64,000 nt of DNA from Bremia lactucae (Eukaryota; Oomycota; Peronosporomycetes; Peronosporales; Peronosporaceae), in assembly GCF_004359215.1 (NCBI RefSeq), contig NC_090610.1:13041021-13105020 (forward strand), read 5' to 3'. This document shows, piece by piece, positions 1 through 64,000 of this stretch. The notes below the pieces were generated by a model. That model did not search any database. It was not told the DNA's origin and saw only the letters and a program-made list of their open reading frames with translations. The position numbers and the translations under genes were made by a program. Position 1 is the first letter of the stretch. Every line of letters starts with the position of its first letter.

Positions 1-161
1 AATGCCTCAAACTGCTCCAACTGAGCAACATGTTGCTCAGGAGGACTACCCAGGAGCCTGGCCAGGGCTTGTTCACCAAGTCCCTGCGCCATTAGCCCTG
101 CCACCTCCCGATGATGTTCGGAGAGGTGGGGAAAATGAGCCCAATCAATGTTGAGGCTCAT
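1..161 (-). CDS. Gag-like N-terminal fragment of an LTR retrotransposon, runs off the left edge
   Basis: An open minus-strand frame begins with an ATG at 161 (MSLNIDWAHF) and stays open to the first base of the window, giving 53 codons without a stop. The peptide is hydrophilic and helical in character, with Glu, Gln and Leu prominent. It lies directly downstream of an LTR-like block reading the same way. That position fits the start of a Gag polyprotein in a minus-strand element whose body lies outside the window. I do not recognise a specific domain, so the call rests on context. It could also be an unrelated short host exon. Confidence 0.4.
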   Translation of the reverse strand, partial: MSLNIDWAHFPHLSEHHREVAGLMAQGLGEQALARLLGSPPEQHVAQLEQFEA

Positions 162-770
162 CCTCACGTACACACGCAGAGATGCGGGTCGTGGGAAGGA
201 TTTCAAGTGCTACCAAGTGTAGGCGGGCACGTCGTAATGCGGCCACGCTCTACTTAGCACACACCCTAGCACAGCGAGGAAGCGGTTTGCACCTGCTTCT
301 CTTGCGTGCAGTGAGGTAGTTGTGGTGGGCGCGCAAGCGACCTCACCCAACACACTAAGAACTCTGGTGAAGTGACGTCACGGGAGCGGTAATCCGTCTC
401 CTCGTGCGCACTTACCAAGTAGGTAGTAAATTTCAGACTGATTTATATTTAATAGAATTAAATACAAATACCTATTTTTACCAATTAAAATGATATCTCT
501 ATAGATATCATTTAATATGTATTGCGAGCGTATCTTTATAGATACCTCGCGTAACTGATGACGCTAGCCGTCATCATGGATGACGCTGGGCGTCATCCCT
601 CCTAATGTGAATGCACCCATGTGCATCACATCCACAAGGGTTGGTCACAAATGTGCACCACACCCGAGTGTTGGGTCTAATTACTATTATTTAGTAATTG
701 ACCATCCCCTTAAGTACTAAATGTACTTAATGGGGACTGTGTAACATTAGGGCAACTCTAGCCCGTTACA
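162..770 (-). repeat. LTR-like repeat block with many internal hairpins
   Basis: On the minus strand the block starts at 770 with TGTAACGGGCTAG. It shares long stretches with 31695-32176: 580-770 here matches the start of that copy in reverse complement, and 305-350 also matches in reverse complement. However, 215-310 matches 32045-32150 in the same orientation. One of the two copies is therefore internally rearranged. Perfect hairpins occur at 488-513 (11-bp arms) and 679-699 (8-bp arms). Two further hairpins built on GATGACG/CGTCATC lie at about 558-598. The 3' limit of the LTR is not clear. Confidence 0.55.
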
Positions 771-950
771 TACTCCGTGCTTGTGCAGTTTGACCGGAGT
801 TGGTTGAGATTTAGAGCCTTCTTTTCATCATGCAATTTGGCGCTTCATCTAACCAGCTTCTATCTTTAAGAGATTGAGATATTTCTGGCAATTGCGTGAA
901 AATGATGCTAACATACTAATTTGAAAGGCCTTTCCAACTTAGCTAGAAAC

Positions 951-1032
951 GTTGCGTATTGTACTGTAAGAAAAAAACATCAATGCTAAAAATGTTGCGT
1001 ATTGTACTGAAGAAAAAAACATCAATGCTAAT
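951..1032. repeat. Two-copy 43-bp tandem repeat downstream of the TFIP11-like gene
   Basis: A unit beginning GTTGCGTATTGTACTG and ending ACATCAATGCTAA is present at 951-993 and again from 994, with one deleted base in the second copy. It lies just after the stop codon of the minus-strand TFIP11-like gene, probably in its 3' UTR. The remainder of 771-1068 shows no other structure. Confidence 0.85.
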
Positions 1033-1068
1033 TCACATTGCCAAATCCAACTTAGACTTAAGCTTGAT

Positions 1069-3543
1069 TCATAAAAGCTGCTCAAGGTCCACGGGGTTAA
1101 ACGAGCCCTTGGATTCCCGTGCAAACACTACACCCTGTTCTAGGATAATTTGGTGCTTCCCAAATGCATAGACTTGCTGTCCATTGTGAACTCCTTTCGG
1201 TACAAATTTCAAATCGTAACTTATTGCCAAATTTTCGATGACGTCCTTTAAGCTGACGCTATGACACGATGCACTCCGGGGTGGCGTCTTTTTGTCTCGG
1301 CTTGATGATGATATTGATGGCATTTCCACGCTCACATCTCGGGCCAACGCCAATGCATCTTGGTAGCACATGGCGGCCTTTTCACTGAGATTCGGGATCG
1401 GTTGCCTCAATTCAGCTGGCGCGCGAATCGACTCAGTTGCAGCTTTGATAAGCACAAGAGCTCCGTGAAAATGAATACGCAATCTGGCATTTGTTGCGAG
1501 ACAATTACTCTCGAAAAAGAGCTTCCACCCGCAATACCATTTCTCGAGCTCGAGCAGGTCTGGAGAGCCGCTGACCCATGTGTGTAAGGCTTTAAGCCAT
1601 TTCGGAAAGAACTCGCCTTCAAAAAGGGCCACGAGCTGACGATTAGGAAGAAGATCTTTCCAAGCTAACACCCACCTTAAAACGTGCAGCGACTGATTTT
1701 TCGGGTTTATTTGAAACTCGCGGCGCAAACATCTTATTAATTTTTGCACGATATGCCGATGAGTAAATTTGGCGTATTCGCGCTCGCCCCATAGATCCCT
1801 CCATGGAGTCAATACAGCAAGCACTGAAAGATCTGATGGATGCCAATTGTTCAAGGCATTTGCCAACACCAATCGAATATCAGGATAAAGGGACGCCATT
1901 GCAGCGTCGAGAAAAGGTAGCCAAGGTAGCAACCACTCGTGAATAGGAATTGCGTCTGATTGAGGATTCCAGCGCTGACACTCTTTTTTCAAACGAAGAA
2001 GTACTAATTGACTCAGGAATGCATCCTCGAATTCGGTGGAGAGGTGCGGCCTGAATTGCAAAAACATCTTAATGCAACTAGCTGGGTCAGACTTTGCGTG
2101 CCAATTCACGTTTATACACTGCATCATGGCAGGCCATAACGTTTCTTCCAGAATAAAGTTGTATAGTTCACTGCCTTCAGCCATAGTTTTTTCACGAATG
2201 ATGGGAAGCACATTGCCTGCTTTGGTTGCATCTTTTGCACCCCTACTGCTAGGCAGCTCATTTAAAAACTCGTGTATCAATTTTAGCTGAATCACGACTT
2301 TGCCACTCGAAGCCTCATCGAGCAAATCACATTTTTTCAATACATCTTGTAGTATAGGCATGCAGATTGACGGCACGAGTTGCTGCAGCTTGTGAGCATC
2401 AAATTCCAGTGGAAAACTCCGGCGTACACAGCGCAGAAGGGACATGAGTGAACCCACTGATTGACTCTCTGTAGCTTCCTCGCGTAATTGATCTAGTGCT
2501 TTTATTTGCTTTACCATTTCTTGCATGTGCTGCAGGTGCACATCATTCATATCCAATTGCGTCTTCATCATCTTTGCCTCTTTCTTTAAACCAGCAAGTC
2601 TTTCGCGATGAATATCAATCTTTTGGCTTAAGTCACAAATTTTTCCTTCCGCCAGATTGACCACCATTCGTACGTTATAGATCAACTCGTCCCCCAATTT
2701 CGGTTTTAAAACTTTTCCATTCCACGTGTTCACATCAGATGCAGCCGTCACGTTCGTGAGCACACGGACAGAAGGACCTCTCATATCCACGACAACGTTT
2801 GCTTTCTGATGCGTTATCATAGTTTCAACTGCTTGCGCCAAGTCTGCTGCCCGCTTGTGTTTTTTGCTTATCGCTGGAGTTTTCCTCTTCCTCCACAACG
2901 TGTCGTCCTCTACGAAATATTCATCTTGACTGGCGGCATTTTGATCGTTTGCACTTTCACCATTCAGCTCTCGCTGCAATTTTCGATTTTGCCGTAAATT
3001 ACTGGCCTCCACAAAGTCTCCAAAACCCATTCCCATCTGAGCGGGCCGCTGTTTAACTTCAACAACAGCTGACACGCCATCTTCTTTCTTACCAAGACGG
3101 CCTTTGAACCCCATTTTAGCCAACATTTTAGTGCCGAAGCCTGTTGTGTGTTTCTCCCAAACATAAGTGTTGTTTTTGGCATGTCCAGCAGCCCCTGCAT
3201 CTTTCTTGTCAGCTCCAAGACTCACTCCAGACCCCAAACCAGATCGACCTTGAATCAAAGACGCATTGCTGCTGGACCCAAATCCTAGACCGGACACTAA
3301 TTTTTTGGACTTGCTATTAAGCTTTGACGGCTCGCCCACGTCTCGTGTTGAGTTTGCTGTGGCTTCCTCTTGCTGATGTCTCTGGGTTGCTGTAAGCAAC
3401 TGGCTTAAATCGTGAGCACAATCATTTGCTCCGAATGCGTTTACCTTTACGTTTGGACACTGTCTTGAGGTTTCCTGTTGCGATTCTTTTCGAAACATGC
3501 GCGCAAAGTCGGCATTACTGAGGCCGCCGCCGGAAGTAGCCAT
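1069..3543 (-). CDS. TFIP11: Tuftelin-interacting protein 11 / STIP-like G-patch splicing factor
   Basis: The 824-residue protein belongs to the TFIP11 (Ntr1/Spp382) family, which recruits and activates the DEAH helicase DHX15/Prp43 to take apart the intron-lariat spliceosome in the nucleus. A G-patch is visible around residues 130-180, with the glycine-spaced core GFGTKMLAKMGFKGRLG. A long helical GCFC-type region follows (about 370-650). The C-terminus has the family ending GQQVYAFGKHQIILEQGVVF. I chose the ATG at 3543 (MATSGGGLSNADF) because the frame upstream has only a TTG. The single-exon frame is intact and of normal family length. The gene lies 425 bp downstream of SPT6 on the same strand. 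The identification is confident; the partner and role are known for the family and inferred here. Confidence 0.93.
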   Translation of the reverse strand: MATSGGGLSNADFARMFRKESQQETSRQCPNVKVNAFGANDCAHDLSQLLTATQRHQQEEATANSTRDVGEPSKLNSKSKKLVSGLGFGSSSNASLIQGRSGLGSGVSLGADKKDAGAAGHAKNNTYVWEKHTTGFGTKMLAKMGFKGRLGKKEDGVSAVVEVKQRPAQMGMGFGDFVEASNLRQNRKLQRELNGESANDQNAASQDEYFVEDDTLWRKRKTPAISKKHKRAADLAQAVETMITHQKANVVVDMRGPSVRVLTNVTAASDVNTWNGKVLKPKLGDELIYNVRMVVNLAEGKICDLSQKIDIHRERLAGLKKEAKMMKTQLDMNDVHLQHMQEMVKQIKALDQLREEATESQSVGSLMSLLRCVRRSFPLEFDAHKLQQLVPSICMPILQDVLKKCDLLDEASSGKVVIQLKLIHEFLNELPSSRGAKDATKAGNVLPIIREKTMAEGSELYNFILEETLWPAMMQCINVNWHAKSDPASCIKMFLQFRPHLSTEFEDAFLSQLVLLRLKKECQRWNPQSDAIPIHEWLLPWLPFLDAAMASLYPDIRLVLANALNNWHPSDLSVLAVLTPWRDLWGEREYAKFTHRHIVQKLIRCLRREFQINPKNQSLHVLRWVLAWKDLLPNRQLVALFEGEFFPKWLKALHTWVSGSPDLLELEKWYCGWKLFFESNCLATNARLRIHFHGALVLIKAATESIRAPAELRQPIPNLSEKAAMCYQDALALARDVSVEMPSISSSSRDKKTPPRSASCHSVSLKDVIENLAISYDLKFVPKGVHNGQQVYAFGKHQIILEQGVVFARESKGSFNPVDLEQLL

Positions 3544-3968
3544 TCTTAAGCTTGGCAACTTTTTAAGGAATTTATAAAGAATAAGAGGATGAAGTAAAAA
3601 TGAGAAATATTTCCAAAGGGATCATTTTGAGTGCAAAAGGTTGCTTGTAGCTAATGTACTAATCGGTGGTTGAGATGTCATAATTCATAGAAACAACAAA
3701 AATTCTTAGACATGAATTGCGCGACTCTCTTAATAGACGAAATGAGAATTATAAGCATACATCGCTCGCTATCTAAGATCGTGTCTGCATGACATCTCGA
3801 AACCTCACCGGCAAAATGCGATACACATGTTTGTTTATGTTTCTGCATGTGTTGGCCTCTTTTGATCTATCGCAAATTTCATTCTGACGATTCCAGCACT
3901 TCGAAATCGACGAGCGTCGTTGCTGCTCGTCTCGAGACAGGATGTGCATACGCATTTTTAAAGAGCAC
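3544..3968. other. Intergenic: TFIP11-like upstream region and SPT6 3' side
   Basis: These 425 bp separate two minus-strand genes. They should hold the TFIP11-like promoter and the SPT6 3' UTR. A short minus-strand frame (to 3773) runs through here out of frame with SPT6 and has no recognisable domain. I see no repeat or RNA gene. Confidence 0.5.
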
Positions 3969-6900
3969 TTACCATTGACGAGCAATAACATCACCACCAC
4001 GACGATCACTCCAACGCGAAGACTGACGAGGGCGGCCACCGCTTCCAAAATAAGGCGCACTCGAGCGCTGAGCGAAAGGTCCGCTGCTTCGATCATTACG
4101 GTGGTAGGAATCAGGACGAGAAGCATTCGAAGTAGGACCGACAAGCGCTTTCAGCTTAAAAAACTGCAACGCCTGCGACAGCGTCGGCAGAATTGAGGAT
4201 TCAATTCGGCCAAAAAAACGGTAGCCTCCCGGCTTGACCTCCATGTGGCAACTGCGGGGCGTCTCACGGGCAATATATGTAATTGAAAAGCATCCCGGAA
4301 ACTTGCTGTATACGTGAAGAGCGTAAGGAATTCGAGACGGGTGCTCCTTTTTCTGCTTGATTAAGTCCTCCTCGACGCTCTCCGTTAAAGCATTCTTATA
4401 GTGCTTGTAATGCACTACATCGTCTACTAAACTGTTCATGGGATCTACAAAGCGAGCAATCAGCTCATCAATGTTCTCGTACTTTTCTTCCTTGATAATC
4501 AGCATTTGACCAATGCGGGCTTCAGATGGTTTATCCTTCTCTTGAATATCGAAATGCCGGTAGACGCCATCCAGCATCTTCCACGTAAGTGTCAAGTGAT
4601 CGGAACCCTGCGTGCCAGGACGAATGACGACCTCGCCTATAGGCTGTTCTCGCAAATATTGCATAGCTGTCTGACAAGTGATATTGCGGAACAAAGGGTG
4701 AGCGATCTGACGCTTTTTACGTCTTGAAGAATGAGCACGTGAAGCATGTGAGGCTTGCGTAAAAGTTGTCTTGTCTTCGTCAATAGGAGGCTCATTTATG
4801 AGGCGGTCAATGCGCTCCATACTGTCCGATTCGACTAACTTTTCGTTTGTATATCGAGGAAAACGCTCGGGATAGAAGCACATGGACATGGAAATTATCG
4901 AACGACGGTCGCAACCAAGCTGCAGCTCGTAGCGGCCTTCTCGATCCACTTTAAATTCCACAATTTTGGCGTTTACTGTAATGCCTTTTGGAAAACTTTG
5001 CGGCCGCACGTCTTTTAAATAGTCGGGTAGATACTCACGGTGCAAGCTGGACCGCATGCCACTTTGTAAACGAACGCGAACATAATCATCACCCGACATG
5101 TGCAACAGCGTTGCCGGCACAATCATACCCACACGCAACGTTTCCCGTGTTTCACCATTCAGCAAAAAAAACAATTCTTGGTCTTTCGGTACTTGATATT
5201 TTGCACGCTTGTCGAAATATGGATACCGCAGCTCTCTCTTGATGTATTCAAGCGTTAGGAGCTTTGGCCCCTTCTTTTGAAGCTCCAGTCGGCCGGCGTA
5301 GGCAGATAAATCCAGCTCCGACAGCACATCCTGAATTTCTGCATCGCCAAGCCGAGTATTTTGGGGGGCATTGCGGCTGCGAATTGCAGAAGCTGAATGG
5401 TACATTGTGTCTTCGACGGCGTAAGAGTAGTGGTTTGGGTCGTACATATCGATAGTTGAATTGTTGTTAGCGTCACCACAAATTTTGACAGCCATGTAGT
5501 AGCTTTCTGGGTGGATTCGAGTGTCATCAAGCGGATTCAAGGGTGCTTCTCGCAGCGCATCACGCTCGCGAATACGGATAAATCCAGCACAGTTGCGATA
5601 CACAATTTTCCCAACAAAACCCTTCGATAACAATTCCTGACGTCGCTCCACGTAATTCTTTGCACGAACCTTATTAAGAATTGACGCAGCTTTCACTGGA
5701 CCCAAACCACAGATAAATTGCAACTGGTACGAGGTATGTTTGTGGTTGGCTAAAAGGTTTATGTCAACGCCATACTTATTAACCATTTGCACAAACACAC
5801 GATCGTATTCTCTTAAAAGAACGTCTTTCACGAGTGAGTGCTGCATTATGTGGACATTCAAAAATAGCAATTCACGGCCACGATTTGGATCATCCAAAGC
5901 TATATTTTCCCACATCGCACAGAGCTCAGATGCAGGATTTTGAAGGTACCGTCCGAGACTGACTGCAGCACGTACGAACTCAGATTCCTCGGGAAATTCT
6001 TGGTCGGCGCGTTTTGAGCGACTAAACATGTTGGCAACATCGTCATTCAAGAAGACAATGTCCAGAAAGTCGTGCCCATCTCCATTGCCAAAGCGAGAGG
6101 CGTCATCACGCCCTAATAAGCGACGCACTTCATCAACTACTCCACCCATATCCATGCACTTCATACCTGCCGAGACATTAATTACAACAACGTGCGTTTG
6201 TGAATGTTCCGTCAGGAACTTCACTAAAGCAGCAGTAAGTTTGTCAACACTAGTAACATCACGCTTGCAGTAACTTTCCGTCTTATCCACCATTTCTCCA
6301 TTAACATCAAGAGCTACAATGTGCGCGATCGAGTCCATCGTGCTTTCGATCCAGATCGAAACAATAAAGGGATCTACCCCATCAGCTGGCTCGTACGGTC
6401 GGACAGAAAGCTTTTTTCTAAGCGCATTTCCGCACATTTTTACAACCATATCGCGAGACGCCACAGTCAGGTCACGCTTTAGTTCATTTTCAAAGGATAA
6501 GACCAAGAAATTATTGATTGCCTCCTGAAGAATAAGGTGGCGCTGACTTTGCCATTCCTCGTCCGATGCGTTACTGTTCGACAAATAGATTGGCTCTAAC
6601 GGATCCATTAGATCTTGAGCCTTCTCATTAATAATGGTGATCGTCAAAAGCCCTTCTTTCTCAGCACGAGCAATTCTAAGCCACAAATCACCCGCCTCAA
6701 ACACTTCGAGAACAGGCATCTTTTCAATGTACTGCAGGCCGTGGCAGTAATGAAATTCATCAATTTCCTCGCGGCCTTTTGCAGTGGCCTCTGTATTCAT
6801 AACAGCGTGCTGACGATAAAGATCACGTATACATTTCCGGACATTAGGCTCAGCTGCAACTTTACTGGCGGCAATGTGGCGAGCGCCCTTCATTACATCA

Positions 6901-8807
6901 TCCACAGTCGGGAATTCCTTAGTGGTGTACTTTAGGGCCAAAACGCCAGGGCTCTCTTCCGGAGTCGGAACGTCACGAAGAGAGTCTTCATGATCAACAC
7001 CAGCCACAATGCCACCGAGCACGGATGAATTCATCGTAAATGCCAAAGATACAAGGCGCAAACCGGCTTTGGTACAAATTTGATAAAACGTCCGACGAAC
7101 CGGGCGGCGGTACTTGTGATCTGAACTCTCCTTGTCGTCACCATTCGATTCCTGTGCATCCAACGCAAAAAATTCAGATAAATCTTTGTAAATCTTTTCA
7201 TCGGGTGTGCCAAAGAGCTGCTCATAGCATTTGCGAATGAACGCCGATTCCTTGGCATTCGAAGAGTCAATCACCCGCTGAATACCACTCTGGAAAGATC
7301 GCCGCTTGCGCTCCAGCTTGTCCCACTTCACATCAAGATCAAGAATCTCGTATAAGTTCTCCGTGTGTAAACCCACAACTTTCCAATATTCCTTACAGTA
7401 TCGCTGGACAAACGCGGGCTCAAGCTTTTCATCGTGGTAAAATCGCAAGACAGTATCAATGGCCGACACAATCTCCCCGCGCGAAGCGGCAGAGCTTCGC
7501 TGATTCCTTCTCTCAAGGTTTTTAATTATAAAATCACTGATCCACTCAGATTCTTCAGCACGGTCTTCGGCATCCGGAAAATCGCGACTTTTATAAAGAT
7601 ATTGGCTTCGCTCAGGCAAATCATTTTCGCGCACAGCGATAACATCGGCGGTCATCATATGCTCTTTCAGCACACTAGGCTCAAACTTCTCTAGCAGGGT
7701 AGCCTTTTTTGGTTTCGCAGGTGTTTTGCCGAGAATTTTTTCGCTTGAAGCATCTAAGAAACCATCCATGTCTCCAAAAAGCTCTTCCGCTTCACCCATC
7801 TGGTACACAGAAGGTCCTTGCATGGATACAGGAATTGGCTCCTGTTTCCTGCGGCGACGTGGTCCTTCACGTCCTTCTTCGTCATCATCCACAATAAACT
7901 CATCAATGTCGTCACTTTCGTACTCGTCATTGCCCAAGTAATTGTTCGCGCGTTGCGGAGCTAAATCTTCCTCCTCACTCGAGTCTCCAAACATCCGGTA
8001 GCTCAACTCGCGTGACATTAGTCCAGATTCATCATCATCAGTCTTTACTTTGCGAGCCGAGCGTTCCATCACTTCGTCTTCGCTGTCACTACGGGCAGGC
8101 CCAGTGTCCATGCCCATATTTTCACGCACGAGCATAAGATCCTCGTCATCAATCTCTTCCACTTTTTGTTTCAGACGCTTAAGCTTTTTTTCTTTTTTGC
8201 GGCGACGGCGCCGGTACCGAGCTGAGGATATAATAAAGCAAGACGGATAAGTAACTCCTCACGATATCGATATATCACGTAAGTTAAGCCTGTCTATAGT
8301 GACGGTGCTTACCAGTTCCTTCTTCGTCAGAGCCTGTGTCATCCACAACAAAACCGTCGTTCTCGTACTCGTTGCGGTCTTCTCCTTCTTCGTCATCCTC
8401 GTCGTCGTCATCGTCTGACTCTTCCTTTTCAGCTCTTCCGTCGTCACTTTCCGACGCCATGTCGTCGATAAAGGTCGATTTCGACTTCTGTAAAAGAAAA
8501 ATGGTGATGAATTATCTAATTTCGAGAAAACTCAAGCCAATAGTCGAACCTTGTCAGCATCATCGTTGCTAGTGGATTGCTTGGCGTGTTTGCTCTTGCT
8601 TTTTTTCTTACTTTTGTGGCTACCATCACGGCTTATCTTGCGCTTCTTTTTTGTATTCTTTTCTCTCTTAATGGCGTCTGAGTCTGAGTCAGACACTGTG
8701 GGTGAACCTGCACCAAACATTTCATCTATCGAGATAAGCAATTCGAGTGTTAGCGCTTGAGAGCACAGCTGGATTATACACAATGACAATGGCTTACCGT
8801 CTGACAT
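3969..8807 (-). CDS. SPT6: Transcription elongation factor SPT6 (four exons)
   Basis: SPT6 is a histone chaperone that travels with RNA polymerase II in the nucleus. I place four exons by frame: 8807-8798, 8725-8550, 8487-8313 and 8221-3969. The introns are 72, 62 and 91 bp, giving 1537 residues. The start is MSDDEMFGAGSPTV, followed by a long acidic and lysine-rich N-terminus (FIDDMASESDDG, then RRRRRKKEKKLKRL). Next come a YqgF-like region near residue 770 (VVALDVNGEM), helix-hairpin-helix near 980 (GLGPVKAASILNKV), S1 near 1205 (LRVGMIVPATLLHM) and tandem SH2 domains at about 1330-1510. A Gly/Arg/Ser-rich tail ends RRGGDVIARQW. The stop overlaps a good donor (ATG/GTAAGTG), so an additional 3' exon cannot be excluded. 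Intron 2 has a weaker donor, GTTCGA. Confidence 0.93.
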
Positions 8808-9165
8808 GGTTTTGATAGCGCGGTGTTGTATCTCTGGCGATCACACTGCCGCGAATCCCTGTCCCTGGACGACGCGCCACCTGTTACGTTTTCCCACGGT
8901 CCGACACAAATCGATGGTTTTTGACCAATCCGGTTCGAATGGTGTGAGAAGATGTATTAATTCTTTTTTAACAAAATTTTTCGTAAATCAGTTACCAAAA
9001 ATCTTTATCGTAATTGAAAAACGTAAGCTTCAACTTCTATGCTGACGATCAAATTTATAATAACGTATTATCTAATAAAAATTGGTTATATAAGATTTCA
9101 TGAAGAAATCGTTATATACTTCTGTAATGGAATATTAGTGAAGGTATACGAATATTGGAACGAGA
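8808..9165. other. Intergenic: SPT6 upstream region
   Basis: This stretch begins at the SPT6 start codon and becomes AT-rich toward a retrotransposon LTR at 9166. It should contain the SPT6 promoter. I see no coding frame with domain support and no clear promoter motif. Confidence 0.4.
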
Positions 9166-9260
9166 TGTCGCATACATAAATCTTATTTCCTATAAGAATA
9201 ATAATAAATCTTATCTCCTTACGGGAAAGAAACAATAAGTATAAAACTAGAGTCCCGTTC

Positions 9261-9355
9261 TACAGCACTCATTTTGTTACTTTCACAGCACTCACCCTCA
9301 TTTATCTGATTGGCTGAAGTATGCATTACTCCAATTCACTCGCTAATTACCATTT
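9261..9355 (+). repeat. Left terminal inverted repeat of the MULE
   Basis: The repeat begins TACAGCACTCATTTTG and contains a second ACAGCACTCACCCTC copy 24 bp further in, then TTTATCTGATTGGCT. The reverse complement of 11560-11654 has the same order of blocks, including the doubled motif. Confidence 0.8.
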
Positions 9356-9521
9356 ACACCATGCTAGCCGATTGGCTAAAGGAAGGACTCACTGTCGCAA
9401 CTCAACACCATTTTCCACCACTCCCAATTATATGAAATTAAAAATAAAATAAAATTTTAACTTTCTATTCACAAATGTGGTGAATACTTAACAAGAAATT
9501 TGTATACAATTGCATCACATA

Positions 9522-11225
9522 TTAAGGATAAAACTTTTGGGCATCTGAAGGTTGCTTGCGCATTTTACAAGTTTTTGCATCTGTGGCGTGAACCTCTGCA
9601 GACCTTTCATCGTATATGCGGAGTAATCTGGCTTCAGCCACTCCAACTAAGGCGGATGCAACATGCTCAAATTGGGAAGGAAGTCTAGAAGTTGCTCCAA
9701 ACGGCCTACCTCGCCCCTGCACGCCCACTGGATCCTTTATTGCCTCCACAGTTGGTCAATTTAGGATGCTTAAAGCGTCATCCGCTTACGATGCAACGAA
9801 TTTTCTCCCTCATAATCATCATGAATCTGCTTCAATGCATCGGCCATGGGTACTGCTAGCCTTGGCTCTGACAATGTGATTGGGGGCTTCAGCAAGCCAG
9901 TGCGAGTCGAAATCCTCAACTCGGAGAGGATTGTTACCACGCATCTGGAAGTAATACGAGCAGGGATATCCCATGGGAGCGCCCAAATGCCCAGAACACT
10001 CACCCAAGGGCGCATCTCTGACACGATACTGCTTTTGAGCACCGCGCAAATCAGCAACCGACACTTTACCAACTATTGCAGCCAACAAAGGCCTAGCGTC
10101 ATATTTGGGATTACGCGCTCCCTGGTATTTGTTGCTAAATAGCTGCAAATTGTCCATCACAGGCCAACTTGACTGCATAATCGACGTCTACTATCACCTA
10201 AAAAAGACGAATTAGCAATTACGCAGCAAAAGATGTATTCGGCGTTTGCATACCTGCAGATCAGCAATTAACCTCGTAAGTGTAGCATGTGCACACTCAC
10301 ACGCGACGTAAAGGTGTGACCAAAATGGCGGGAGCATATTCAGACGCTCACAAATCCTTCTTTACGAATCAACCATGTTGTATTCACACTTGCGGAGGTA
10401 CAATGCTATTAAGCTCTCGAAGCTGTGCACCGTAGGCAGACTCAGTGGGAGCATGGACCAAAGAGTTACATTTCATCCTGAATTATGCAAAATCGTGTAG
10501 ATGAGAAAGCACTCCTCTGCTTGGCAAAAAAAAATTTGCTGTTGTGCCAACGACACAGGGTTGCAGTGCGATGCGGAAAATCTCTGACAAAGCATTCATG
10601 AGAGCCAGCTCACGGTCAGTGACAAAGCGAAAGGGTGCATAAAGAAGACGTCCCGGAGCTTTGTCAAGACCCAGATATAATCTGCCCTTGCTTCACTCCT
10701 CATGAAATATAAACTAAATGCAAAACTGTTATCTGTTGCAGTCACTCCGATGAGATGCAACAAAGGGAGGTCAAAGCGATTTGATTTGAATGTCACTTCT
10801 ACCAACCAGACATTTCTCCTGCTGATATGTTGGCATACCGGCCTTGCTGATTCCGACACATTAAACAAATGTATCAGTTGGTTCTGATCATTCACTTAAA
10901 AAGCGCTCTATGTTTGAGGCAGTAAGGCTGTCAAGTAGGGCGTCAAGACGACTAATCCAGAAAGAAAATTGACTCTGCGAGTGCGACTAATATTGTAGAT
11001 GTCCTGCGCAATAACATTGACAGCTTTGTCCTGCTAATTTAGTCAAGTTATGATTCTGCTAGGCCTAACACCTGCATGCTCCAGAGAAAGGAGAGTAGCG
11101 TGCTGCTCCGATGTCAACGGCCTTCCCGAAGGATGCGCGGAGGAATGTGCACAGGGCTCATGATTGCGCTCAGCAACCTCGACCAAAACTTGAAACAACT
11201 CAGCTTGTCTACGCACTGAAACCAT
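9522..11225 (-). pseudogene. MULE transposase, fragmented
   Basis: Read on the minus strand, the order of pieces is that of a MULE transposase. At 11225-11043 there is an N-terminal part with the linker HPSGRPLTSEQHATLLSLEH. At 10895-10596 is a DDE-core segment with LVEVTFKSNRFDLPLLHLIG and PLLHLIGVTATDNSFAFSLY, then ADYIWVLTKL. At 10178-9819 and 9749-9522 is the C-terminal SWIM-like part, where GYPCSYYFQMRGNNPL and FDSHWL resemble the usual 'GLPCAH...F..HW' ending. Stops and frameshifts separate the pieces, and the zinc-ligand pattern of the SWIM region is degraded. It is not expected to be functional. Confidence 0.78.
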
Positions 11226-11245
11226 GAAGTTGCAGCCTGATATTC

Positions 11246-11491
11246 NNNNNNNNNNNNNNNNNNNNNNNNNNNNNNNNNNNNNNNNNNNNNNNNNNNNNNN
11301 NNNNNNNNNNNNNNNNNNNNNNNNNNNNNNNNNNNNNNNNNNNNNNNNNNNNNNNNNNNNNNNNNNNNNNNNNNNNNNNNNNNNNNNNNNNNNNNNNNNN
11401 NNNNNNNNNNNNNNNNNNNNNNNNNNNNNNNNNNNNNNNNNNNNNNNNNNNNNNNNNNNNNNNNNNNNNNNNNNNNNNNNNNNNNNNNNNN
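11246..11491. other. Assembly gap (246 N)
   Basis: A run of N inside the MULE, close to its right inverted repeat. The real gap size is unknown. It probably hides the 5' end of the transposase gene. Confidence 0.99.
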
Positions 11492-11559
11492 GAAGTGGGA
11501 GAGGAAGGCTGTTTAGGTGGGCTTTATTTTAAGTGTATTGGATCTCTTCAAGCCGAGTA

Positions 11560-11654
11560 GTTATTAGCGAAAAGCGGGTGATATGGAGTGATAAATACTT
11601 TAGCCAATCAGATAAAAGAGGGTGAGTGCTGTAGAAGGAAGAGTGAGTGCTGTA
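11560..11654 (-). repeat. Right terminal inverted repeat of the MULE
   Basis: On the minus strand it starts TACAGCACTCACTCTTCC, then has a second ACAGCACTCACCCTC and TTATCTGATTGGCTAAAG, mirroring the left end. Family A LTR sequence follows immediately outside. Confidence 0.8.
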
Positions 11655-12063
11655 AAGGTCTCTAAAATTGTTATCATTTAATTATTTCTACTTAAGCAGG
11701 GTCTCTTAATTATTATCATTCAATTATTTTTAATAAATTTTGAAACAACTAAACAATAATTCTGTTAATTGGTTAATTAAGTTTGAATGATTCCCGCCAA
11801 TAGCTGCTTGCACGCAGAAATTAGCGGTAGACAAAGGTCGCACTTATAGTTTAATATTAATATTTTAAAGTCAGTAGATAAGAAGATCGTTACTTAGGAA
11901 CTGAATATATAAGATACAGTTTTACTTTTTCCCTATACTAAGGTCTTTAGTATTGACCGTTTATAGCTAAGACTTATTTGCTACTTAAAAACTTCCTCTG
12001 CAGGTCGTGTACGTGAAGTATTTGGAGGCACCTCATTTTCACTGTTATCAGTGCAGGTTGGCT

Positions 12064-14290
12064 AGTATTGAAGAAGTACTAGCGATAGGTGCCTTGTCAC
12101 AATTGTAGCACTTCGTGGCCCGTTCAACGGTCACGCGCGTACCATCCAACATGAATATGTTGGATTAAGAAGGAGGAAACTTTCAAGCCCCTCATGAAGG
12201 CTTCCACGCAACGCGTGAAAAGTTCACTCACTTGAGTGACGTCGAACAGAAAGCGGTCGAAAGTATGACTTCCGCCGTTGGCTGACCAGCCGTTGGCGCA
12301 ATGCTGTACGCTTAATACTAAAACGAGCAACATGCGTCTATCGCCGACTTTATACACGTGAGCCCGACATAGCCCGAGAAAGGTTGCTTTATCAGCAAGG
12401 CTCTCAACACGCAATTTTTTTGAGAGAAAGGGGTGCGTAACAGTTAAAACTGTTGAGACAGCAGCATTTACATGCCGCTAGCGGACCAACGCTACGGAGA
12501 GCTGAAAGATCGAAATTTCTAAGTTCAAGACAGTCAAAGGTGACTAGTCGCTTAGATGAATCGTCGAATTAGACGCCACTGAAGCTCGCCGCACCGATAA
12601 CGATGGGATGAAAGTGAAGTTTGAATGTCCAACTTGACCAGACGTGCTAAATCTTAAGCCTTAGGGCTCGAGCTTCACGACCAATTTGTGTTTGGGTCGT
12701 ATGACGTCTTTAAGACCCGGCTTAGATAAACCTTTGAGCCGCTACGTACCGAAACCAGGGCTTGAACAGAGGTCCTGTATTTGAAACAGGGCAAGCGTGG
12801 GCTTCAAGCTATTCCCCAGCGCACACGATACCTCGTGAATTGTATCGTGAGTCAGTTGATGAAAAAACACAGATTGTTGTATCCATCGAGGCTCTTGCGG
12901 ATGGTCCCGTCAAGACCCACCTATTCCTGCTTTAACTAGAGATGCTAGTTTAAGCGATCTCTGTGACACAAGCTTTAGTCTGGTCTCATAATTTTACTCT
13001 TTAATAATAATTGAATCAGAAGCATCTATATGTAAAATGTTGAAAAGGCTGTCGTCTTCTACCTATGCTTACGCTAGCCATACCAAATAGTTATCCTAGA
13101 AGATCTAGGGCCTGGGAACAGACGCATCTGTAACAGTTAACAAACGTGAAGTTGGTATCCAATACATACACAGTACGATAATGATTTCATCGCACTGGAT
13201 TTAAACGACATATTGGATGTCATCCTTGAATTATTATTGTTCAAGGAGTATGAGTCATGCATAACTGGCAGCATCAAGCCGTGATGACGCCTGTCTCGCG
13301 TTCATCAGATGACTATCCGACGAACGTCTTGGAGCGTCCACAAGCGTATGGATGTCTTACGATTGAGTGCAATGACCTCACTTGTGGCACTATTGTTAGC
13401 ATGACTGCACAAGACCTCAGTGTGGCGACCAGCAACCCATCACACTGTGGAGTTAAATTCGACAGCTGTGCTCAAGCACAGGCATCGTCGAAGTTTGACG
13501 ACTCGAATAAGCTGAGTGGAACGAAACAAGAATGCTTGCATAGAAAGCAACATCGAAAATAATGTGAAACGCCTGTCTATAAAGAGACAGTGCGAAAGTC
13601 CTAAATCGGCTGGAGAGTTCGTCTTAGAGGATCTCATTGTGGTTGCGCAACCACAGCTAGAAGCAGTTGAGGAGATTACCTCTTCCCAAAAATAGGGGAA
13701 GGAGTCCCATAAACTTGAGGGAATAAGTCCCGAGATAGCTTTGGATAAGAAGTTGAGACATTGAATGACTTAGTAAACAACGGATCATAGTGTAGGCGCT
13801 TATATACTTGATCTTATAGCGCCTCCGAAGTTAATTTCGGAGATAGTTGATTGCCAACGCTCGAGCCGATACGGTATATGCGTGATCTGCGTAGTGGCAA
13901 AGTCAATCAGATCTGGGTACTTGTCACAGATGACAAGTACGTGGCTGATATTCGGTCGGCAATAGTATTTCCTGAGAATGGACGGGTTTTCAGCAGCTCA
14001 TCGATGGACGAAAGTGTCCACAATTTAAAGGCTAGGATAGAACGTTTAACGTTTTAATCCTGGGAGTCGTTAAAGACAAATCCCTAATTTTAAGGATTTG
14101 ATCAAATTCAAGGATGTGCTCTTTGATTCTTTACCGTAAGAGTTGCCTTTGGATAAAGGCGCTCGACGCGAAATCGACCTGATACCAGGTTCGAATACTG
14201 TGTCATGAAGAAGTAGCCTCGTGGGCAAGTATATGCAATCGACAAGTAATTTGCCCATCGTTTAGCTGCGGGTCATATGCGGGAGTATAT
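12064..14290 (+). pseudogene. Family A gag-pol remains, copy 1
   Basis: The leader palindrome CTAGTA...TACTAG sits at 12064, as in the other family A copies. Gag homology starts near 12160, where the DNA matches 43575 onward, but the frame is riddled with stops. Protease-region sequence (about 13250-13560) matches 57214-57528 in reverse. A plus frame at 13851-14057 reads MRDLRSGKVNQIWVLVTDD and VADIRSAIVFPENGRVFSS, close to 50945-51193. RT-start sequence (ATACCAGGTTCGAATACTG at 14180) precedes the truncation. This is the most decayed family A copy in the window. Confidence 0.7.
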
Positions 14291-16690
14291 AGTATCCTTA
14301 AATACATTAAGATGCGTTGGCATCTAACTTATTTGTGCGCATGGACTCAGCATTACTCGCATAAGTTGTCCACATTTGACCGACCGTGGTCCGCACGACT
14401 ATGAACAATATGTCCTCAAAATATCTCTGTGTATAACCTGTATGAGGGCGGAACAGCTGCTTGACATAGAAAGCAATCGGGGCGTAAGAATGCCAATGGG
14501 TATAAATTACCACACCACTTAGGGTGCTAAATGCTGCAAGCGAGATATTATGATCAGTTGACGATAGCGCTCGACTAAACCTCTGTACATCGTACATCTC
14601 ACCAAATTGTCCTTAAGAATATCCTTTCTTGGAATTGGCGTTTGTGCTAAAGTAGTAGCCGAATTAATTTTATTAAAATCATGCACAATGCGTCATTAGC
14701 ACGAAAGAAATCGTCGACAACGTCACACTATTCCTTTGCTAAAGGCCATTGTCGTGATACACAGTATCAGGTCCCGGAATTCAGGTCAATTTTGTAGCTA
14801 ACACCTCCACCAAGAGGTGAACAGAGGTGTATTTTGATGTTCTACGTCTTGGAGTTCCTTATTCAAAAAAAAGAACGGATCGAAAGGGTCTATAAGGATC
14901 TCTAAGGATCGATAATCCGTTATGCATATTAAGTGCTACTTTTGTGTCCTTAGTGACGGCTCCATCAAGAAGCGATAATAAGTTTAAATCAGTATATGAT
15001 CGACTGAACGCCGTATCAGATAAGCCAGCCATTGAAGCCTGACCGAACTCATCAACAGACAATTCGTCTAGCTCAAAGAGAAAATGCAACGATGGAACAG
15101 CCTCAAGGCTAACATTACCCTCTTCGCTATCAGTCATAACATTGACGAGTACACATAGGCGTTCGTAAGTATTACTCTGTGATGCTGCAAACGCTTCGCG
15201 TCTTAGAGTACTCGACTTTTGTTTGTGTAGCGATGTCGAGGTCTTACAGTTATAGAGGCCGGAACGTCGATGTTCCTAAGTTCGCATTTTACTTTGCTCT
15301 ATACGAGTGCTGGTGTCCAACCCGGAAATCTAACATATAGTGAACAATTACGTGTCACTACAAAACAATACACATACATTTAACGTGTCTTATCTGGAAT
15401 GTGCTATCACCAAAAGTGTCACTACCGACAGTCAGTATGGTTCCATCTCGGTCGACCTCACTCTGCGGATTTAAAATTGCCACTCCACGTGTATCCAAGA
15501 AATCCCATCCTTCATGACTCGGCCTTCATTATTCAGAGATTTTTTTCTCACAACTAGAATCGCTCAACGGAGAACATACTGTTCAGTAACGGTCAATGAG
15601 CCACGCTCGAGGCTTATGTTTCAACATTGGATCTAAGAAATGCGTCGGACATTCCAATGTCCAGCACACTAACGGTCTCCGCAAGTGGCTCGCACCGATA
15701 GCGCCTTTACTTCCTAGCACGGGTGGGTTCATGACTCACCAAAGCATTGTTAGGAGCATTGCACGTTGCATTAAAGGCCTTGGACTTCCACTCAAAACAT
15801 GGCTCATGGCGTTTAAGCCATGATATACCAAGAATGAGTTTATATATTGAAACCAAATGGAGGATAAGGGAGCGTTTCATACTGTCAAAGTCCGAAACTG
15901 TATAACTAAGTTCCATGGAACTTTAATAAAGTGATATGACACGTGACGCAGACGCTAAGTGAACAGTGACCGAAGTACCTTGATGCGCTTTATGCCCCAA
16001 TTGATCGCTGACTCTCTTTAAGAGAACGATGTCGAGCAGAATTGCAAGACGCTCATGAATCAATTAAAAATAACCCTAATTTTCAAAGCCCGCAACTGTC
16101 ACCTCCGTGGCTACCAAGGCAGGCTTGTTTTTACGCCCCGTGCAGTTTGGTATAGATCTTTGGAGCTAGGTCTTGTTTATTCCCACCTCCTAGGTTATTG
16201 GTCAAGCTGCAAACATTCGCAACTTTTGATCATAGTCCGCTAGGTTTTTCCAGTCCTGACTGAAAAGATAAAATTGTGAACGGACGCGGTAAGCCAACTA
16301 AGGCAGAACAGCCACACGATAAAACTGCTGTTTTAGCTTGTCCCAAGTGGGAAAGCAAAATCTATAGACAAGATGCAGGTGAGATCCCATACTTGTCTCT
16401 TTCATCGAGTTGGATATATTCAAACCAGCTCGCTGTTGCTGTGTTAGCCGTGTTCTCCATGGCCTTTACCAAATTTTTGGTCCAAAAAAGAAGATTTCTT
16501 CCTTTTTGACCTCATATATTAACTATATTAACCTATCAAGATAAAAGGGTGGACCTAGGCTCCTGATCAGGTACATAATTGTACCGAGTTGGCATAGAAG
16601 CCACTAAGTGATCATGCACCTGTCTAATTACAGCCTACCCATACTGCATAATGATAAATTCTCCGAATCCCAGTTTTTTCAGGCAAAAGA
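14291..16690 (-). pseudogene. Family B Gypsy fragment: RT, protease, gag (minus)
   Basis: Reading leftward from 16690, gag-like sequence at 16640-16550 matches the family B gag at 59341-59420. Protease-region sequence at 15916-15707 has ILGISWLKRHEPCFEWK, the family equivalent of 'ILGxxWLxxHxPxxDW'. A linker at 15137-14859 contains LFELDELSVDEFG. RT sequence at 14597-14307 has QLFRPHTGYTQRYFEDI, in which the YxDD catalytic motif has become YFED. Multiple stops and frameshifts break it. The left edge abuts family A at about 14290; no LTR was seen at the right edge. Confidence 0.72.
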
Positions 16691-17904
16691 TGTTGGCCTC
16701 AGTGAACTATACCGGAAAGCTTGGTTGCGCGCACCATTGTCGATAAAGTATTGTTAGGATTGGAGTCACTTCATCAATGTAATCTCGATAAAAATTGTAG
16801 CCCAGTTGATCCGGACCACAAGCTTTTCCCAACTTACACGCTTGAGTCGCCTGGGCTACAGTTACTCCGTAATAATTATATTGCCATCAAACAACTCCGT
16901 CGGCATCTTCCCTGCCTCTGGCATCGATTCGATGATATCTTCCACTTGGGTCAGCCCCAACGAAACCTTGGTTCCCAGGCTGCGGCCATGTGTAACCGCC
17001 TTTTCCTGAGCTGTAGTCACAGCCCGTCCATCTGCGCATCGGAGTGTCGTTATTGTATTGTCGGCGAATTTTAACAAGATTTGTTTTGAAAAAGGCCCGC
17101 GTAGTTTGCCCGGGACGCCACGCATGCGACTGAAAGAGTCGAAGTGTTTTGTACCGAATATGCTCTTGTTCTCGGTTCGCAAGTTTGCGCGTAATGTCGT
17201 TGCATCTGACCGTTATAGGCTCGTAGTCAGAGAAGGTCCGACAATCTGCCTCGAGTGTAACTTGGAGTGCCTGAAGTTGGTTTAACTTGTAATACTATCT
17301 CTGACGTTTGCGACGATATGTGTTAGTTCTTGCGTGGCAATCATTCCGTTTTACTCGGCCAATGCCACTTACGATTTCCGTCTTCAGCTTGTTTTCATAG
17401 CTCCGACGTAGCTGCACTATCCATCGAGTATACCTCCATACCATCCGTAAATGCCAACAATTACCAACGATAAAGTCGCGATTTTGCTCACACGCGTAGA
17501 GTATTCTTGGGGCTGCTTGATCACTATCATTCAGTGCTTTTGGTCTCTTAATTCAATCAAGACATCTCTGTGATCTGACTGTAGGCCGTCCAGCGGCACC
17601 GAATTAGCAACTATCCACAGTCGCAGAGAATCCGTATGACACTATTGGTCGAGTCTGCTGGTCTCGGTACGGGCGGCTACTGTGTACGTGTAGCTATGTT
17701 GTGTAAGCCGAAATGCCCGTAGCCCGTCAGCGTCATCAGGTTTTGGCAACATGAGTTGCAGCAAATTAGTTAGATTGAGCTTTTGCAACTACCTGGCAAG
17801 CCCCGGTGAGAAATAATTGGTACGACCTGCCAAATTTGACTGAGAAAATGCTGGTGTATGAGCGGTCAACTGTGGTATGCTTGGTGCAGTTATAATTATC
17901 ATGG
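16691..17904. other. Unassigned, repeat-like, no intact gene
   Basis: There is no long open frame with domain support on either strand. A minus-strand frame at 17182-16862 is open for 106 codons but has no recognisable domain. The position between two minus-strand Gypsy fragments suggests decayed retroelement sequence. The minus-strand integrase of the left inverted-repeat arm loses similarity to its partner at about 17905. Confidence 0.4.
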
Positions 17905-20302
17905 ACTCGGGCATTCCGTAAAGTCGGTATACATGACCCAGGAACAAGAAAGCTGCTTCCTTGCCTGTGACTAAAATTTTACATGGTGCTAAACGCACCG
18001 TTCTGGTCAGTCTGTCTACTAAAGACGGTGAGCCCCGTCCGACCCTTGCGGTCGGGCGGCATTCCAAACATGAAGTCCAGACTTACCAATTTTCAACAAT
18101 CCGTTGGATTCGGTTGCGGCTTTATAGCGCACTGCTGAGCGGTGTTGGCTTAATGCGCTGAAACTATTCGCAGGAGCGAATACAGTTGGCCACCCATCGA
18201 TATAGGTGTGGCCATCAAAAATTCTCTGACACTCGTAAGAATGTCTTGTGACGGCCTGGCTGACCACTTGATGGTGCATCATGGAGCTCGTGAAGTATTT
18301 TCAGCTTCAGATCTGTGTCATGAGGGACATAAATTCTCAAGGGATCACAATGTCACAGCTGATGCCATAAAAGGTCATCGCTGTAGCTGAAGCGACTTAG
18401 CTTTGCCTTCAGGTGCGACGGAAGGGGAAATTTTCGTCCACCGAAGTGATCTGACAGCAGGCGACGATGTCCGTCCTGACTGTATCTCTCCTATAATTCG
18501 GAGGCCAACGAGCTCTTCACGAAGTAGGAAGTCATGGCTGCCAACGTTGATGAATCAAGTTGTGCCTTTGCACGAGACACACTTTTTTGGTGTCTTGCCT
18601 CGAAGTTTATAACGCGTCAGCCAAAATATTCGATAACCCGGCTTTTATTCAACTCTGAAATTTACTTCAGAAAAGGATGTAAGCCATCGTGTCATCCCAT
18701 GCAAGAAGTGCGGGGAGTTTATTGCGGTCCCCAGTGATGTGTAATCCGTATAATCTACAAATGGTTCTGTTCCCAACAGGTGCACTTAAAATTTAACAAG
18801 AGCATACTTAATTGAAAGTAGCTCCCGCCATGCACCAGGTAAATTTGTTTCGCAGCTTTCACAAGCCGGGACTGGTAAGAGATGACACGGTTAACGCCGT
18901 TGTTATCCTTTTGTATTAGCGCGCTGCCAATTGCAAAATTGCTTGCATCGCAGTCGACGCATCGAGGACTTATCCATATCTGGCGATGCCAACACCGGTG
19001 CCTCTACAAGAGATTGCGTCACTGATGTGAACGCATCTACTTTCTCTTTTGACCAAATCCATTCCTCAACGTCATAAGGAGATTCAGACAAGGGATTAGT
19101 CCGCTCTGCATAATTCTTGCTGAACTTATTATGCAAGTTATTAGCGAGCCCAAAGGATTGGCGCCGATCCTTCACATGTCGTGGGATTGGCCATTTTCTT
19201 ACAGATTTCACCTTTGTGGATCCGCACGTATATCATGTGTACCTACAATGCAGCGTAGCCCAGGTATCTCGGAACACCTGTGAAGCACTTTTCCGAGTTG
19301 ACATAGAATTGGGCTTCACCCAGAGTCTGCAACACAGTGTCCAAATGACGCTTGTGAGACTCTATTGAGCTCAGCCCGTCCTCGGCCCTACTATGCATGA
19401 ATACATCGTTAAAAGTAACGAGGCGCGTAGGCACGGTGCTGACGCATAACGTGAGCCACCACTCGGTCGAATGCCGCTGGCGCATTATTTAAACCTTAGG
19501 GCATCACAAGCCACTCCAAAAGCATACCGCTTGGGGTGCTTACTGCCGTTTTGGCTAGATCGGACTCTCTCATGAGTACCTGATAGTAGCCATCTCTTAA
19601 GTCCAACGCGGAAAAGGTAGTTGACTTTCCCATGGAGTTCAACATAACAGGTTTCCGCGGTATGGCGCTTGCGCCGGTATGGTGGCCGTGTTTAGCTTAT
19701 TGTAAGCGTGGACCAAGCGCCATCTACCTGTGGTTTACGCACAGATAAGGTCGGGCTGCATTGAGGCGACTTGCTCTCACGCACATGTCCCGCCTTGACT
19801 CGTTTATCAAATAAATCATCGATATGATCGACTTGTTCCTTAGGCAACGGCCATTGCCTGGTCACACAATACTTGATGCCAGATTCCAGGTCAATCTCGT
19901 GACTGATACCTTTATTGGCCGGAAGGCGGCTCAGCACCTGTTCTGTGAGCAGATCACGGTGTTTCGACAGAACTTTATAAATCGGGCTATCCTTCAAGGT
20001 AGCCTTGAGCAGCGAACCGTTTCTTCTTGTCGGTTTCCAAGACACTCTCGTCCAATTTGGACGACAAGCAGCAGTTAATCAAGTTCTTTTCTTGAACTGG
20101 TGCGACAACCACGTGGATCTTTCTAAAGTTTGGACAGGAACAGATCCCACGGCATCTCCGAGATAATTACTATCTCCTCGGCAGATCCGAAGACGTGCTG
20201 AATCACCCCAACTGAGGATGCTCCGCCATCTTGTATTAGACGGCCTCGAACATCTCGCTCGAAGGTCCATCCTCTTGGACTGGGACTATTTCAAAAATCA
20301 CT
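17789..20302 (-). pseudogene. Family D Gypsy pol remains, left copy: RT, RNase H, integrase start
   Basis: The RT start contains the common oomycete Gypsy string HVRESKSPQCSPTLSVRKPQ at about 19810-19760. The RT core (19485-19243) has FNDVFMHSRAE where an active enzyme would have YxDDVxVHS, so the catalytic aspartate pair is damaged. RNase H sequence follows at about 19211-18900. The integrase zinc-binding region lies at about 18370-18180 and the core start at 18067-17905. Stops interrupt all parts. Confidence 0.75.
17905..20302 (-). repeat. Left arm of a 2.4-kb near-identical inverted repeat (family D Gypsy)
   Basis: This arm is the reverse complement of 21309-23709 with only scattered differences. 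For example, the 117-residue RT-start frame at 20045-19692 differs from its partner at 21565-21918 in two residues, and the 63-residue frame at 20270-20079 is identical to 21340-21531. Read on the minus strand it runs RT, RNase H, then the integrase start (18067 onward: TGKEAAFLFLGHVYRLYGMP). Similarity stops at about 17905, right after the 'YGMPES' codons. Confidence 0.88.
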
Positions 20303-21308
20303 AGTCACTGGCTGCTCGAGAGGCAGGAGCACAGTAGAAGCGGGGTGCCCTACTGGCGCGGGCTCTGAGGCTACCCCTAAGTTTAGAGTTATCGAACAAA
20401 TGGGTATCATAGTCCCTGAGATTTCGAAAGTTCGGACGTCAACCCCTGCTGGTCTATAGCGCCAAGTTCGACGCTATGATTATGTGATGACCCTTCTCGT
20501 GAATTCTGTGGATATTAAAATTCGTGAAATTCGCGGCTCTTAAGAGACCGCAGTCATTTTGCCAGGATTGCAAGCAAGACGAGGCGTCCGTTCCGTTAGA
20601 AAACGGTGCGCTCGTAAATCTGAGGGAGTTCAAGTTAAACTCGCCTTCAGCTGAATCGATTTATCCGCCTTCAGCTTAAGCGATTTATCCTGTACAGGAA
20701 TTCTTAATGCTATGTATGGAAAGTTCATGTGACCTCATCCTAGGCAGCAATGGTTGGCATGGATGGACTGGCGTACACGCACAGTTGCTAACTTTGCGCA
20801 GGACACCGGAAGAGATGTGCTCTTGCGAGAGGCCTATGCAACTTAAGTCATACTTAACACAGTTAGGAGTGCGTTGACTCGATGTGTACGTCACCAGGTC
20901 CTACCCAGAGACCAGAGCCTGGTTTAGTTGAAAATGTCCCGATAGGAAGTCAGGGGATACACACTGTTTTAGTGAACTGGACGATAACAAGAAGTCATTC
21001 ACGTCGAGCACCAGGGTCCTTCGGTCTCGAGAGCAAGCGCATTCCACTGCTGCACGACAAACACGACTGTCTTGACGTCTTTCACAATTGCGTCTGATGG
21101 TCCTACGCGGAGCCGTACACCTGTGGCAGTGATAGCGAGCTGATAGAAGGTCAAGCATCCAAGAAACGGCACAGAGCCTAGCGTCTGATGCGGTTGGAAG
21201 GGGTGCATTAGCCGAGAGAGCAACGGCAACCGCTTTCAGGTCAAAGGCTGTGGTGACTCGGAAACGAGCATTCAACAAATAAAGAAGATCAAAGACACGT
21301 CAAAACGA
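20303..21308. other. 1.0-kb spacer between the inverted-repeat arms
   Basis: The spacer contains no intact gene. A minus-strand frame at 21278-20901 reads toward the left arm and may be the gag/protease part of the left family D copy, but no protease motif is certain. The plus strand offers nothing recognisable. The right arm therefore appears to begin in the middle of its element, while the left arm may keep some 5' sequence. Confidence 0.4.
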
Positions 21309-23709
21309 GCGATTTTTTAAATAGTCCCAGTCCAAGAGGATGGACCTTCGAGCGAGATGTTCGAGGCCGTCGAATACAAGATGGCGGAGCATCCTAAGTT
21401 GGGGTGATTCAGCACGTCTTCGGATCTGCCGAGGAGATAGTAATTATCTCGGAGATGCCGTGGGATCTGTTCCTGTCCAAACTTTAGAAAGATCCACGTG
21501 GTTGTCGCACCAGTTCAAGAAAAGAACTTGATTAACTGCTGCTTGTCGTCCAAATTGGACGAGAGTGTCTTGGAAACCGACAAGAAAAAACGGTTCGCTG
21601 CTCAAGGCTACCTTGAAGGATAGCCCGATTTATAAAGTTCTGTCGAAACACTGTGATCTGCTCACAGAACAGGTGCTGAGCCGCCTTCCGGCCAATAAAG
21701 GCATCAGTCACGAGATTGACCTGGAATCTGGCATCAAGTATTGTGTGACCAGGCAATGGCCGTTGCCGAAGGAACAAGTCGATCATATCGATGATTTATT
21801 TGACAAACGAGTCAAGGCGGGACATGTGCGTGAGAGCAAGTCGCCTCAATGCAGCCCGACCTTATCTGTGCGTAAACCACAGGTAGATGGCGCTTGGTCC
21901 ACGCTTACAATAAGCTAAACACGGCCACCATACCAGCGCAAGCGCCATACCGCGGAAACCTGTTATGTTGAACTCATGGGAAAGTCAACTACCTTTTCCG
22001 CGTTGGACTTAAGAGATGGCTACTATCAGGTACTCATGAGAGATTCCGATGTAGCCAAAACGGCAGTAAGCACCCCAAGCGGTATGCTTTTGGAGTGGCT
22101 TGTGATGCCCTAAGGTTTAAATAATGCGCCAGCGGCATTCGACCGAGTGGTGGCTCGCGTTATGCGTCAGCACCGTGCCTACGCGCCTCGTTACTTTTAA
22201 CGATGTATTCATGCATAGTAGGGCCGAGGACGGGCTGAGCTCAATAGAGTCTCACAAGCGTCATTTGGACACTGTGTTGCAGACTCTGGGTGAACCCCAA
22301 TTCTATGTCAACTCGGAAAAGTGCTTGATAGGTGTGCCGAGATACCTGGGCTGCGCTGCATTGTAGGTACACATGATATACGTGCGGATCCAGAAAAGGT
22401 GAAATCTGTAAGAAAATGGCCAATCCCACGACATGTGAAGGATCGGCGCCAATCCTTTGGGCTCGCTAATAACTTGCATAATAAGTTCAGCAAGAATTAT
22501 GCAGAGCGGACTAATCCCTTGTCTAAATCTCCTTATGACGTTGAAGAATGGATTTGGTCAAAAGAGAAAGTAGATGCGTTTACATCAGCGACGCAATCTC
22601 TTGTAGAGGCACCGGTGTTGGCATCGCCAGATATGGATAAGTCCTCGAGCGTCGACTGCGATGCAAGCAATTTTGCAATTGGCAGCGCGCTAATACAAAA
22701 GGATAACAACGTTAACCGTGTCATCTCTTACCAGTCCCGGCTTGTGAAAGCTGCGAAACAAATTTACCTGGTGCATGGCGGGAGCTACTTTCAATTAAGT
22801 ATGCTCTTGTTAATTTTTTAAGTGCACCTGTTGGGAACAGAACCATTTGCAGATTATACGGATTACACATCACTGGGGACCGCAATAAACTCCCCGCACT
22901 TCTCGCATGGGATGACACGATGGCTTACATCCTTTTCTGAAGTAAATTTCAGAGTTAAATAAAAGCCGGGTTATCGAATATTTTGGCTGACGCGTTATAA
23001 ACTTCGAGGCAAGACACCAAAAAAGTGTGTCTCGTGCAAAGGCACAAGTTGATTCATCAACGTTGGCAGCCATGAATTCCTACTACGTGAAGAGCTCGTT
23101 GGTCTCAGAATAATAGGAGAGATACAGTCAGGACGGACATCGTCGCCTGCTGTCAGATCACTTCGGTGGACGAAAATTTCCCCTTCCGTCGCACCTGAAG
23201 GCAAAGCTAAGTCGCTTCAGCTACAGCGATGGCCTTTAATGGCATTAGCTGTGACATTTTGATCCCTTGAGAATCTATGTCCCTCATGACACAGATCTGA
23301 AGCTGAAAATACTTCACGAGCTCCATGATGTACCATCGAGTGGTCAGCCGGGCCGTCACAAGACATTCTTACGAGTGTCAGAGAATTTTTGATGGCCACA
23401 CCTATATCGATGGGTGGCCAACTGTATTCGCTCCTGCGAATAGTTTCAGCGCATTAAGCCAACACCGCTCAGCAGTGCGCTATTAAAGCCGCAACCGAAT
23501 CCAAAGGATTGTTGGGAATTGGTAAGTCTGGACTTCATGTTTGGAATGCCGCCCGACCGCAAGGGTCGGACGGGGCTCGCCGTCTTTTGTAGACAGACTG
23601 ACCAAAACGGTGCGTTTAGCACCATGTAAAATTATAGTCACAGGCAAGGAAGCAGCTCTCTTGTTCCTGGGTCATGTATACCGACTTTACGGAATGCCCG
23701 AGTCCATAT
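21309..23709 (+). repeat. Right arm of the 2.4-kb inverted repeat (family D Gypsy)
   Basis: This is the mirror image of 17905-20302. The inner edge is at about 21309, where GACTATTTAAAAAATCG aligns with the left arm's GACTATTTCAAAAATCA before similarity ends. A perfect small hairpin (TCGTCCAA/TTGGACGA) at 21546-21562 is kept in both arms. The arms point away from each other with regard to the pol reading direction. Confidence 0.88.
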
Positions 23710-24740
23710 TCCTGGACCAGGATCCGCATTTTACGTCTGGTTTTTGGCGTCATGTGTTTGAGCTGCTCGGTAGCAAGCTCCATATGTCTACAGCCGATCA
23801 TCCCCAGACCGATTGCCAAACAGAACCTGCCAATCGAGTCGTGGCCGCTGTACTGCGGACAGTAGCGACTCCTAAGGAATGAAGCAAACAATTGCCTTTC
23901 GGAGAGTTCGCCATCATACCAATGTCCACGCCAGTACGGTGAAATACCATTCTATTTTAGCGGAATCCACGATCCTCGGACGCCACTCTCATTTGATGCG
24001 CAGCCCGAGTCTTAGTGGAAGAGGCCCCTCACTACGCTCGGGGCGAAAGAGGGACACAGTTTCGTCAATATGAGGATGACCCGTGGAGGTATCATGTCTG
24101 AGACGGAAACTTGCGCTGGTGACTCTGCCGGCTTAGCAATATTCACGACACCTAAGAGTGTCAGTATGGAGTCACTGCAAGGGATGAACCTCTTTGACCA
24201 GCGTAAACGGCCATATGAAATGCGGCAATAATTTCGTAGTACCTCGGGTAGTACGGAAATTGCATCTTGAGGTAGAGTAGCAGTATTTCATAGTATTTTA
24301 TCTCCAACAATAAAGCGTGCATTGTTTTTCTTTGGTTTTATTGCGACCATTTCGGTCAGCATATTATTTTTGTTTATGTGTGCGCTTGCCATCCCGTTAC
24401 GGAGTTTCGTGTGATGGCTAATCTCTCATACACAAAGCGATGAGCTTCGCTCACGCTTTCTGCATATAACTCGCCTATGCAACCGCCGAGAGGTCTTTCA
24501 TAGGATGTAGTTGTGAATAACAAAACATTGTTATAGTTTTGGAGCAGAGGAGAGACCTAAATGATAGGCTCACCCTTTCCCCGTATATAAAGACGCATCC
24601 CGTATTTTACGTGGATCGACTGAAACGGTATGTTGATCCAGGACAAATCACATACCCTCATCCGTCTAAGGAGACAGATGATGACGCCGACTGTGAGTCG
24701 ATCGTCGATCTGGTGAGGGAACGGGGAAGGTGAAAAACGT
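21309..24740 (+). pseudogene. Family D Gypsy pol remains, right copy: RT to integrase C-terminus
   Basis: RT-start sequence lies at 21565-21918 and RT core at 22124-22366 (FNDVFMHSRAE, catalytic motif damaged). RNase H (22321-22821) has VDCDASNFAIGSALIQ. The integrase zinc-binding region is near 23290-23400, with LKILHELHDVPSSG in one frame. The integrase core at 23541-23882 keeps FVDRLTKTVRLAPC, LDQDPHFTSGFW and HPQTDCQTEPANRV. A C-terminal piece at 24539-24733 has IKTHPVFYVDRLKRY. Frameshifts separate these. A family B LTR interrupts the region just downstream. Confidence 0.78.
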
Positions 24741-24771
24741 CTAGCCGAATGACAACTTTGACCACGATACG

Positions 24772-25260
24772 ACCTTTGTGAAGGAGCTACTTTGCTCCGT
24801 AAGGTAGAGAGGAAGACTTATTGACTGAAAGAGTCACTTAGGTCTATAGAACTAATAGGTTTACAACTCTATGAGTCGTACAAGCTCTTAAAGCTTAGTG
24901 AATCCTAGTTCAAAGGATTCAGGGGTTCGTAGAACCAAGTGGCAACTAGTGCCCAAGAGTTTATACCTTAGAAAGTATTCTTTCTCTCACAGATCAATGC
25001 GCAAGCCTTGGGAAGGCAAAAGATGCCTTAATATCAAAAGGAAACTGAACTTTGTATACTTATTAAAATTCGAAAACCTTTTCAAACTAATATAAAACAG
25101 ATTCCGGCCGCTAGATTTATATCTGGCGGCTGCCACATATGTTACCCATAATAAATGGGATTTTAGCAATTACCTATTTTAATATGAGCAAAAAAGTATT
25201 TTACCCATAACGTATATGTACCACAACAACGCTTCACCAACCGATATGTGCCCCATTACA
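24772..25260 (-). repeat. Family B LTR (minus orientation), no attached body
   Basis: On the minus strand it starts TGTAATGGGGCACATATCGG at 25260. It matches the LTRs at 45254 and 60096 along its length, including the shared stem-loop (25107-25130, here with one mismatch), AACCAAGTGGCAACTAGTGC (reverse) and the CTTGGGAAGGC block. No family B gag follows on the minus side, so it is a solo or truncated LTR sitting in or beside family D. Confidence 0.75.
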
Positions 25261-26450
25261 CCCTCCCCGATAAGACTGTTGACACTTAGTGGCAACATTC
25301 GCTTTAATTCCTCTTTGAGGTTGGAATATAAGCAAATAACCGTTTGGTTGTGTTTCGCATTCCTTTGTCTAATGACAACAAAGCTTGAGTCACCGATTTT
25401 ATCTACTCCCCCGACGATGAGGTGCAGGTGAACTATATGTGTCACACTCCATCAGACGATGAGGCAGAACAGCCTCGCTCATATACGCCTCGGCGTGTAG
25501 ACGAGTCTCGTCGGGCTTCAAATCCGTTTAGCGACATTGCACCGGACGCCGGACCCTGAGTCCAATACCATCACGAATTTGCTTGATGAAGAGCAAGAGC
25601 GGGCAATCCTTATAGAGGAAAAAGCTCATCGTCGAACTGCAGAGCTAGCTTACAGTGAATACCGACTCACTACACTTAGTGTGGAAGAGCGTCTCAAAGA
25701 GATCACAGGTCGCAGATTGCCATCTGGACCTCCGGACCAAAGGCGATAAAGCCGGAGGAAATCCCTTCTCGCGACGCCCTTCATGAGCGATACCTTACGC
25801 CGAAGGTAAAGACACGAGGTCAGTATCTGACGCGCTTGCGTGATCAGGCCCATGGGGCTTCGGTGACCTCAATGAGGGAATTTCCGATCGTTCTGTTTCC
25901 AAACGAATCAAAAAGCGCAAACGACGCTTCGTTTGAAAAATGGGTCCATCGGACCAGCCGCCTCCGCAACATCCGGAGTATACGAGATTCTCCGGAAGTG
26001 GTTGATGTTCGTTTGGAACGGAATCTTCGCTTCGACTTCGCCAAGCTTGAGACCAAAGGCCAGTTACGTTCGGCATCTATGCCACAAAACGAGGATAGGT
26101 CTAGCCAATATTTCAGTGCTTTAATTGCACGTGCAACCATAAATCGAAGCAGCACTGAGGCTATAGATCCACCTTTTCTCACTTCTAGTGGTATGAAGCG
26201 TCGTTTCACGCAAGTTGACCCTGAGTTTGGCGCTCAAAAACGTCAACGGCGTACGAGCAATCTTGCCGAAGAGGTATCTCAAACTCCCAAGAGTTTTATG
26301 AAGAGGGGTTCCCAAGCCACTTCACCAGATACTGATATTGGCCCGTACGACGGCGTCGCTTTATGAGTTTCTCTACGTGAAACTGAAGGTGGTCTCGAGC
26401 ACCATGCAGCGCAAGAGGGGGCCGAAATCTCGGCGGAAGCATTTGACGCT
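25261..26450 (+). other. Unrecognised charged open frames, probably retroelement-derived
   Basis: Several plus-strand frames lie end to end. One near 25408-25550 is acidic (YSPDDEVQVNY, SDIAPDAGP). One at 25537-25749 is helical and charged (LLDEEQERAILIEEKAHRRT). One at 25836-26366 is basic, 176 codons (MKRRFTQVDPEFGAQKRQRR). They could be the C-terminal extension of the family D polyprotein or a gag-type protein of another element. I see no catalytic motif, and frame changes separate them. Confidence 0.35.
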
Positions 26451-29400
26451 CTAAAGCACGAGGAGCAACTTCTTCGCGAGGGCCTTGCTGGAGTTAAGGT
26501 CTCGTTGAGGCGGTCCAAAACTGTCTTTAAATGCTGGAACGTCAGCAACTTCGTTTAGAGGGTCAGCTAAACATCCTGATGATGTTGCAGCAATCTGCGG
26601 CACGGCCGTCTTTTTCCGAGAAAGCGCCTCCAAGCCAACGTGGGAACGGTTCCGATAGGGCCCAATCAAGCCGAGGTAGAATACTGGTTGTGTACGCAGC
26701 TTGCTAGGAAGGTTTAGCGTGTAAGCTAGGCCCTTCTTGGCCACGACCGTAAATTGTCCAATAAAGTGCAGGTGCAATTTGTTCTTAACAACCGCAGAAA
26801 CCAAGTAGGTAGGTAGATTTTAGCATTTAATAAACTCGGTCTCCGCAAAAGAATTACTACAGCTTCTGCCTTTGGCATCTGCTTGTTCTTTCTGTTTGTC
26901 TTGGCTATCAGCCATCGTGTCACGTACATGTCTTAAGACACTCATACTTGTCGCGAGAAATTCGCTTACTTGATTCTGAACGGTAACAGGGCTGATATCA
27001 GAAAGCCTATCGGCTAATTCTCCCTTACCAAGCCTTGAGCTACGTAGTGGTATCGTTAACGGAACGCGTGGGTGGATAAGACCGTTGACATAGAAGGTAG
27101 TGTAGCCTGTAGAGGCATGGACAGAGTTATTTAACGCAAATTCCACACTGAGAGCATTGAGCTCCAGCGCTTTGGTGTCTGAGCACTGCGCAAAACGCAA
27201 TCGACACGTTCAATTTGTCAATCGGTTTACGGATGGTCCGCGGTGGACATGTCCAATGTGATACCAAGCCCTCGAAAAATTGAAATTCAGAATTTACTCG
27301 TGAAACGAAGGTCACGATCAGAGACAATTGCTACAGGCAAACCGTGTTGTCGGAACACGCAATCGATGAATAGCCTTGATGTACCTTCAATATCAATGGT
27401 CCGGGACAGCCGCTAAATGAACCATTTGCTCAATCGGTCAGCAAAGACCACTATGCCAAAGTTTTCGGCTGAATCTATTGGTAGACAGAAAACAAAATCC
27501 AGACTGATGGACTCTTATCAACCTATGGGGACGTGAAGGCTCGCCACTGGCGCAGCAACATGCGCCGACGAATTAACCTTTTGCTAAGTTTCGCATGTGC
27601 GACCGTATGCGCTGACCCATTTTTAAAGTTTGGGCCACGATAAGTCTGGTTTACAGAGCCGTAGGTCTTTTTGCTACCGAGATGATCGTCAAGGGCTGTA
27701 TAATGCGCCTCATATTGGATTCGGTACTTCAAATTTTATCATCATGAGAAACAACGATGCGCGGAGTATCCGCAGCATTCTTGCAATTAAGCAAATGGTC
27801 GTTATCGATAGAAAATCGATCGAATCTTGCACGCAAACGTGACGACAATTTAAAACCCGATTTAGGGCTCGTTAGAGCTCGTAGCAGAGCTACACACTGC
27901 TCATACTGGGCGTAAGCCAAACTGATTAACTCAGTGATAGGCAAAAATTAGAGTCGTTAAATGAGAGAGCTAATAATCCACCCTGCGTAATAACGCATCA
28001 GCTAAAGCATTCTGTCTGCCAGGCTTATACTTCACCTCATAATCGTATTCGGCGTAAAATGAAAACCATCGATCTCTGTGAGAGGTGAGGCGACTTAGTC
28101 GCAGTGCGTAATGACGCGTGATCAAATATATATTACAAACGGCTTAGAGCCTAGCTGATAAACTCTAAATTTGACACGAACTTCCTCCATTACAATTAAC
28201 TCTTCGTCATGACTGGGTAATTACTTTTCGCAGCTTTAAGCTGTCTAGACTCGAATTACATGTTCATGCCCTTCATTATATGTTTGTAAAAGAGCACTGC
28301 CAATGGCAAAATCTGATGCGTCACAGACGACACTGAATGGCCAATTTGGGTTTGGCAGTGCCAGAATTGGGGCATGGATAAGACTATCTTACCTGCTTTA
28401 AATGCATTATGCTCGATGCTAGTCCAGCATCAAACAGTATCCTTATTAAAAGATTAGATAATGGCCTAGCCATATCAGCGTAATTTTCGCTATATATGTG
28501 TAAATAATTGGCGAGACCCAACCACTTACGCAAATTCTTTTGGTTCTTAGGAACCGGAAAATCAACTATGGCTTTTACCTTGGCGGAATTCGCTCTTAGG
28601 CCTCACTTCCCAATGAAGCACCCTAACAAGAGAATCTCTTCCTCGCCACAATGCATTTAAATTTGCCATACAATTTATTTGTACGCATACAGTCGATCAC
28701 TGCTCGCAAATGGTCTGAATGGTTTTCCATGTCCGACGGGCCCTGCTCCGCACGACTATAAGCAAAAATATCACTTGATAAGTCTGTGCATAACCTCGAT
28801 GAGAGCGCAACAATTGCGTCACTAGACGATTAAATGTCGCCGGAGCGTTGGAAAGTCCTTGTGGCATAACCAACCACTTTCATAGCATACCGCTTGTGGT
28901 GCTAACCGCATGAGCAGTTGGTAACAACCATCGACTAAGTCAAGTGCACTGTACATCGTACATACCGCCGTAATGTTTTGGAGAACATCCTTTCGAGGAC
29001 TCGGGTTTGTGCTGGTATAGTGGCAGTGCTAAATTAATTTTGTAAGAAAGAGAGCAAGCATGGTTAAAGACTTCTATACTAAAACACGCACCAGAGGCGT
29101 CCCCCCCTTCCCCGCCGGGGGCCTCGTCAGTGACTATATCAATCTTGAAGTGATATATTGCTGAATCCTGCGCTTACCAAACCAAGAACCTTGTAGAACT
29201 TGATGTAACCACACCTGGCAGCTGAAGCGTTGATCCGGAAGGGAGTGTCCGCTATGACAACTCCACTTTCGACAATTCTAAGCATGTACAATGCGCCATT
29301 TATCATTTGGCATTTTGACACAAATTGTCGGTGTCGCATGGGTAGATTTGCTCTCTCGTACTATTTCAGTCTCGTGCTTAGCACGAGAGAAATCGTCAAT

Positions 29401-30900
29401 GACGTCACACTGTACCTTCGCAAAGGCCACTGTCGTGTGGCGCAGTGTTGGTTCCAGAAATCAAGTCAATTTAATGACGGAGACCTCTATTTATGGGTAA
29501 AACGGATGGTAGATTGGTACATACCACATCTTGCAATACCTTAATCAAGGAATAAAATGGATCCGTAGGATCTTTAAGGAGCGATGATCCACTCCACACA
29601 CTAAGCGCAGATTTTACGTCCTCCAGGACATCGTCGTCCAGAAGCGACGATAAGTTTTACTCAATCGTTGGTCGTATGATATAAGTCGCCAGCTTTTAAG
29701 GCTCGGCCGCACTCATCAATCGACATAGCTCTAAAAGAGCATGTAATAAAGGAATTGCTGCAAGGCAAACTTCTCCCTCGATGTTACCTACACCATTTAC
29801 AATATGCAATCGCTCGCTCGTATCACTTTGTGAGGATATAGACGCTTGGTATCTCTGCTGTGAATGTCTCGGCCTCTAAGAGGCGTATAGTATATACGCC
29901 TCTTAGAGGCCGAGACATTCACGTCCACAAAATATTCAGCCTGTATTGCTCTATACCAGAGCTGGTGTCCAATCCGACATCCGACAAGGAGTAAGGTATC
30001 TTGACTTCCTTGTCCAGTGACCGTTCACTTCACGTGCATTAGAAGGGTTTGACCTTAAATACCCCGGCATACTGCCAATAGTGTCACAACTAACAATGCC
30101 ACCTCGGCCGGCCATACTAAGTGGACTTAGACAAGCCACTCCACGTATCTCAGGAATATTACACCCTTGATTACTCGGCCTTAGGCCTACAATGCTTCCA
30201 GCATTCAGTGAATCGTTATTACAACGAGTGTCACAAGCCCTTCCACCCGGGCTCAGAAATAATGTTGTCAACATTGGAAGTTATTAATTCAGGCATTCTA
30301 ATGTCTAAAGCACTGATAGATTCAATCAGTGACTCGCGCCAGTAGTGCTTTTATTGGTAGCAAAGATGGGTTCATGACTCTCCAATACTTTGCTGGGAAC
30401 ATTGCGCGTTGCGCTGTACTGATGGATGCTGCTGAGAACCAACACTTCCTTGTTGGAAGGTTGATTGTCCACCACTCCGTGCAGCATAAACATTAAATCC
30501 ACGTCCAGTGGAGAGGATGCCCAAAGCGTTTTTACTCTTGGAAACCGATCGACGCGCTGCGCGTCAACGTATTGGGCCTGTTGTCTGCTTGTGAGAAGGA
30601 GCACCAGTTGTCGCTCCGCTAGTTCCGTATGGACTAGCAGGAGAAGCGTGATGATTAGAAATACGGGGTACAGTACCGCCCATGATTTCTTTCACTCGCA
30701 GCGAGGGAAGCTAATTCGCTGCGACCGTTGTTTCGCCACATCGGAACTTAGCTGAAAGCAGCGCCGGAATTCCGCTTCGTATTGGTCGGTTGATTCATTT
30801 GAATGCATACGACCGGGAACGGGAAAAATGACTAAGTGATTTCCCCTGAGCCTTCCACGAACTATAGATGTCATAATAACTATGTGCATTGAGATAGCTC
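26451..30900 (-). pseudogene. Family B Gypsy copy 2 (minus): protease region, RT, RNase H, integrase
   Basis: Read leftward: protease-region sequence at 30604-30326 (SHEPIFATNKS), a linker at about 29830-29130, RT at about 29100-28400, RNase H at about 28390-28090, the RNase H-integrase connector at 27732-27523 (ALDDHLGSKKTYGS) and integrase at 27330-26820 (FALNNSVHASTGYTTFYVNG). The integrase C-terminus at 26804-26451 has TVVAKKGLAYTLNLPSKLRT followed by QPVFYLGLIGPYRN. Stops and indels occur throughout. No flanking LTR pair is seen. A 30-bp-arm palindrome at 29860-29922 has been added inside it. Confidence 0.75.
29860..29922. repeat. Perfect inverted repeat, 30-bp arms, 3-nt spacer
   Basis: GTGAATGTCTCGGCCTCTAA begins the left arm at 29860. 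The exact reverse complement of 29860-29889 lies at 29893-29922, separated by GTA. The right arm aligns with the homologous family B copy at 49575-49610, whereas the left arm has no counterpart there. The left arm is thus an added inverted copy. Confidence 0.95.
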
Positions 30901-31694
30901 GCTCTAGGAGCGACGCAATCGTTTCATCCGATTAAGGCCATTCGGACGGAGGTGGCATCGGTGGCATGCCACTAGTCACATAGTGACGCTCAATGCGACT
31001 GGCTTGTGACACCGACTAAACACGCTCACGTGCCGTCGGTGGACCTTTACGCCCAGACTCTTCTGCGTTAGACCCATTGTGAATGATGGTCTGAACAACA
31101 GATGTTGGGGTTCTACTCCACTGAGAAGCAGCTGCGCCTTTATAGGCAGCGCTCTCATGATAATCGCTGCGCTAGGTAGCGCAGAGGATGGCTTTGTTGA
31201 CGTAAGGCAAGTTGCCCTTCGCAACGTTGTGCGTCCCCAAAATAGGAGCAATAATTGAAGTTTGGATGAGCAATAAAGCACCATCATCCTTCCTCATTAG
31301 CTCGCTGTACTCATCACTACTATGAGGTGATGGCAGCGGTGACGACTCATTGCAGTCGACAATGAGCGACGGATCTACGTCCTCACTGTGAAAGTGGGAT
31401 GGATCTGTAAGTACAGTCAGCGCGACAGCAGCAGTAGCTGTCGACGTTTCAATTGTAACACTCAGCGACGGGGAGTCTTAACGCGGCGCGTACGCTTCGT
31501 ACGTGGTTGTGAGGGCGTCTTTGCAGACAACCCATCATTTTTGCCCCTCTCAGGTGGCATGGTTGGCGCCGTGTGAGTGTACACAGGTCGCTAGAGTGAC
31601 TGAGAGGACTAGAGCGGCGCGTAAAGCCGCTCGTTGTCCCTCATTCCCTTTGACGAACTTTCAAAATGTAAGTTCGTTCTTAAAGGAGTGGTGG
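30901..31694. other. Unassigned repeat-like sequence, no intact gene
   Basis: The GC-richer stretch between family B and an LTR-like block has only short frames, such as 31388-31576 plus and 31287-30976 minus. None has domain support. It may be gag or untranslated sequence of the preceding minus-strand element. Confidence 0.35.
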
Positions 31695-32176
31695 TGTAAC
31701 AGGCTAAAGTTGCCTTATGTTACACAATCCCCGTTAAGCACACTTTGTGTACTTAATGGGATGGTCAATTACTTAAGTGAAATAATTAGGACCACCACTT
31801 GGGTGTGGTTCACATTGTGACCCCCCGTGTATATGATGCAACTGAGCGCGTTCACTTTAACGGGGATGACGGCTAGCGTCATCCAAGATACGAGGAGGTC
31901 GCTTAGGCGCCCACCAACTACCTACGTGTGAAGTTAATTGATCACACTTGGCTGAGGTTCACATAGCGAATGTGATGCACCCAGGTGCATTCACATTGAA
32001 GAATATGACGCCTAGCGGAGCTGAGGTATTTAGAACAAATACGCTTGCTGTAGGCGGGCGCTACTATAGCAGCCACGCTCTACCTACACACACAGCTTCA
32101 GGCACATTGAGGAAGTGGTTTGACCGTCTTCTCTTACGTGCAGTGCTTAACGGGCGAGTAACGATAACCCGTTACA
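31695..32176 (+). repeat. LTR-like block bounded by TGTAAC...GTTACA
   Basis: It starts TGTAACAGGCTAAAG and ends GATAACCCGTTACA. The first half is homologous to 580-770 in reverse complement, and part of the second half (32045-32150) to 215-310 in direct orientation, so it is a mosaic. Small hairpins abound, for example ATGCACC/GGTGCAT near 31976 and GATGACG/CGTCATC near 31865. The flanking five bases (GGTGG and TGTTA) do not form a target-site duplication. It could be a rearranged solo LTR. Confidence 0.55.
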
Positions 32177-32347
32177 TGTTATATACGAACAATAAGGCTT
32201 CCACATTGTCAGGCAAACAAGTACATAGAAACACGTACAATTGGTCGCATCAGTTGTTAATATGATCATTTTACCGTGATTTTTACAATTTATAAGATGG
32301 TGAAAAGAATGGTTTTAAAGCCATAATCTATAGCGACCATCACATTT

Positions 32348-33588
32348 CTAAACCTCAATAATCCTCACCTTGGCTTTGCGCGTCTTCTTCGGACGCCCAA
32401 TCTGTATTAAATTGCGTTTGTGCAGACTGTCGAAGCGATCTAACAGCGGGTGTCCTTTAGGCTTTAAGGTCCGCATGCTGCCTGTAAGCTCCTCCGAGAA
32501 AGATACTGGAGTCTCGCGCTCCAGTTTTCTGCAAGGCATTTAACGTCATACAATTAAATTCAATAACATATCAAATGATAGCAGCGTCAATACTTACGTG
32601 TACTTTCCAGCTACGCGGACAAGCGGCGGATCCTGCAGCTTTTGCTCCAGCAGTATTTTTTTCAACTCCTGTTTTTTGGCTGCTTCCTTCTCACTCTTCA
32701 ATATGTCGTGAAGAATGTGATTTGACCTGATAAAACACTACTATTAGTTGACACGCCTTCCAGCATCAATAATTAGATACCGTACGCATTAATTTGCTTG
32801 ATAATCGACTTCTCGCCACGCCGCATGTGATGTTTTACCTCCATCTGCTTGTGTCTCGAGCGCTTATTACGCTGTGCACGCGTTACTGTAGCCGGGCATT
32901 TGCGTGGTTTCCGGTCCAATTCATCATCTTCTGTGTCGCTCGATTCTTCGTCCGACACCTGCTTGATATACTGTAGCGTCTCTTCCGACATCCCATTCGC
33001 TAGAGGCTTTTGTAGCTGCGCCTTCTTTTCTTGCTTCTCTAGCTCATTTGCCACAGCTTCAGCCACGATGTCTTGGTGAGAGTCAAAGTCAGGATGGTAC
33101 GACTGGCCTGCAGCCGCCACCTCAACAGTGGCCACAGCGTATTTGGTTGAAGCCACCAGTTTGCGCCGCATAATCTTTTTTTTAACTACAGGTGCTACAT
33201 AGTCGTCCAGCAACTCGTTCTGCTTATCATCCTTGACGTTCCCGTCATGACCCCATAGGTCCTCAACTTTCTGAGACTTGTTAAGCTTATCCTGTTGCTG
33301 CAACTGAACCACCTTCTCCTGTAGCTTTTTCACAGCCAAAAGCTCACTCTTGTGAGCCTTTGCAGCGTTAAACTTCCGTGAGCTAGCCAATAGCGGATCC
33401 TTTTGCATTCTTTCAAGCTTTTGCTTCTTCGTCAGAGGAGCTGGTGCGCCACCCTTATTGTCGATCTGAAAAAGCTTTTCGGCCTCTACGTGCTGTAGTT
33501 TTTTATCTTCTGCTTCTCGGCGAATGCTTTCCTCCACCAGCTCGCCAATTTCCTTAGCGCGCTGCTGACGGCGGCGCTTACCTGCCAT
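32348..33588 (-). CDS. NOP53: Ribosome biogenesis protein NOP53 (GLTSCR2-like)
   Basis: NOP53 is a nucleolar and nuclear 60S assembly factor that docks the exosome helicase Mtr4 onto pre-ribosomes. Three exons fit by frame: 33588-32786, 32726-32598 and 32528-32348, giving 370 residues. The start MAGKRRRQQRAKEIG was preferred to an in-frame extension upstream. The protein is highly charged with coiled-coil stretches. The third exon carries the family signature FSEELTGSMRTLKPKG followed by LLDRFDSLHKRNLI. Intron 1 must use donor GTACGG at 32785, because the nearby GTATCT would shift the frame. Intron 2 has a textbook GTAAGT donor. The gene is divergent from the coiled-coil gene, with 130 bp between start codons. 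The identification is good; exon 1/2 junction details are inferred. Confidence 0.88.
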
Positions 33589-33718
33589 GTTTGAGATGCG
33601 AGAATGCCAGCCAATGGCCCAGCCCAACATTATCATATTTATTTCGACCAATCAACGTGTGCTGGTTTTGTTGCGTCTTTAAAACTGGAAGAAAGTTACG
33701 AGCCACCGTCTTGTGAAA
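33589..33718. promoter_or_regulatory. Compact bidirectional promoter region
   Basis: Only 130 bp separate the start codons of NOP53 (minus) and the coiled-coil gene (plus). Any promoter elements for both must sit here or inside the 5' ends. I cannot point to a convincing oomycete initiator, so this is a positional call. Confidence 0.45.
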
Positions 33719-35140
33719 ATGGATGACAGCCGCGACGATCTCGCGCTTGTGAGGCATGAGGGTGGCAAATTTATTTCTCAGCCAGTACAGCGAAGCTTCA
33801 CCACTGAGGACTTACCAAACGCCAAGTCATTTGTGAGCATTTCGGACGCTACATTAGAAACTAAAAAGCGCTCGAGCTCTGATATATTCGAGAGCAGTCG
33901 CATGGCCATTCTTCGAGGCATTCAGGGAGTGGGACTGGATCGCATGGTAGATACAATGCAAAAAGCTTTCACAATTGATAATTCGGAGCGGTTTATGAGA
34001 GCTGAGTGGCTTGTGGTCGAGACGGAGGAACAAAAGCTCCAGCAACTCCAAGAGGTCGTGTTTAAGCTACAAAAAGCATTCCAATTTTCCAACAGACTTC
34101 GGACCCTTGTAAAATTAGCTAATAGTACACTTGCTAAATGTCAAGAGCTGGTGGAGCGAAGTCAGACACACCTGGAGCAGTGTAATATGATGTTTGCCCA
34201 ATGTACCAACGAGATCTCAACTTTAACGGATTATTTAAGCAAATTGAAAGAAGCCATTATTCCACCGCTACAGGCTAAAGACCATAATGAGGAGAAGAGA
34301 AATGCACGAAGAGCCGAGTGGGCGTTAGCGAGGATGGCACAAAGTGCTCAGTCCATGGTGTTGGAGATGAGAGAGAGTTTGGATGAACTGGATGACTTGG
34401 CAATCGAATGCACCAAACTCATGGTGCAGAGTATTACGCTGCTTCATATGAGAGGAAGGTCAGCAGATTTTAGTGGTACGGGCGTGGCTGCGGGTGCCGC
34501 GGGCGTAGTAGCGGGTGCGGTTGTGGGGGTTGCTGGCGTGGTTGCTTCGCCAGCAACTGGTGGACTGAGTTTGCCCATTTCGCTGGCTGGAAAGAGTTTA
34601 TTTTTTTCGGGAATAGCAGCATTGACGCCGTCCACCATCATGCTTAGCCGTAAGTTGTAAAAAAGGTGGTTGAATGGACCGAGAGATATTTAAGGTTATT
34701 CTTCGCCCTCTTATGGTGTGCAGGTCAGAGCCAACAGCTAAATGGACTGTCGTTGCTAGTGGTCAATCTTAAGGCGTGTCTGGAGATAATGAATCAGAAG
34801 CGCGAAGAGATGGCGGTTTCATTTGCTGCCGTCGAAGGTCTTCACCTAGATATCAAGCAAGCGACAGATTTTTGCCAAGACGCAATTGAACTCGAAAGCT
34901 CCATTTATGTAAGCGCAGCAGAAGTTTAGCTTTTTTATTTTTCGTTTCTGTCGCAATGTATGATGACTTTTATGATTTAATTCGCAGGAAAATGCTTGGG
35001 ACTTTATTGAGGACATCAGTGTTAAGCTTGCGGCGCTTAAACAATCAGCGGAGCTTTTTCAGGTGTCACCGAGTCTCTGGCACTTTTGCAAATCGGAAGA
35101 TGCTATGTACCAATACTTGCTTGCCGAAGAGGAAGACTGA
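33719..35140 (+). CDS. Unrecognised coiled-coil protein with a Gly/Ala/Val-rich hydrophobic segment
   Basis: I do not recognise the family. Three exons join in frame: 33719-34649, 34724-34908 and 34988-35140, with GTAAGT and GTAAGC donors, giving 422 residues. The first ATG (MDDSRDDLALVRHEG) follows a GTG that is not a start. Residues about 90-250 are long helices with heptad-like leucines. A low-complexity hydrophobic segment (about 253-305, GVAAGAAGVVAGAVVGVAGV) could form a membrane hairpin, and further helices follow in exons 2 and 3 to WHFCKSEDAMYQYLLAEEED. A helix, hydrophobic hairpin, helix layout is seen in several membrane-inserting helical protein families, but that resemblance is only architectural. 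No signal peptide is apparent. Confidence 0.75.
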
Positions 35141-35309
35141 GGTTTTTTGCCCACTTTACTTATAATTTTGTGACCAAAATTAACAAATTTTCTCGAGCTT
35201 CAGGATGAGTCTCTAAATCTCACCTGCATTATGTATGACCTACTTAACTCCGTCTTAAAATAATAATATAAACAAATATTCACTTGGACCGCGTTTTTTT
35301 TCGGAGGCC

Positions 35310-37291
35310 ATGGACCTGTACGCCGATTTACCGCTTGCAAAGGGTGCAAAAGCGTCCTCAGCTCTCGATGTAGACGGCAAGTTAAAGGTCTCTATATCTT
35401 CATCTAGCTCTGGTGCGCCGTTCAAGACGTCGTTAGCGTAAATGTAGAACCACTAACACCTCGAGAATCTGTGAATTCCGTCTTTCTGGCCTTGTAGTGT
35501 GGGCCAGCGCGCCATTAATGGTTCCACAAGCAGCAAAGAACAAGAATAAGAATGTGCGAACAGCGGTGGTCACTAGCGTAGGGTTTTGTGGCCGCAGACG
35601 AGAGATTTTAGAATCCCGTGTGGACTCACTACGCTGTTCGATTGTCCCTTATTTCGAGTAGAGCACTTCACTGCTGCCCACAGCTTTAGCCGCAGCAAGA
35701 GGTAAAAGCTCGACGCGCTCAGCCGATTTGCTGGAATATAAGCCGGCGTCGATGGCTACGAGCACGACAACAGTTACTCAAGCATTCCAGAAAAGCCAGG
35801 AGAAAGGAGAAGAGGCTCGTCCCGCTAGTAAAGGGCTGGGATACATTGCAGCGACCGAGGTGTCGGTTGTTCCATCACAACAAAAGACGCATGAGGATGA
35901 GGGAGTGGGCTTAAGTCTTGGAGCAGCAGGAGCACAATTCTTCCAGGCTACGTACCGGGACGAGTACCATCCAGCTCGACCTAATAGCTACGAAGCTTAC
36001 TGTAAGGAACGAGACGACAGAAAAAGGCTGGATAAAGTCAAGAAAGAGCTAAGTCGACGCCAAAGAGACCAGGAGAGAGAGGTACGTTTATCGGAATTGC
36101 AAATTGATGACGGAAGCATGACAACGCCGATTGGTGTATGGGTAGAGCAAGTTGGAGCGTGAGCAATTGGCAAAAGATCTGGCGGAAGGACGAGCACCAA
36201 CGATGACGCTGTCATTGTCCGTTGGACGCGGTCGAGGAATGACGATGCCGGCGTGGATGCGCAAGAAAATGTTTGCTATAATTTGCCTAATGGTGACAAT
36301 AGAGTGGAGTGGTGCTAATTGCTTCGCTGTAACAGTGAAGAAAATGCTGCAATGGTAGCTTCTCAGCCAGAGAGTGAGCGCGATGTAGACCGAGAAAGCC
36401 AATTAAAAAGCTTAGAATTAAGTGAAATTACGAGTGAAGGCCAATTCGACGACGCTATGGAGCAACAAGGCGGTCTGGCATTTTCAAGCATAGATAGTGG
36501 AATGGAGTTCTCTATATCCTCTGTGACGCCAAGTTTGGCATCATCTCGGTTGGCGTTTGGAAGGAAAGCCGATTTGAACGCCTCGTCTTGTGTAATTAGA
36601 CTGAATAAAGACCGTGCTAGCAAGGAGCAATGTTTCGAACGCCACCCCTTGCCGGAGCTAGATGAGTTTGGACGAGAAATACGACATGAACCCAAAGGAA
36701 AGCTCTACGATGATCGCGGTGAAAGACACAAAGATCGTAGAAAGAGCTCGAGTAAACAAAATGATAGGCGTGATCACTTATATACAAGCCACGTGGGCCA
36801 TCCTATCAGTGAGAAGCGTCGGCGTTTGAGTGGTTGGGATAGAACGTTACCTAACAAAATTGCTACGACGAGCCGAGTAGTGCTGCTGAAGGTAACATAT
36901 TTATTTGACGCAAGCTTTATGCTGATCCTGCTTGCTTTGATAGAACATGGTTGGACCTGGCGAAGTAGACGAGGAGTTGCAAGATGAAGTCAAAGAAGAA
37001 TGCCAAGAGAAGTATGGTTTGGTGACGAAATGCACGATTCATGAAGTGACCGGAAAATGCCCGCCTGAAGAAGCTGTGTGGATTTTTGTCCAGTTTAAAG
37101 ATGTGAAACATGCGACAAAAGGTATTTATTACAGTACGAAATGGTTTAATCCGATTGCTTTTAAGCTAATCACTTTGTGTGATGGGAAAGCTTTGACTGG
37201 CTTGAACGGTCGGTTTTTCGGAGGTCGCAAGGTCAAAGCGTTGTATTATGATGAGGGGAAGTTTGAGCGAATGGACTTTACTAGCCTGTAG
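35310..37291 (+). CDS. RBM17: SPF45/RBM17-like splicing factor with C-terminal UHM
   Basis: SPF45/RBM17 (plant DRT111) acts in 3' splice-site choice through a U2AF-homology RRM. MDLYADLPLAKG begins at 35310. Exons I can fix by frame are 35684-36081, 36152-36270, 36336-36891, 36944-37121 and 37191-37291, with introns of 52-70 bp. The 5' exons (35310 to about 35620, containing WASAPLMVPQAAKNK) have unresolved junctions. Family landmarks are YHPARPNSYEAYCKERD, GRGRGMTMPAWMRKK and the UHM beginning VVLLKNMVGPGEVDEEL and ending NGRFFGGRKVKALYYDEGKF. I see no G-patch between the 'PAWMRKK' motif and the UHM, where human SPF45 has one. Instead there is a charged, Ser/Arg-rich stretch (ERHKDRRKSSSKQNDRR). 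Confidence 0.85.
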
Positions 37292-37637
37292 CGATTCATA
37301 AGAGCACTTGCAACATTATGTAATTAAAACTAATGTTGGAGACGTTTTGGCTGATTTTGTCCAAATTTGGTGCGACTAAATCTGGGCAGCGATTCTGTAT
37401 TTTAGTGCAAATATTATTATTATTAATTGCAAACAATACATCGCAGCATTAACCTTACTTAATGACTCACAATTCTTACGTCATTAATATATGCGTCACC
37501 CGTAATAACTCACAAAATTACGTGATTGATAGCTCAATGTCACAGAAATCACGAAACAGTACATCAATGCTTCGAAATTTAAATGAATTAATCATAACTT
37601 TATTGCACGGCAATTCACTTACTATAGGTACTGTTCG

Positions 37638-39899
37638 TTATTCCTCAGGATAATTCAGCACGATGAATATAGAAATAATGGCAAACGATGCGTACAAGGC
37701 CATTAAAGTGTAGCAAAGTCGTGGGCGATATCGGAAATTGTCCCAAGATGCCATTCCAAAGTTTAATAATAAACTCAGCAAGAGGTAACCAAAGCCCAAA
37801 TACATCAGCGGTGACGGCATACTCATAATAAGTGGGCCGCGCGAAATAATATTAATCGTTAGCGACAATCCAACGCCAACCAGCAAGTTGAACATTGGCC
37901 CAGCAAAGCAGCCAGCAAACGCCATAGTCGGAAAGCCATCGCGAGCGATTGCCATATTGGATACAAGATCCCCGATTGAATTGCCCCAAGCGAGAACCTG
38001 GAAACAACATTGACAATTAGATCAGCCTAAAAAGTTTTATAAACAAAGAGCACTCACCGATACACCTAAAACGGAGCTTGAGATTCCAAAGAGTGCTCCA
38101 AGGGTCTCCAAGACGGCGAGCACCTCGTTGGCAATGTTCATGATCCATACGACAGACATGCCAAAAGCCAAGGAAATTAAAAGTGCGAGCTGCCAGCCTT
38201 CAGGTGGACCAAGTGGCGATGTGGAATACTCAACAAAAGCACTAGCGAATCCACCTAGCACGACGACTGTCATTAGGAAAAAAGGGTCTTCAATACTGAA
38301 CGAAAACACCGAAATACCAAACAGTAGCATCGCAAAAGGCGGACATACGACTACGAGATTTTTATTCCAAGTGTCCTCGTCCACCAGTGGAATTGTCAGT
38401 CGTCGAACGAACACTGTAAAGATCTCAAATGGGTTCCAAACGACTCGCATGAAGGTTCCGTAAAGACTCAGTGCGGCGTTAGCGATATGTCGTGTCCATC
38501 GCTTTGGTTGAGCCGAGCCAAGCTCAACGGTCTTTAGTAGAAGTTGCTTTTCTCCAGCTGCTTGTACTTTTGCTGCTTGTACTTTTGCATCAAAATCGTT
38601 TTGTGTTGATTCCTCATCAAGCATGTCCAAAGTACTCTCCAAAGTCTCGGCAGGTTCCCCTGCCTCAAGAGAAGATAAAGACTCTTCAATGTCACTAAGC
38701 ACGTGATAACCGCGTGTCCAGCGCCTTGCCGACGTTCCAAATTGCGCAGTCTGCCCTAGCAACTCCCACGTCGATTTCCGCTGACGTCTTTGCCGCCGCA
38801 TTCGACGCAGTGACTCTTGAATTGACCCTGCGCACATTGATGAGGGGCGATTAAGATGCGCATCAGTGACTTCCAGCAATGATTTGCCTTCATCTCGACC
38901 AAGAAGCCCGTGCTTGTCACTAATATAAGACTCCGATCTTGGCGTCGGCAGGGAACATTTGCGGTACAGCATTTGATCAAGAGAACGCGGAGATGGCTCC
39001 GATTGCTCCGAATCCGAGAAGATTTGAGAATGATAGAATGTATCGTAAACCGGAATCGTTTGGCTTTTCAGGTAAGGCCGGCGTTTTTGCTGTATTGGTA
39101 CGACAAGTGAACTCTCTCCAAAACTCTTGTCACTCATCGATGACGAGGACCGATACAGCAGACCTTCTTCATCATCTCGCAATGCATACATAGAATCCAT
39201 GGGTATTTTTGATGGATAGCACCATGCGGCCAAGTACTTGTCCAAGAACACCACTGACACGTATACCAAGTAGATGCACAAGAAGCCTAAAGCTTCCGGA
39301 AGTCTCACAATTCCATCAAAGAACACCAGTCCTAGATAACACACAGCGATAAGATAAAATACTACATCACGCAGAAACGTGCGTGGTATTAATTGTTCCT
39401 GGCCGTTCGACGCCAACCCAACACAGGCCGTGATTACTGTCGTCACCAAGAGTCCACCTCCAAGAATTGCAGTTACCGCGATCGATGGCATAGGCGTCGC
39501 AAATGCAGCAATATTGGAGAAGACGTCGGGTGACCCATTTCCAAAGCTAAGGAAGGTAACTCCAGCCACGTGTGGCGGGATTCGGTACTTTTCAACGATG
39601 GCCTGCAAAACCGGACAGAAGAATTCGTCGGCTGTGGAGCTCAGCAGATACAAGAGTATAATGAGGCAGATCACGAGGATGACTCTTGCCAGCACAGGTG
39701 ATCTTTCCAGCAGCGTTGAGCAGTGCACTAAATGATCGTAGTCGATAAAGCTGTCGCTTGTACGAGATGGACCGGAACAGTCGTAGAGCGGAGCGTCAAC
39801 GACTGTCGGATCCTCACCACCAATCGCAGCAGCGAAGCACGTTACCACTAATGTTAGCAACAACGTCATCCATGCAAGCATTTGCAGCTGCTTTGGCAT
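37638..39899 (-). CDS. Cation/Ca2+ exchanger of the NCLX/CCX (SLC8B1-like) group
   Basis: Two exons (39899-38058 and 37997-37638, a 60-bp intron) encode 733 residues. The start is MPKQLQMLAWMTLLL, a likely signal peptide or first membrane helix; the frame upstream of it has only GTG. The first alpha-repeat carries GNGSPDVFSN near residue 120, with flanking membrane helices. A long hydrophilic loop (about 230-450) rich in Ser and Arg follows. The second alpha-repeat, spanning the intron, has LAWGNSIGDLVSNMA. These paired G-N-x-x-x-D motifs define the sodium/calcium exchanger superfamily, whose members move Ca2+ against Na+, K+ or Li+. Subcellular location (mitochondrial, vacuolar or plasma membrane) cannot be read from the sequence. 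Confidence 0.9.
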
Positions 39900-40988
39900 G
39901 GTAACGGGCACTTGAACCGTTGGTCGGTTGGGATGAAAAAACGGAATGAGGTGAACCTACGGAGGCGTGCCTACTTCCGTTATAATCGACTGAGGACAAC
40001 ATCAATACTTAAGTTAAGCCAATGTGGCAAGAAAAGGGATAGACTAAATTAATTGGGCTCGCCAAGGTGTTATCAGATACATGCAGCTTGAGAAACATTA
40101 AATACTGATACAGGCGCAGGTGAAGCATGGCCAGCAGCGATTTGTTTTCGCGAGTGACAAGTGTGTAGTCATTGATCTTAGTATTTTTGCTACCAAAAAA
40201 ATGAAGTAGTAATAAGCGAAGAGATGGCAGTAAATAACTATCAAACTTTCGACTGAACCGTTCTCGAATTAGACCGTATTAGCCTGTCATAATGCATCGT
40301 CAAATGCGAGTTTCGCTGGCATGTTGCTCCATCATGGTTCGACGCGGTACTGTACAGAGTTCAGTCCGTGATTTGTGCTTTTGCAATGGTTTCATGTTAA
40401 CAGTGTGATGCTCCAACTGTACCAAAACGTGCGAGCGTGTAAAGTAATTCCAAATGTCAAATTGGCAACTCCTGCCCCGCTGTAAAATCTTGCTTCTACA
40501 TTTCCTAACAATCGAAGAGTGCGACGCCATAAAATGTCCGCTACGTTGTAATGTCAACCACTTTGCTGCTTCAACATTTGCTCTAACAATTCGCATATGT
40601 GAGATTGGCTGCAGAAATAAAATGACGACATAGCGTATTCGCGCCAACGGCACGATTGTTTGACCTCGACGATGATGTCGAAAACGTGCGTGCATCATCG
40701 CATATTAAACTGCATTATTTTCATTGGTGTCGCGACAGACAACTTTATATTTAGTTTTTTCTCAGAACATCAAGAGGCTGAATGTGATATTTTGCCGCCA
40801 ATTGTAAGAACCTGTGTGATAAACATCATAGAGAAAAATAATAGCTACTTTCGCCGGAATGGGGCGAAAAGGCGCCCAAAATACACATTGACTACAAAAC
40901 TTACTACCGATTTTAAAGTGAAACGGCACTGCGTCGTTACACGTCAACTGGACACACTTTGTTTCACTGTCTCCTTACTCAGTTTACA
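39900..40988. other. Divergent intergenic region between exchanger and lipase genes
   Basis: This 1.09-kb stretch should hold both promoters. A minus frame at 40698-40300 (132 codons) and a plus frame at 40660-41076 overlap each other and the lipase start. Neither has convincing domain support. No repeats were noticed. Confidence 0.4.
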
Positions 40989-42272
40989 ATGGTCACGGAT
41001 TGTTATTCAAAGCGCCAGAATTCAAGTGCAGTGCCTCCTAGCCTGTCGTTTTCCTTCGCATGCGGCGGCTGGTTGAAGATGTACCTCTTTGGCGTGGCGA
41101 AGGCACTGCAAGAATTTGAGTTGGAGAAAGACGCACGGCTTATTGGTTGCTCAGCCGGCGCGCTCACGGCCACGGGATTGGCACTGCATTGCGACTTTGT
41201 TGCTATTCGTGATTATGTGCTTCAATGCATTATCCCGAAGGCACATGTATCGCTTGCCAGTTATTTCCGCGTGCGTACTTACCTGCGTGACACGCTATTG
41301 TGCCACTGCAGAACGCACGAATTTGAAACACTTAACAAGTCGCAGCAACTTACGATAGTATATACGTCGCTGACGTCGATGAAGTCGCGGCGTGTAACCA
41401 CTTTTGAGTCAACAGAGCATTTGACTGAAACGTTGCTGGCCTCCTGCTGCGCCACGCCCATTGCCGGTCTGCCCTTCAAACTCAACGGAGAATGGGTCAT
41501 GGATGGTGGGATGCTTGACTTTCAGCCTGTGTACGACAGCAAAACAGTCACCATCAGTCCCTTTTACTGTGTGGGCGCAGATATCAAGCCGTCGGTTTAT
41601 GTGCCGATGTGGTGGGCTATGATCCCGCCTGGAGTACGAGACGTCGAGTGGTTGTTTGATTTGGGCTACGAAGATGGGCTCAAATGGATTGTCAAGAATG
41701 GGCTAGCTGGCAGCCACAAAAATTTTGTGATTCCAAGTAAAAGCACAAATTACGCCAATGGCTGGAATACAACGGTGGGTCGTGTTGTGGGCTATCGCGC
41801 TTGTGAGAGCCACATTCTTGATGCCCTCTTCGTCGGATTGTTTGTTTGCTTGTGGAGGCCTCTGGCATTTATTTGTTTGTACCTGGAGCTGTATATTCAA
41901 GCTATTTTGTCTGGTGGGAAGGCGGTGGTCTTTGGAGCAGCGGCGAAGCTGCTGATCTCAAATATTATTATGGCTTCGTTGGCAATGGCATTAGCCACAC
42001 TGGGTTTGCAAAATACTATGCATTTCTTGCTAAGTTTGACAGTAATAGGAATTTTTTTGGGTGGCATGGTCCTTCTGGTGGGTGGTTTGCAACAAGCTGG
42101 AGCGATGGCATCGGCGGACTGGAAGCGGTGCCGCTCTTACATGCGTAGCATCACGAGCCTCTCTCTGTTTCTGCACAGCATGCCCGTGATCGGGCCCAAA
42201 GTGCAAATTAAACGTCACGAATTTCTGCTGAAGCATTCGCTGGTTTATCGCGTTGCTATGCACTTTGTCTAG
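40989..42272 (+). CDS. Patatin-like phospholipase domain protein
   Basis: The intact 427-residue frame starts at the ATG of MVTDCYSKRQNSSAVPP; upstream in-frame codons offer only a TTG. Patatin hallmarks are the oxyanion-hole region ACGGWLK (residues 24-30), the nucleophile elbow GCSAG with serine 55, and the catalytic dyad aspartate in MDGG (171-174). Together they predict a Ser-Asp acyl hydrolase acting on phospholipids or triacylglycerol. The C-terminal third (about 280-390) has several hydrophobic stretches (FVGLFVCLWRPLAFICLYLE) consistent with membrane anchoring, as in lipid-droplet or ER patatin proteins. No intron is needed. Substrate is not predictable from sequence. Confidence 0.9.
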   Translation: MVTDCYSKRQNSSAVPPSLSFSFACGGWLKMYLFGVAKALQEFELEKDARLIGCSAGALTATGLALHCDFVAIRDYVLQCIIPKAHVSLASYFRVRTYLRDTLLCHCRTHEFETLNKSQQLTIVYTSLTSMKSRRVTTFESTEHLTETLLASCCATPIAGLPFKLNGEWVMDGGMLDFQPVYDSKTVTISPFYCVGADIKPSVYVPMWWAMIPPGVRDVEWLFDLGYEDGLKWIVKNGLAGSHKNFVIPSKSTNYANGWNTTVGRVVGYRACESHILDALFVGLFVCLWRPLAFICLYLELYIQAILSGGKAVVFGAAAKLLISNIIMASLAMALATLGLQNTMHFLLSLTVIGIFLGGMVLLVGGLQQAGAMASADWKRCRSYMRSITSLSLFLHSMPVIGPKVQIKRHEFLLKHSLVYRVAMHFV

Positions 42273-43027
42273 AATTTTAAAACTTAAATATTCATGTCAG
42301 CTTTTTATATGGTCTGAAATTAGAAACGGATCATGGATTCGAGCCACGGTTTCACTTCTAAAACTAATGGATGTAGTGAAGGCTAGGTCTTTCAACGGAG
42401 CAAGATACTTATGCCGCGATTTGTTTAGCGAGAGCGTTTTGACCACGGAAACATTTTATTATTCTAGGGATAAATGTAACAATCTTTTTCAGGCAGCAAA
42501 CGCAGTCCTTCTGTCGTGACGAAGCCACTCCGTATCCGACCCATTACATAGACTATCCGATTGCTTTTGGAGGATGTTTCGCCAAGTTTTACTAGAATAA
42601 AATAGTCAGTTCGTCCGTGCCAGCTATTGGTAGGCCGCAAAACGGTAAGCTTTTTTGAAAACGATTCATTTGGCGTCAGTTGGTTGCTTTTCGATCTCGA
42701 CGCAAGCAGGTGTATTTCGACACATGTCCAGAGTTCTGTCTGAGATTCAAATAATTATCTCGAGTATTTTGCATAATGACCTAAGCAAAACTTGTGACAT
42801 CTGAACTTAATCAGCATCATATGCACGACCTTCTCGACATGTTAAACAAATGTAGGAACCTTTACTTCAGCCTAATACTCGTTACGATAGCTCTGTCCTC
42901 TCCCCGATTTTTTGCTCATTTCTTGCTGTGTAAGTATGCTTATGATAACTTTTTATCTACAGGACACCGTCGGTGCGAACTATGATTGTTTACGCTCATT
43001 ATCACGACAAGGCTTTCTGAAACAGGG
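42273..43027. other. Intergenic: lipase 3' side, no gene seen
   Basis: The AT-rich stretch contains only short frames (for example 42253-42519 and 42794-42985) without domain support. It ends at the family A LTR. Confidence 0.4.
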
Positions 43028-45253
43028 TGTCCGTTACATAAATTTATTTCCTATAAGAGGAATACTAAATATTATCGCCTATGAGGAAAACTATATAAAG
43101 AAATACAATTTTATTATCTTTATTAATTTGACATAAATAGTTCCAGCATTATCAACTTCGGTAATATTGACGCAATAAGACATTAGTTCTATTGATTGGT
43201 TGATTTAAGTTTAAATTAATACCCTGCCAATCGTTATATGACACGATTGTGTGGTGCGAAAGTAGGCGCATACATTGTTTATTTATTTAATTATAAAGTC
43301 AGTAGTTGATAGAAGATCGTTACGTAGGAGCTTACAATATTAATACAATTTTACTTTTTCTCTATTCTATAAGCCTTAGAACTAACTTTTGGTAGCTAAG
43401 ACTACTTAATTACCTGTAATCTTCCACTGCACGTCGTGTACGTGAAGTTCACTGTAATTAGTGTAGGTTGTCTTGTACTGTTAACAGTACTAGCAAAGGG
43501 TGTCGCGTTAGACCTAGTAGCACTTCGTAGCCCTTCATCGGCCCGAGCACGTCCCATCAAACATGGACATGTTGGATGAAGAAGGAGGGAGCTTTTCAGC
43601 CCCTCAAGAAGGCTATCATGCAACGCGTGAAAGGTTCGCTCATTTGAGTGACCTTGAATGGAGAGCGAGCGAACGGATAAGTTCGGTCGTAGGCGGGCCA
43701 ACCGTTAGCGCAACCTTGTTCGCTCTACAAAGAGACGAGCAACATGGGGCTATAGCCGAGTTCATAAAACACGAACTCGACGGGGCCCAAGAAAAAGTAG
43801 CGTTGCTATATCAGCAAGGCTCTCAACACATAGAGATGTTGAGAGAACAGGGTGCAACAATTAGAACTATTGAGATAGCAGCATTTACATGCTGCTAGTG
43901 GGCCGACACTTCCACATCGACCCTACAGCTTAAAGATCGAAAACTCTGAGTTTAAGGCAGTCAAAGGCGACTCCCGTTTAAAATGCTTCGTCGAATTAGA
44001 CAACGCCATAGAAGCTCGCCGCATCAATCATGATGCGACGAAAGTGTAATTTGGCATGTTTAACTTAGCCGGACGTGCGAAATCTTGGGTCTTGGGGCTC
44101 AAGCTTCACGACCCATTAGTGTTTTGGTCGGATTAGGTCTTTAAGACCCGGCTCAGACAAACATTTGAGCCACCACGGTCCAAATTCAGGGCTCGAGCTG
44201 AGCGCCTGGATTTAAAGCAGGGCAAGCGTGACCATCACTCTTATGCCCAACATACACGATACCCGGTCAGTTGTATCGTTAGTCATCCAATTAATGAAAT
44301 TGTTAAAGGTCTTGCAGACGGGCCTGCTAAGACCCACCTGTTTCCCCCGGGCTAGAAACGACCAGGCGATCTCTATAGCGAAACAGGAGGATTTTAGACT
44401 GAAACAGGCTTTGGTCCACTCAAGAAAGGGGGGCCAGAGCCCATAGATCTCTCATGTCTAGAGAGTGGGAAACCTCGCTCTTCAAGTTATAAACGGTTAC
44501 GAAAATGTAATCGGTGTCAAAAATGGGCCACTACGCCTATGAATGTAGTACCCCCCCACGGACAGAGCCTAAAAACACTAAGCGAGATCGATTTCCTGCG
44601 GGAGCAGCGGAGGACGCGGATCCGACGCTGTTGCGAAATCGCAACGGCGAGGCGGATTGTCAAAAAACGGTCGGGGTCAGTAGGTAGGGAGCGCCTTACT
44701 GATCCAGCAACGTCAAAAGAATTTGCAGGCCTTTTGACGAAAGATGCTTCTCACCCACAAACATTGTGTCTAACTGTCCCAGGAGATGAGGTAAACTTCA
44801 TCACCTTAAAAATAAAAGTGTCAAATAAATTGGCATTTATTTTCCTAGTCGATTGTGGGGCGTCGTGAATTTTATTCGACGCCAATCAATAGAAGATTGC
44901 AGGCTCAAGTTCGTTGAGCGCGATATCCCTCTAACGAGGATGACAGTGCGCCTAGCAACAGGCGCATCTGTAACAGTAAAGAAACGTGTAGTTGGTATCC
45001 AATAAACGTTAAAGAGTCAACAGTACGATGATGATTTCACCGTAATTGATTTGGATGAGCTCTTCGAGCACATGGGTTCCGTCTAATAGAGCGAACCTTA
45101 TGGATTTGAGCCTCGTTAAGGAAGGAAAAAAGGCTCTTCAAGCTGTGGAACGAATTTGGTGTCATCCTTGGATTATAATTGCTCAAAAAGTACACGCCAT
45201 GTATAAATTGGCAGCATCAAGCCGTGACGATGCCTGTCTCTCGCTCAAAAGAG
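43028..45253 (+). pseudogene. Family A Gypsy copy 2: LTR, gag, zinc knuckle/protease part
   Basis: The LTR starts TGTCCGTTACATAAAT and extends to roughly 43430. The leader palindrome region lies at about 43468. Gag opens with MDMLDEEGGSFSAPQEGYHA (43563-43898) and continues in other frames to 44460. A frame at 44539-44868 covers the protease N-terminus, ending in the active-site string FLVDCGAS, where a protease would have DSGAS or DTGAS. Sequence matching the protease C-terminus runs to 45253. A family B LTR begins at the next base, so this copy was interrupted by family B. Confidence 0.78.
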
Positions 45254-45780
45254 TGTAATGGGGCACACATTGGTTTGTTGTGGTACACTTACTTTATTGG
45301 TAAAATACAATTTTATCTTATTTGAACAAAAATTACTAAACTCCCATTTATTATGGGTTACAAATGTGGTCGCCGCCAGATTTATATCTGGCGGCCGAAA
45401 TCTTTTTAAATAAGCTAGGGTAAGGTTTTTGGATTTGAATAATCTAATTAAAGATCAGTTCCCTTCTAAACTTAAAGCGTCAAGTGCCTTCCTAAGGCTT
45501 GCGCATAAATCTGAGAGGGTTAGAAGCCTTTTTTAAGGTACATATTCTCGGGCACTAGTTGCCACTTGGTTCTATGAACCCCTGAATCCTTTGAACTAGG
45601 ATGCATTAAGCTTTAATAGCTTGTACGACTCCCTAAGTTGTTAAACCCATTAATTATATAGAACTAAGAGACTCCTCTAGTCTTAAAGTCTTCCTCTAAC
45701 TTTAGTAGCGAGGTAGATCCGCTACACCTGGTAGCACTCGTAGTCAATCTAAGCCTGAGTCTTTTATAAGACTAAGCCTT
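45254..45780 (+). repeat. Family B 5' LTR
   Basis: It starts TGTAATGGGGCACACATTGG immediately after family A sequence. It shares its full course with the minus-strand LTRs at 25260 and 60096. The stem-loop GCCGCCAGAT-TTAT-ATCTGGCGGC is at 45372-45395. Gag begins just after at 45788. Confidence 0.82.
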
Positions 45781-47623
45781 CACTGAAATGGAAGAGTTTC
45801 CAGAGCTTTCAGAGGTGAAACGAGCAGCGTTTGAGAAGCTCAATACCTTGTTCGCGCATGAACACATTAAGTTCAAAATGTCCCAGGGACGAGAAGTTCT
45901 GGAAGCAAGGCTTGAAGCCTTTATGCGTTTCAAGTCCTCTCTTATCGGACAGGTCCAGGACCACTTGGCGGCATCTATGCCAACCCGGTACATTTTTGTA
46001 CCTGATTCAGAGCCTAACACTTGCCGTCTTTGTAGTCAATGTTAAGACATTTGTGGGAAAAGAGGGAGAAAACATCACTTTCTGGATTAAGGCGATGGAG
46101 ATGACCATTGACTCCGCCTTGTTGTTAACAGAACGGCAAAAGGTGGCTATGGCCATTTCCAAAGTCGGAGGTAGAGCCGTGGAATGGGGACTATCGTGCA
46201 TCCCGTCCATAAACGACACTTTTCCCACATGATATTCGCCAAAACAGCAGATGACCAGCATGTTTGCACTGCCTAATCAGACTTTTTGCATGTGATCACG
46301 GTTCATAGCGACTCGAGAGTGTCAACGAAACCTAGGGAACTATGTCCAGGAGTTGAGAGCTCTCATTGCATCTATGCATCAAGACCAGGTGCAAAAAGAA
46401 GCAACTGTCGTAACAATTTTAATGGAGGCCTCAATGAAGGCGTTGCCCGGACGGAATTATTCCGATTCCATCCTGCTACGTTCAAAGCGGCAGTTGCCAT
46501 AGCGCAACGCGCTGATTTCGACTCTAAATCTGCTCGTGTTGGCACGCCTGTTTACCGTACAAGCTCTTCGAGCAGATCGGTTATGTCTAATAGACCAGGA
46601 CCCATGAATCTAAGCCTCGTTAAGGAAAAAGAAGAGGCAGTTTAAGCTGTGGTACAGCATAAAAACATCCGTAAATGTAATTTGTGCGGAAGCACAAAAC
46701 ATTTACGTCCCGCCTGTCCCCTACGAAATACGCGTAAAGCTTGATAGAGCACTAACTCCAACCTATAATAGAAATCTGGTACGGTGCGGGAAAACGTCGA
46801 TACCCAGTAGGTGCAAGGCGCCCTGCAAAGGGAGACCTAGGCTCTGTTGAACCTCTAGGAGGTGAGAGTAAACAGGTGCTTGCCCTAATTAGCTCGGTGC
46901 GCAATGGCACAAGGCGTGAGTACAAGCCTCACGCAGGCGACTGTGAAGGGCTTTGAGAAGCCATGGTCACTTCTTATTAACTCAGGAGCGTCTTGCAGTA
47001 ATGCTCGACGTCTTTCCCTTGAGGGAAATCAACAATACGTTGAGTCCCCGTACCTAAAGCTTCGTTGAACTTAGGTATGAAGTTTCTCGACTTTGACAGT
47101 GTGTAACGCTGTCTCGTCCTTAATTTGGATCCGAGATATGATCTGTTCCTTGGTTTGGCGTGGCTTGAACGCCATGAGCCATGGATCAATTGGAGGTTTA
47201 AGACCTAAGGCGCCAAGCAATGTTCCTAGCAAAGTTTTGAAGAGTCCTGAACCCACCTTCGCTAGGCAATAAAAGCGCTATAGGTGCGAATCGCTGACTA
47301 AATCTGTCAGTTTGTTAGACATTGTAACGTCTGAGTGAATAAACACCAATATTATTAAAATTATTTTGAGCCCGACTCAGAAAAATGGGGTGGAAAGTAC
47401 TTCGTCGAGTGACACTCGTTGTAAAAACGATTCTCTGAATGCTGAAAGCATTGTTCGCCTAAGGCCGAGTTATTAAGTGTGTAATATCCCTGAGACGTGG
47501 AGTTGCACGTCTAAGTCCACCGAGTGTGGTCAGCCGAAGTGGCATCATACTGAGTGTCAGTAGTGACACTATTGGCGGTTCGCCAAGGCATTTCGAGTTA
47601 AACCTTTTTAATGCATGCGAAGT

Positions 47624-49757
47624 ACTTCAAATTCTTATTATGAGGAGCAACGATGCGCGGAGTATCCGCAGCATTCGTGCAAAAGCAACAGTCGTTATCG
47701 ATAGAAAATCGATGTTACTTTGCACGCAAACGTGCCGACAAGTTGAAATCAAATTCAGTGCTCTATAAAGCTCGTAGTAGAGCTATACACTGTTCATCCT
47801 AGGCGTAAGCCGAACGGATTAATTCAGTGATAGGCGATATTATAGTAGCAAATAATCCGCCCTGCGTGATAACGCATCAGCCAAATCAAGCTGCTTGCCT
47901 GGCTTATGCTTCATCTTGATATTGTATTCGGCGAAAATAGAAAGTCATCAAGCCATTCTCTGAGAAAGATGGGGCGACTTAGTCGCAGTGCGTAGTGACG
48001 TGTGATCTGTATATATCACAAACGGCTTAAAGCCTAGCAGATGAACCCTGAATTCGACAAGAACCAACTTCATTGCGAGTACCTTTTCGTCATGAACTGC
48101 GTTCATCGCAGCTATAAGCTTTCTAGGCTCGAACGCAATTACACTTTCACACCCATCAGCATCTGTTTGCAACAGATCACTGCCAATGGCAAAATCCGAT
48201 GCGTCACACACGACAACTGAAAGGCCAATTTGGATTTGGCAGTGCCATAATCGGGGCATGGATAAGACTACCCTTAACTGCTTGAAAAGCATTTTGCTCT
48301 GTGCTAGTCCTGCACCAATCTGAATCCATTTAAAGGAGATTCGATAATGGCCGAACCATATCAGCGTAAGTTTCGCTATATTTGTTTAAATTATTGGCTA
48401 ACCAACCACTTACACAAATACTTTGGTTTTGGAACCGGTCAATCTACTATGACTTTCACTTAGCAAGATCCGCTCCAAGGCCTCTCTTCCCAATGAAGCA
48501 CCCTAAAAGATTTTCCTTTGCGCCAAAAATGCATTTAGATGCATTGCCAACACTCGAGCACTGCTCCCAAATGGTCTGAATGGTTTACCACATCCAACCA
48601 ACCCTGCTCCACACGACTATGGACAAAAAGGTCGTTAAAATAATCCTGTGCATAACCTCGATGAGGGCGGAACAGCTGCGTCACTTGACGATTAGATGTT
48701 GCCGAGGCGTTGGAAAGCCCTTGTGGCATAATTAATTACTCCCATTGCAGACCGCTTGGGGTGCTAACCCCAAGCGGTCTGCAATGGAAGTTCTTGCTGT
48801 ACGCGGAATATCGCTAGCTTGCATGAGCAATTCCTAATATCCATCAACTAAGTCCAATGCACTGTACATTGTACATTCCACAACATTGTTCTGAAGAACA
48901 TCCTTTCTAGAAATGGGGTTTGTGCTGGTATAGTGGCAGCATTCAGCTTATTATAAGCATGTACAACGCGCGTTTTACCATTTGGCTTTTTGACACAAAA
49001 TGTCGGTGTCGAATGAGGAGATTTGCTCTCTCTTACCATTCCAGCCTCGTGCTTAGCACGTAAGAAAAAATCAATGACGTCACACTGTTCCTTTCGGAAA
49101 GGCCACTGTCATGTGACACATTATTTATTCCCGGATTCAAGTCAAATTTCAAGACGGACATCTCTATCCGAGGGTTAAACAGATGGTGGATTGGTACGTA
49201 CCACATCTTGGAATTGCTAAATCAAGGAGTAAAATGAATCCGTAGGAACTTTAAGGATCGATAATTCATTCCACGCACTAAGGGCAGCTTTTGTGTCATC
49301 CAGGACAGTTTGTCCAGAAGTAACGATAATTTTAACTCAATCGTTGGTCGAATGACCGCCATCTCAGATAAGACCCCAGCCTTGAAGGCTCGACCGCACT
49401 CATCAATAGACATTTCGTCTAGCTCTAAAAGAGCATGTACGGGATTCCGCAAGGCTAACTTTCCCCTCGATGTTAACGGTTGCGCCATGTACAAGCGTAT
49501 GCAATTAATCGCTCGTATCATCTTCTTTTTTAGGGCATGACCATTTCATTGTCTTCCCTGTCTTTGAATAGAGACAATACACCTCTTATTGGCCGGGACA
49601 TTCACGTCTCAAAATTTTTAACCTGTATTGGTTCTATACCAGAGCTAATAACTAATTCAACATCTGACAAGGAGTTGGGTAACTCAACTTCCTTGCCCAG
49701 CGACCATTTACGTGTCGCTGAATCCTCTATGAGGCACATAATACTGTCCTTGGTGGT
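47624..49757 (-). repeat. Inverted internal segment of family B copy 3
   Basis: Flanking gag-protease (to 47623) and integrase (from 49887) read plus, while RNase H, RT and the pre-RT linker between them read minus and in reverse order. The left junction lies in the 10-bp palindrome GAAGTACTTC (47619-47628). The right junction lies in a double palindrome (49758-49886). Confidence 0.8.
48742..48787. repeat. Perfect inverted repeat, 21-bp arms, 4-nt loop
   Basis: CCATTGCAGACCGCTTGGGG begins the left arm and its exact reverse complement follows after GCTA. The homologous family B copy at 28885-28915 has the left arm sequence and TGCTAACC, but not the right arm. The right arm is therefore an inverted insertion. 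Confidence 0.95.
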
Positions 49758-49886
49758 CATTTCGGTAGAGAAAAGACCAACGGCTCTGTAAGCCAGATTA
49801 CTTGGTGACCTGGCTTACAGAGCCGTTGGTCTTTTCTCTACCGAAATGCCAGTTGTAAAGCTTGGTGACCCAAGCTTTACAACTGG
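49758..49886. repeat. Two adjacent perfect inverted repeats (39-bp and 17-bp arms)
   Basis: Arms of the first are 49758-49796 and 49810-49848 with a 13-nt loop. Arms of the second are 49849-49865 and 49870-49886 with a 4-nt loop. The sequence TTGGTGACC occurs both in the first loop and between the second arms. The homologous copy at 27600-27690 has a single uninterrupted version of this connector. Confidence 0.96.
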
Positions 49887-50605
49887 GTCAGCATATACGT
49901 TTGCACATGCGAAACTAGCCAACGGGTTAAACCCTCGGCACAAGCTGCTACGCCACTGGCAAGTCTGCCCGTACCCATATGATGCTGGGAGTCCATCAGT
50001 ATGGATTTGTTTTCGGTCTACCGAAAGATTCGGCCAGTTAAACGGGCATAGTGGTATTTGATGACCGATTAAGCAAAATGCTGACTTAGCAGCTGTGCCG
50101 GTACCATTGATGTTGAAGATACATCCAGGCTGTTCATCGATCGCGTGTTTTCACAACGCGGATTTCCTGTAGCAATTGTTTCTGATCAGGACCCCGTTTC
50201 ACGGGTAAATTCTGGAAACAGATTTTTGAATGCTTGGCACCAGATTGGACATGCCCATAGCGGACCATCCGCAAACCGATGGTCAAATCGAACGTGTCAA
50301 TCGCGTCATTGAAGACATTTGAAGCAGTGTGTGTACTCACACTCCAAAGGGCTGGAGCTCAATGCTCCCAGTGGTGGAATATGCGTTATATAACGCTGTG
50401 CATTCCTCTACATGCTACGCTCCGTTCTATGTCAACGGTCTCACCCACCCACGCGTTCCGTTAACGATACCACTGCGTGGTTCAGGGCTTGGTGGGGGAG
50501 AATTAGCCGATAAACTTGCTGATATCAGCCCTGTTACCATTCGGAAAAAGTAAGCGAATTTCTCGCGACGCGATTTAATGTCTTAAGACATATATGTGAC
50601 ACGAT

Positions 50606-51615
50606 GGGAAAGCAACATCCAAGAAATTTTAAACGCCGGTCTATAATAGAGACAGTTCGAAAGTGCTAGATCGATTTGAGAGTTGATCGTAGTGGATCTC
50701 GCTGTGGTAGCGCAACCACAGTAAAAACAGTTGGGGGATGCTCCCCAAATAAAACTTGAGGGAATAAGTCCCCAAGAATCTGGGGGGATAAGTCTCCAGA
50801 AACTGTGGTCAAAGGTTCCCAGGTACCTTTGGAAATAAGTTTCAAAGAAGAAACTGAGACATCAGATGTCTTAGTTAACAATGATTTAGGCGCTTATACA
50901 CTCGATATGATAGCGCCTTCGAAGTTAACTTCGAATATACTCAATTGCCAACGCTTGAATCGAAATGGTTCTTGCGTGATCTTAGTAGGGGCATAGCTAA
51001 GCAGACCTGCGCACTTGTCACAGATGACAACAACGTGGCCGATATTCGGTCGGCAATAGTATTTCCTGTGACCGAAAAGATTTTTAGCAGCTTATCGTTG
51101 GACGAAAGTGTCCTCGATCAGTGGACCCGGATCGAACGTTTTACGTCCCAATCCCGGGATTTTTTGAAGACAAACCCTTCATGTAACGATTGAAAGGAAT
51201 TTAATAATGTCTTCTCTGAATCAGTACCGTGCGAGTTGCCTAAGAATGTAGGCACTCAACACGAAATCGACCTGATTCCAGGTTCAGAGCACTGTTGCGA
51301 AGCAATTGTCATTGCCTCGTGAACAAGTATTAGCGATCGACAAATTCTTTGCCGATCGCTTAGCAGCAGGCCATGTGAAAAAGTCAATTTTTCAAATAGC
51401 TCTCTGACCTTCTGTGTGCGTAAAGTAACAGGAGAATGGCGGATTGTGCATGCATTCAATCAATTGAATGCTGCAACATACCGGCTCAAACGCCGATACC
51501 ACGATAAGACGTCATCATTGATGGTATGTCAAAGAGCATTATCTTTTCGTTAATGGATCTGATGAATGGATTCTATCAGATCCTTGTGCGCGAGCAAGAT
51601 ATCCCGCTCACAGCA
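50606..51615 (+). pseudogene. Family A Gypsy copy 2 continuation: protease end, linker, RT start
   Basis: Sequence from 50606 matches family A copy 1 from about 13560, so about 330 bp of family A are missing relative to the break at 45253. A frame at 50945-51193 reads VADIRSAIVFPVTEKIFSS, matching 13851-14057. RT-start sequence follows (GTAAAGTAACAGGAGAATGG near 51420) and stops abruptly at about 51615. A reversed family A LTR follows. Confidence 0.72.
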
Positions 51616-51989
51616 GTAAGTAGGGACTTTAGCTACCAAAGGTAATTCAAAGGATTAGAATTAGGGAAAAGTAAAACTGCATTAATATATTAAGTTTCCA
51701 AAGTAACAATCTTCTATCTACTACTAAACTTATTATATTAATAACTATTTAAGTATGGCGCCTCCTTGCGCACATCACAATCGTGTCTTCTAACGATTTG
51801 CGGGGTTGAGTTAGACCTTTATCAACCAAATAATAGAGCTAATGTCTTATTGCATTAATATTATCCAATTTGGAATTATTGGATCAAAACTAAAACCAAT
51901 AATAGTTTTGTACTTCTTTTTATATTCCCTCTCATAAGAAATATCATCCATTACTCCTCTCATGGAAATAATACTTGTGTAACGGGACA
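51616..51989 (-). repeat. Family A LTR fragment in minus orientation
   Basis: On the minus strand it starts TGTCCCGTTACACAAGT at 51989 and follows the family A LTR at 43028 through CAGTTTTACTTTTCCC and TTTGGTAGCTAAAG. It joins directly to plus-strand RT sequence, so it is not a normal 3' LTR of that copy. Confidence 0.7.
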
Positions 51990-53330
51990 CCCCGATACGT
52001 CACCCCCCCTAAACCAACACTTACTATAGTGACTGGTGCAGGGTGACAGGAAATACTATTATATCGTGCCCTGAAATTGTGCGTTGTTGGTTTTAATCAA
52101 TGAAACGATTTTATCTTTATCAACTGATTTTGATCAAAATCAACATGGCGACTGCCAAGTCTGTGCGCGTAGGCCGTGCGGCTGCAAAGCTGGCAGCTGC
52201 ACGGATTCGTGCAGCTGTTGGTAATGCAAATGTTTCAGTAGACGCAAATGCGTCTACTGCGGGAAATACGTCACCTCTACTCCCAATTTTGGTGATAAAA
52301 CATGTCATTTGTTGATGACATGGCAGGTGACGGTGACAAGTCACCTGCTTCACGAATTGTAGGTACTGGACCAAGCCACCGGCATCGCCCGCCGGACCAC
52401 CTGGGGTCGATTCCGTTAAACCTTTAACGTGACAACCAGAGAGGTGATGACAAGGTTGTTCGACTCGTCGGACTTCTCTGGTAGGGAGTCATCATCCGAT
52501 GACTCTATGGGCGATGACCACTCTGGTGACGTTAGTATGCGCCATTAGAAACTAAGTGGTCGCGAAGGGAAGAGTGCTGCTGGTGGTGCTAGCATCAACA
52601 GGAAAGGAGTGATTCTAGGGATCGCTCAAAGGGCCAAGTTAACGTTAACGTTAACATGAGCCGCAGGCGAGGAACCTAAATACGTTGCGGTTTGCTCTGA
52701 AAAGAGGCCTTGGTTGCCTCTAAGGATAACCTAATGCGTTGGTCTGGTATGACCCACGATCGATCTCATATTTCGCTATTTGATTCCTCCAGGCTTTCCA
52801 TGCCTGGTAAAGATGAAACGGAATTCTTCATCGATGCCTTTTTCTGGCATCGGTAGTACTCTTCAAACGGGCAAAGGATGCAGATCCTTTGTTCCAAGCT
52901 TGAACAGCCTTTGTACAGAATGTATAAAACATAGGCCGCGAGGTCTGGCTTGACAAGCCAAATGCTTTCCGTGCACGGTTCGAGAAATCGACCGTTTTCG
53001 GTGCACGCTAGAAGTTGTACTGTTTGTCTAGAAACTGGGATTCCTTGCTTCCCGTAGGGGGGGGGGCGGGACTCATACCCATGCTTTTTGAAGGGTGATA
53101 GTCAAGCCCCTAACGAAGTATATTCCCTCAAAGATCCTTATTGGAGGACTCTCATCTCTTACGAGATGCGTCAAGGGATTGCGATCCTCGAATCCTTTTA
53201 CGAGCGCGGGAAGCGCTCGCCCTCCGATGGACCTTCTGCCGAGGAGGATGGGTCTTGCCGTGCTGCGAGACGAGACCCGAAACGTCCAACAACAGTTGGG
53301 AAAATAATAGGTAAAAACCGAAATTATTAT
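51990..53330 (+). pseudogene. Family E gag-like region, dense in hairpins
   Basis: A first frame at 52145-52315 is Ala/Arg/Lys-rich (MATAKSVRVGRAAAKLAAAR), followed by Ser/Asp-rich and basic pieces in other frames (for example FSGRESSSDDSMGDDHSG near 52460) and a tail to about 53310. A gag polyprotein with several frameshifts is my best reading, but no capsid or zinc-knuckle motif is certain. At least six perfect hairpins with arms of 8-11 bp lie between 52194 and 52891, with shorter ones at 52414, 52832 and 53201. Confidence 0.45.
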
Positions 53331-53416
53331 CTGTTTTATTTTTATCAATGTAAATATTAATATCTTGCATCATAATAACAAATGTAAAAATATATATATA
53401 ATAATTTAAAAAAATA

Positions 53417-53488
53417 GACGAGAGTAGGATTTGAACCTACATCTTCAGATTAAGAAACAACTATCATGCGAGTGTGGATACCCTCGCC
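53417..53488 (-). tRNA. tRNA-like sequence, probably a pseudo-tRNA
   Basis: The 72-nt minus-strand stretch from GGCGAGG to TCTCGTC has a seven-pair acceptor stem (two G-U) and a perfect T arm, GTAGG-TTCAAAT-CCTAC, matching the RNA polymerase III B box. The D arm and anticodon stem fold poorly, and a canonical A box is missing. The sequence TTCTTAATCTGA resembles the anticodon region of tRNA-Lys(CTT), but this is weak. It may be a decayed tRNA, an organellar insert or a SINE piece. Confidence 0.35.
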
Positions 53489-53703
53489 AACGAACGAGAC
53501 AACTCGTTCGAACCCCTTTACCTCACGGTGGTTCGAGAGGCGCTTAACAAGAAAACGCTTCTCACCACTCCGTCTATGGATGTGGTGAGGTAGGAAACAT
53601 CAGGTTCGCCTCGTTTGACGAACCCGAATAACATCGTGATTTGGATCACACCCTTTATTATTTGAGGGAGGACATTGATCACGAGCGATCCCATCGCCGC
53701 GAC

Positions 53704-56700
53704 TCAGCGGTGGCGGTTGATAAGTTTTCTCGTGACCAGTTGAAAACTTGTGCGCAGATTGCGACTGATCAACTGGCAAACAAAAGGACACATCAGTCCC
53801 TTCGAAATGAGCTGTTGATAGCTCGTCATAATTTTTTTTTCAGGAGGAAAGAGTGAATCTTCTGGTTCAAGAGAATCAAACTTTGTCTCGAGACAATAAG
53901 GCTTTGGCTCTGAACGATCAGGCTTTGGCGGATGCCATAGACCGCTCCGATGTAATCCGGAATCGGAAAAAGCTTTGTGCCGATGGTACGGGCAAAGATG
54001 TCCAACATAATACGTAGGATGCGTACGCATCCTACGAGGCAGCTCGATCGTGTACGCATTGCCTTGGCGCTGTAGTACACGAAACCGGCCGATATGCCAG
54101 GGTAGTAATTTATGATTGCCTACATTCGTCACTACGTGTTTTGGTAGGCTTACTGTAGACAGATGGACAAAGTCATTAACGTTAAATGAAAGTATGTTTG
54201 CTCTTCCATTTTTGTCAGAGTTCCGTTTCTGTCGGTTCACCGCATCAGTGGTAAAATTGTGTACGAAATAGACCACTGCTTCTCTAACCACCAGGAAGTC
54301 TCCTGCTGACTCGGATGTACTTTTGTTCTCAGTGCGACCGGCTCGCACTGCGGAGATATCAATCTCTTCATTATTAAAATTATTATCGTTCTCATTTATA
54401 ATACTGTTTTTGATGCTAAGTCTTTCAGCATCGTTGTATAAGTCAGTAATAGCAATATTACTCTAAAAAGTTGCGTTTGTCCACTTCAATGTTAGATAAA
54501 CCAACATTGGTATCCTTCGCATTGACCTTAGTGCTATGCGTGATGAGAAAGAGCTCGAAAATTCTTCGCTCGAGCGAGTCCCCCACCTTGAATAAGAGTC
54601 ACTCGCAAACAAGTTGGTATACGTGGGTGGCGTAAGCCTTTCACGAAAAATGGTGAATGCTTTGTAGAAGCATGCACTGATCTGTTGATGGCAAATTCTA
54701 CCATCGGCAAAACCTCGCTTCAACTCGTAAAAGAAGGGACATATTAGCGAAGTATCTCTTCGTGGACACGGTTTTCACGCTTTGTCTGCCCATCTGTATC
54801 AGGATGATCAGAAGTTGAAATTTTCAACCGTGTTCCAAGTTATTTGACCACAATTTGCCAAAATGTTGCCGTGAATCTAGGGTCTCGATCTAGGGCCAGT
54901 TCGAGGGTAATCTATGCTGTCAAAATATCGTGTAAACAGGACACGAGCACAGCTTTTGGCTGTTATCGACTCCGGTACTGCAGCAAGATGTAATATTTTG
55001 CTGATACAATCAACAGAAACAAGATTACCATTTTTTATGTTCGTCGGGAAATCCGAAGACGAAGTCCATGAATACAGACTGCCAACACTCTGCCGGAACA
55101 GGCAGAGGTTGTAATGGAGCACGTGATGAAGCCGAGGGTGAAACCGCTAATAAACTTCGCAAGAACGTATGTACTTGCGGACGAACTCATACAGGTGTGG
55201 CCAGTAGAAGTCGCGCTTTATCGTGAGAAAGGCCTTATCACGTCCTCGATGACCACTTATTGGAGCATCGTGGCACTCATACATGATGCGTAAATATAAA
55301 CCGTTATGGGAAGGGATGACGACACAACGTGTGTCTCCAACAATGGCTGTGTAATACAGTGAAGTGTTTCGTGTTGTGTATCGATCTGTTGAGGATCGAT
55401 ATAGTTTCGACAATCCTTTTAAGAAGTGTTGGGGGGTGATTCCTCAGGTAATTCATTTTGCTCTTAAGAGCCTTATCTTCTTGATAGGCTCTTCTAACGT
55501 CGTAGAGTAATGTTGACGACGAAACACCTCTTGTTGCAACAGTGGCCTTATGCTCACCGTTGATAGTCCCAGTCGGTTCGAAATCGGGCCGGCGCAAAAG
55601 TGCATCAACGACGACGTTAAGTTGTCCTGGTTTATACTCCACGGAGCAGTTACACTCCGCGAGCAAAGAAAATCATCTCGCCATTCTTTGAAAGAAGAGT
55701 GGACTGCTTACGGCCGTGCGTAAAGAAGCACGGTTTGTATATACAATGAATGGTCTATCTCCGAGGAGATAGACCATAAACTTAGCCAGTGCGTATTTCA
55801 TGGCAAGGAGTTCCTCGTCATGCACTGGATAGTTGCGTTCAGCAAATTGAAGCTGGCGCGATTGATAACAGACGACGAACTCTGCGCCGTCTGTGTCATA
55901 TTGCATTAACGCGCAGCCGCTTGCAAAATTGCTGGCGTCACAGACCACATGAAAATGTTGGTCTTGGTCAGCAATCTCCAGGATCGGCGATTGCATCTGG
56001 CCTTGCTTGATACTCTGAAAAGAAACGCTGGTAATCAGCGTTCCATGAACACTTACATTTTTCTTAAAAAGAAGAAAGATGTACTGTCATTTCGGCATAA
56101 TTGCGGAAGTCCTTGTGTAAGTACGCCGTTGAGCCAAGGACTTTCGAAGTCCATTTTCATCGACTGGCACAGGCCAATCGGTAATCGCCTTGATAATTTC
56201 CAGGGGCTCAGGGCGTACACCGTGTTAATCCACGATGCACCCAGGAAGTGGTATATCGCTTCAGCGAATACACACTTCTAGAGATTTGCATACAACTATG
56301 CTTACACATAAGTGTAAGAACCTTTTGAACGTGGGTACGATGTACTTCAACATCCGAGTTTCCGTTCATGGCTCTGCTATGAACGGAGACGTCATCAAAA
56401 TAGTTCGATGCAAAATCCCGCACCCATCTCAACAGATTGGTTACACATCTGTAAAATGTCGCAGGGGCATTACTAAGCTCCTGTGGCATGACCAGTCAAT
56501 CCCATAGCATACCGCTTGAGGGATTTACTGCTGTGAGCGGGATATCCTGTTCACGCATGAGGATCTGATAGAATCCATCCATCAGATTCATTGACGAAAA
56601 GATAATGCTCTTTGACATACCATCAATGATGACGTCTTTTCGTGGTATCGGCGTTTGAGCCGGTATGTTGCTGCGCTCAATTTATTGAATGAATGCACAA

Positions 56701-59221
56701 TCCGCCATCCTCCTGGTGCTTTACGCACACAGAAGCTCGGAGAGCTATGTAAGGAAGTTGATTCCCTCACATGGCCCGCTGCTAAGCGATCGGCAAAGAA
56801 TGTGTCGATCGTTATTACTTCTTCGCGAGGCAATGACAATTGCTTCATAACAGTGCTTTGAACCTGGAATCAGGTCGATTTCGTGTTGAGTACCTTTATC
56901 CTAAGGCAACTCGCACGGTACTGATTCAGGAAAGACATCCTTAAATTCTATTAAATTCTTATATGGAGGGTTTGTCTTCAAAGACTCCCAAGATTGGGAC
57001 GAAAAACGTTCAATCCGAATCTTCTCATGGAGGACGCTTTCGTCCATCGATAAGCTTCTGAGAATCGTTGGTTCTCTGATAATACCATTGCCGACCGAAT
57101 ATCGGCCACATAGCTGTCATCTATGACAAGCACGCAGATCTGCTTGACTTTGCCACTACGCATATCACGCAAGAACCGTTTCGGTTCTTGTCGAACTTCG
57201 ACGCTGCCTGTGCTTATGCACAGCCGTCGGAATCTAACTCCACAATGTGTTGAATACTCACACTGAGGTCTTGTGCAGTCATGCTAACGACCGAACCACA
57301 TGTGAAGCCATCACACTCACTCGTAGGACATCCACACGCTTGTAGCCGCTCAAAGGCGTTCATCAGTTGGCCATCTGATGAACAAGAGACAGGCATCGTC
57401 ACGGCTTGATGCTGCCAATTTTTACATGGCTCGTAATTTCTGAGCCATGGTAATTCAAGGATGACATCAAATTTGTCATCCAAATCTAGTACGATGAAAT
57501 TATCATCGCACTGTTTTCCCTTTGACATGTGTTGAATACCAACTACACGTTTCTTAACCGTTACATATGCCTATTGCTAGGCGCACTGTCATCCTCGTCA
57601 GGAGGTATCGCGCTCAATAAATTTGGGCCTGCGATCTTCTAGCGATTCGCGTCTAATAAATTCACGACGCCCCACAATCGACTAGGGACATAAGTGGCAA
57701 CTTGTTTGACACTGTAATTTTAAGAGTGATGAGGCTAACCTCATCCCCTGGGGTAGTTACACACAATGTTTGTGTGTGAGGAGCAACTTTCGTAAAAAGA
57801 CCTTCAATTTTTTTGACCTTGCTGGATCCGAAGGGCGCTCGGCATTTACTGACCCCGTAAGTCTTTTTACGATCCTCCTCGCCGTTGCGATTTCGCAACA
57901 GCATCGGACCCGCATCCTTTACTATTCCCAGCGATAGATCGGTCTTTTCGCTCAGTGTTTTTAAGCACTGGCCGTGGAGCACTACACTCATAGGCGTAGT
58001 TTAGCTCATTTTTGAGAGCGATTACATTTCTGTAATCGTTTCTAACTTGAAGAACGGGTTTCTCGCTCTACATACGAGAGATTCATGGGTTCAGGACCTC
58101 CGGTTTCTTGTCGTCTCGGTGGACGATAAGCACCAGAGTGGACAAAAGCCTGTCTAAGACTTAAGTTCTCCTGTTCCGATTTAGAGATCGCTTGGTCTAG
58201 CGACTCTAATTGTAGCGGGAATAGGTGGGTCTTGACAGGTCCGTCTGCAAGACCTTTAATAAACACAGTAACCTGTGTTTATTCATCTGTTGGATGGCGA
58301 CCGATACAACTGACTAGGTATCGTGTATGTTGGGCATAAGAGTGAATGTCACGCTTGCCCTGCTTTAAATCCAGGAGCTCGGCTCGAGCCCTGAATTCGG
58401 AACGTGGCGGCTCAAATGTTTGTCTGAGCCGGGTCTTAAAGACCAAATCCGACCCAAAGACTAATGGGTCGTGAAGCTTGAGCTCTAAGGCCCAACATTT
58501 GGCACGTCTAGCTACGTTGGACATGCCGAATTTCACTTTCGTCGCATCATGATTGTTGCAGCGAGCTTCTGACGAACCATCTCAAAAGGGAGTCGCCCTC
58601 GACGGTCTTAAGCTCAGAGATAAGCTTTCGGGTCGACGTGGAAGCGTCGGACCATAAGCAGCATGTACATGCTGCTGTCTCAACAGTTCCATCTGTTGAA
58701 CATCCTGTTCTCTCAGCACCTCTGTGTGTCGAGAGCCTTGCTGGTGAAGCAAGGCTACTTTCTCTTGGGCCCCGTCGAGCTCGTTTTGTATGAACTTGGC
58801 TATTGCCGCATGTTTCTCGTCTGTTTCAAGAGCGAACAAGGTTGCGCTAACGGCTGGCCCGCCTACGACGGAATTCATCCGTTCGATCGCTCTCCATTCA
58901 AGGTTACTCAAATGAGTGAAATTTTCGCGCGTTGATTGATAGCTTACTTGAGGGGCTGAGAAGCTCCCTCTTTCTTCATCAAACATGTCCGTGTTGGATG
59001 GATCGTGCGTGAGCCGTTAAACGGACAACAAAGTGCTACCAGGTGTAACGTGGCACCCTTGCTAGTACTGTTAACAGTACTAGACAACCTACACTGATGA
59101 CAGTGAAGGTGGGGTGGCTCGGTTTACTCACGCACACGACGTGCAAAGGAAGATTACAGGTAGCTACGTAGTCGTAGCACCAAAGTTTTGTTCTAAGGCT
59201 GTCATAAACGAGAAAAAGTAA
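53704..59221 (-). pseudogene. Family A Gypsy copy 3 (minus), best preserved gag-pol
   Basis: Reading leftward: leader with a 22-bp palindrome (59062-59083); gag at 58986-58042 in three frames (start MFDEERGSFSAPQVSYQ, and FGSDLVFKTRLRQTFEPP); protease region at 57991-57214 (SLVDCGAS, LPWLRNYEPCKNWQ); linker at 57172-56978; RT at 56848-56208, which keeps the catalytic YFDDVSVHSRA. RNase H at 55996-55673 has DASNFASGCAL, but YTNRASL where YTDHxSL is usual. Integrase zinc-binding sequence at 55413-55147 ends HDAPISGHRGRDKAFLTIKR plus YIRSCEVY. The integrase C-terminus at 54348-53704 has LPRRMRTHPTYYVGHL. Frames are longer than in other copies but still broken. No 3' LTR follows, and the 5' LTR is truncated at 59221. 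Confidence 0.82.
59062..59083. repeat. 22-bp perfect palindrome in the family A leader
   Basis: CTAGTACTGTTAACAGTACT starts the palindrome at 59062, between LTR and gag. Copy 2 (about 43467) differs by one base in the left arm, and copy 1 (12064) keeps the outer CTAGTA/TACTAG. Position and conservation suggest it belonged to the ancestral element. Confidence 0.9.
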
Positions 59222-60096
59222 GACGTCAATCAGAGTCAATGGTCATTTCCATCTGCTTAATCCGAAAAGGGAGATTTTTCTTCCTCTTTTCCCTCAAATC
59301 TCTTCACATTTACAGTTAGAGGGCGAGCCCTCGGCTCTGCGTCAGGTACAGAGATGTACCGGGTTGGCATAGATGCCGCTAAATGGTCCTGTACCTGACC
59401 GATTAGGGAGGCTTCGTACCGCATGAAGGCTTCAAGCCTTGCATGCAGGACCTCTGGTCCTTGGGAAATAATAAATTCCACGTGCTCAAGCCCGGATAAG
59501 GTTTTGAGCTTGTCATAAGCGGCGCGTTACGCTTCTGACAGTTCTGGAACCTCTAACATTTTCGTGAGAAATTAGTCTTGTAAAGACTCAGCGTAGATTG
59601 ACTATAAGTCCTACCAGGTATAGCGGAGCTACCTTGCTCCTAAAGTCAGAGGAAGACTTTCAGACTCAGAGAGTCTCTTAGTCCTATTGAACTAATGGGT
59701 TTAACAACTCCGGGAGTCGTACAAGCTATCAAAGCTTAAGGAATTCTCGTTCAAGGAATTCAGGGGTTCGTAGAACCAAGTGGCAACTAGTGCCCAAGAA
59801 AAAATATACCTTAGAAAGGCTTGTCTCTTACAGATCAATGCGCAAGCCTTAGGAAGGCACTTGACGCTTTAAGATAAAAAGGGGAACTGAACTTTAATAA
59901 TTTTTAAATCTAAAAACCTTACCCTAGCGAATCAAGAAAATAGATTTTGGCCGCCAGATTTATATCTGGCGGCGACCACATTTATTACCCATAATAAATG
60001 GGATTTAAGAAATTAACTATTTTAAAATTATATAAAAGGGCATTGAACCCATAAAGTAAATGTACCACAACAACGGTTCTCCAACCGCCCATTACA
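59222..60096 (-). pseudogene. Family B 5' LTR and gag start (minus), truncated into family A
   Basis: The LTR starts TGTAATGGGCGGTTGG at 60096 and contains the intact stem-loop at 59950-59973. Gag homology begins near 59540. A frame at 59481-59257 reads [20 protein letters not shown], matching 45898 onward. At about 59222 (GGAGTCAATGG-like sequence) it passes directly into the family A LTR remnant. The two elements are fused without the rest of family B. Confidence 0.78.
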
Positions 60097-60252
60097 TGGC
60101 AACTGGCAAGCAAATTTTAATCGCCAGTTGGAAAAGAAGAACTTAATTCGACCGCTAGTGTCCTTGACTTCGTATATTCACGGGCCACAATGTCAATTGA
60201 CATTGTCCTTCATTTGTGTGGTAATAAATCACAGTCACAATACTTGCATTTT

Positions 60253-61614
60253 ATCGGGACATTATTGTTTAATCTCTTTCCAATCAACATATCTGCAACA
60301 AATGTCTCGACAAGCGTCAATTGTGATCGACAATTTGCCAGAAGGCGAGGTGCTCGCCTACCCGTTAGTGCTGCTCGAGGTCGTATCCTTAATTTAAATT
60401 TTTCTAGAACTTAGTTTAACGCGACCGATTATGTGATGCTTTCGTGCGCGAAAAATCGTGTACCATGACGTAACATTCGCTCATTTACATCTATATATTG
60501 GGACGAAATATTTGAACGTACAATGCAATTGCGAAAAGCAGGATCCAATAACGATGTGCGGAGTTGCACCTTTGTATTTCGCTACCACGGCTTCGATATT
60601 TTGAAACAAATATTCTGCTGTGTCTGCCATGAGGACAACAACTTGAAGAGCTGTTGCCGCAAGACTCTTTAACATTCATCAATGAAGCACATGAAGTAGT
60701 TGCCGTGGTAAGCGTTTAGGGAACATGCAAGGTCGAAGAACCTAATTCGTTTTGGAGTACACACGATCCGATTGCGCGTAAAAACGCTTGTATCTTGCAT
60801 AAACGTAGTCTCGACGAACTCCGTCACTTTGTTTGCGCTGCTCATGTTTGGATCATCGCACCCCCAATATGTTGCCACACGTTACATTGTAATGTGTGAT
60901 ATGACATTATTTTCTCATTTCTGATTACCGATTGAATAACGATCGTAGCTTTCCGCAATTGTTTCCAATAGCTGCTCCGTATATTTAACTAGGTCAGAGC
61001 CCTACTCAATCGTGTATCCAGACGTCATACATCAGTTTGTGCTCCAGCGACAAACTTCAAACAGCTTCTCGAATGGCTTTGAGTAATTTCCTGCCTAGTG
61101 TCTGCAATGGCTGCTTGATGTTGGCAGACTTTTATTTGAACTCCCCGAAGAGTTTTGCAAGCATAGTTGCCGATGTCCTTCACTGCGCTAATGGAAATGA
61201 GGTGTAGTAGTGCATACTTTAATTTTGGCAGAGGGTATGTACAGCAGGGAGCAGTGATAGCATCACTGCCGAACGATAGAATGTTAAGTAAAGAAAGCTG
61301 CAAGGTTTGGCAGCAAGAATGGCATATTGCCTGTGCCCACGTTTTATGACGTTGTTTCAATAACTCCATTAATGTTTACAAATGTTACATTAAAATGTAA
61401 AACTGTAGCAACGCCAATCCCTTATTCAAGAAGTAAATCAAACCAGTATCAGTCTTCTAAGAGTAATAGTTATCGCAAGTGACTTGCTCAAGTAAAGCGT
61501 GTGATGTATTAATGTGCTTGAAATGGTTGGTGAACGTTTTTTCAATGATTGTGCAAATAATTGAGTTTCTTAAAGTCCAGTGTTCCAGTCAGTTTTTTGT
61601 CACAAATTATTCCG
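60253..61614. repeat. Tandem duplication, unit 1 (1.36 kb)
   Basis: The unit begins ATCGGGACATTATTGTT and ends ACAAATTATTCCG, and is repeated nearly exactly at 61616-62976 after a single N. It holds a short plus frame (MSRQASIVIDNLPEGEVLAY at about 60303) that could be a first coding exon, and minus frames of 64, 69 and 114 codons (60675-60481, 60878-60669, 61369-61025). None has a domain I can name. Confidence 0.85.
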
Positions 61615-61615
61615 N
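61615..61615. other. Single N at the duplication junction
   Basis: The only ambiguous base outside the large gap sits exactly between the two duplicate units. That is typical of a contig join or merged overlap rather than biology. Confidence 0.95.
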
Positions 61616-62976
61616 ATCGGGACATTATTGTTTAATCTCTTTCCAATCAACATGTCTGCAACAAATGTCTCGACAAGCTTCAATTGTGATCGACAATTTG
61701 CCAGAAGGCGAGGTGCTCGCCTACCCGTTAGTGCTGCTCGAGGGTCGTATCCTTAATTTAAATTTTTCTAGAACTTAGTTTAACGCGACCGATTATGTGA
61801 TGCTTTCGTGCGCGAAAAATCGTGTACCATGACGTAACATTCGCTCATTTACATCTATATATTGGGACGAAATATTTGAACGTACAACGCAATTGCGAAA
61901 AGCAGGATCCAATAACGATGTGCGGAGTTGCACCTTTGTATTTCGCTACCACGGCTTCGATATTTTGAAATAAATATTCTGCTATGTCTGCCATGAGGAC
62001 AACAACTTGAAGAGCTGTTGCCGCAAGACTCTTTAACATTCATCAATGAAGCACATGAAGTAGTTGCCGTGGTAAGCGTTTAGGGAACATGCAAGGTCGA
62101 AGAACCTAATTCGTTTTGGAGTACACACGATCCGATTGCGCGTAAAAACGCTTGTATCTTGCATAAACGTAGTCTCGACGAACTCCGTCACTTTGTTTGC
62201 GCTGCTCATGTTTGGATCATCGCACCCCCAATATGTTGCCACACGTTACATTGTAATGTGTGATATGACATTATTTTCTCATTTCTGATTACCGATTGAA
62301 TAACGATCGTAGCTTTCCGCAATTGTTTCCAATAGCTGCTCCGGATATTTAACAGGTCAGAGCCCTACTCAATCGTGTATCCAGACGTCATACATCAGTT
62401 TGTGCTCCAGCGACAAACTTCACACAGCTTCTCGAATGGCTTTGAGTAATTTCCTGCCTAGTGTCTGCAATGGCTGCTTGATGTTGGCAGACTTTTATTT
62501 GAACTTGCCGAAGAGTTTTGCAAGCATAGTTGCCGATGTCCTTCACTGCGCTAATGGAAATGAGGTGTAGTAGTGCATACTTTAATTTTGGCAGAGGGTA
62601 TGTACAGCAGGGAGCAGCGCTAGCATCACTGCCGAGCGATAGAATGTTAAGTAAAGAAAGCTGCAAGGTTTGGCAGCAAGAATGGCATATTGCCTGTGCC
62701 CACGTTTTATGACGTTGTTTCAATAACTCCATTAATGTTTACAAATGTTACATTAAAATGTAAAACTGTAGCAACGCCAATCCTTATTCAAGAAGTAAAT
62801 CAAACCAGTATCAGTCTTCTAAGAGTAATAGTTATCGCAAGAGACTTGCTCAAGTAAAGCGTGTGATGTATTAATGTGCTTGAAATGGTTGGAGAACGTT
62901 TTTTCAATGATTGTGCAAATAATTGAGTTTCTTAAAGTCCAGTGTTCCAGTCAGTTTTTTGTCACAAATTATTCCG
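61616..62976. repeat. Tandem duplication, unit 2 (1.36 kb)
   Basis: This unit differs from unit 1 by a few substitutions and single-base indels, for example CTCGAGGGTCG at 61740 versus CTCGAGGTCG in unit 1. The minus 114-codon frame (62732-62388) is retained with about six residue changes. The sequence continues into 62977 onward as unique DNA leading to the PP2C gene. Confidence 0.85.
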
Positions 62977-63259
62977 GCTCTCAACGCAAAGGTACGAGAG
63001 CTTTTACTGAAAGGGCTCGTCTGCCAGACGGAAACGTCGTTTAACACCGCCATGGCAACAAATGCAAGACCCAATTCTATACAAATGCAGCGTATTTCTC
63101 AATTTTGACCAGATCATTTCAATACCGAAGTCTCTATGTGAGCCAGGTACTCTGGAACACGTTGGGCATATGCACTTCAGATCAGGTGTACCAAATCAGC
63201 GGTTAGGGCATTCTGTGGCTAAAATATAATGTTCGAGAGTTGCCGTCAAAGCAAAATTT

Positions 63260-64000
63260 ATGCTTCTAGGTCGCAGCTCCACGAATCCTCGCCGTAAGGT
63301 CATACGCTCGAAAGCATTCTCCAAGACCGAGCCTACACATTTTCATAAGTGCTGGCTAGCACGCTTTCTGCGACGCATATGCGTAGCTGTTGACCAGTCC
63401 ACGACGCCAGACAGCACTTCGTCGTGGCACACACCTAGCCAAATCGAGGCGGCAAACATTGGTGCTGTGGATTCGGAGATCGCTTTTCATCAGCACAATC
63501 CGCCAACTTTTGCCGTGAGTACCCGCAGCGGTGCAAGGGCGTACAACGAAGACCGATTCCGTGCCATTGATAACCTGGATCTCTATGGTCGTGGTCTTCT
63601 TGAGGTGGTACCGTCCTCGCTTCCTCCCTTCCTCGTAGATTTGCTTAAGAGCCGAGTGCTTGAGAAATTTGTCGCGGACGGCTGCGCGCCGGGGCTAAGT
63701 GCTCACAAGTTGCTGAAATACGAACGAGCTAGTGAAGATACACAGTTTTTTGGTGTCTATGACGGACATGGTGGAGCGAAAGCGTCGTCGCTGTTGGCAT
63801 TATTGTTTCCCGTGTATATCCTTGCAGCGCCAGAGTACACGACCGACTTGGCAGCTGCCTGTCATTCCGCTAGCATGGCGATGAACGAGGAAATATTAAA
63901 TCGTGAGAAGGAAGGACAGTGCGAAGGAGGAGCAACAGCTGTAACATTGCTCATTCGGGGAAATACTATCATGCTGAGTAACACTGGAGACTGCCGAGCA
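63260..64000 (+). CDS. PP2C-type Ser/Thr phosphatase, N-terminal part, runs off the right edge
   Basis: The frame opens at the ATG of MLLGRSSTNPRRKVIRSK and stays open for 247 codons to the last base. PP2C motifs appear in order: RAYNEDRF near residue 88, FFGVYDGHGGAKAS at about 163-176 (the aspartate and glycine residues that hold the two metal ions), then CEGGATAVTLLIRG and SNTGDCRA at the very end. PP2C (PPM) enzymes are Mg2+/Mn2+-dependent protein phosphatases. The roughly 80-residue basic N-terminal extension has no motif I recognise. A 40-residue insert between the first two motifs is longer than in compact PP2Cs. Confidence is high; the C-terminus is outside the window. Confidence 0.92.
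   Translation, partial: MLLGRSSTNPRRKVIRSKAFSKTEPTHFHKCWLARFLRRICVAVDQSTTPDSTSSWHTPSQIEAANIGAVDSEIAFHQHNPPTFAVSTRSGARAYNEDRFRAIDNLDLYGRGLLEVVPSSLPPFLVDLLKSRVLEKFVADGCAPGLSAHKLLKYERASEDTQFFGVYDGHGGAKASSLLALLFPVYILAAPEYTTDLAAACHSASMAMNEEILNREKEGQCEGGATAVTLLIRGNTIMLSNTGDCRA

Follow-up and report, generated by a model that had tools for sequence, protein, structure and literature searches.

Why would a dead retrotransposon be studded with short, perfect hairpins? The question arises in a window of 64,000 nucleotides from the oomycete Bremia lactucae (the whole stretch of DNA that we analysed), in which an earlier note had reported 14 such hairpins at 53491-59083, in what it called a family A retrotransposon. 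The element, a minus-strand Ty3/Gypsy relic at about 51.6-59.2 kb of the window, was considered together with the following features.

51622..59200, minus strand (sense): family A Ty3/Gypsy relic, degraded; ends set by alignment to relatives
51622..52085, minus strand: probable 3′ LTR; aligns with the direct-repeat end of the related copy L025
52090..53457, minus strand: region 3′ of the Tf2-1 SH3 domain; 8 hairpins, 5.85 per kb
53704..54348, minus strand: open frame with a Tf2-1-like SH3 domain (PF24626, E 2.9e-09), C-terminal part of the Gypsy polyprotein
11846..14284, plus strand: fragment related to family A, opposite orientation; 5 hairpins
43162..45250, plus strand: fragment related to family A, mostly opposite orientation; 4 hairpins
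1069..8162, minus strand: host control genes, STIP/GCFC-like and SPT6; 1 hairpin in 7.1 kb, folding z −0.08

Gypsy-type polyprotein domains in the window copy and its relatives place the element in Ty3/Gypsy (Tf2-like). A domain search of the relatives found Integrase_H2C2 in copy L029 and SH3_Tf2-1 in L031, and the RT_RNaseH matches include the places of copies L043 and L044; a Chromo match in L031 reached 20.2 bits, where the curated cut-off is 25.1. Paired direct repeats are present in L025 (91%) and L028 (82%), and a 5′ LTR of the window copy was not found. Relatives of the element's pol were found in oomycetes; viral contigs scanned with alignment A1 and with a piece of 190 residues yielded none, and Rfam returned no match at gathering scores. 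All nucleotide comparisons of element copies were made within one genome.

An exact finder, with a hairpin defined as a perfect inverted repeat with an arm of at least 8 and a loop of at most 10, recovered all 14 reported hairpins with the same starts, arms and loops, and added two that had been overlooked. They are given here as arm/loop.

53491..53510: hairpin 8/4
54013..54036: hairpin 12/0; aligned with an L044 hairpin 12/2 (4536), of whose pairs the window retains 11/12
54330..54350: hairpin 8/5, previously overlooked; an L044 hairpin 8/5 (4224) is roughly collinear, placed between aligned blocks rather than directly aligned
55379..55401: hairpin 8/7; aligned with L043 and L044 hairpins 9/5, of whose pairs the window retains 8/9
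55750..55777: hairpin 13/2; aligned with an L044 hairpin 12/0, of whose pairs the window retains 11/12
56361..56387: hairpin 9/9
57170..57190: hairpin 9/3
57358..57383: hairpin 9/8
57425..57449: hairpin 8/9
57459..57481: hairpin 8/7
57759..57777: hairpin 8/3, previously overlooked
58019..58038: hairpin 8/4
58258..58283: hairpin 11/4
58657..58676: hairpin 10/0
58734..58756: hairpin 9/5
59062..59083: hairpin 11/0

The hairpins of the reported interval are real, but it takes in less than the element's full set: a further nine occur at 51885-52872, with starts in the region 3′ of the SH3 domain at 52125, 52194, 52236, 52301, 52323, 52486, 52638 and 52872, which brings the element to 25 perfect hairpins in 7.58 kb (3.30 per kb). 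As to their reported placement inside gag, protease, RT and integrase, a Tf2-1-type SH3 domain is seen in the window copy (minus strand) and the other domains are deduced from relatives.

The excess is indeed far above chance. In 53491-59083 there are 16 hairpins, whereas 300 dinucleotide shuffles average 0.84 and never exceed 4 (Poisson P ~1e-15). The whole window, its hairpins bunched in a few repeat-rich stretches, has 62, where 10 shuffles gave 5-14. Measured host coding stretches carry 0.14-0.15 hairpins per kb, and six Copia loci, tested outside their LTRs, yielded 1 in 20.6 kb. Shuffled sequence and host genes, the two comparisons in which the earlier note said an equal density would overturn its claim, are both far below the element, and among the sequence classes tested the excess is restricted to Gypsy.

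It is also a property of the family. Twenty related copies have 5-39 hairpins each, against 0.4-3.0 in shuffles. L043 has 23 in 4.1 kb against 0.69, and L044 has 14 in 2.34 kb against 0.26. Of 8 sampled places of 5 kb each, the 7 that were readable gave 21, 9, 30, 14, 0, 6 and 6, against 0.3-0.9; aligned pairs of at least 98% identity were dropped from this sampling, as they were from one perfecting test (105/334, below) and from the counts of mismatches by number of copies. The relatives retain most pairs at the same places, and hairpin positions are largely shared: for the 17 fully aligned hairpins of L043 and L044 (14 window places; 37 hairpins in all), the window retains between 4/8 and 11/12 pairs, and the pairs of the window hairpin at 55750..55777 are retained at 6-12 of 13 in 20 other copies, perfectly in none. 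Among the Gypsy copies tested, those that have diverged least are denser in hairpins (5.6 and 6.0 per kb) than the window copy (3.3), and density drops as private divergence rises (rho −0.53, p 0.007, n = 24 loci, after loci with fewer than 1,200 aligned bases or fewer than 500 testable sites were dropped), with private divergence understated for L043, L044 and L029 owing to close relatives within the set. L016, a near-copy of L014, was dropped from this test and from the pair-retention and covariation counts. One copy, L020, is almost hairpin-free (0.28 per kb) despite average divergence; its folding z is still −1.63.

Predicted folding energy tells of the same structure. The window copy has a mean folding z of −2.71 per 150 nt (plus strand), and the sense strands of L043 and L044 reach −3.7 and −4.0 at 150 nt, with an energy excess over shuffles of 38 and 42%. 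At 350 nt the excess is 31.8 and 38.0% in these two copies, 27.8% in MS2, 29.1% in Qbeta, 0.5% in host genes and 1.0% in Copia. Native folding energy is predicted to lie well under shuffled controls throughout the coding sequence, and synonymous shuffles of five open stretches gave z of −6.0 to −10.4 (host genes, −0.3 and −0.9), so codon or amino-acid content leaves the folding unexplained. The structure is encoded in the synonymous codons of the open frames, independently of protein and codon usage. It follows that a by-product of composition, codons or protein has next to no probability, the signal being gone after dinucleotide and synonymous-codon shuffling; the same holds for an assembly artefact, since hairpins recur at homologous places of separate loci, even though old repeats assemble poorly and the assembly has many gaps.

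The earlier note had suggested that RNA structure is selected, that a mutational process keeps perfecting quasi-palindromes, or both. Of these, an inherited, maintained structure is supported, and mutation acting on genomic copies is not. Quasi-palindrome correction in genomic DNA, in which a polymerase switches template and rewrites one arm to match the other, with perfect hairpins accumulating in old copies, was considered first: hairpins are abundant in old dead copies, relatives often carry an imperfect version, and the mechanism, described in yeast, bacteria and apes, would likewise yield perfect short inverted repeats. Its perfecting bias is absent from the element's private mutations. 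Private substitutions perfected quasi-palindromes in 131 of 391 cases against 141.7 expected from the mutation spectrum, and in a second test in 105 of 334 against 121.4; none of the 389 private clusters was a templated-looking multi-base gain (2.0 expected); and hairpin losses exceeded gains about fivefold (450 against 96, arm at least 7). Because private changes mostly destroy hairpins and show no bias towards perfecting them, perfecting mutation fails for dead copies, and we dropped the idea on these three counts; with less diverged copies richer in hairpins, and no excess in the Copia loci or host genes tested, it is now a very remote prospect. Decay of the hairpins after insertion, by private mutation, is what the copies record.

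A copying bias tied to replication is less easily set aside. Here the reverse transcriptase would fold back on its cDNA and perfect imperfect repeats in each cycle, with no benefit needed. Shared substitutions do perfect more often than private ones (88.3/189 weighted against 105/334; p 0.0007 on rounded counts), shared clusters look templated in 8 of 579 cases against 4.15 expected, and G–U pairs, relative to shuffles, are scarcer than in MS2 and Qbeta on both strands. However, the excess of shared perfecting over the spectrum is small (88.3 against 74.5), shared alleles are not safely polarised by majority rule, for which reason the gain/loss ratios of shared changes (0.38-0.82, arm at least 7) were given little weight, and mixed clusters carry no signal (5/1680 against 9.2 expected). 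Copia elements, which use reverse transcriptase too, show no hairpin excess, and the loops change faster than background sequence, an outcome that copying alone would not lead one to expect. We consider such a bias unlikely and infer that selection maintains the structure.

Compensatory substitutions, which the earlier note had proposed looking for, are present but weak: pairing exceeds that expected from column make-up by 0.0029 per cell (95% 0.0001-0.0058), with the copies defining each hairpin excluded. Fixed two-sided changes, summed over 12 related loci, were 22 paired and 6 unpaired in hairpins and 10 and 22 in controls, the paired changes being few (22/3046 pairs) and not mutually independent. 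A reading of these double changes as strong compensation was withdrawn, because the count is biased when hairpins are picked for being intact in the focal copy; re-tests give weak support. Divergence is 0.275 and 0.292 in loops, 0.22 in background and 0.172 and 0.143 in stems, the lower stem values being largely expected from the same choice of intact stems, and between the closely related L043 and L029 stems (0.100) are no less diverged than background (0.086).

On the sense strand, mismatches common to at least three copies are A–C more often than G–U (127 against 93, p 0.026), as are those in near-perfect helices (53 against 33, p 0.04), the opposite of the tolerance that sense RNA would show and a pattern that could point to structure selected in minus-strand cDNA or antisense RNA. 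By a criterion of our own, outside the GORS paper (see below), G–U is not favoured in the sense strand, unlike in MS2 and Qbeta. But the effects are small and come from related copies, single-copy and two-copy mismatches are balanced (202 G–U and 191 A–C; 91 and 95), and sense and antisense sequences are predicted to fold equally well, so that selection in cDNA or antisense rather than sense RNA appears improbable.

Taken together, these data make it probable that the hairpins are what is left of a genome-scale ordered structure that selection maintains in the active element and that wears away once a copy has inserted. An active Ty3/Gypsy lineage would hold its nucleic acid in dozens of short local stem-loops while transposing, across the coding frames, through synonymous codon choice, and across the 3′ region; an inserted copy would be neutral and lose its hairpins at the ordinary mutation rate. 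What the structure is for is a matter of more tentative suggestion. Argonaute, tandem-RNase III (Dicer-like) and RdRP genes are all present in the genome, and L043 and L044 have perfect arms of 8-12 bp, shorter than typical Dicer substrates. Given both, one possible use, which we put forward as a guess, is that folding makes the RNA compact and conceals it from small RNAs. It is likewise conceivable, if doubtful, that the whole genome of a Ty3/Gypsy clade is selected as a chain of short perfect Watson–Crick hairpins, with predicted folding beyond that of MS2 and Qbeta and with pairing selected not as ordinary sense-RNA structure but as strand-symmetric DNA or cDNA palindromes, or as a bar to small RNAs on both strands; this would be an undescribed counter-defence or replication strategy.

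That no named system does this, as the earlier note had it, is too strong. PMC7642675 describes a parallel, the genome-scale ordered RNA structure (GORS) of positive-strand RNA viruses, which shares with the element consecutive local stem-loops across coding sequence and an energy excess over shuffles that extends beyond regulatory sites. The element differs in being a retrotransposon, in its excess of 32-38% against a highest vertebrate-virus value there of 23.4% (shuffling methods may differ), and in stems that are often short, perfect and G–U-poor, at positions largely shared among relatives, whereas positional conservation in GORS is reported there to be poor. MS2 and Qbeta, run through the same test, have comparable folding z and excess, but their perfect hairpins are much rarer (3 in 3.6 kb and 6 in 4.2 kb) and they have relatively more sense-strand G–U. 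Among retrotransposons, PMC11381356 reports a well-folded core in yeast Ty3 genomic RNA by SHAPE, about 19% of Ty3, compared with 81% of 26 windows at z < −2 in L043 by prediction alone. In maize LTR elements, according to PMC10760457, miRNA-like hairpins are concentrated in Copia LTRs and linked to small RNAs; here six Copia loci, their LTRs outside the test, have no excess of short perfect hairpins (1 hairpin), and internal Gypsy sequence carries most. The open-licence literature searched held no report of a retrotransposon with such genome-wide folding.

Gypsy elements make up 58.6% of the assembled sequence of the Bremia lactucae genome, according to PMC6570648, and as they account for more than half of it the structure may bear on how Gypsy spread. 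In genome surveys of hairpins, relics of this kind can be misread as mutation hotspots or as small-RNA genes. Should the RNA or cDNA of a retrotransposon be kept folded along its length by selection, the family would offer a direct test of the purpose of genome-scale RNA structure, a long-standing question, in an organism that has RNA interference genes and very many dead copies to serve as a neutral control.

An exact inverted-repeat finder (arm of at least 8 bp, loop of up to 10 nt) recovered all 14 perfect hairpins that the earlier note had read by eye in 53491–59083, each with the same start, arm and loop, and added two (54330, arm 8 and loop 5, written 8/5; 57759, 8/3). The claimed excess was borne out by 300 dinucleotide shuffles, which contained 0.84 hairpins on average and never more than 4, versus 16 in the interval. 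Across the entire window there are 62 hairpins versus 5–14 in shuffles (n = 10), bunched in repeat-rich stretches. The interval itself falls short of the element, whose ends were placed by alignment to relatives and whose strand follows from its SH3-bearing frame. The features of the window are:

about 51.6 to 59.2 kb, minus strand: suggested span of the family A element, a degraded Ty3/Gypsy retrotransposon, with 25 hairpins
53704–54348, minus strand: frame with a Tf2-1-type SH3 domain
1–1068: seven perfect hairpins in 1.07 kb, no long open frame, folding z −3.76
569–770 and 31695–31892: related, in inverted orientation
17901–20305 and 21305–23707: inverted duplication of about 2.4 kb, 97.6% identity; one frame with a sub-threshold RNase H match
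29860–29922, 48742–48787 and 49849–49886: long perfect hairpins (30/3, 21/4 and 17/4), possibly true fold-back events, in another repeat family otherwise poor in short hairpins
60253–61614 and 61616–62976: tandem duplication, 98.8% identity, copies separated by a single N, possibly an assembly join

The window's host genes include GCFC/STIP-like, SPT6 and Nop53 genes. For one host gene, identity is 65% with the best Phytophthora matches and 54–60% with the listed downy mildew proteins. According to PMC6570648, the B. lactucae assembly comprises 115 Mb; its gaps add up to 24 Mb, and Gypsy elements account for 58.6% of the assembled sequence. Judged by sequence, the relatives of the window element are Ty3/Gypsy; they carry SH3_Tf2-1 and integrase H2C2 zinc-finger domains and a sub-threshold chromodomain match, and their RT_RNaseH matches lie at at least 150 places in the genome. 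Among the best 120 of 1757 pol matches, the top-scoring is from Peronospora effusa (79% identity), another reaches 83%, and those of Phytophthora and Globisporangium rank lower.

Twenty related copies (9.9 kb each) held 5–39 hairpins apiece versus 0.4–3.0 in shuffles. Sixty pseudo-random places were drawn on nine contigs, and numbers 1–7 and 17 were examined over 5 kb each; one of these eight was all gap, and the others held 21, 9, 30, 14, 0, 6 and 6 hairpins versus 0.3–0.9 in shuffles. Host coding stretches, the control that the earlier note had proposed, were without excess (0.14–0.15 per kb), and Copia yielded one hairpin in 20.6 kb (six loci, cut around reverse transcriptase). Stretches of three other repeat families in the window, two of them related and with clear Gypsy RNase H and one with a sub-threshold match, held few perfect hairpins (0.4–0.6 per kb), and their folding was still more stable than that of shuffled sequence (mean z −1.1 to −1.9). 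Because related copies are rich and host genes, Copia and the other families poor, the excess is, among the sequences tested, a property of Gypsy and above all of family A.

Among the 150 RNase H matches listed, 43 have identical scores, a hint of recent copies; related copy L043 surrounds one of these and L044 another listed match. Together with copies L029 and L031, these two are the densest loci (4.5–5.3 hairpins per kb of family-aligned sequence); over their whole readable lengths, L043 and L044 hold 23 hairpins in 4.1 kb (0.69 shuffled) and 14 in 2.34 kb (0.26 shuffled). Their private divergence is the lowest of 24 loci, a measure lowered by their being mutual close relatives. Hairpin density and private divergence are inversely correlated over the 24 loci (rho −0.53, p 0.007). 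Private substitutions, each seen in a single copy, caused 450 hairpin losses and 96 gains (arm of at least 7); the site-matched mutation spectrum predicts 450.9 and 114.3. The earlier note had suggested a process that keeps perfecting quasi-palindromes, and genomic template switching in dead copies would be such a process; it is contradicted by private changes at mismatches of potential hairpins, which completed the pair in 131 of 391 cases (141.7 expected; 105 of 334 versus 121.4 at stricter coverage), and by multi-base changes resembling a copy of the other arm (0 of 389 private clusters, 2.0 expected; 5 of 1680 mixed clusters, 9.2 expected). Shared changes showed a slight excess of completed pairs (88.3 of 189, weighted, versus 74.5 expected), and arm-copy-like changes made up 8 of 579 shared clusters (4.15 expected). 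Private losses far outnumber gains, and private changes lack a perfecting bias; copies therefore inherit their hairpins and lose them after insertion, and dead copies do not generate them. One copy, L020, fits a maintained structure poorly (0.28 perfect hairpins per kb despite average divergence; folding z −1.63). Within the old element L017 lies a 173-bp inverted repeat of 99.4% identity (7687–7859 and 8543–8715).

On the sense strand, mean folding z in 150-nt windows was −3.7 for L043 and −4.0 for L044, compared with −3.1 for MS2, −3.25 for Qbeta and −0.3 for one Copia locus. At 350 nt, read on the strand as given (antisense for L043 and the window copy), the folding excess was 31.8% for L043, 38.0% for L044 and 24.5% for the window copy, versus 27.8% (MS2), 29.1% (Qbeta), 0.5% (host genes) and 1.0% (Copia). 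PMC7642675, on structured viruses, gives 15% for SARS-CoV-2 and a vertebrate RNA virus maximum of 23.4%, by its own shuffle method; the strict comparison is with the phage values measured here. When synonymous codons were exchanged within five open stretches, all from L043 or L044, 2–6 hairpins dropped to means of 0.12–0.30, and relative to such shuffles the stretches folded at z −6.0 to −10.4 (phage replicase genes −9.4 and −9.8; two host genes −0.3 and −0.9). As this exchange abolishes both hairpins and folding excess, the structure is encoded in codon choice, and neither protein nor composition forces it. Folding is strong in the window copy's 3′ region as well (z −2.7) and weak in the LTRs tested (z −0.5 to −1.5); the L028 LTRs hold three hairpins in 734 bases.

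L043 and L044 together have 37 hairpins, and for 17 of these the whole hairpin aligns to the window copy (14 places). The window copy is about 25% diverged, keeps between 4 of 8 and 11 of 12 pairs at each, and has four two-sided compensated pairs in total. In non-defining family copies, 67.5% of hairpin-pair cells are paired versus 24–28% at slid positions. Loops diverge at 0.275 and 0.292 and stems at 0.172 and 0.143 against a background of 0.22, the low stem values being partly a result of selecting intact stems; in the close pair L043/L029, stem divergence is not below background (0.100 versus 0.086). The compensatory substitutions that the earlier note proposed to look for are present in excess, if weakly (0.0029 per cell with defining copies omitted; 95% 0.0001–0.0058). 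Fixed two-sided differences between a focal locus and the remaining copies number 22 paired and 6 unpaired at 3046 hairpin pairs versus 10 and 22 at 3774 control pairs, as sums over 12 focal loci that are related and hence not independent; 13 of the 22 fall in the L043/L044/L029 clade. Under purely neutral descent with 10–12% change per site in one lineage, a nine-pair hairpin has a computed survival probability of 0.15–0.10, so it is difficult to account for two diverged sublineages that both have many hairpins unless these are maintained.

Selection on sense RNA should tolerate G–U pairs, and such tolerance was not found in shared mismatches, near-perfect helices or shuffle ratios. Sense-strand mismatches in at least three copies were G–U in 93 cases and A–C in 127 (p 0.026), balanced in one copy (202, 191) and two copies (91, 95), and 33 and 53 in near-perfect helices. 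Relative to shuffles, G–U pairs stood at 0.66 sense and 0.66 antisense in L043, 0.59 and 0.71 in L044, and 0.81–0.82 and 0.72–0.74 in MS2/Qbeta. Because G–U is not favoured in sense, the selected molecule may be cDNA or both strands; alternatively, a replication-linked copying bias may produce the hairpins and keep their pairs pure, which we consider unlikely. We think it probable, with real room for doubt, that the hairpins form a genome-scale structure that the active element inherits and that is maintained in it.

At C118:698027–727928 of the genome (G000), four equal-score Argonaute Piwi domain matches are clustered in two orientations. The genome encodes Argonaute, tandem RNase III and RdRP, and in Phytophthora infestans, according to PMC3522703, Gypsy elements have small RNAs of both senses mapping along them; on these grounds, a reasonable first guess is that the structure would serve to shield the element from RNA interference.
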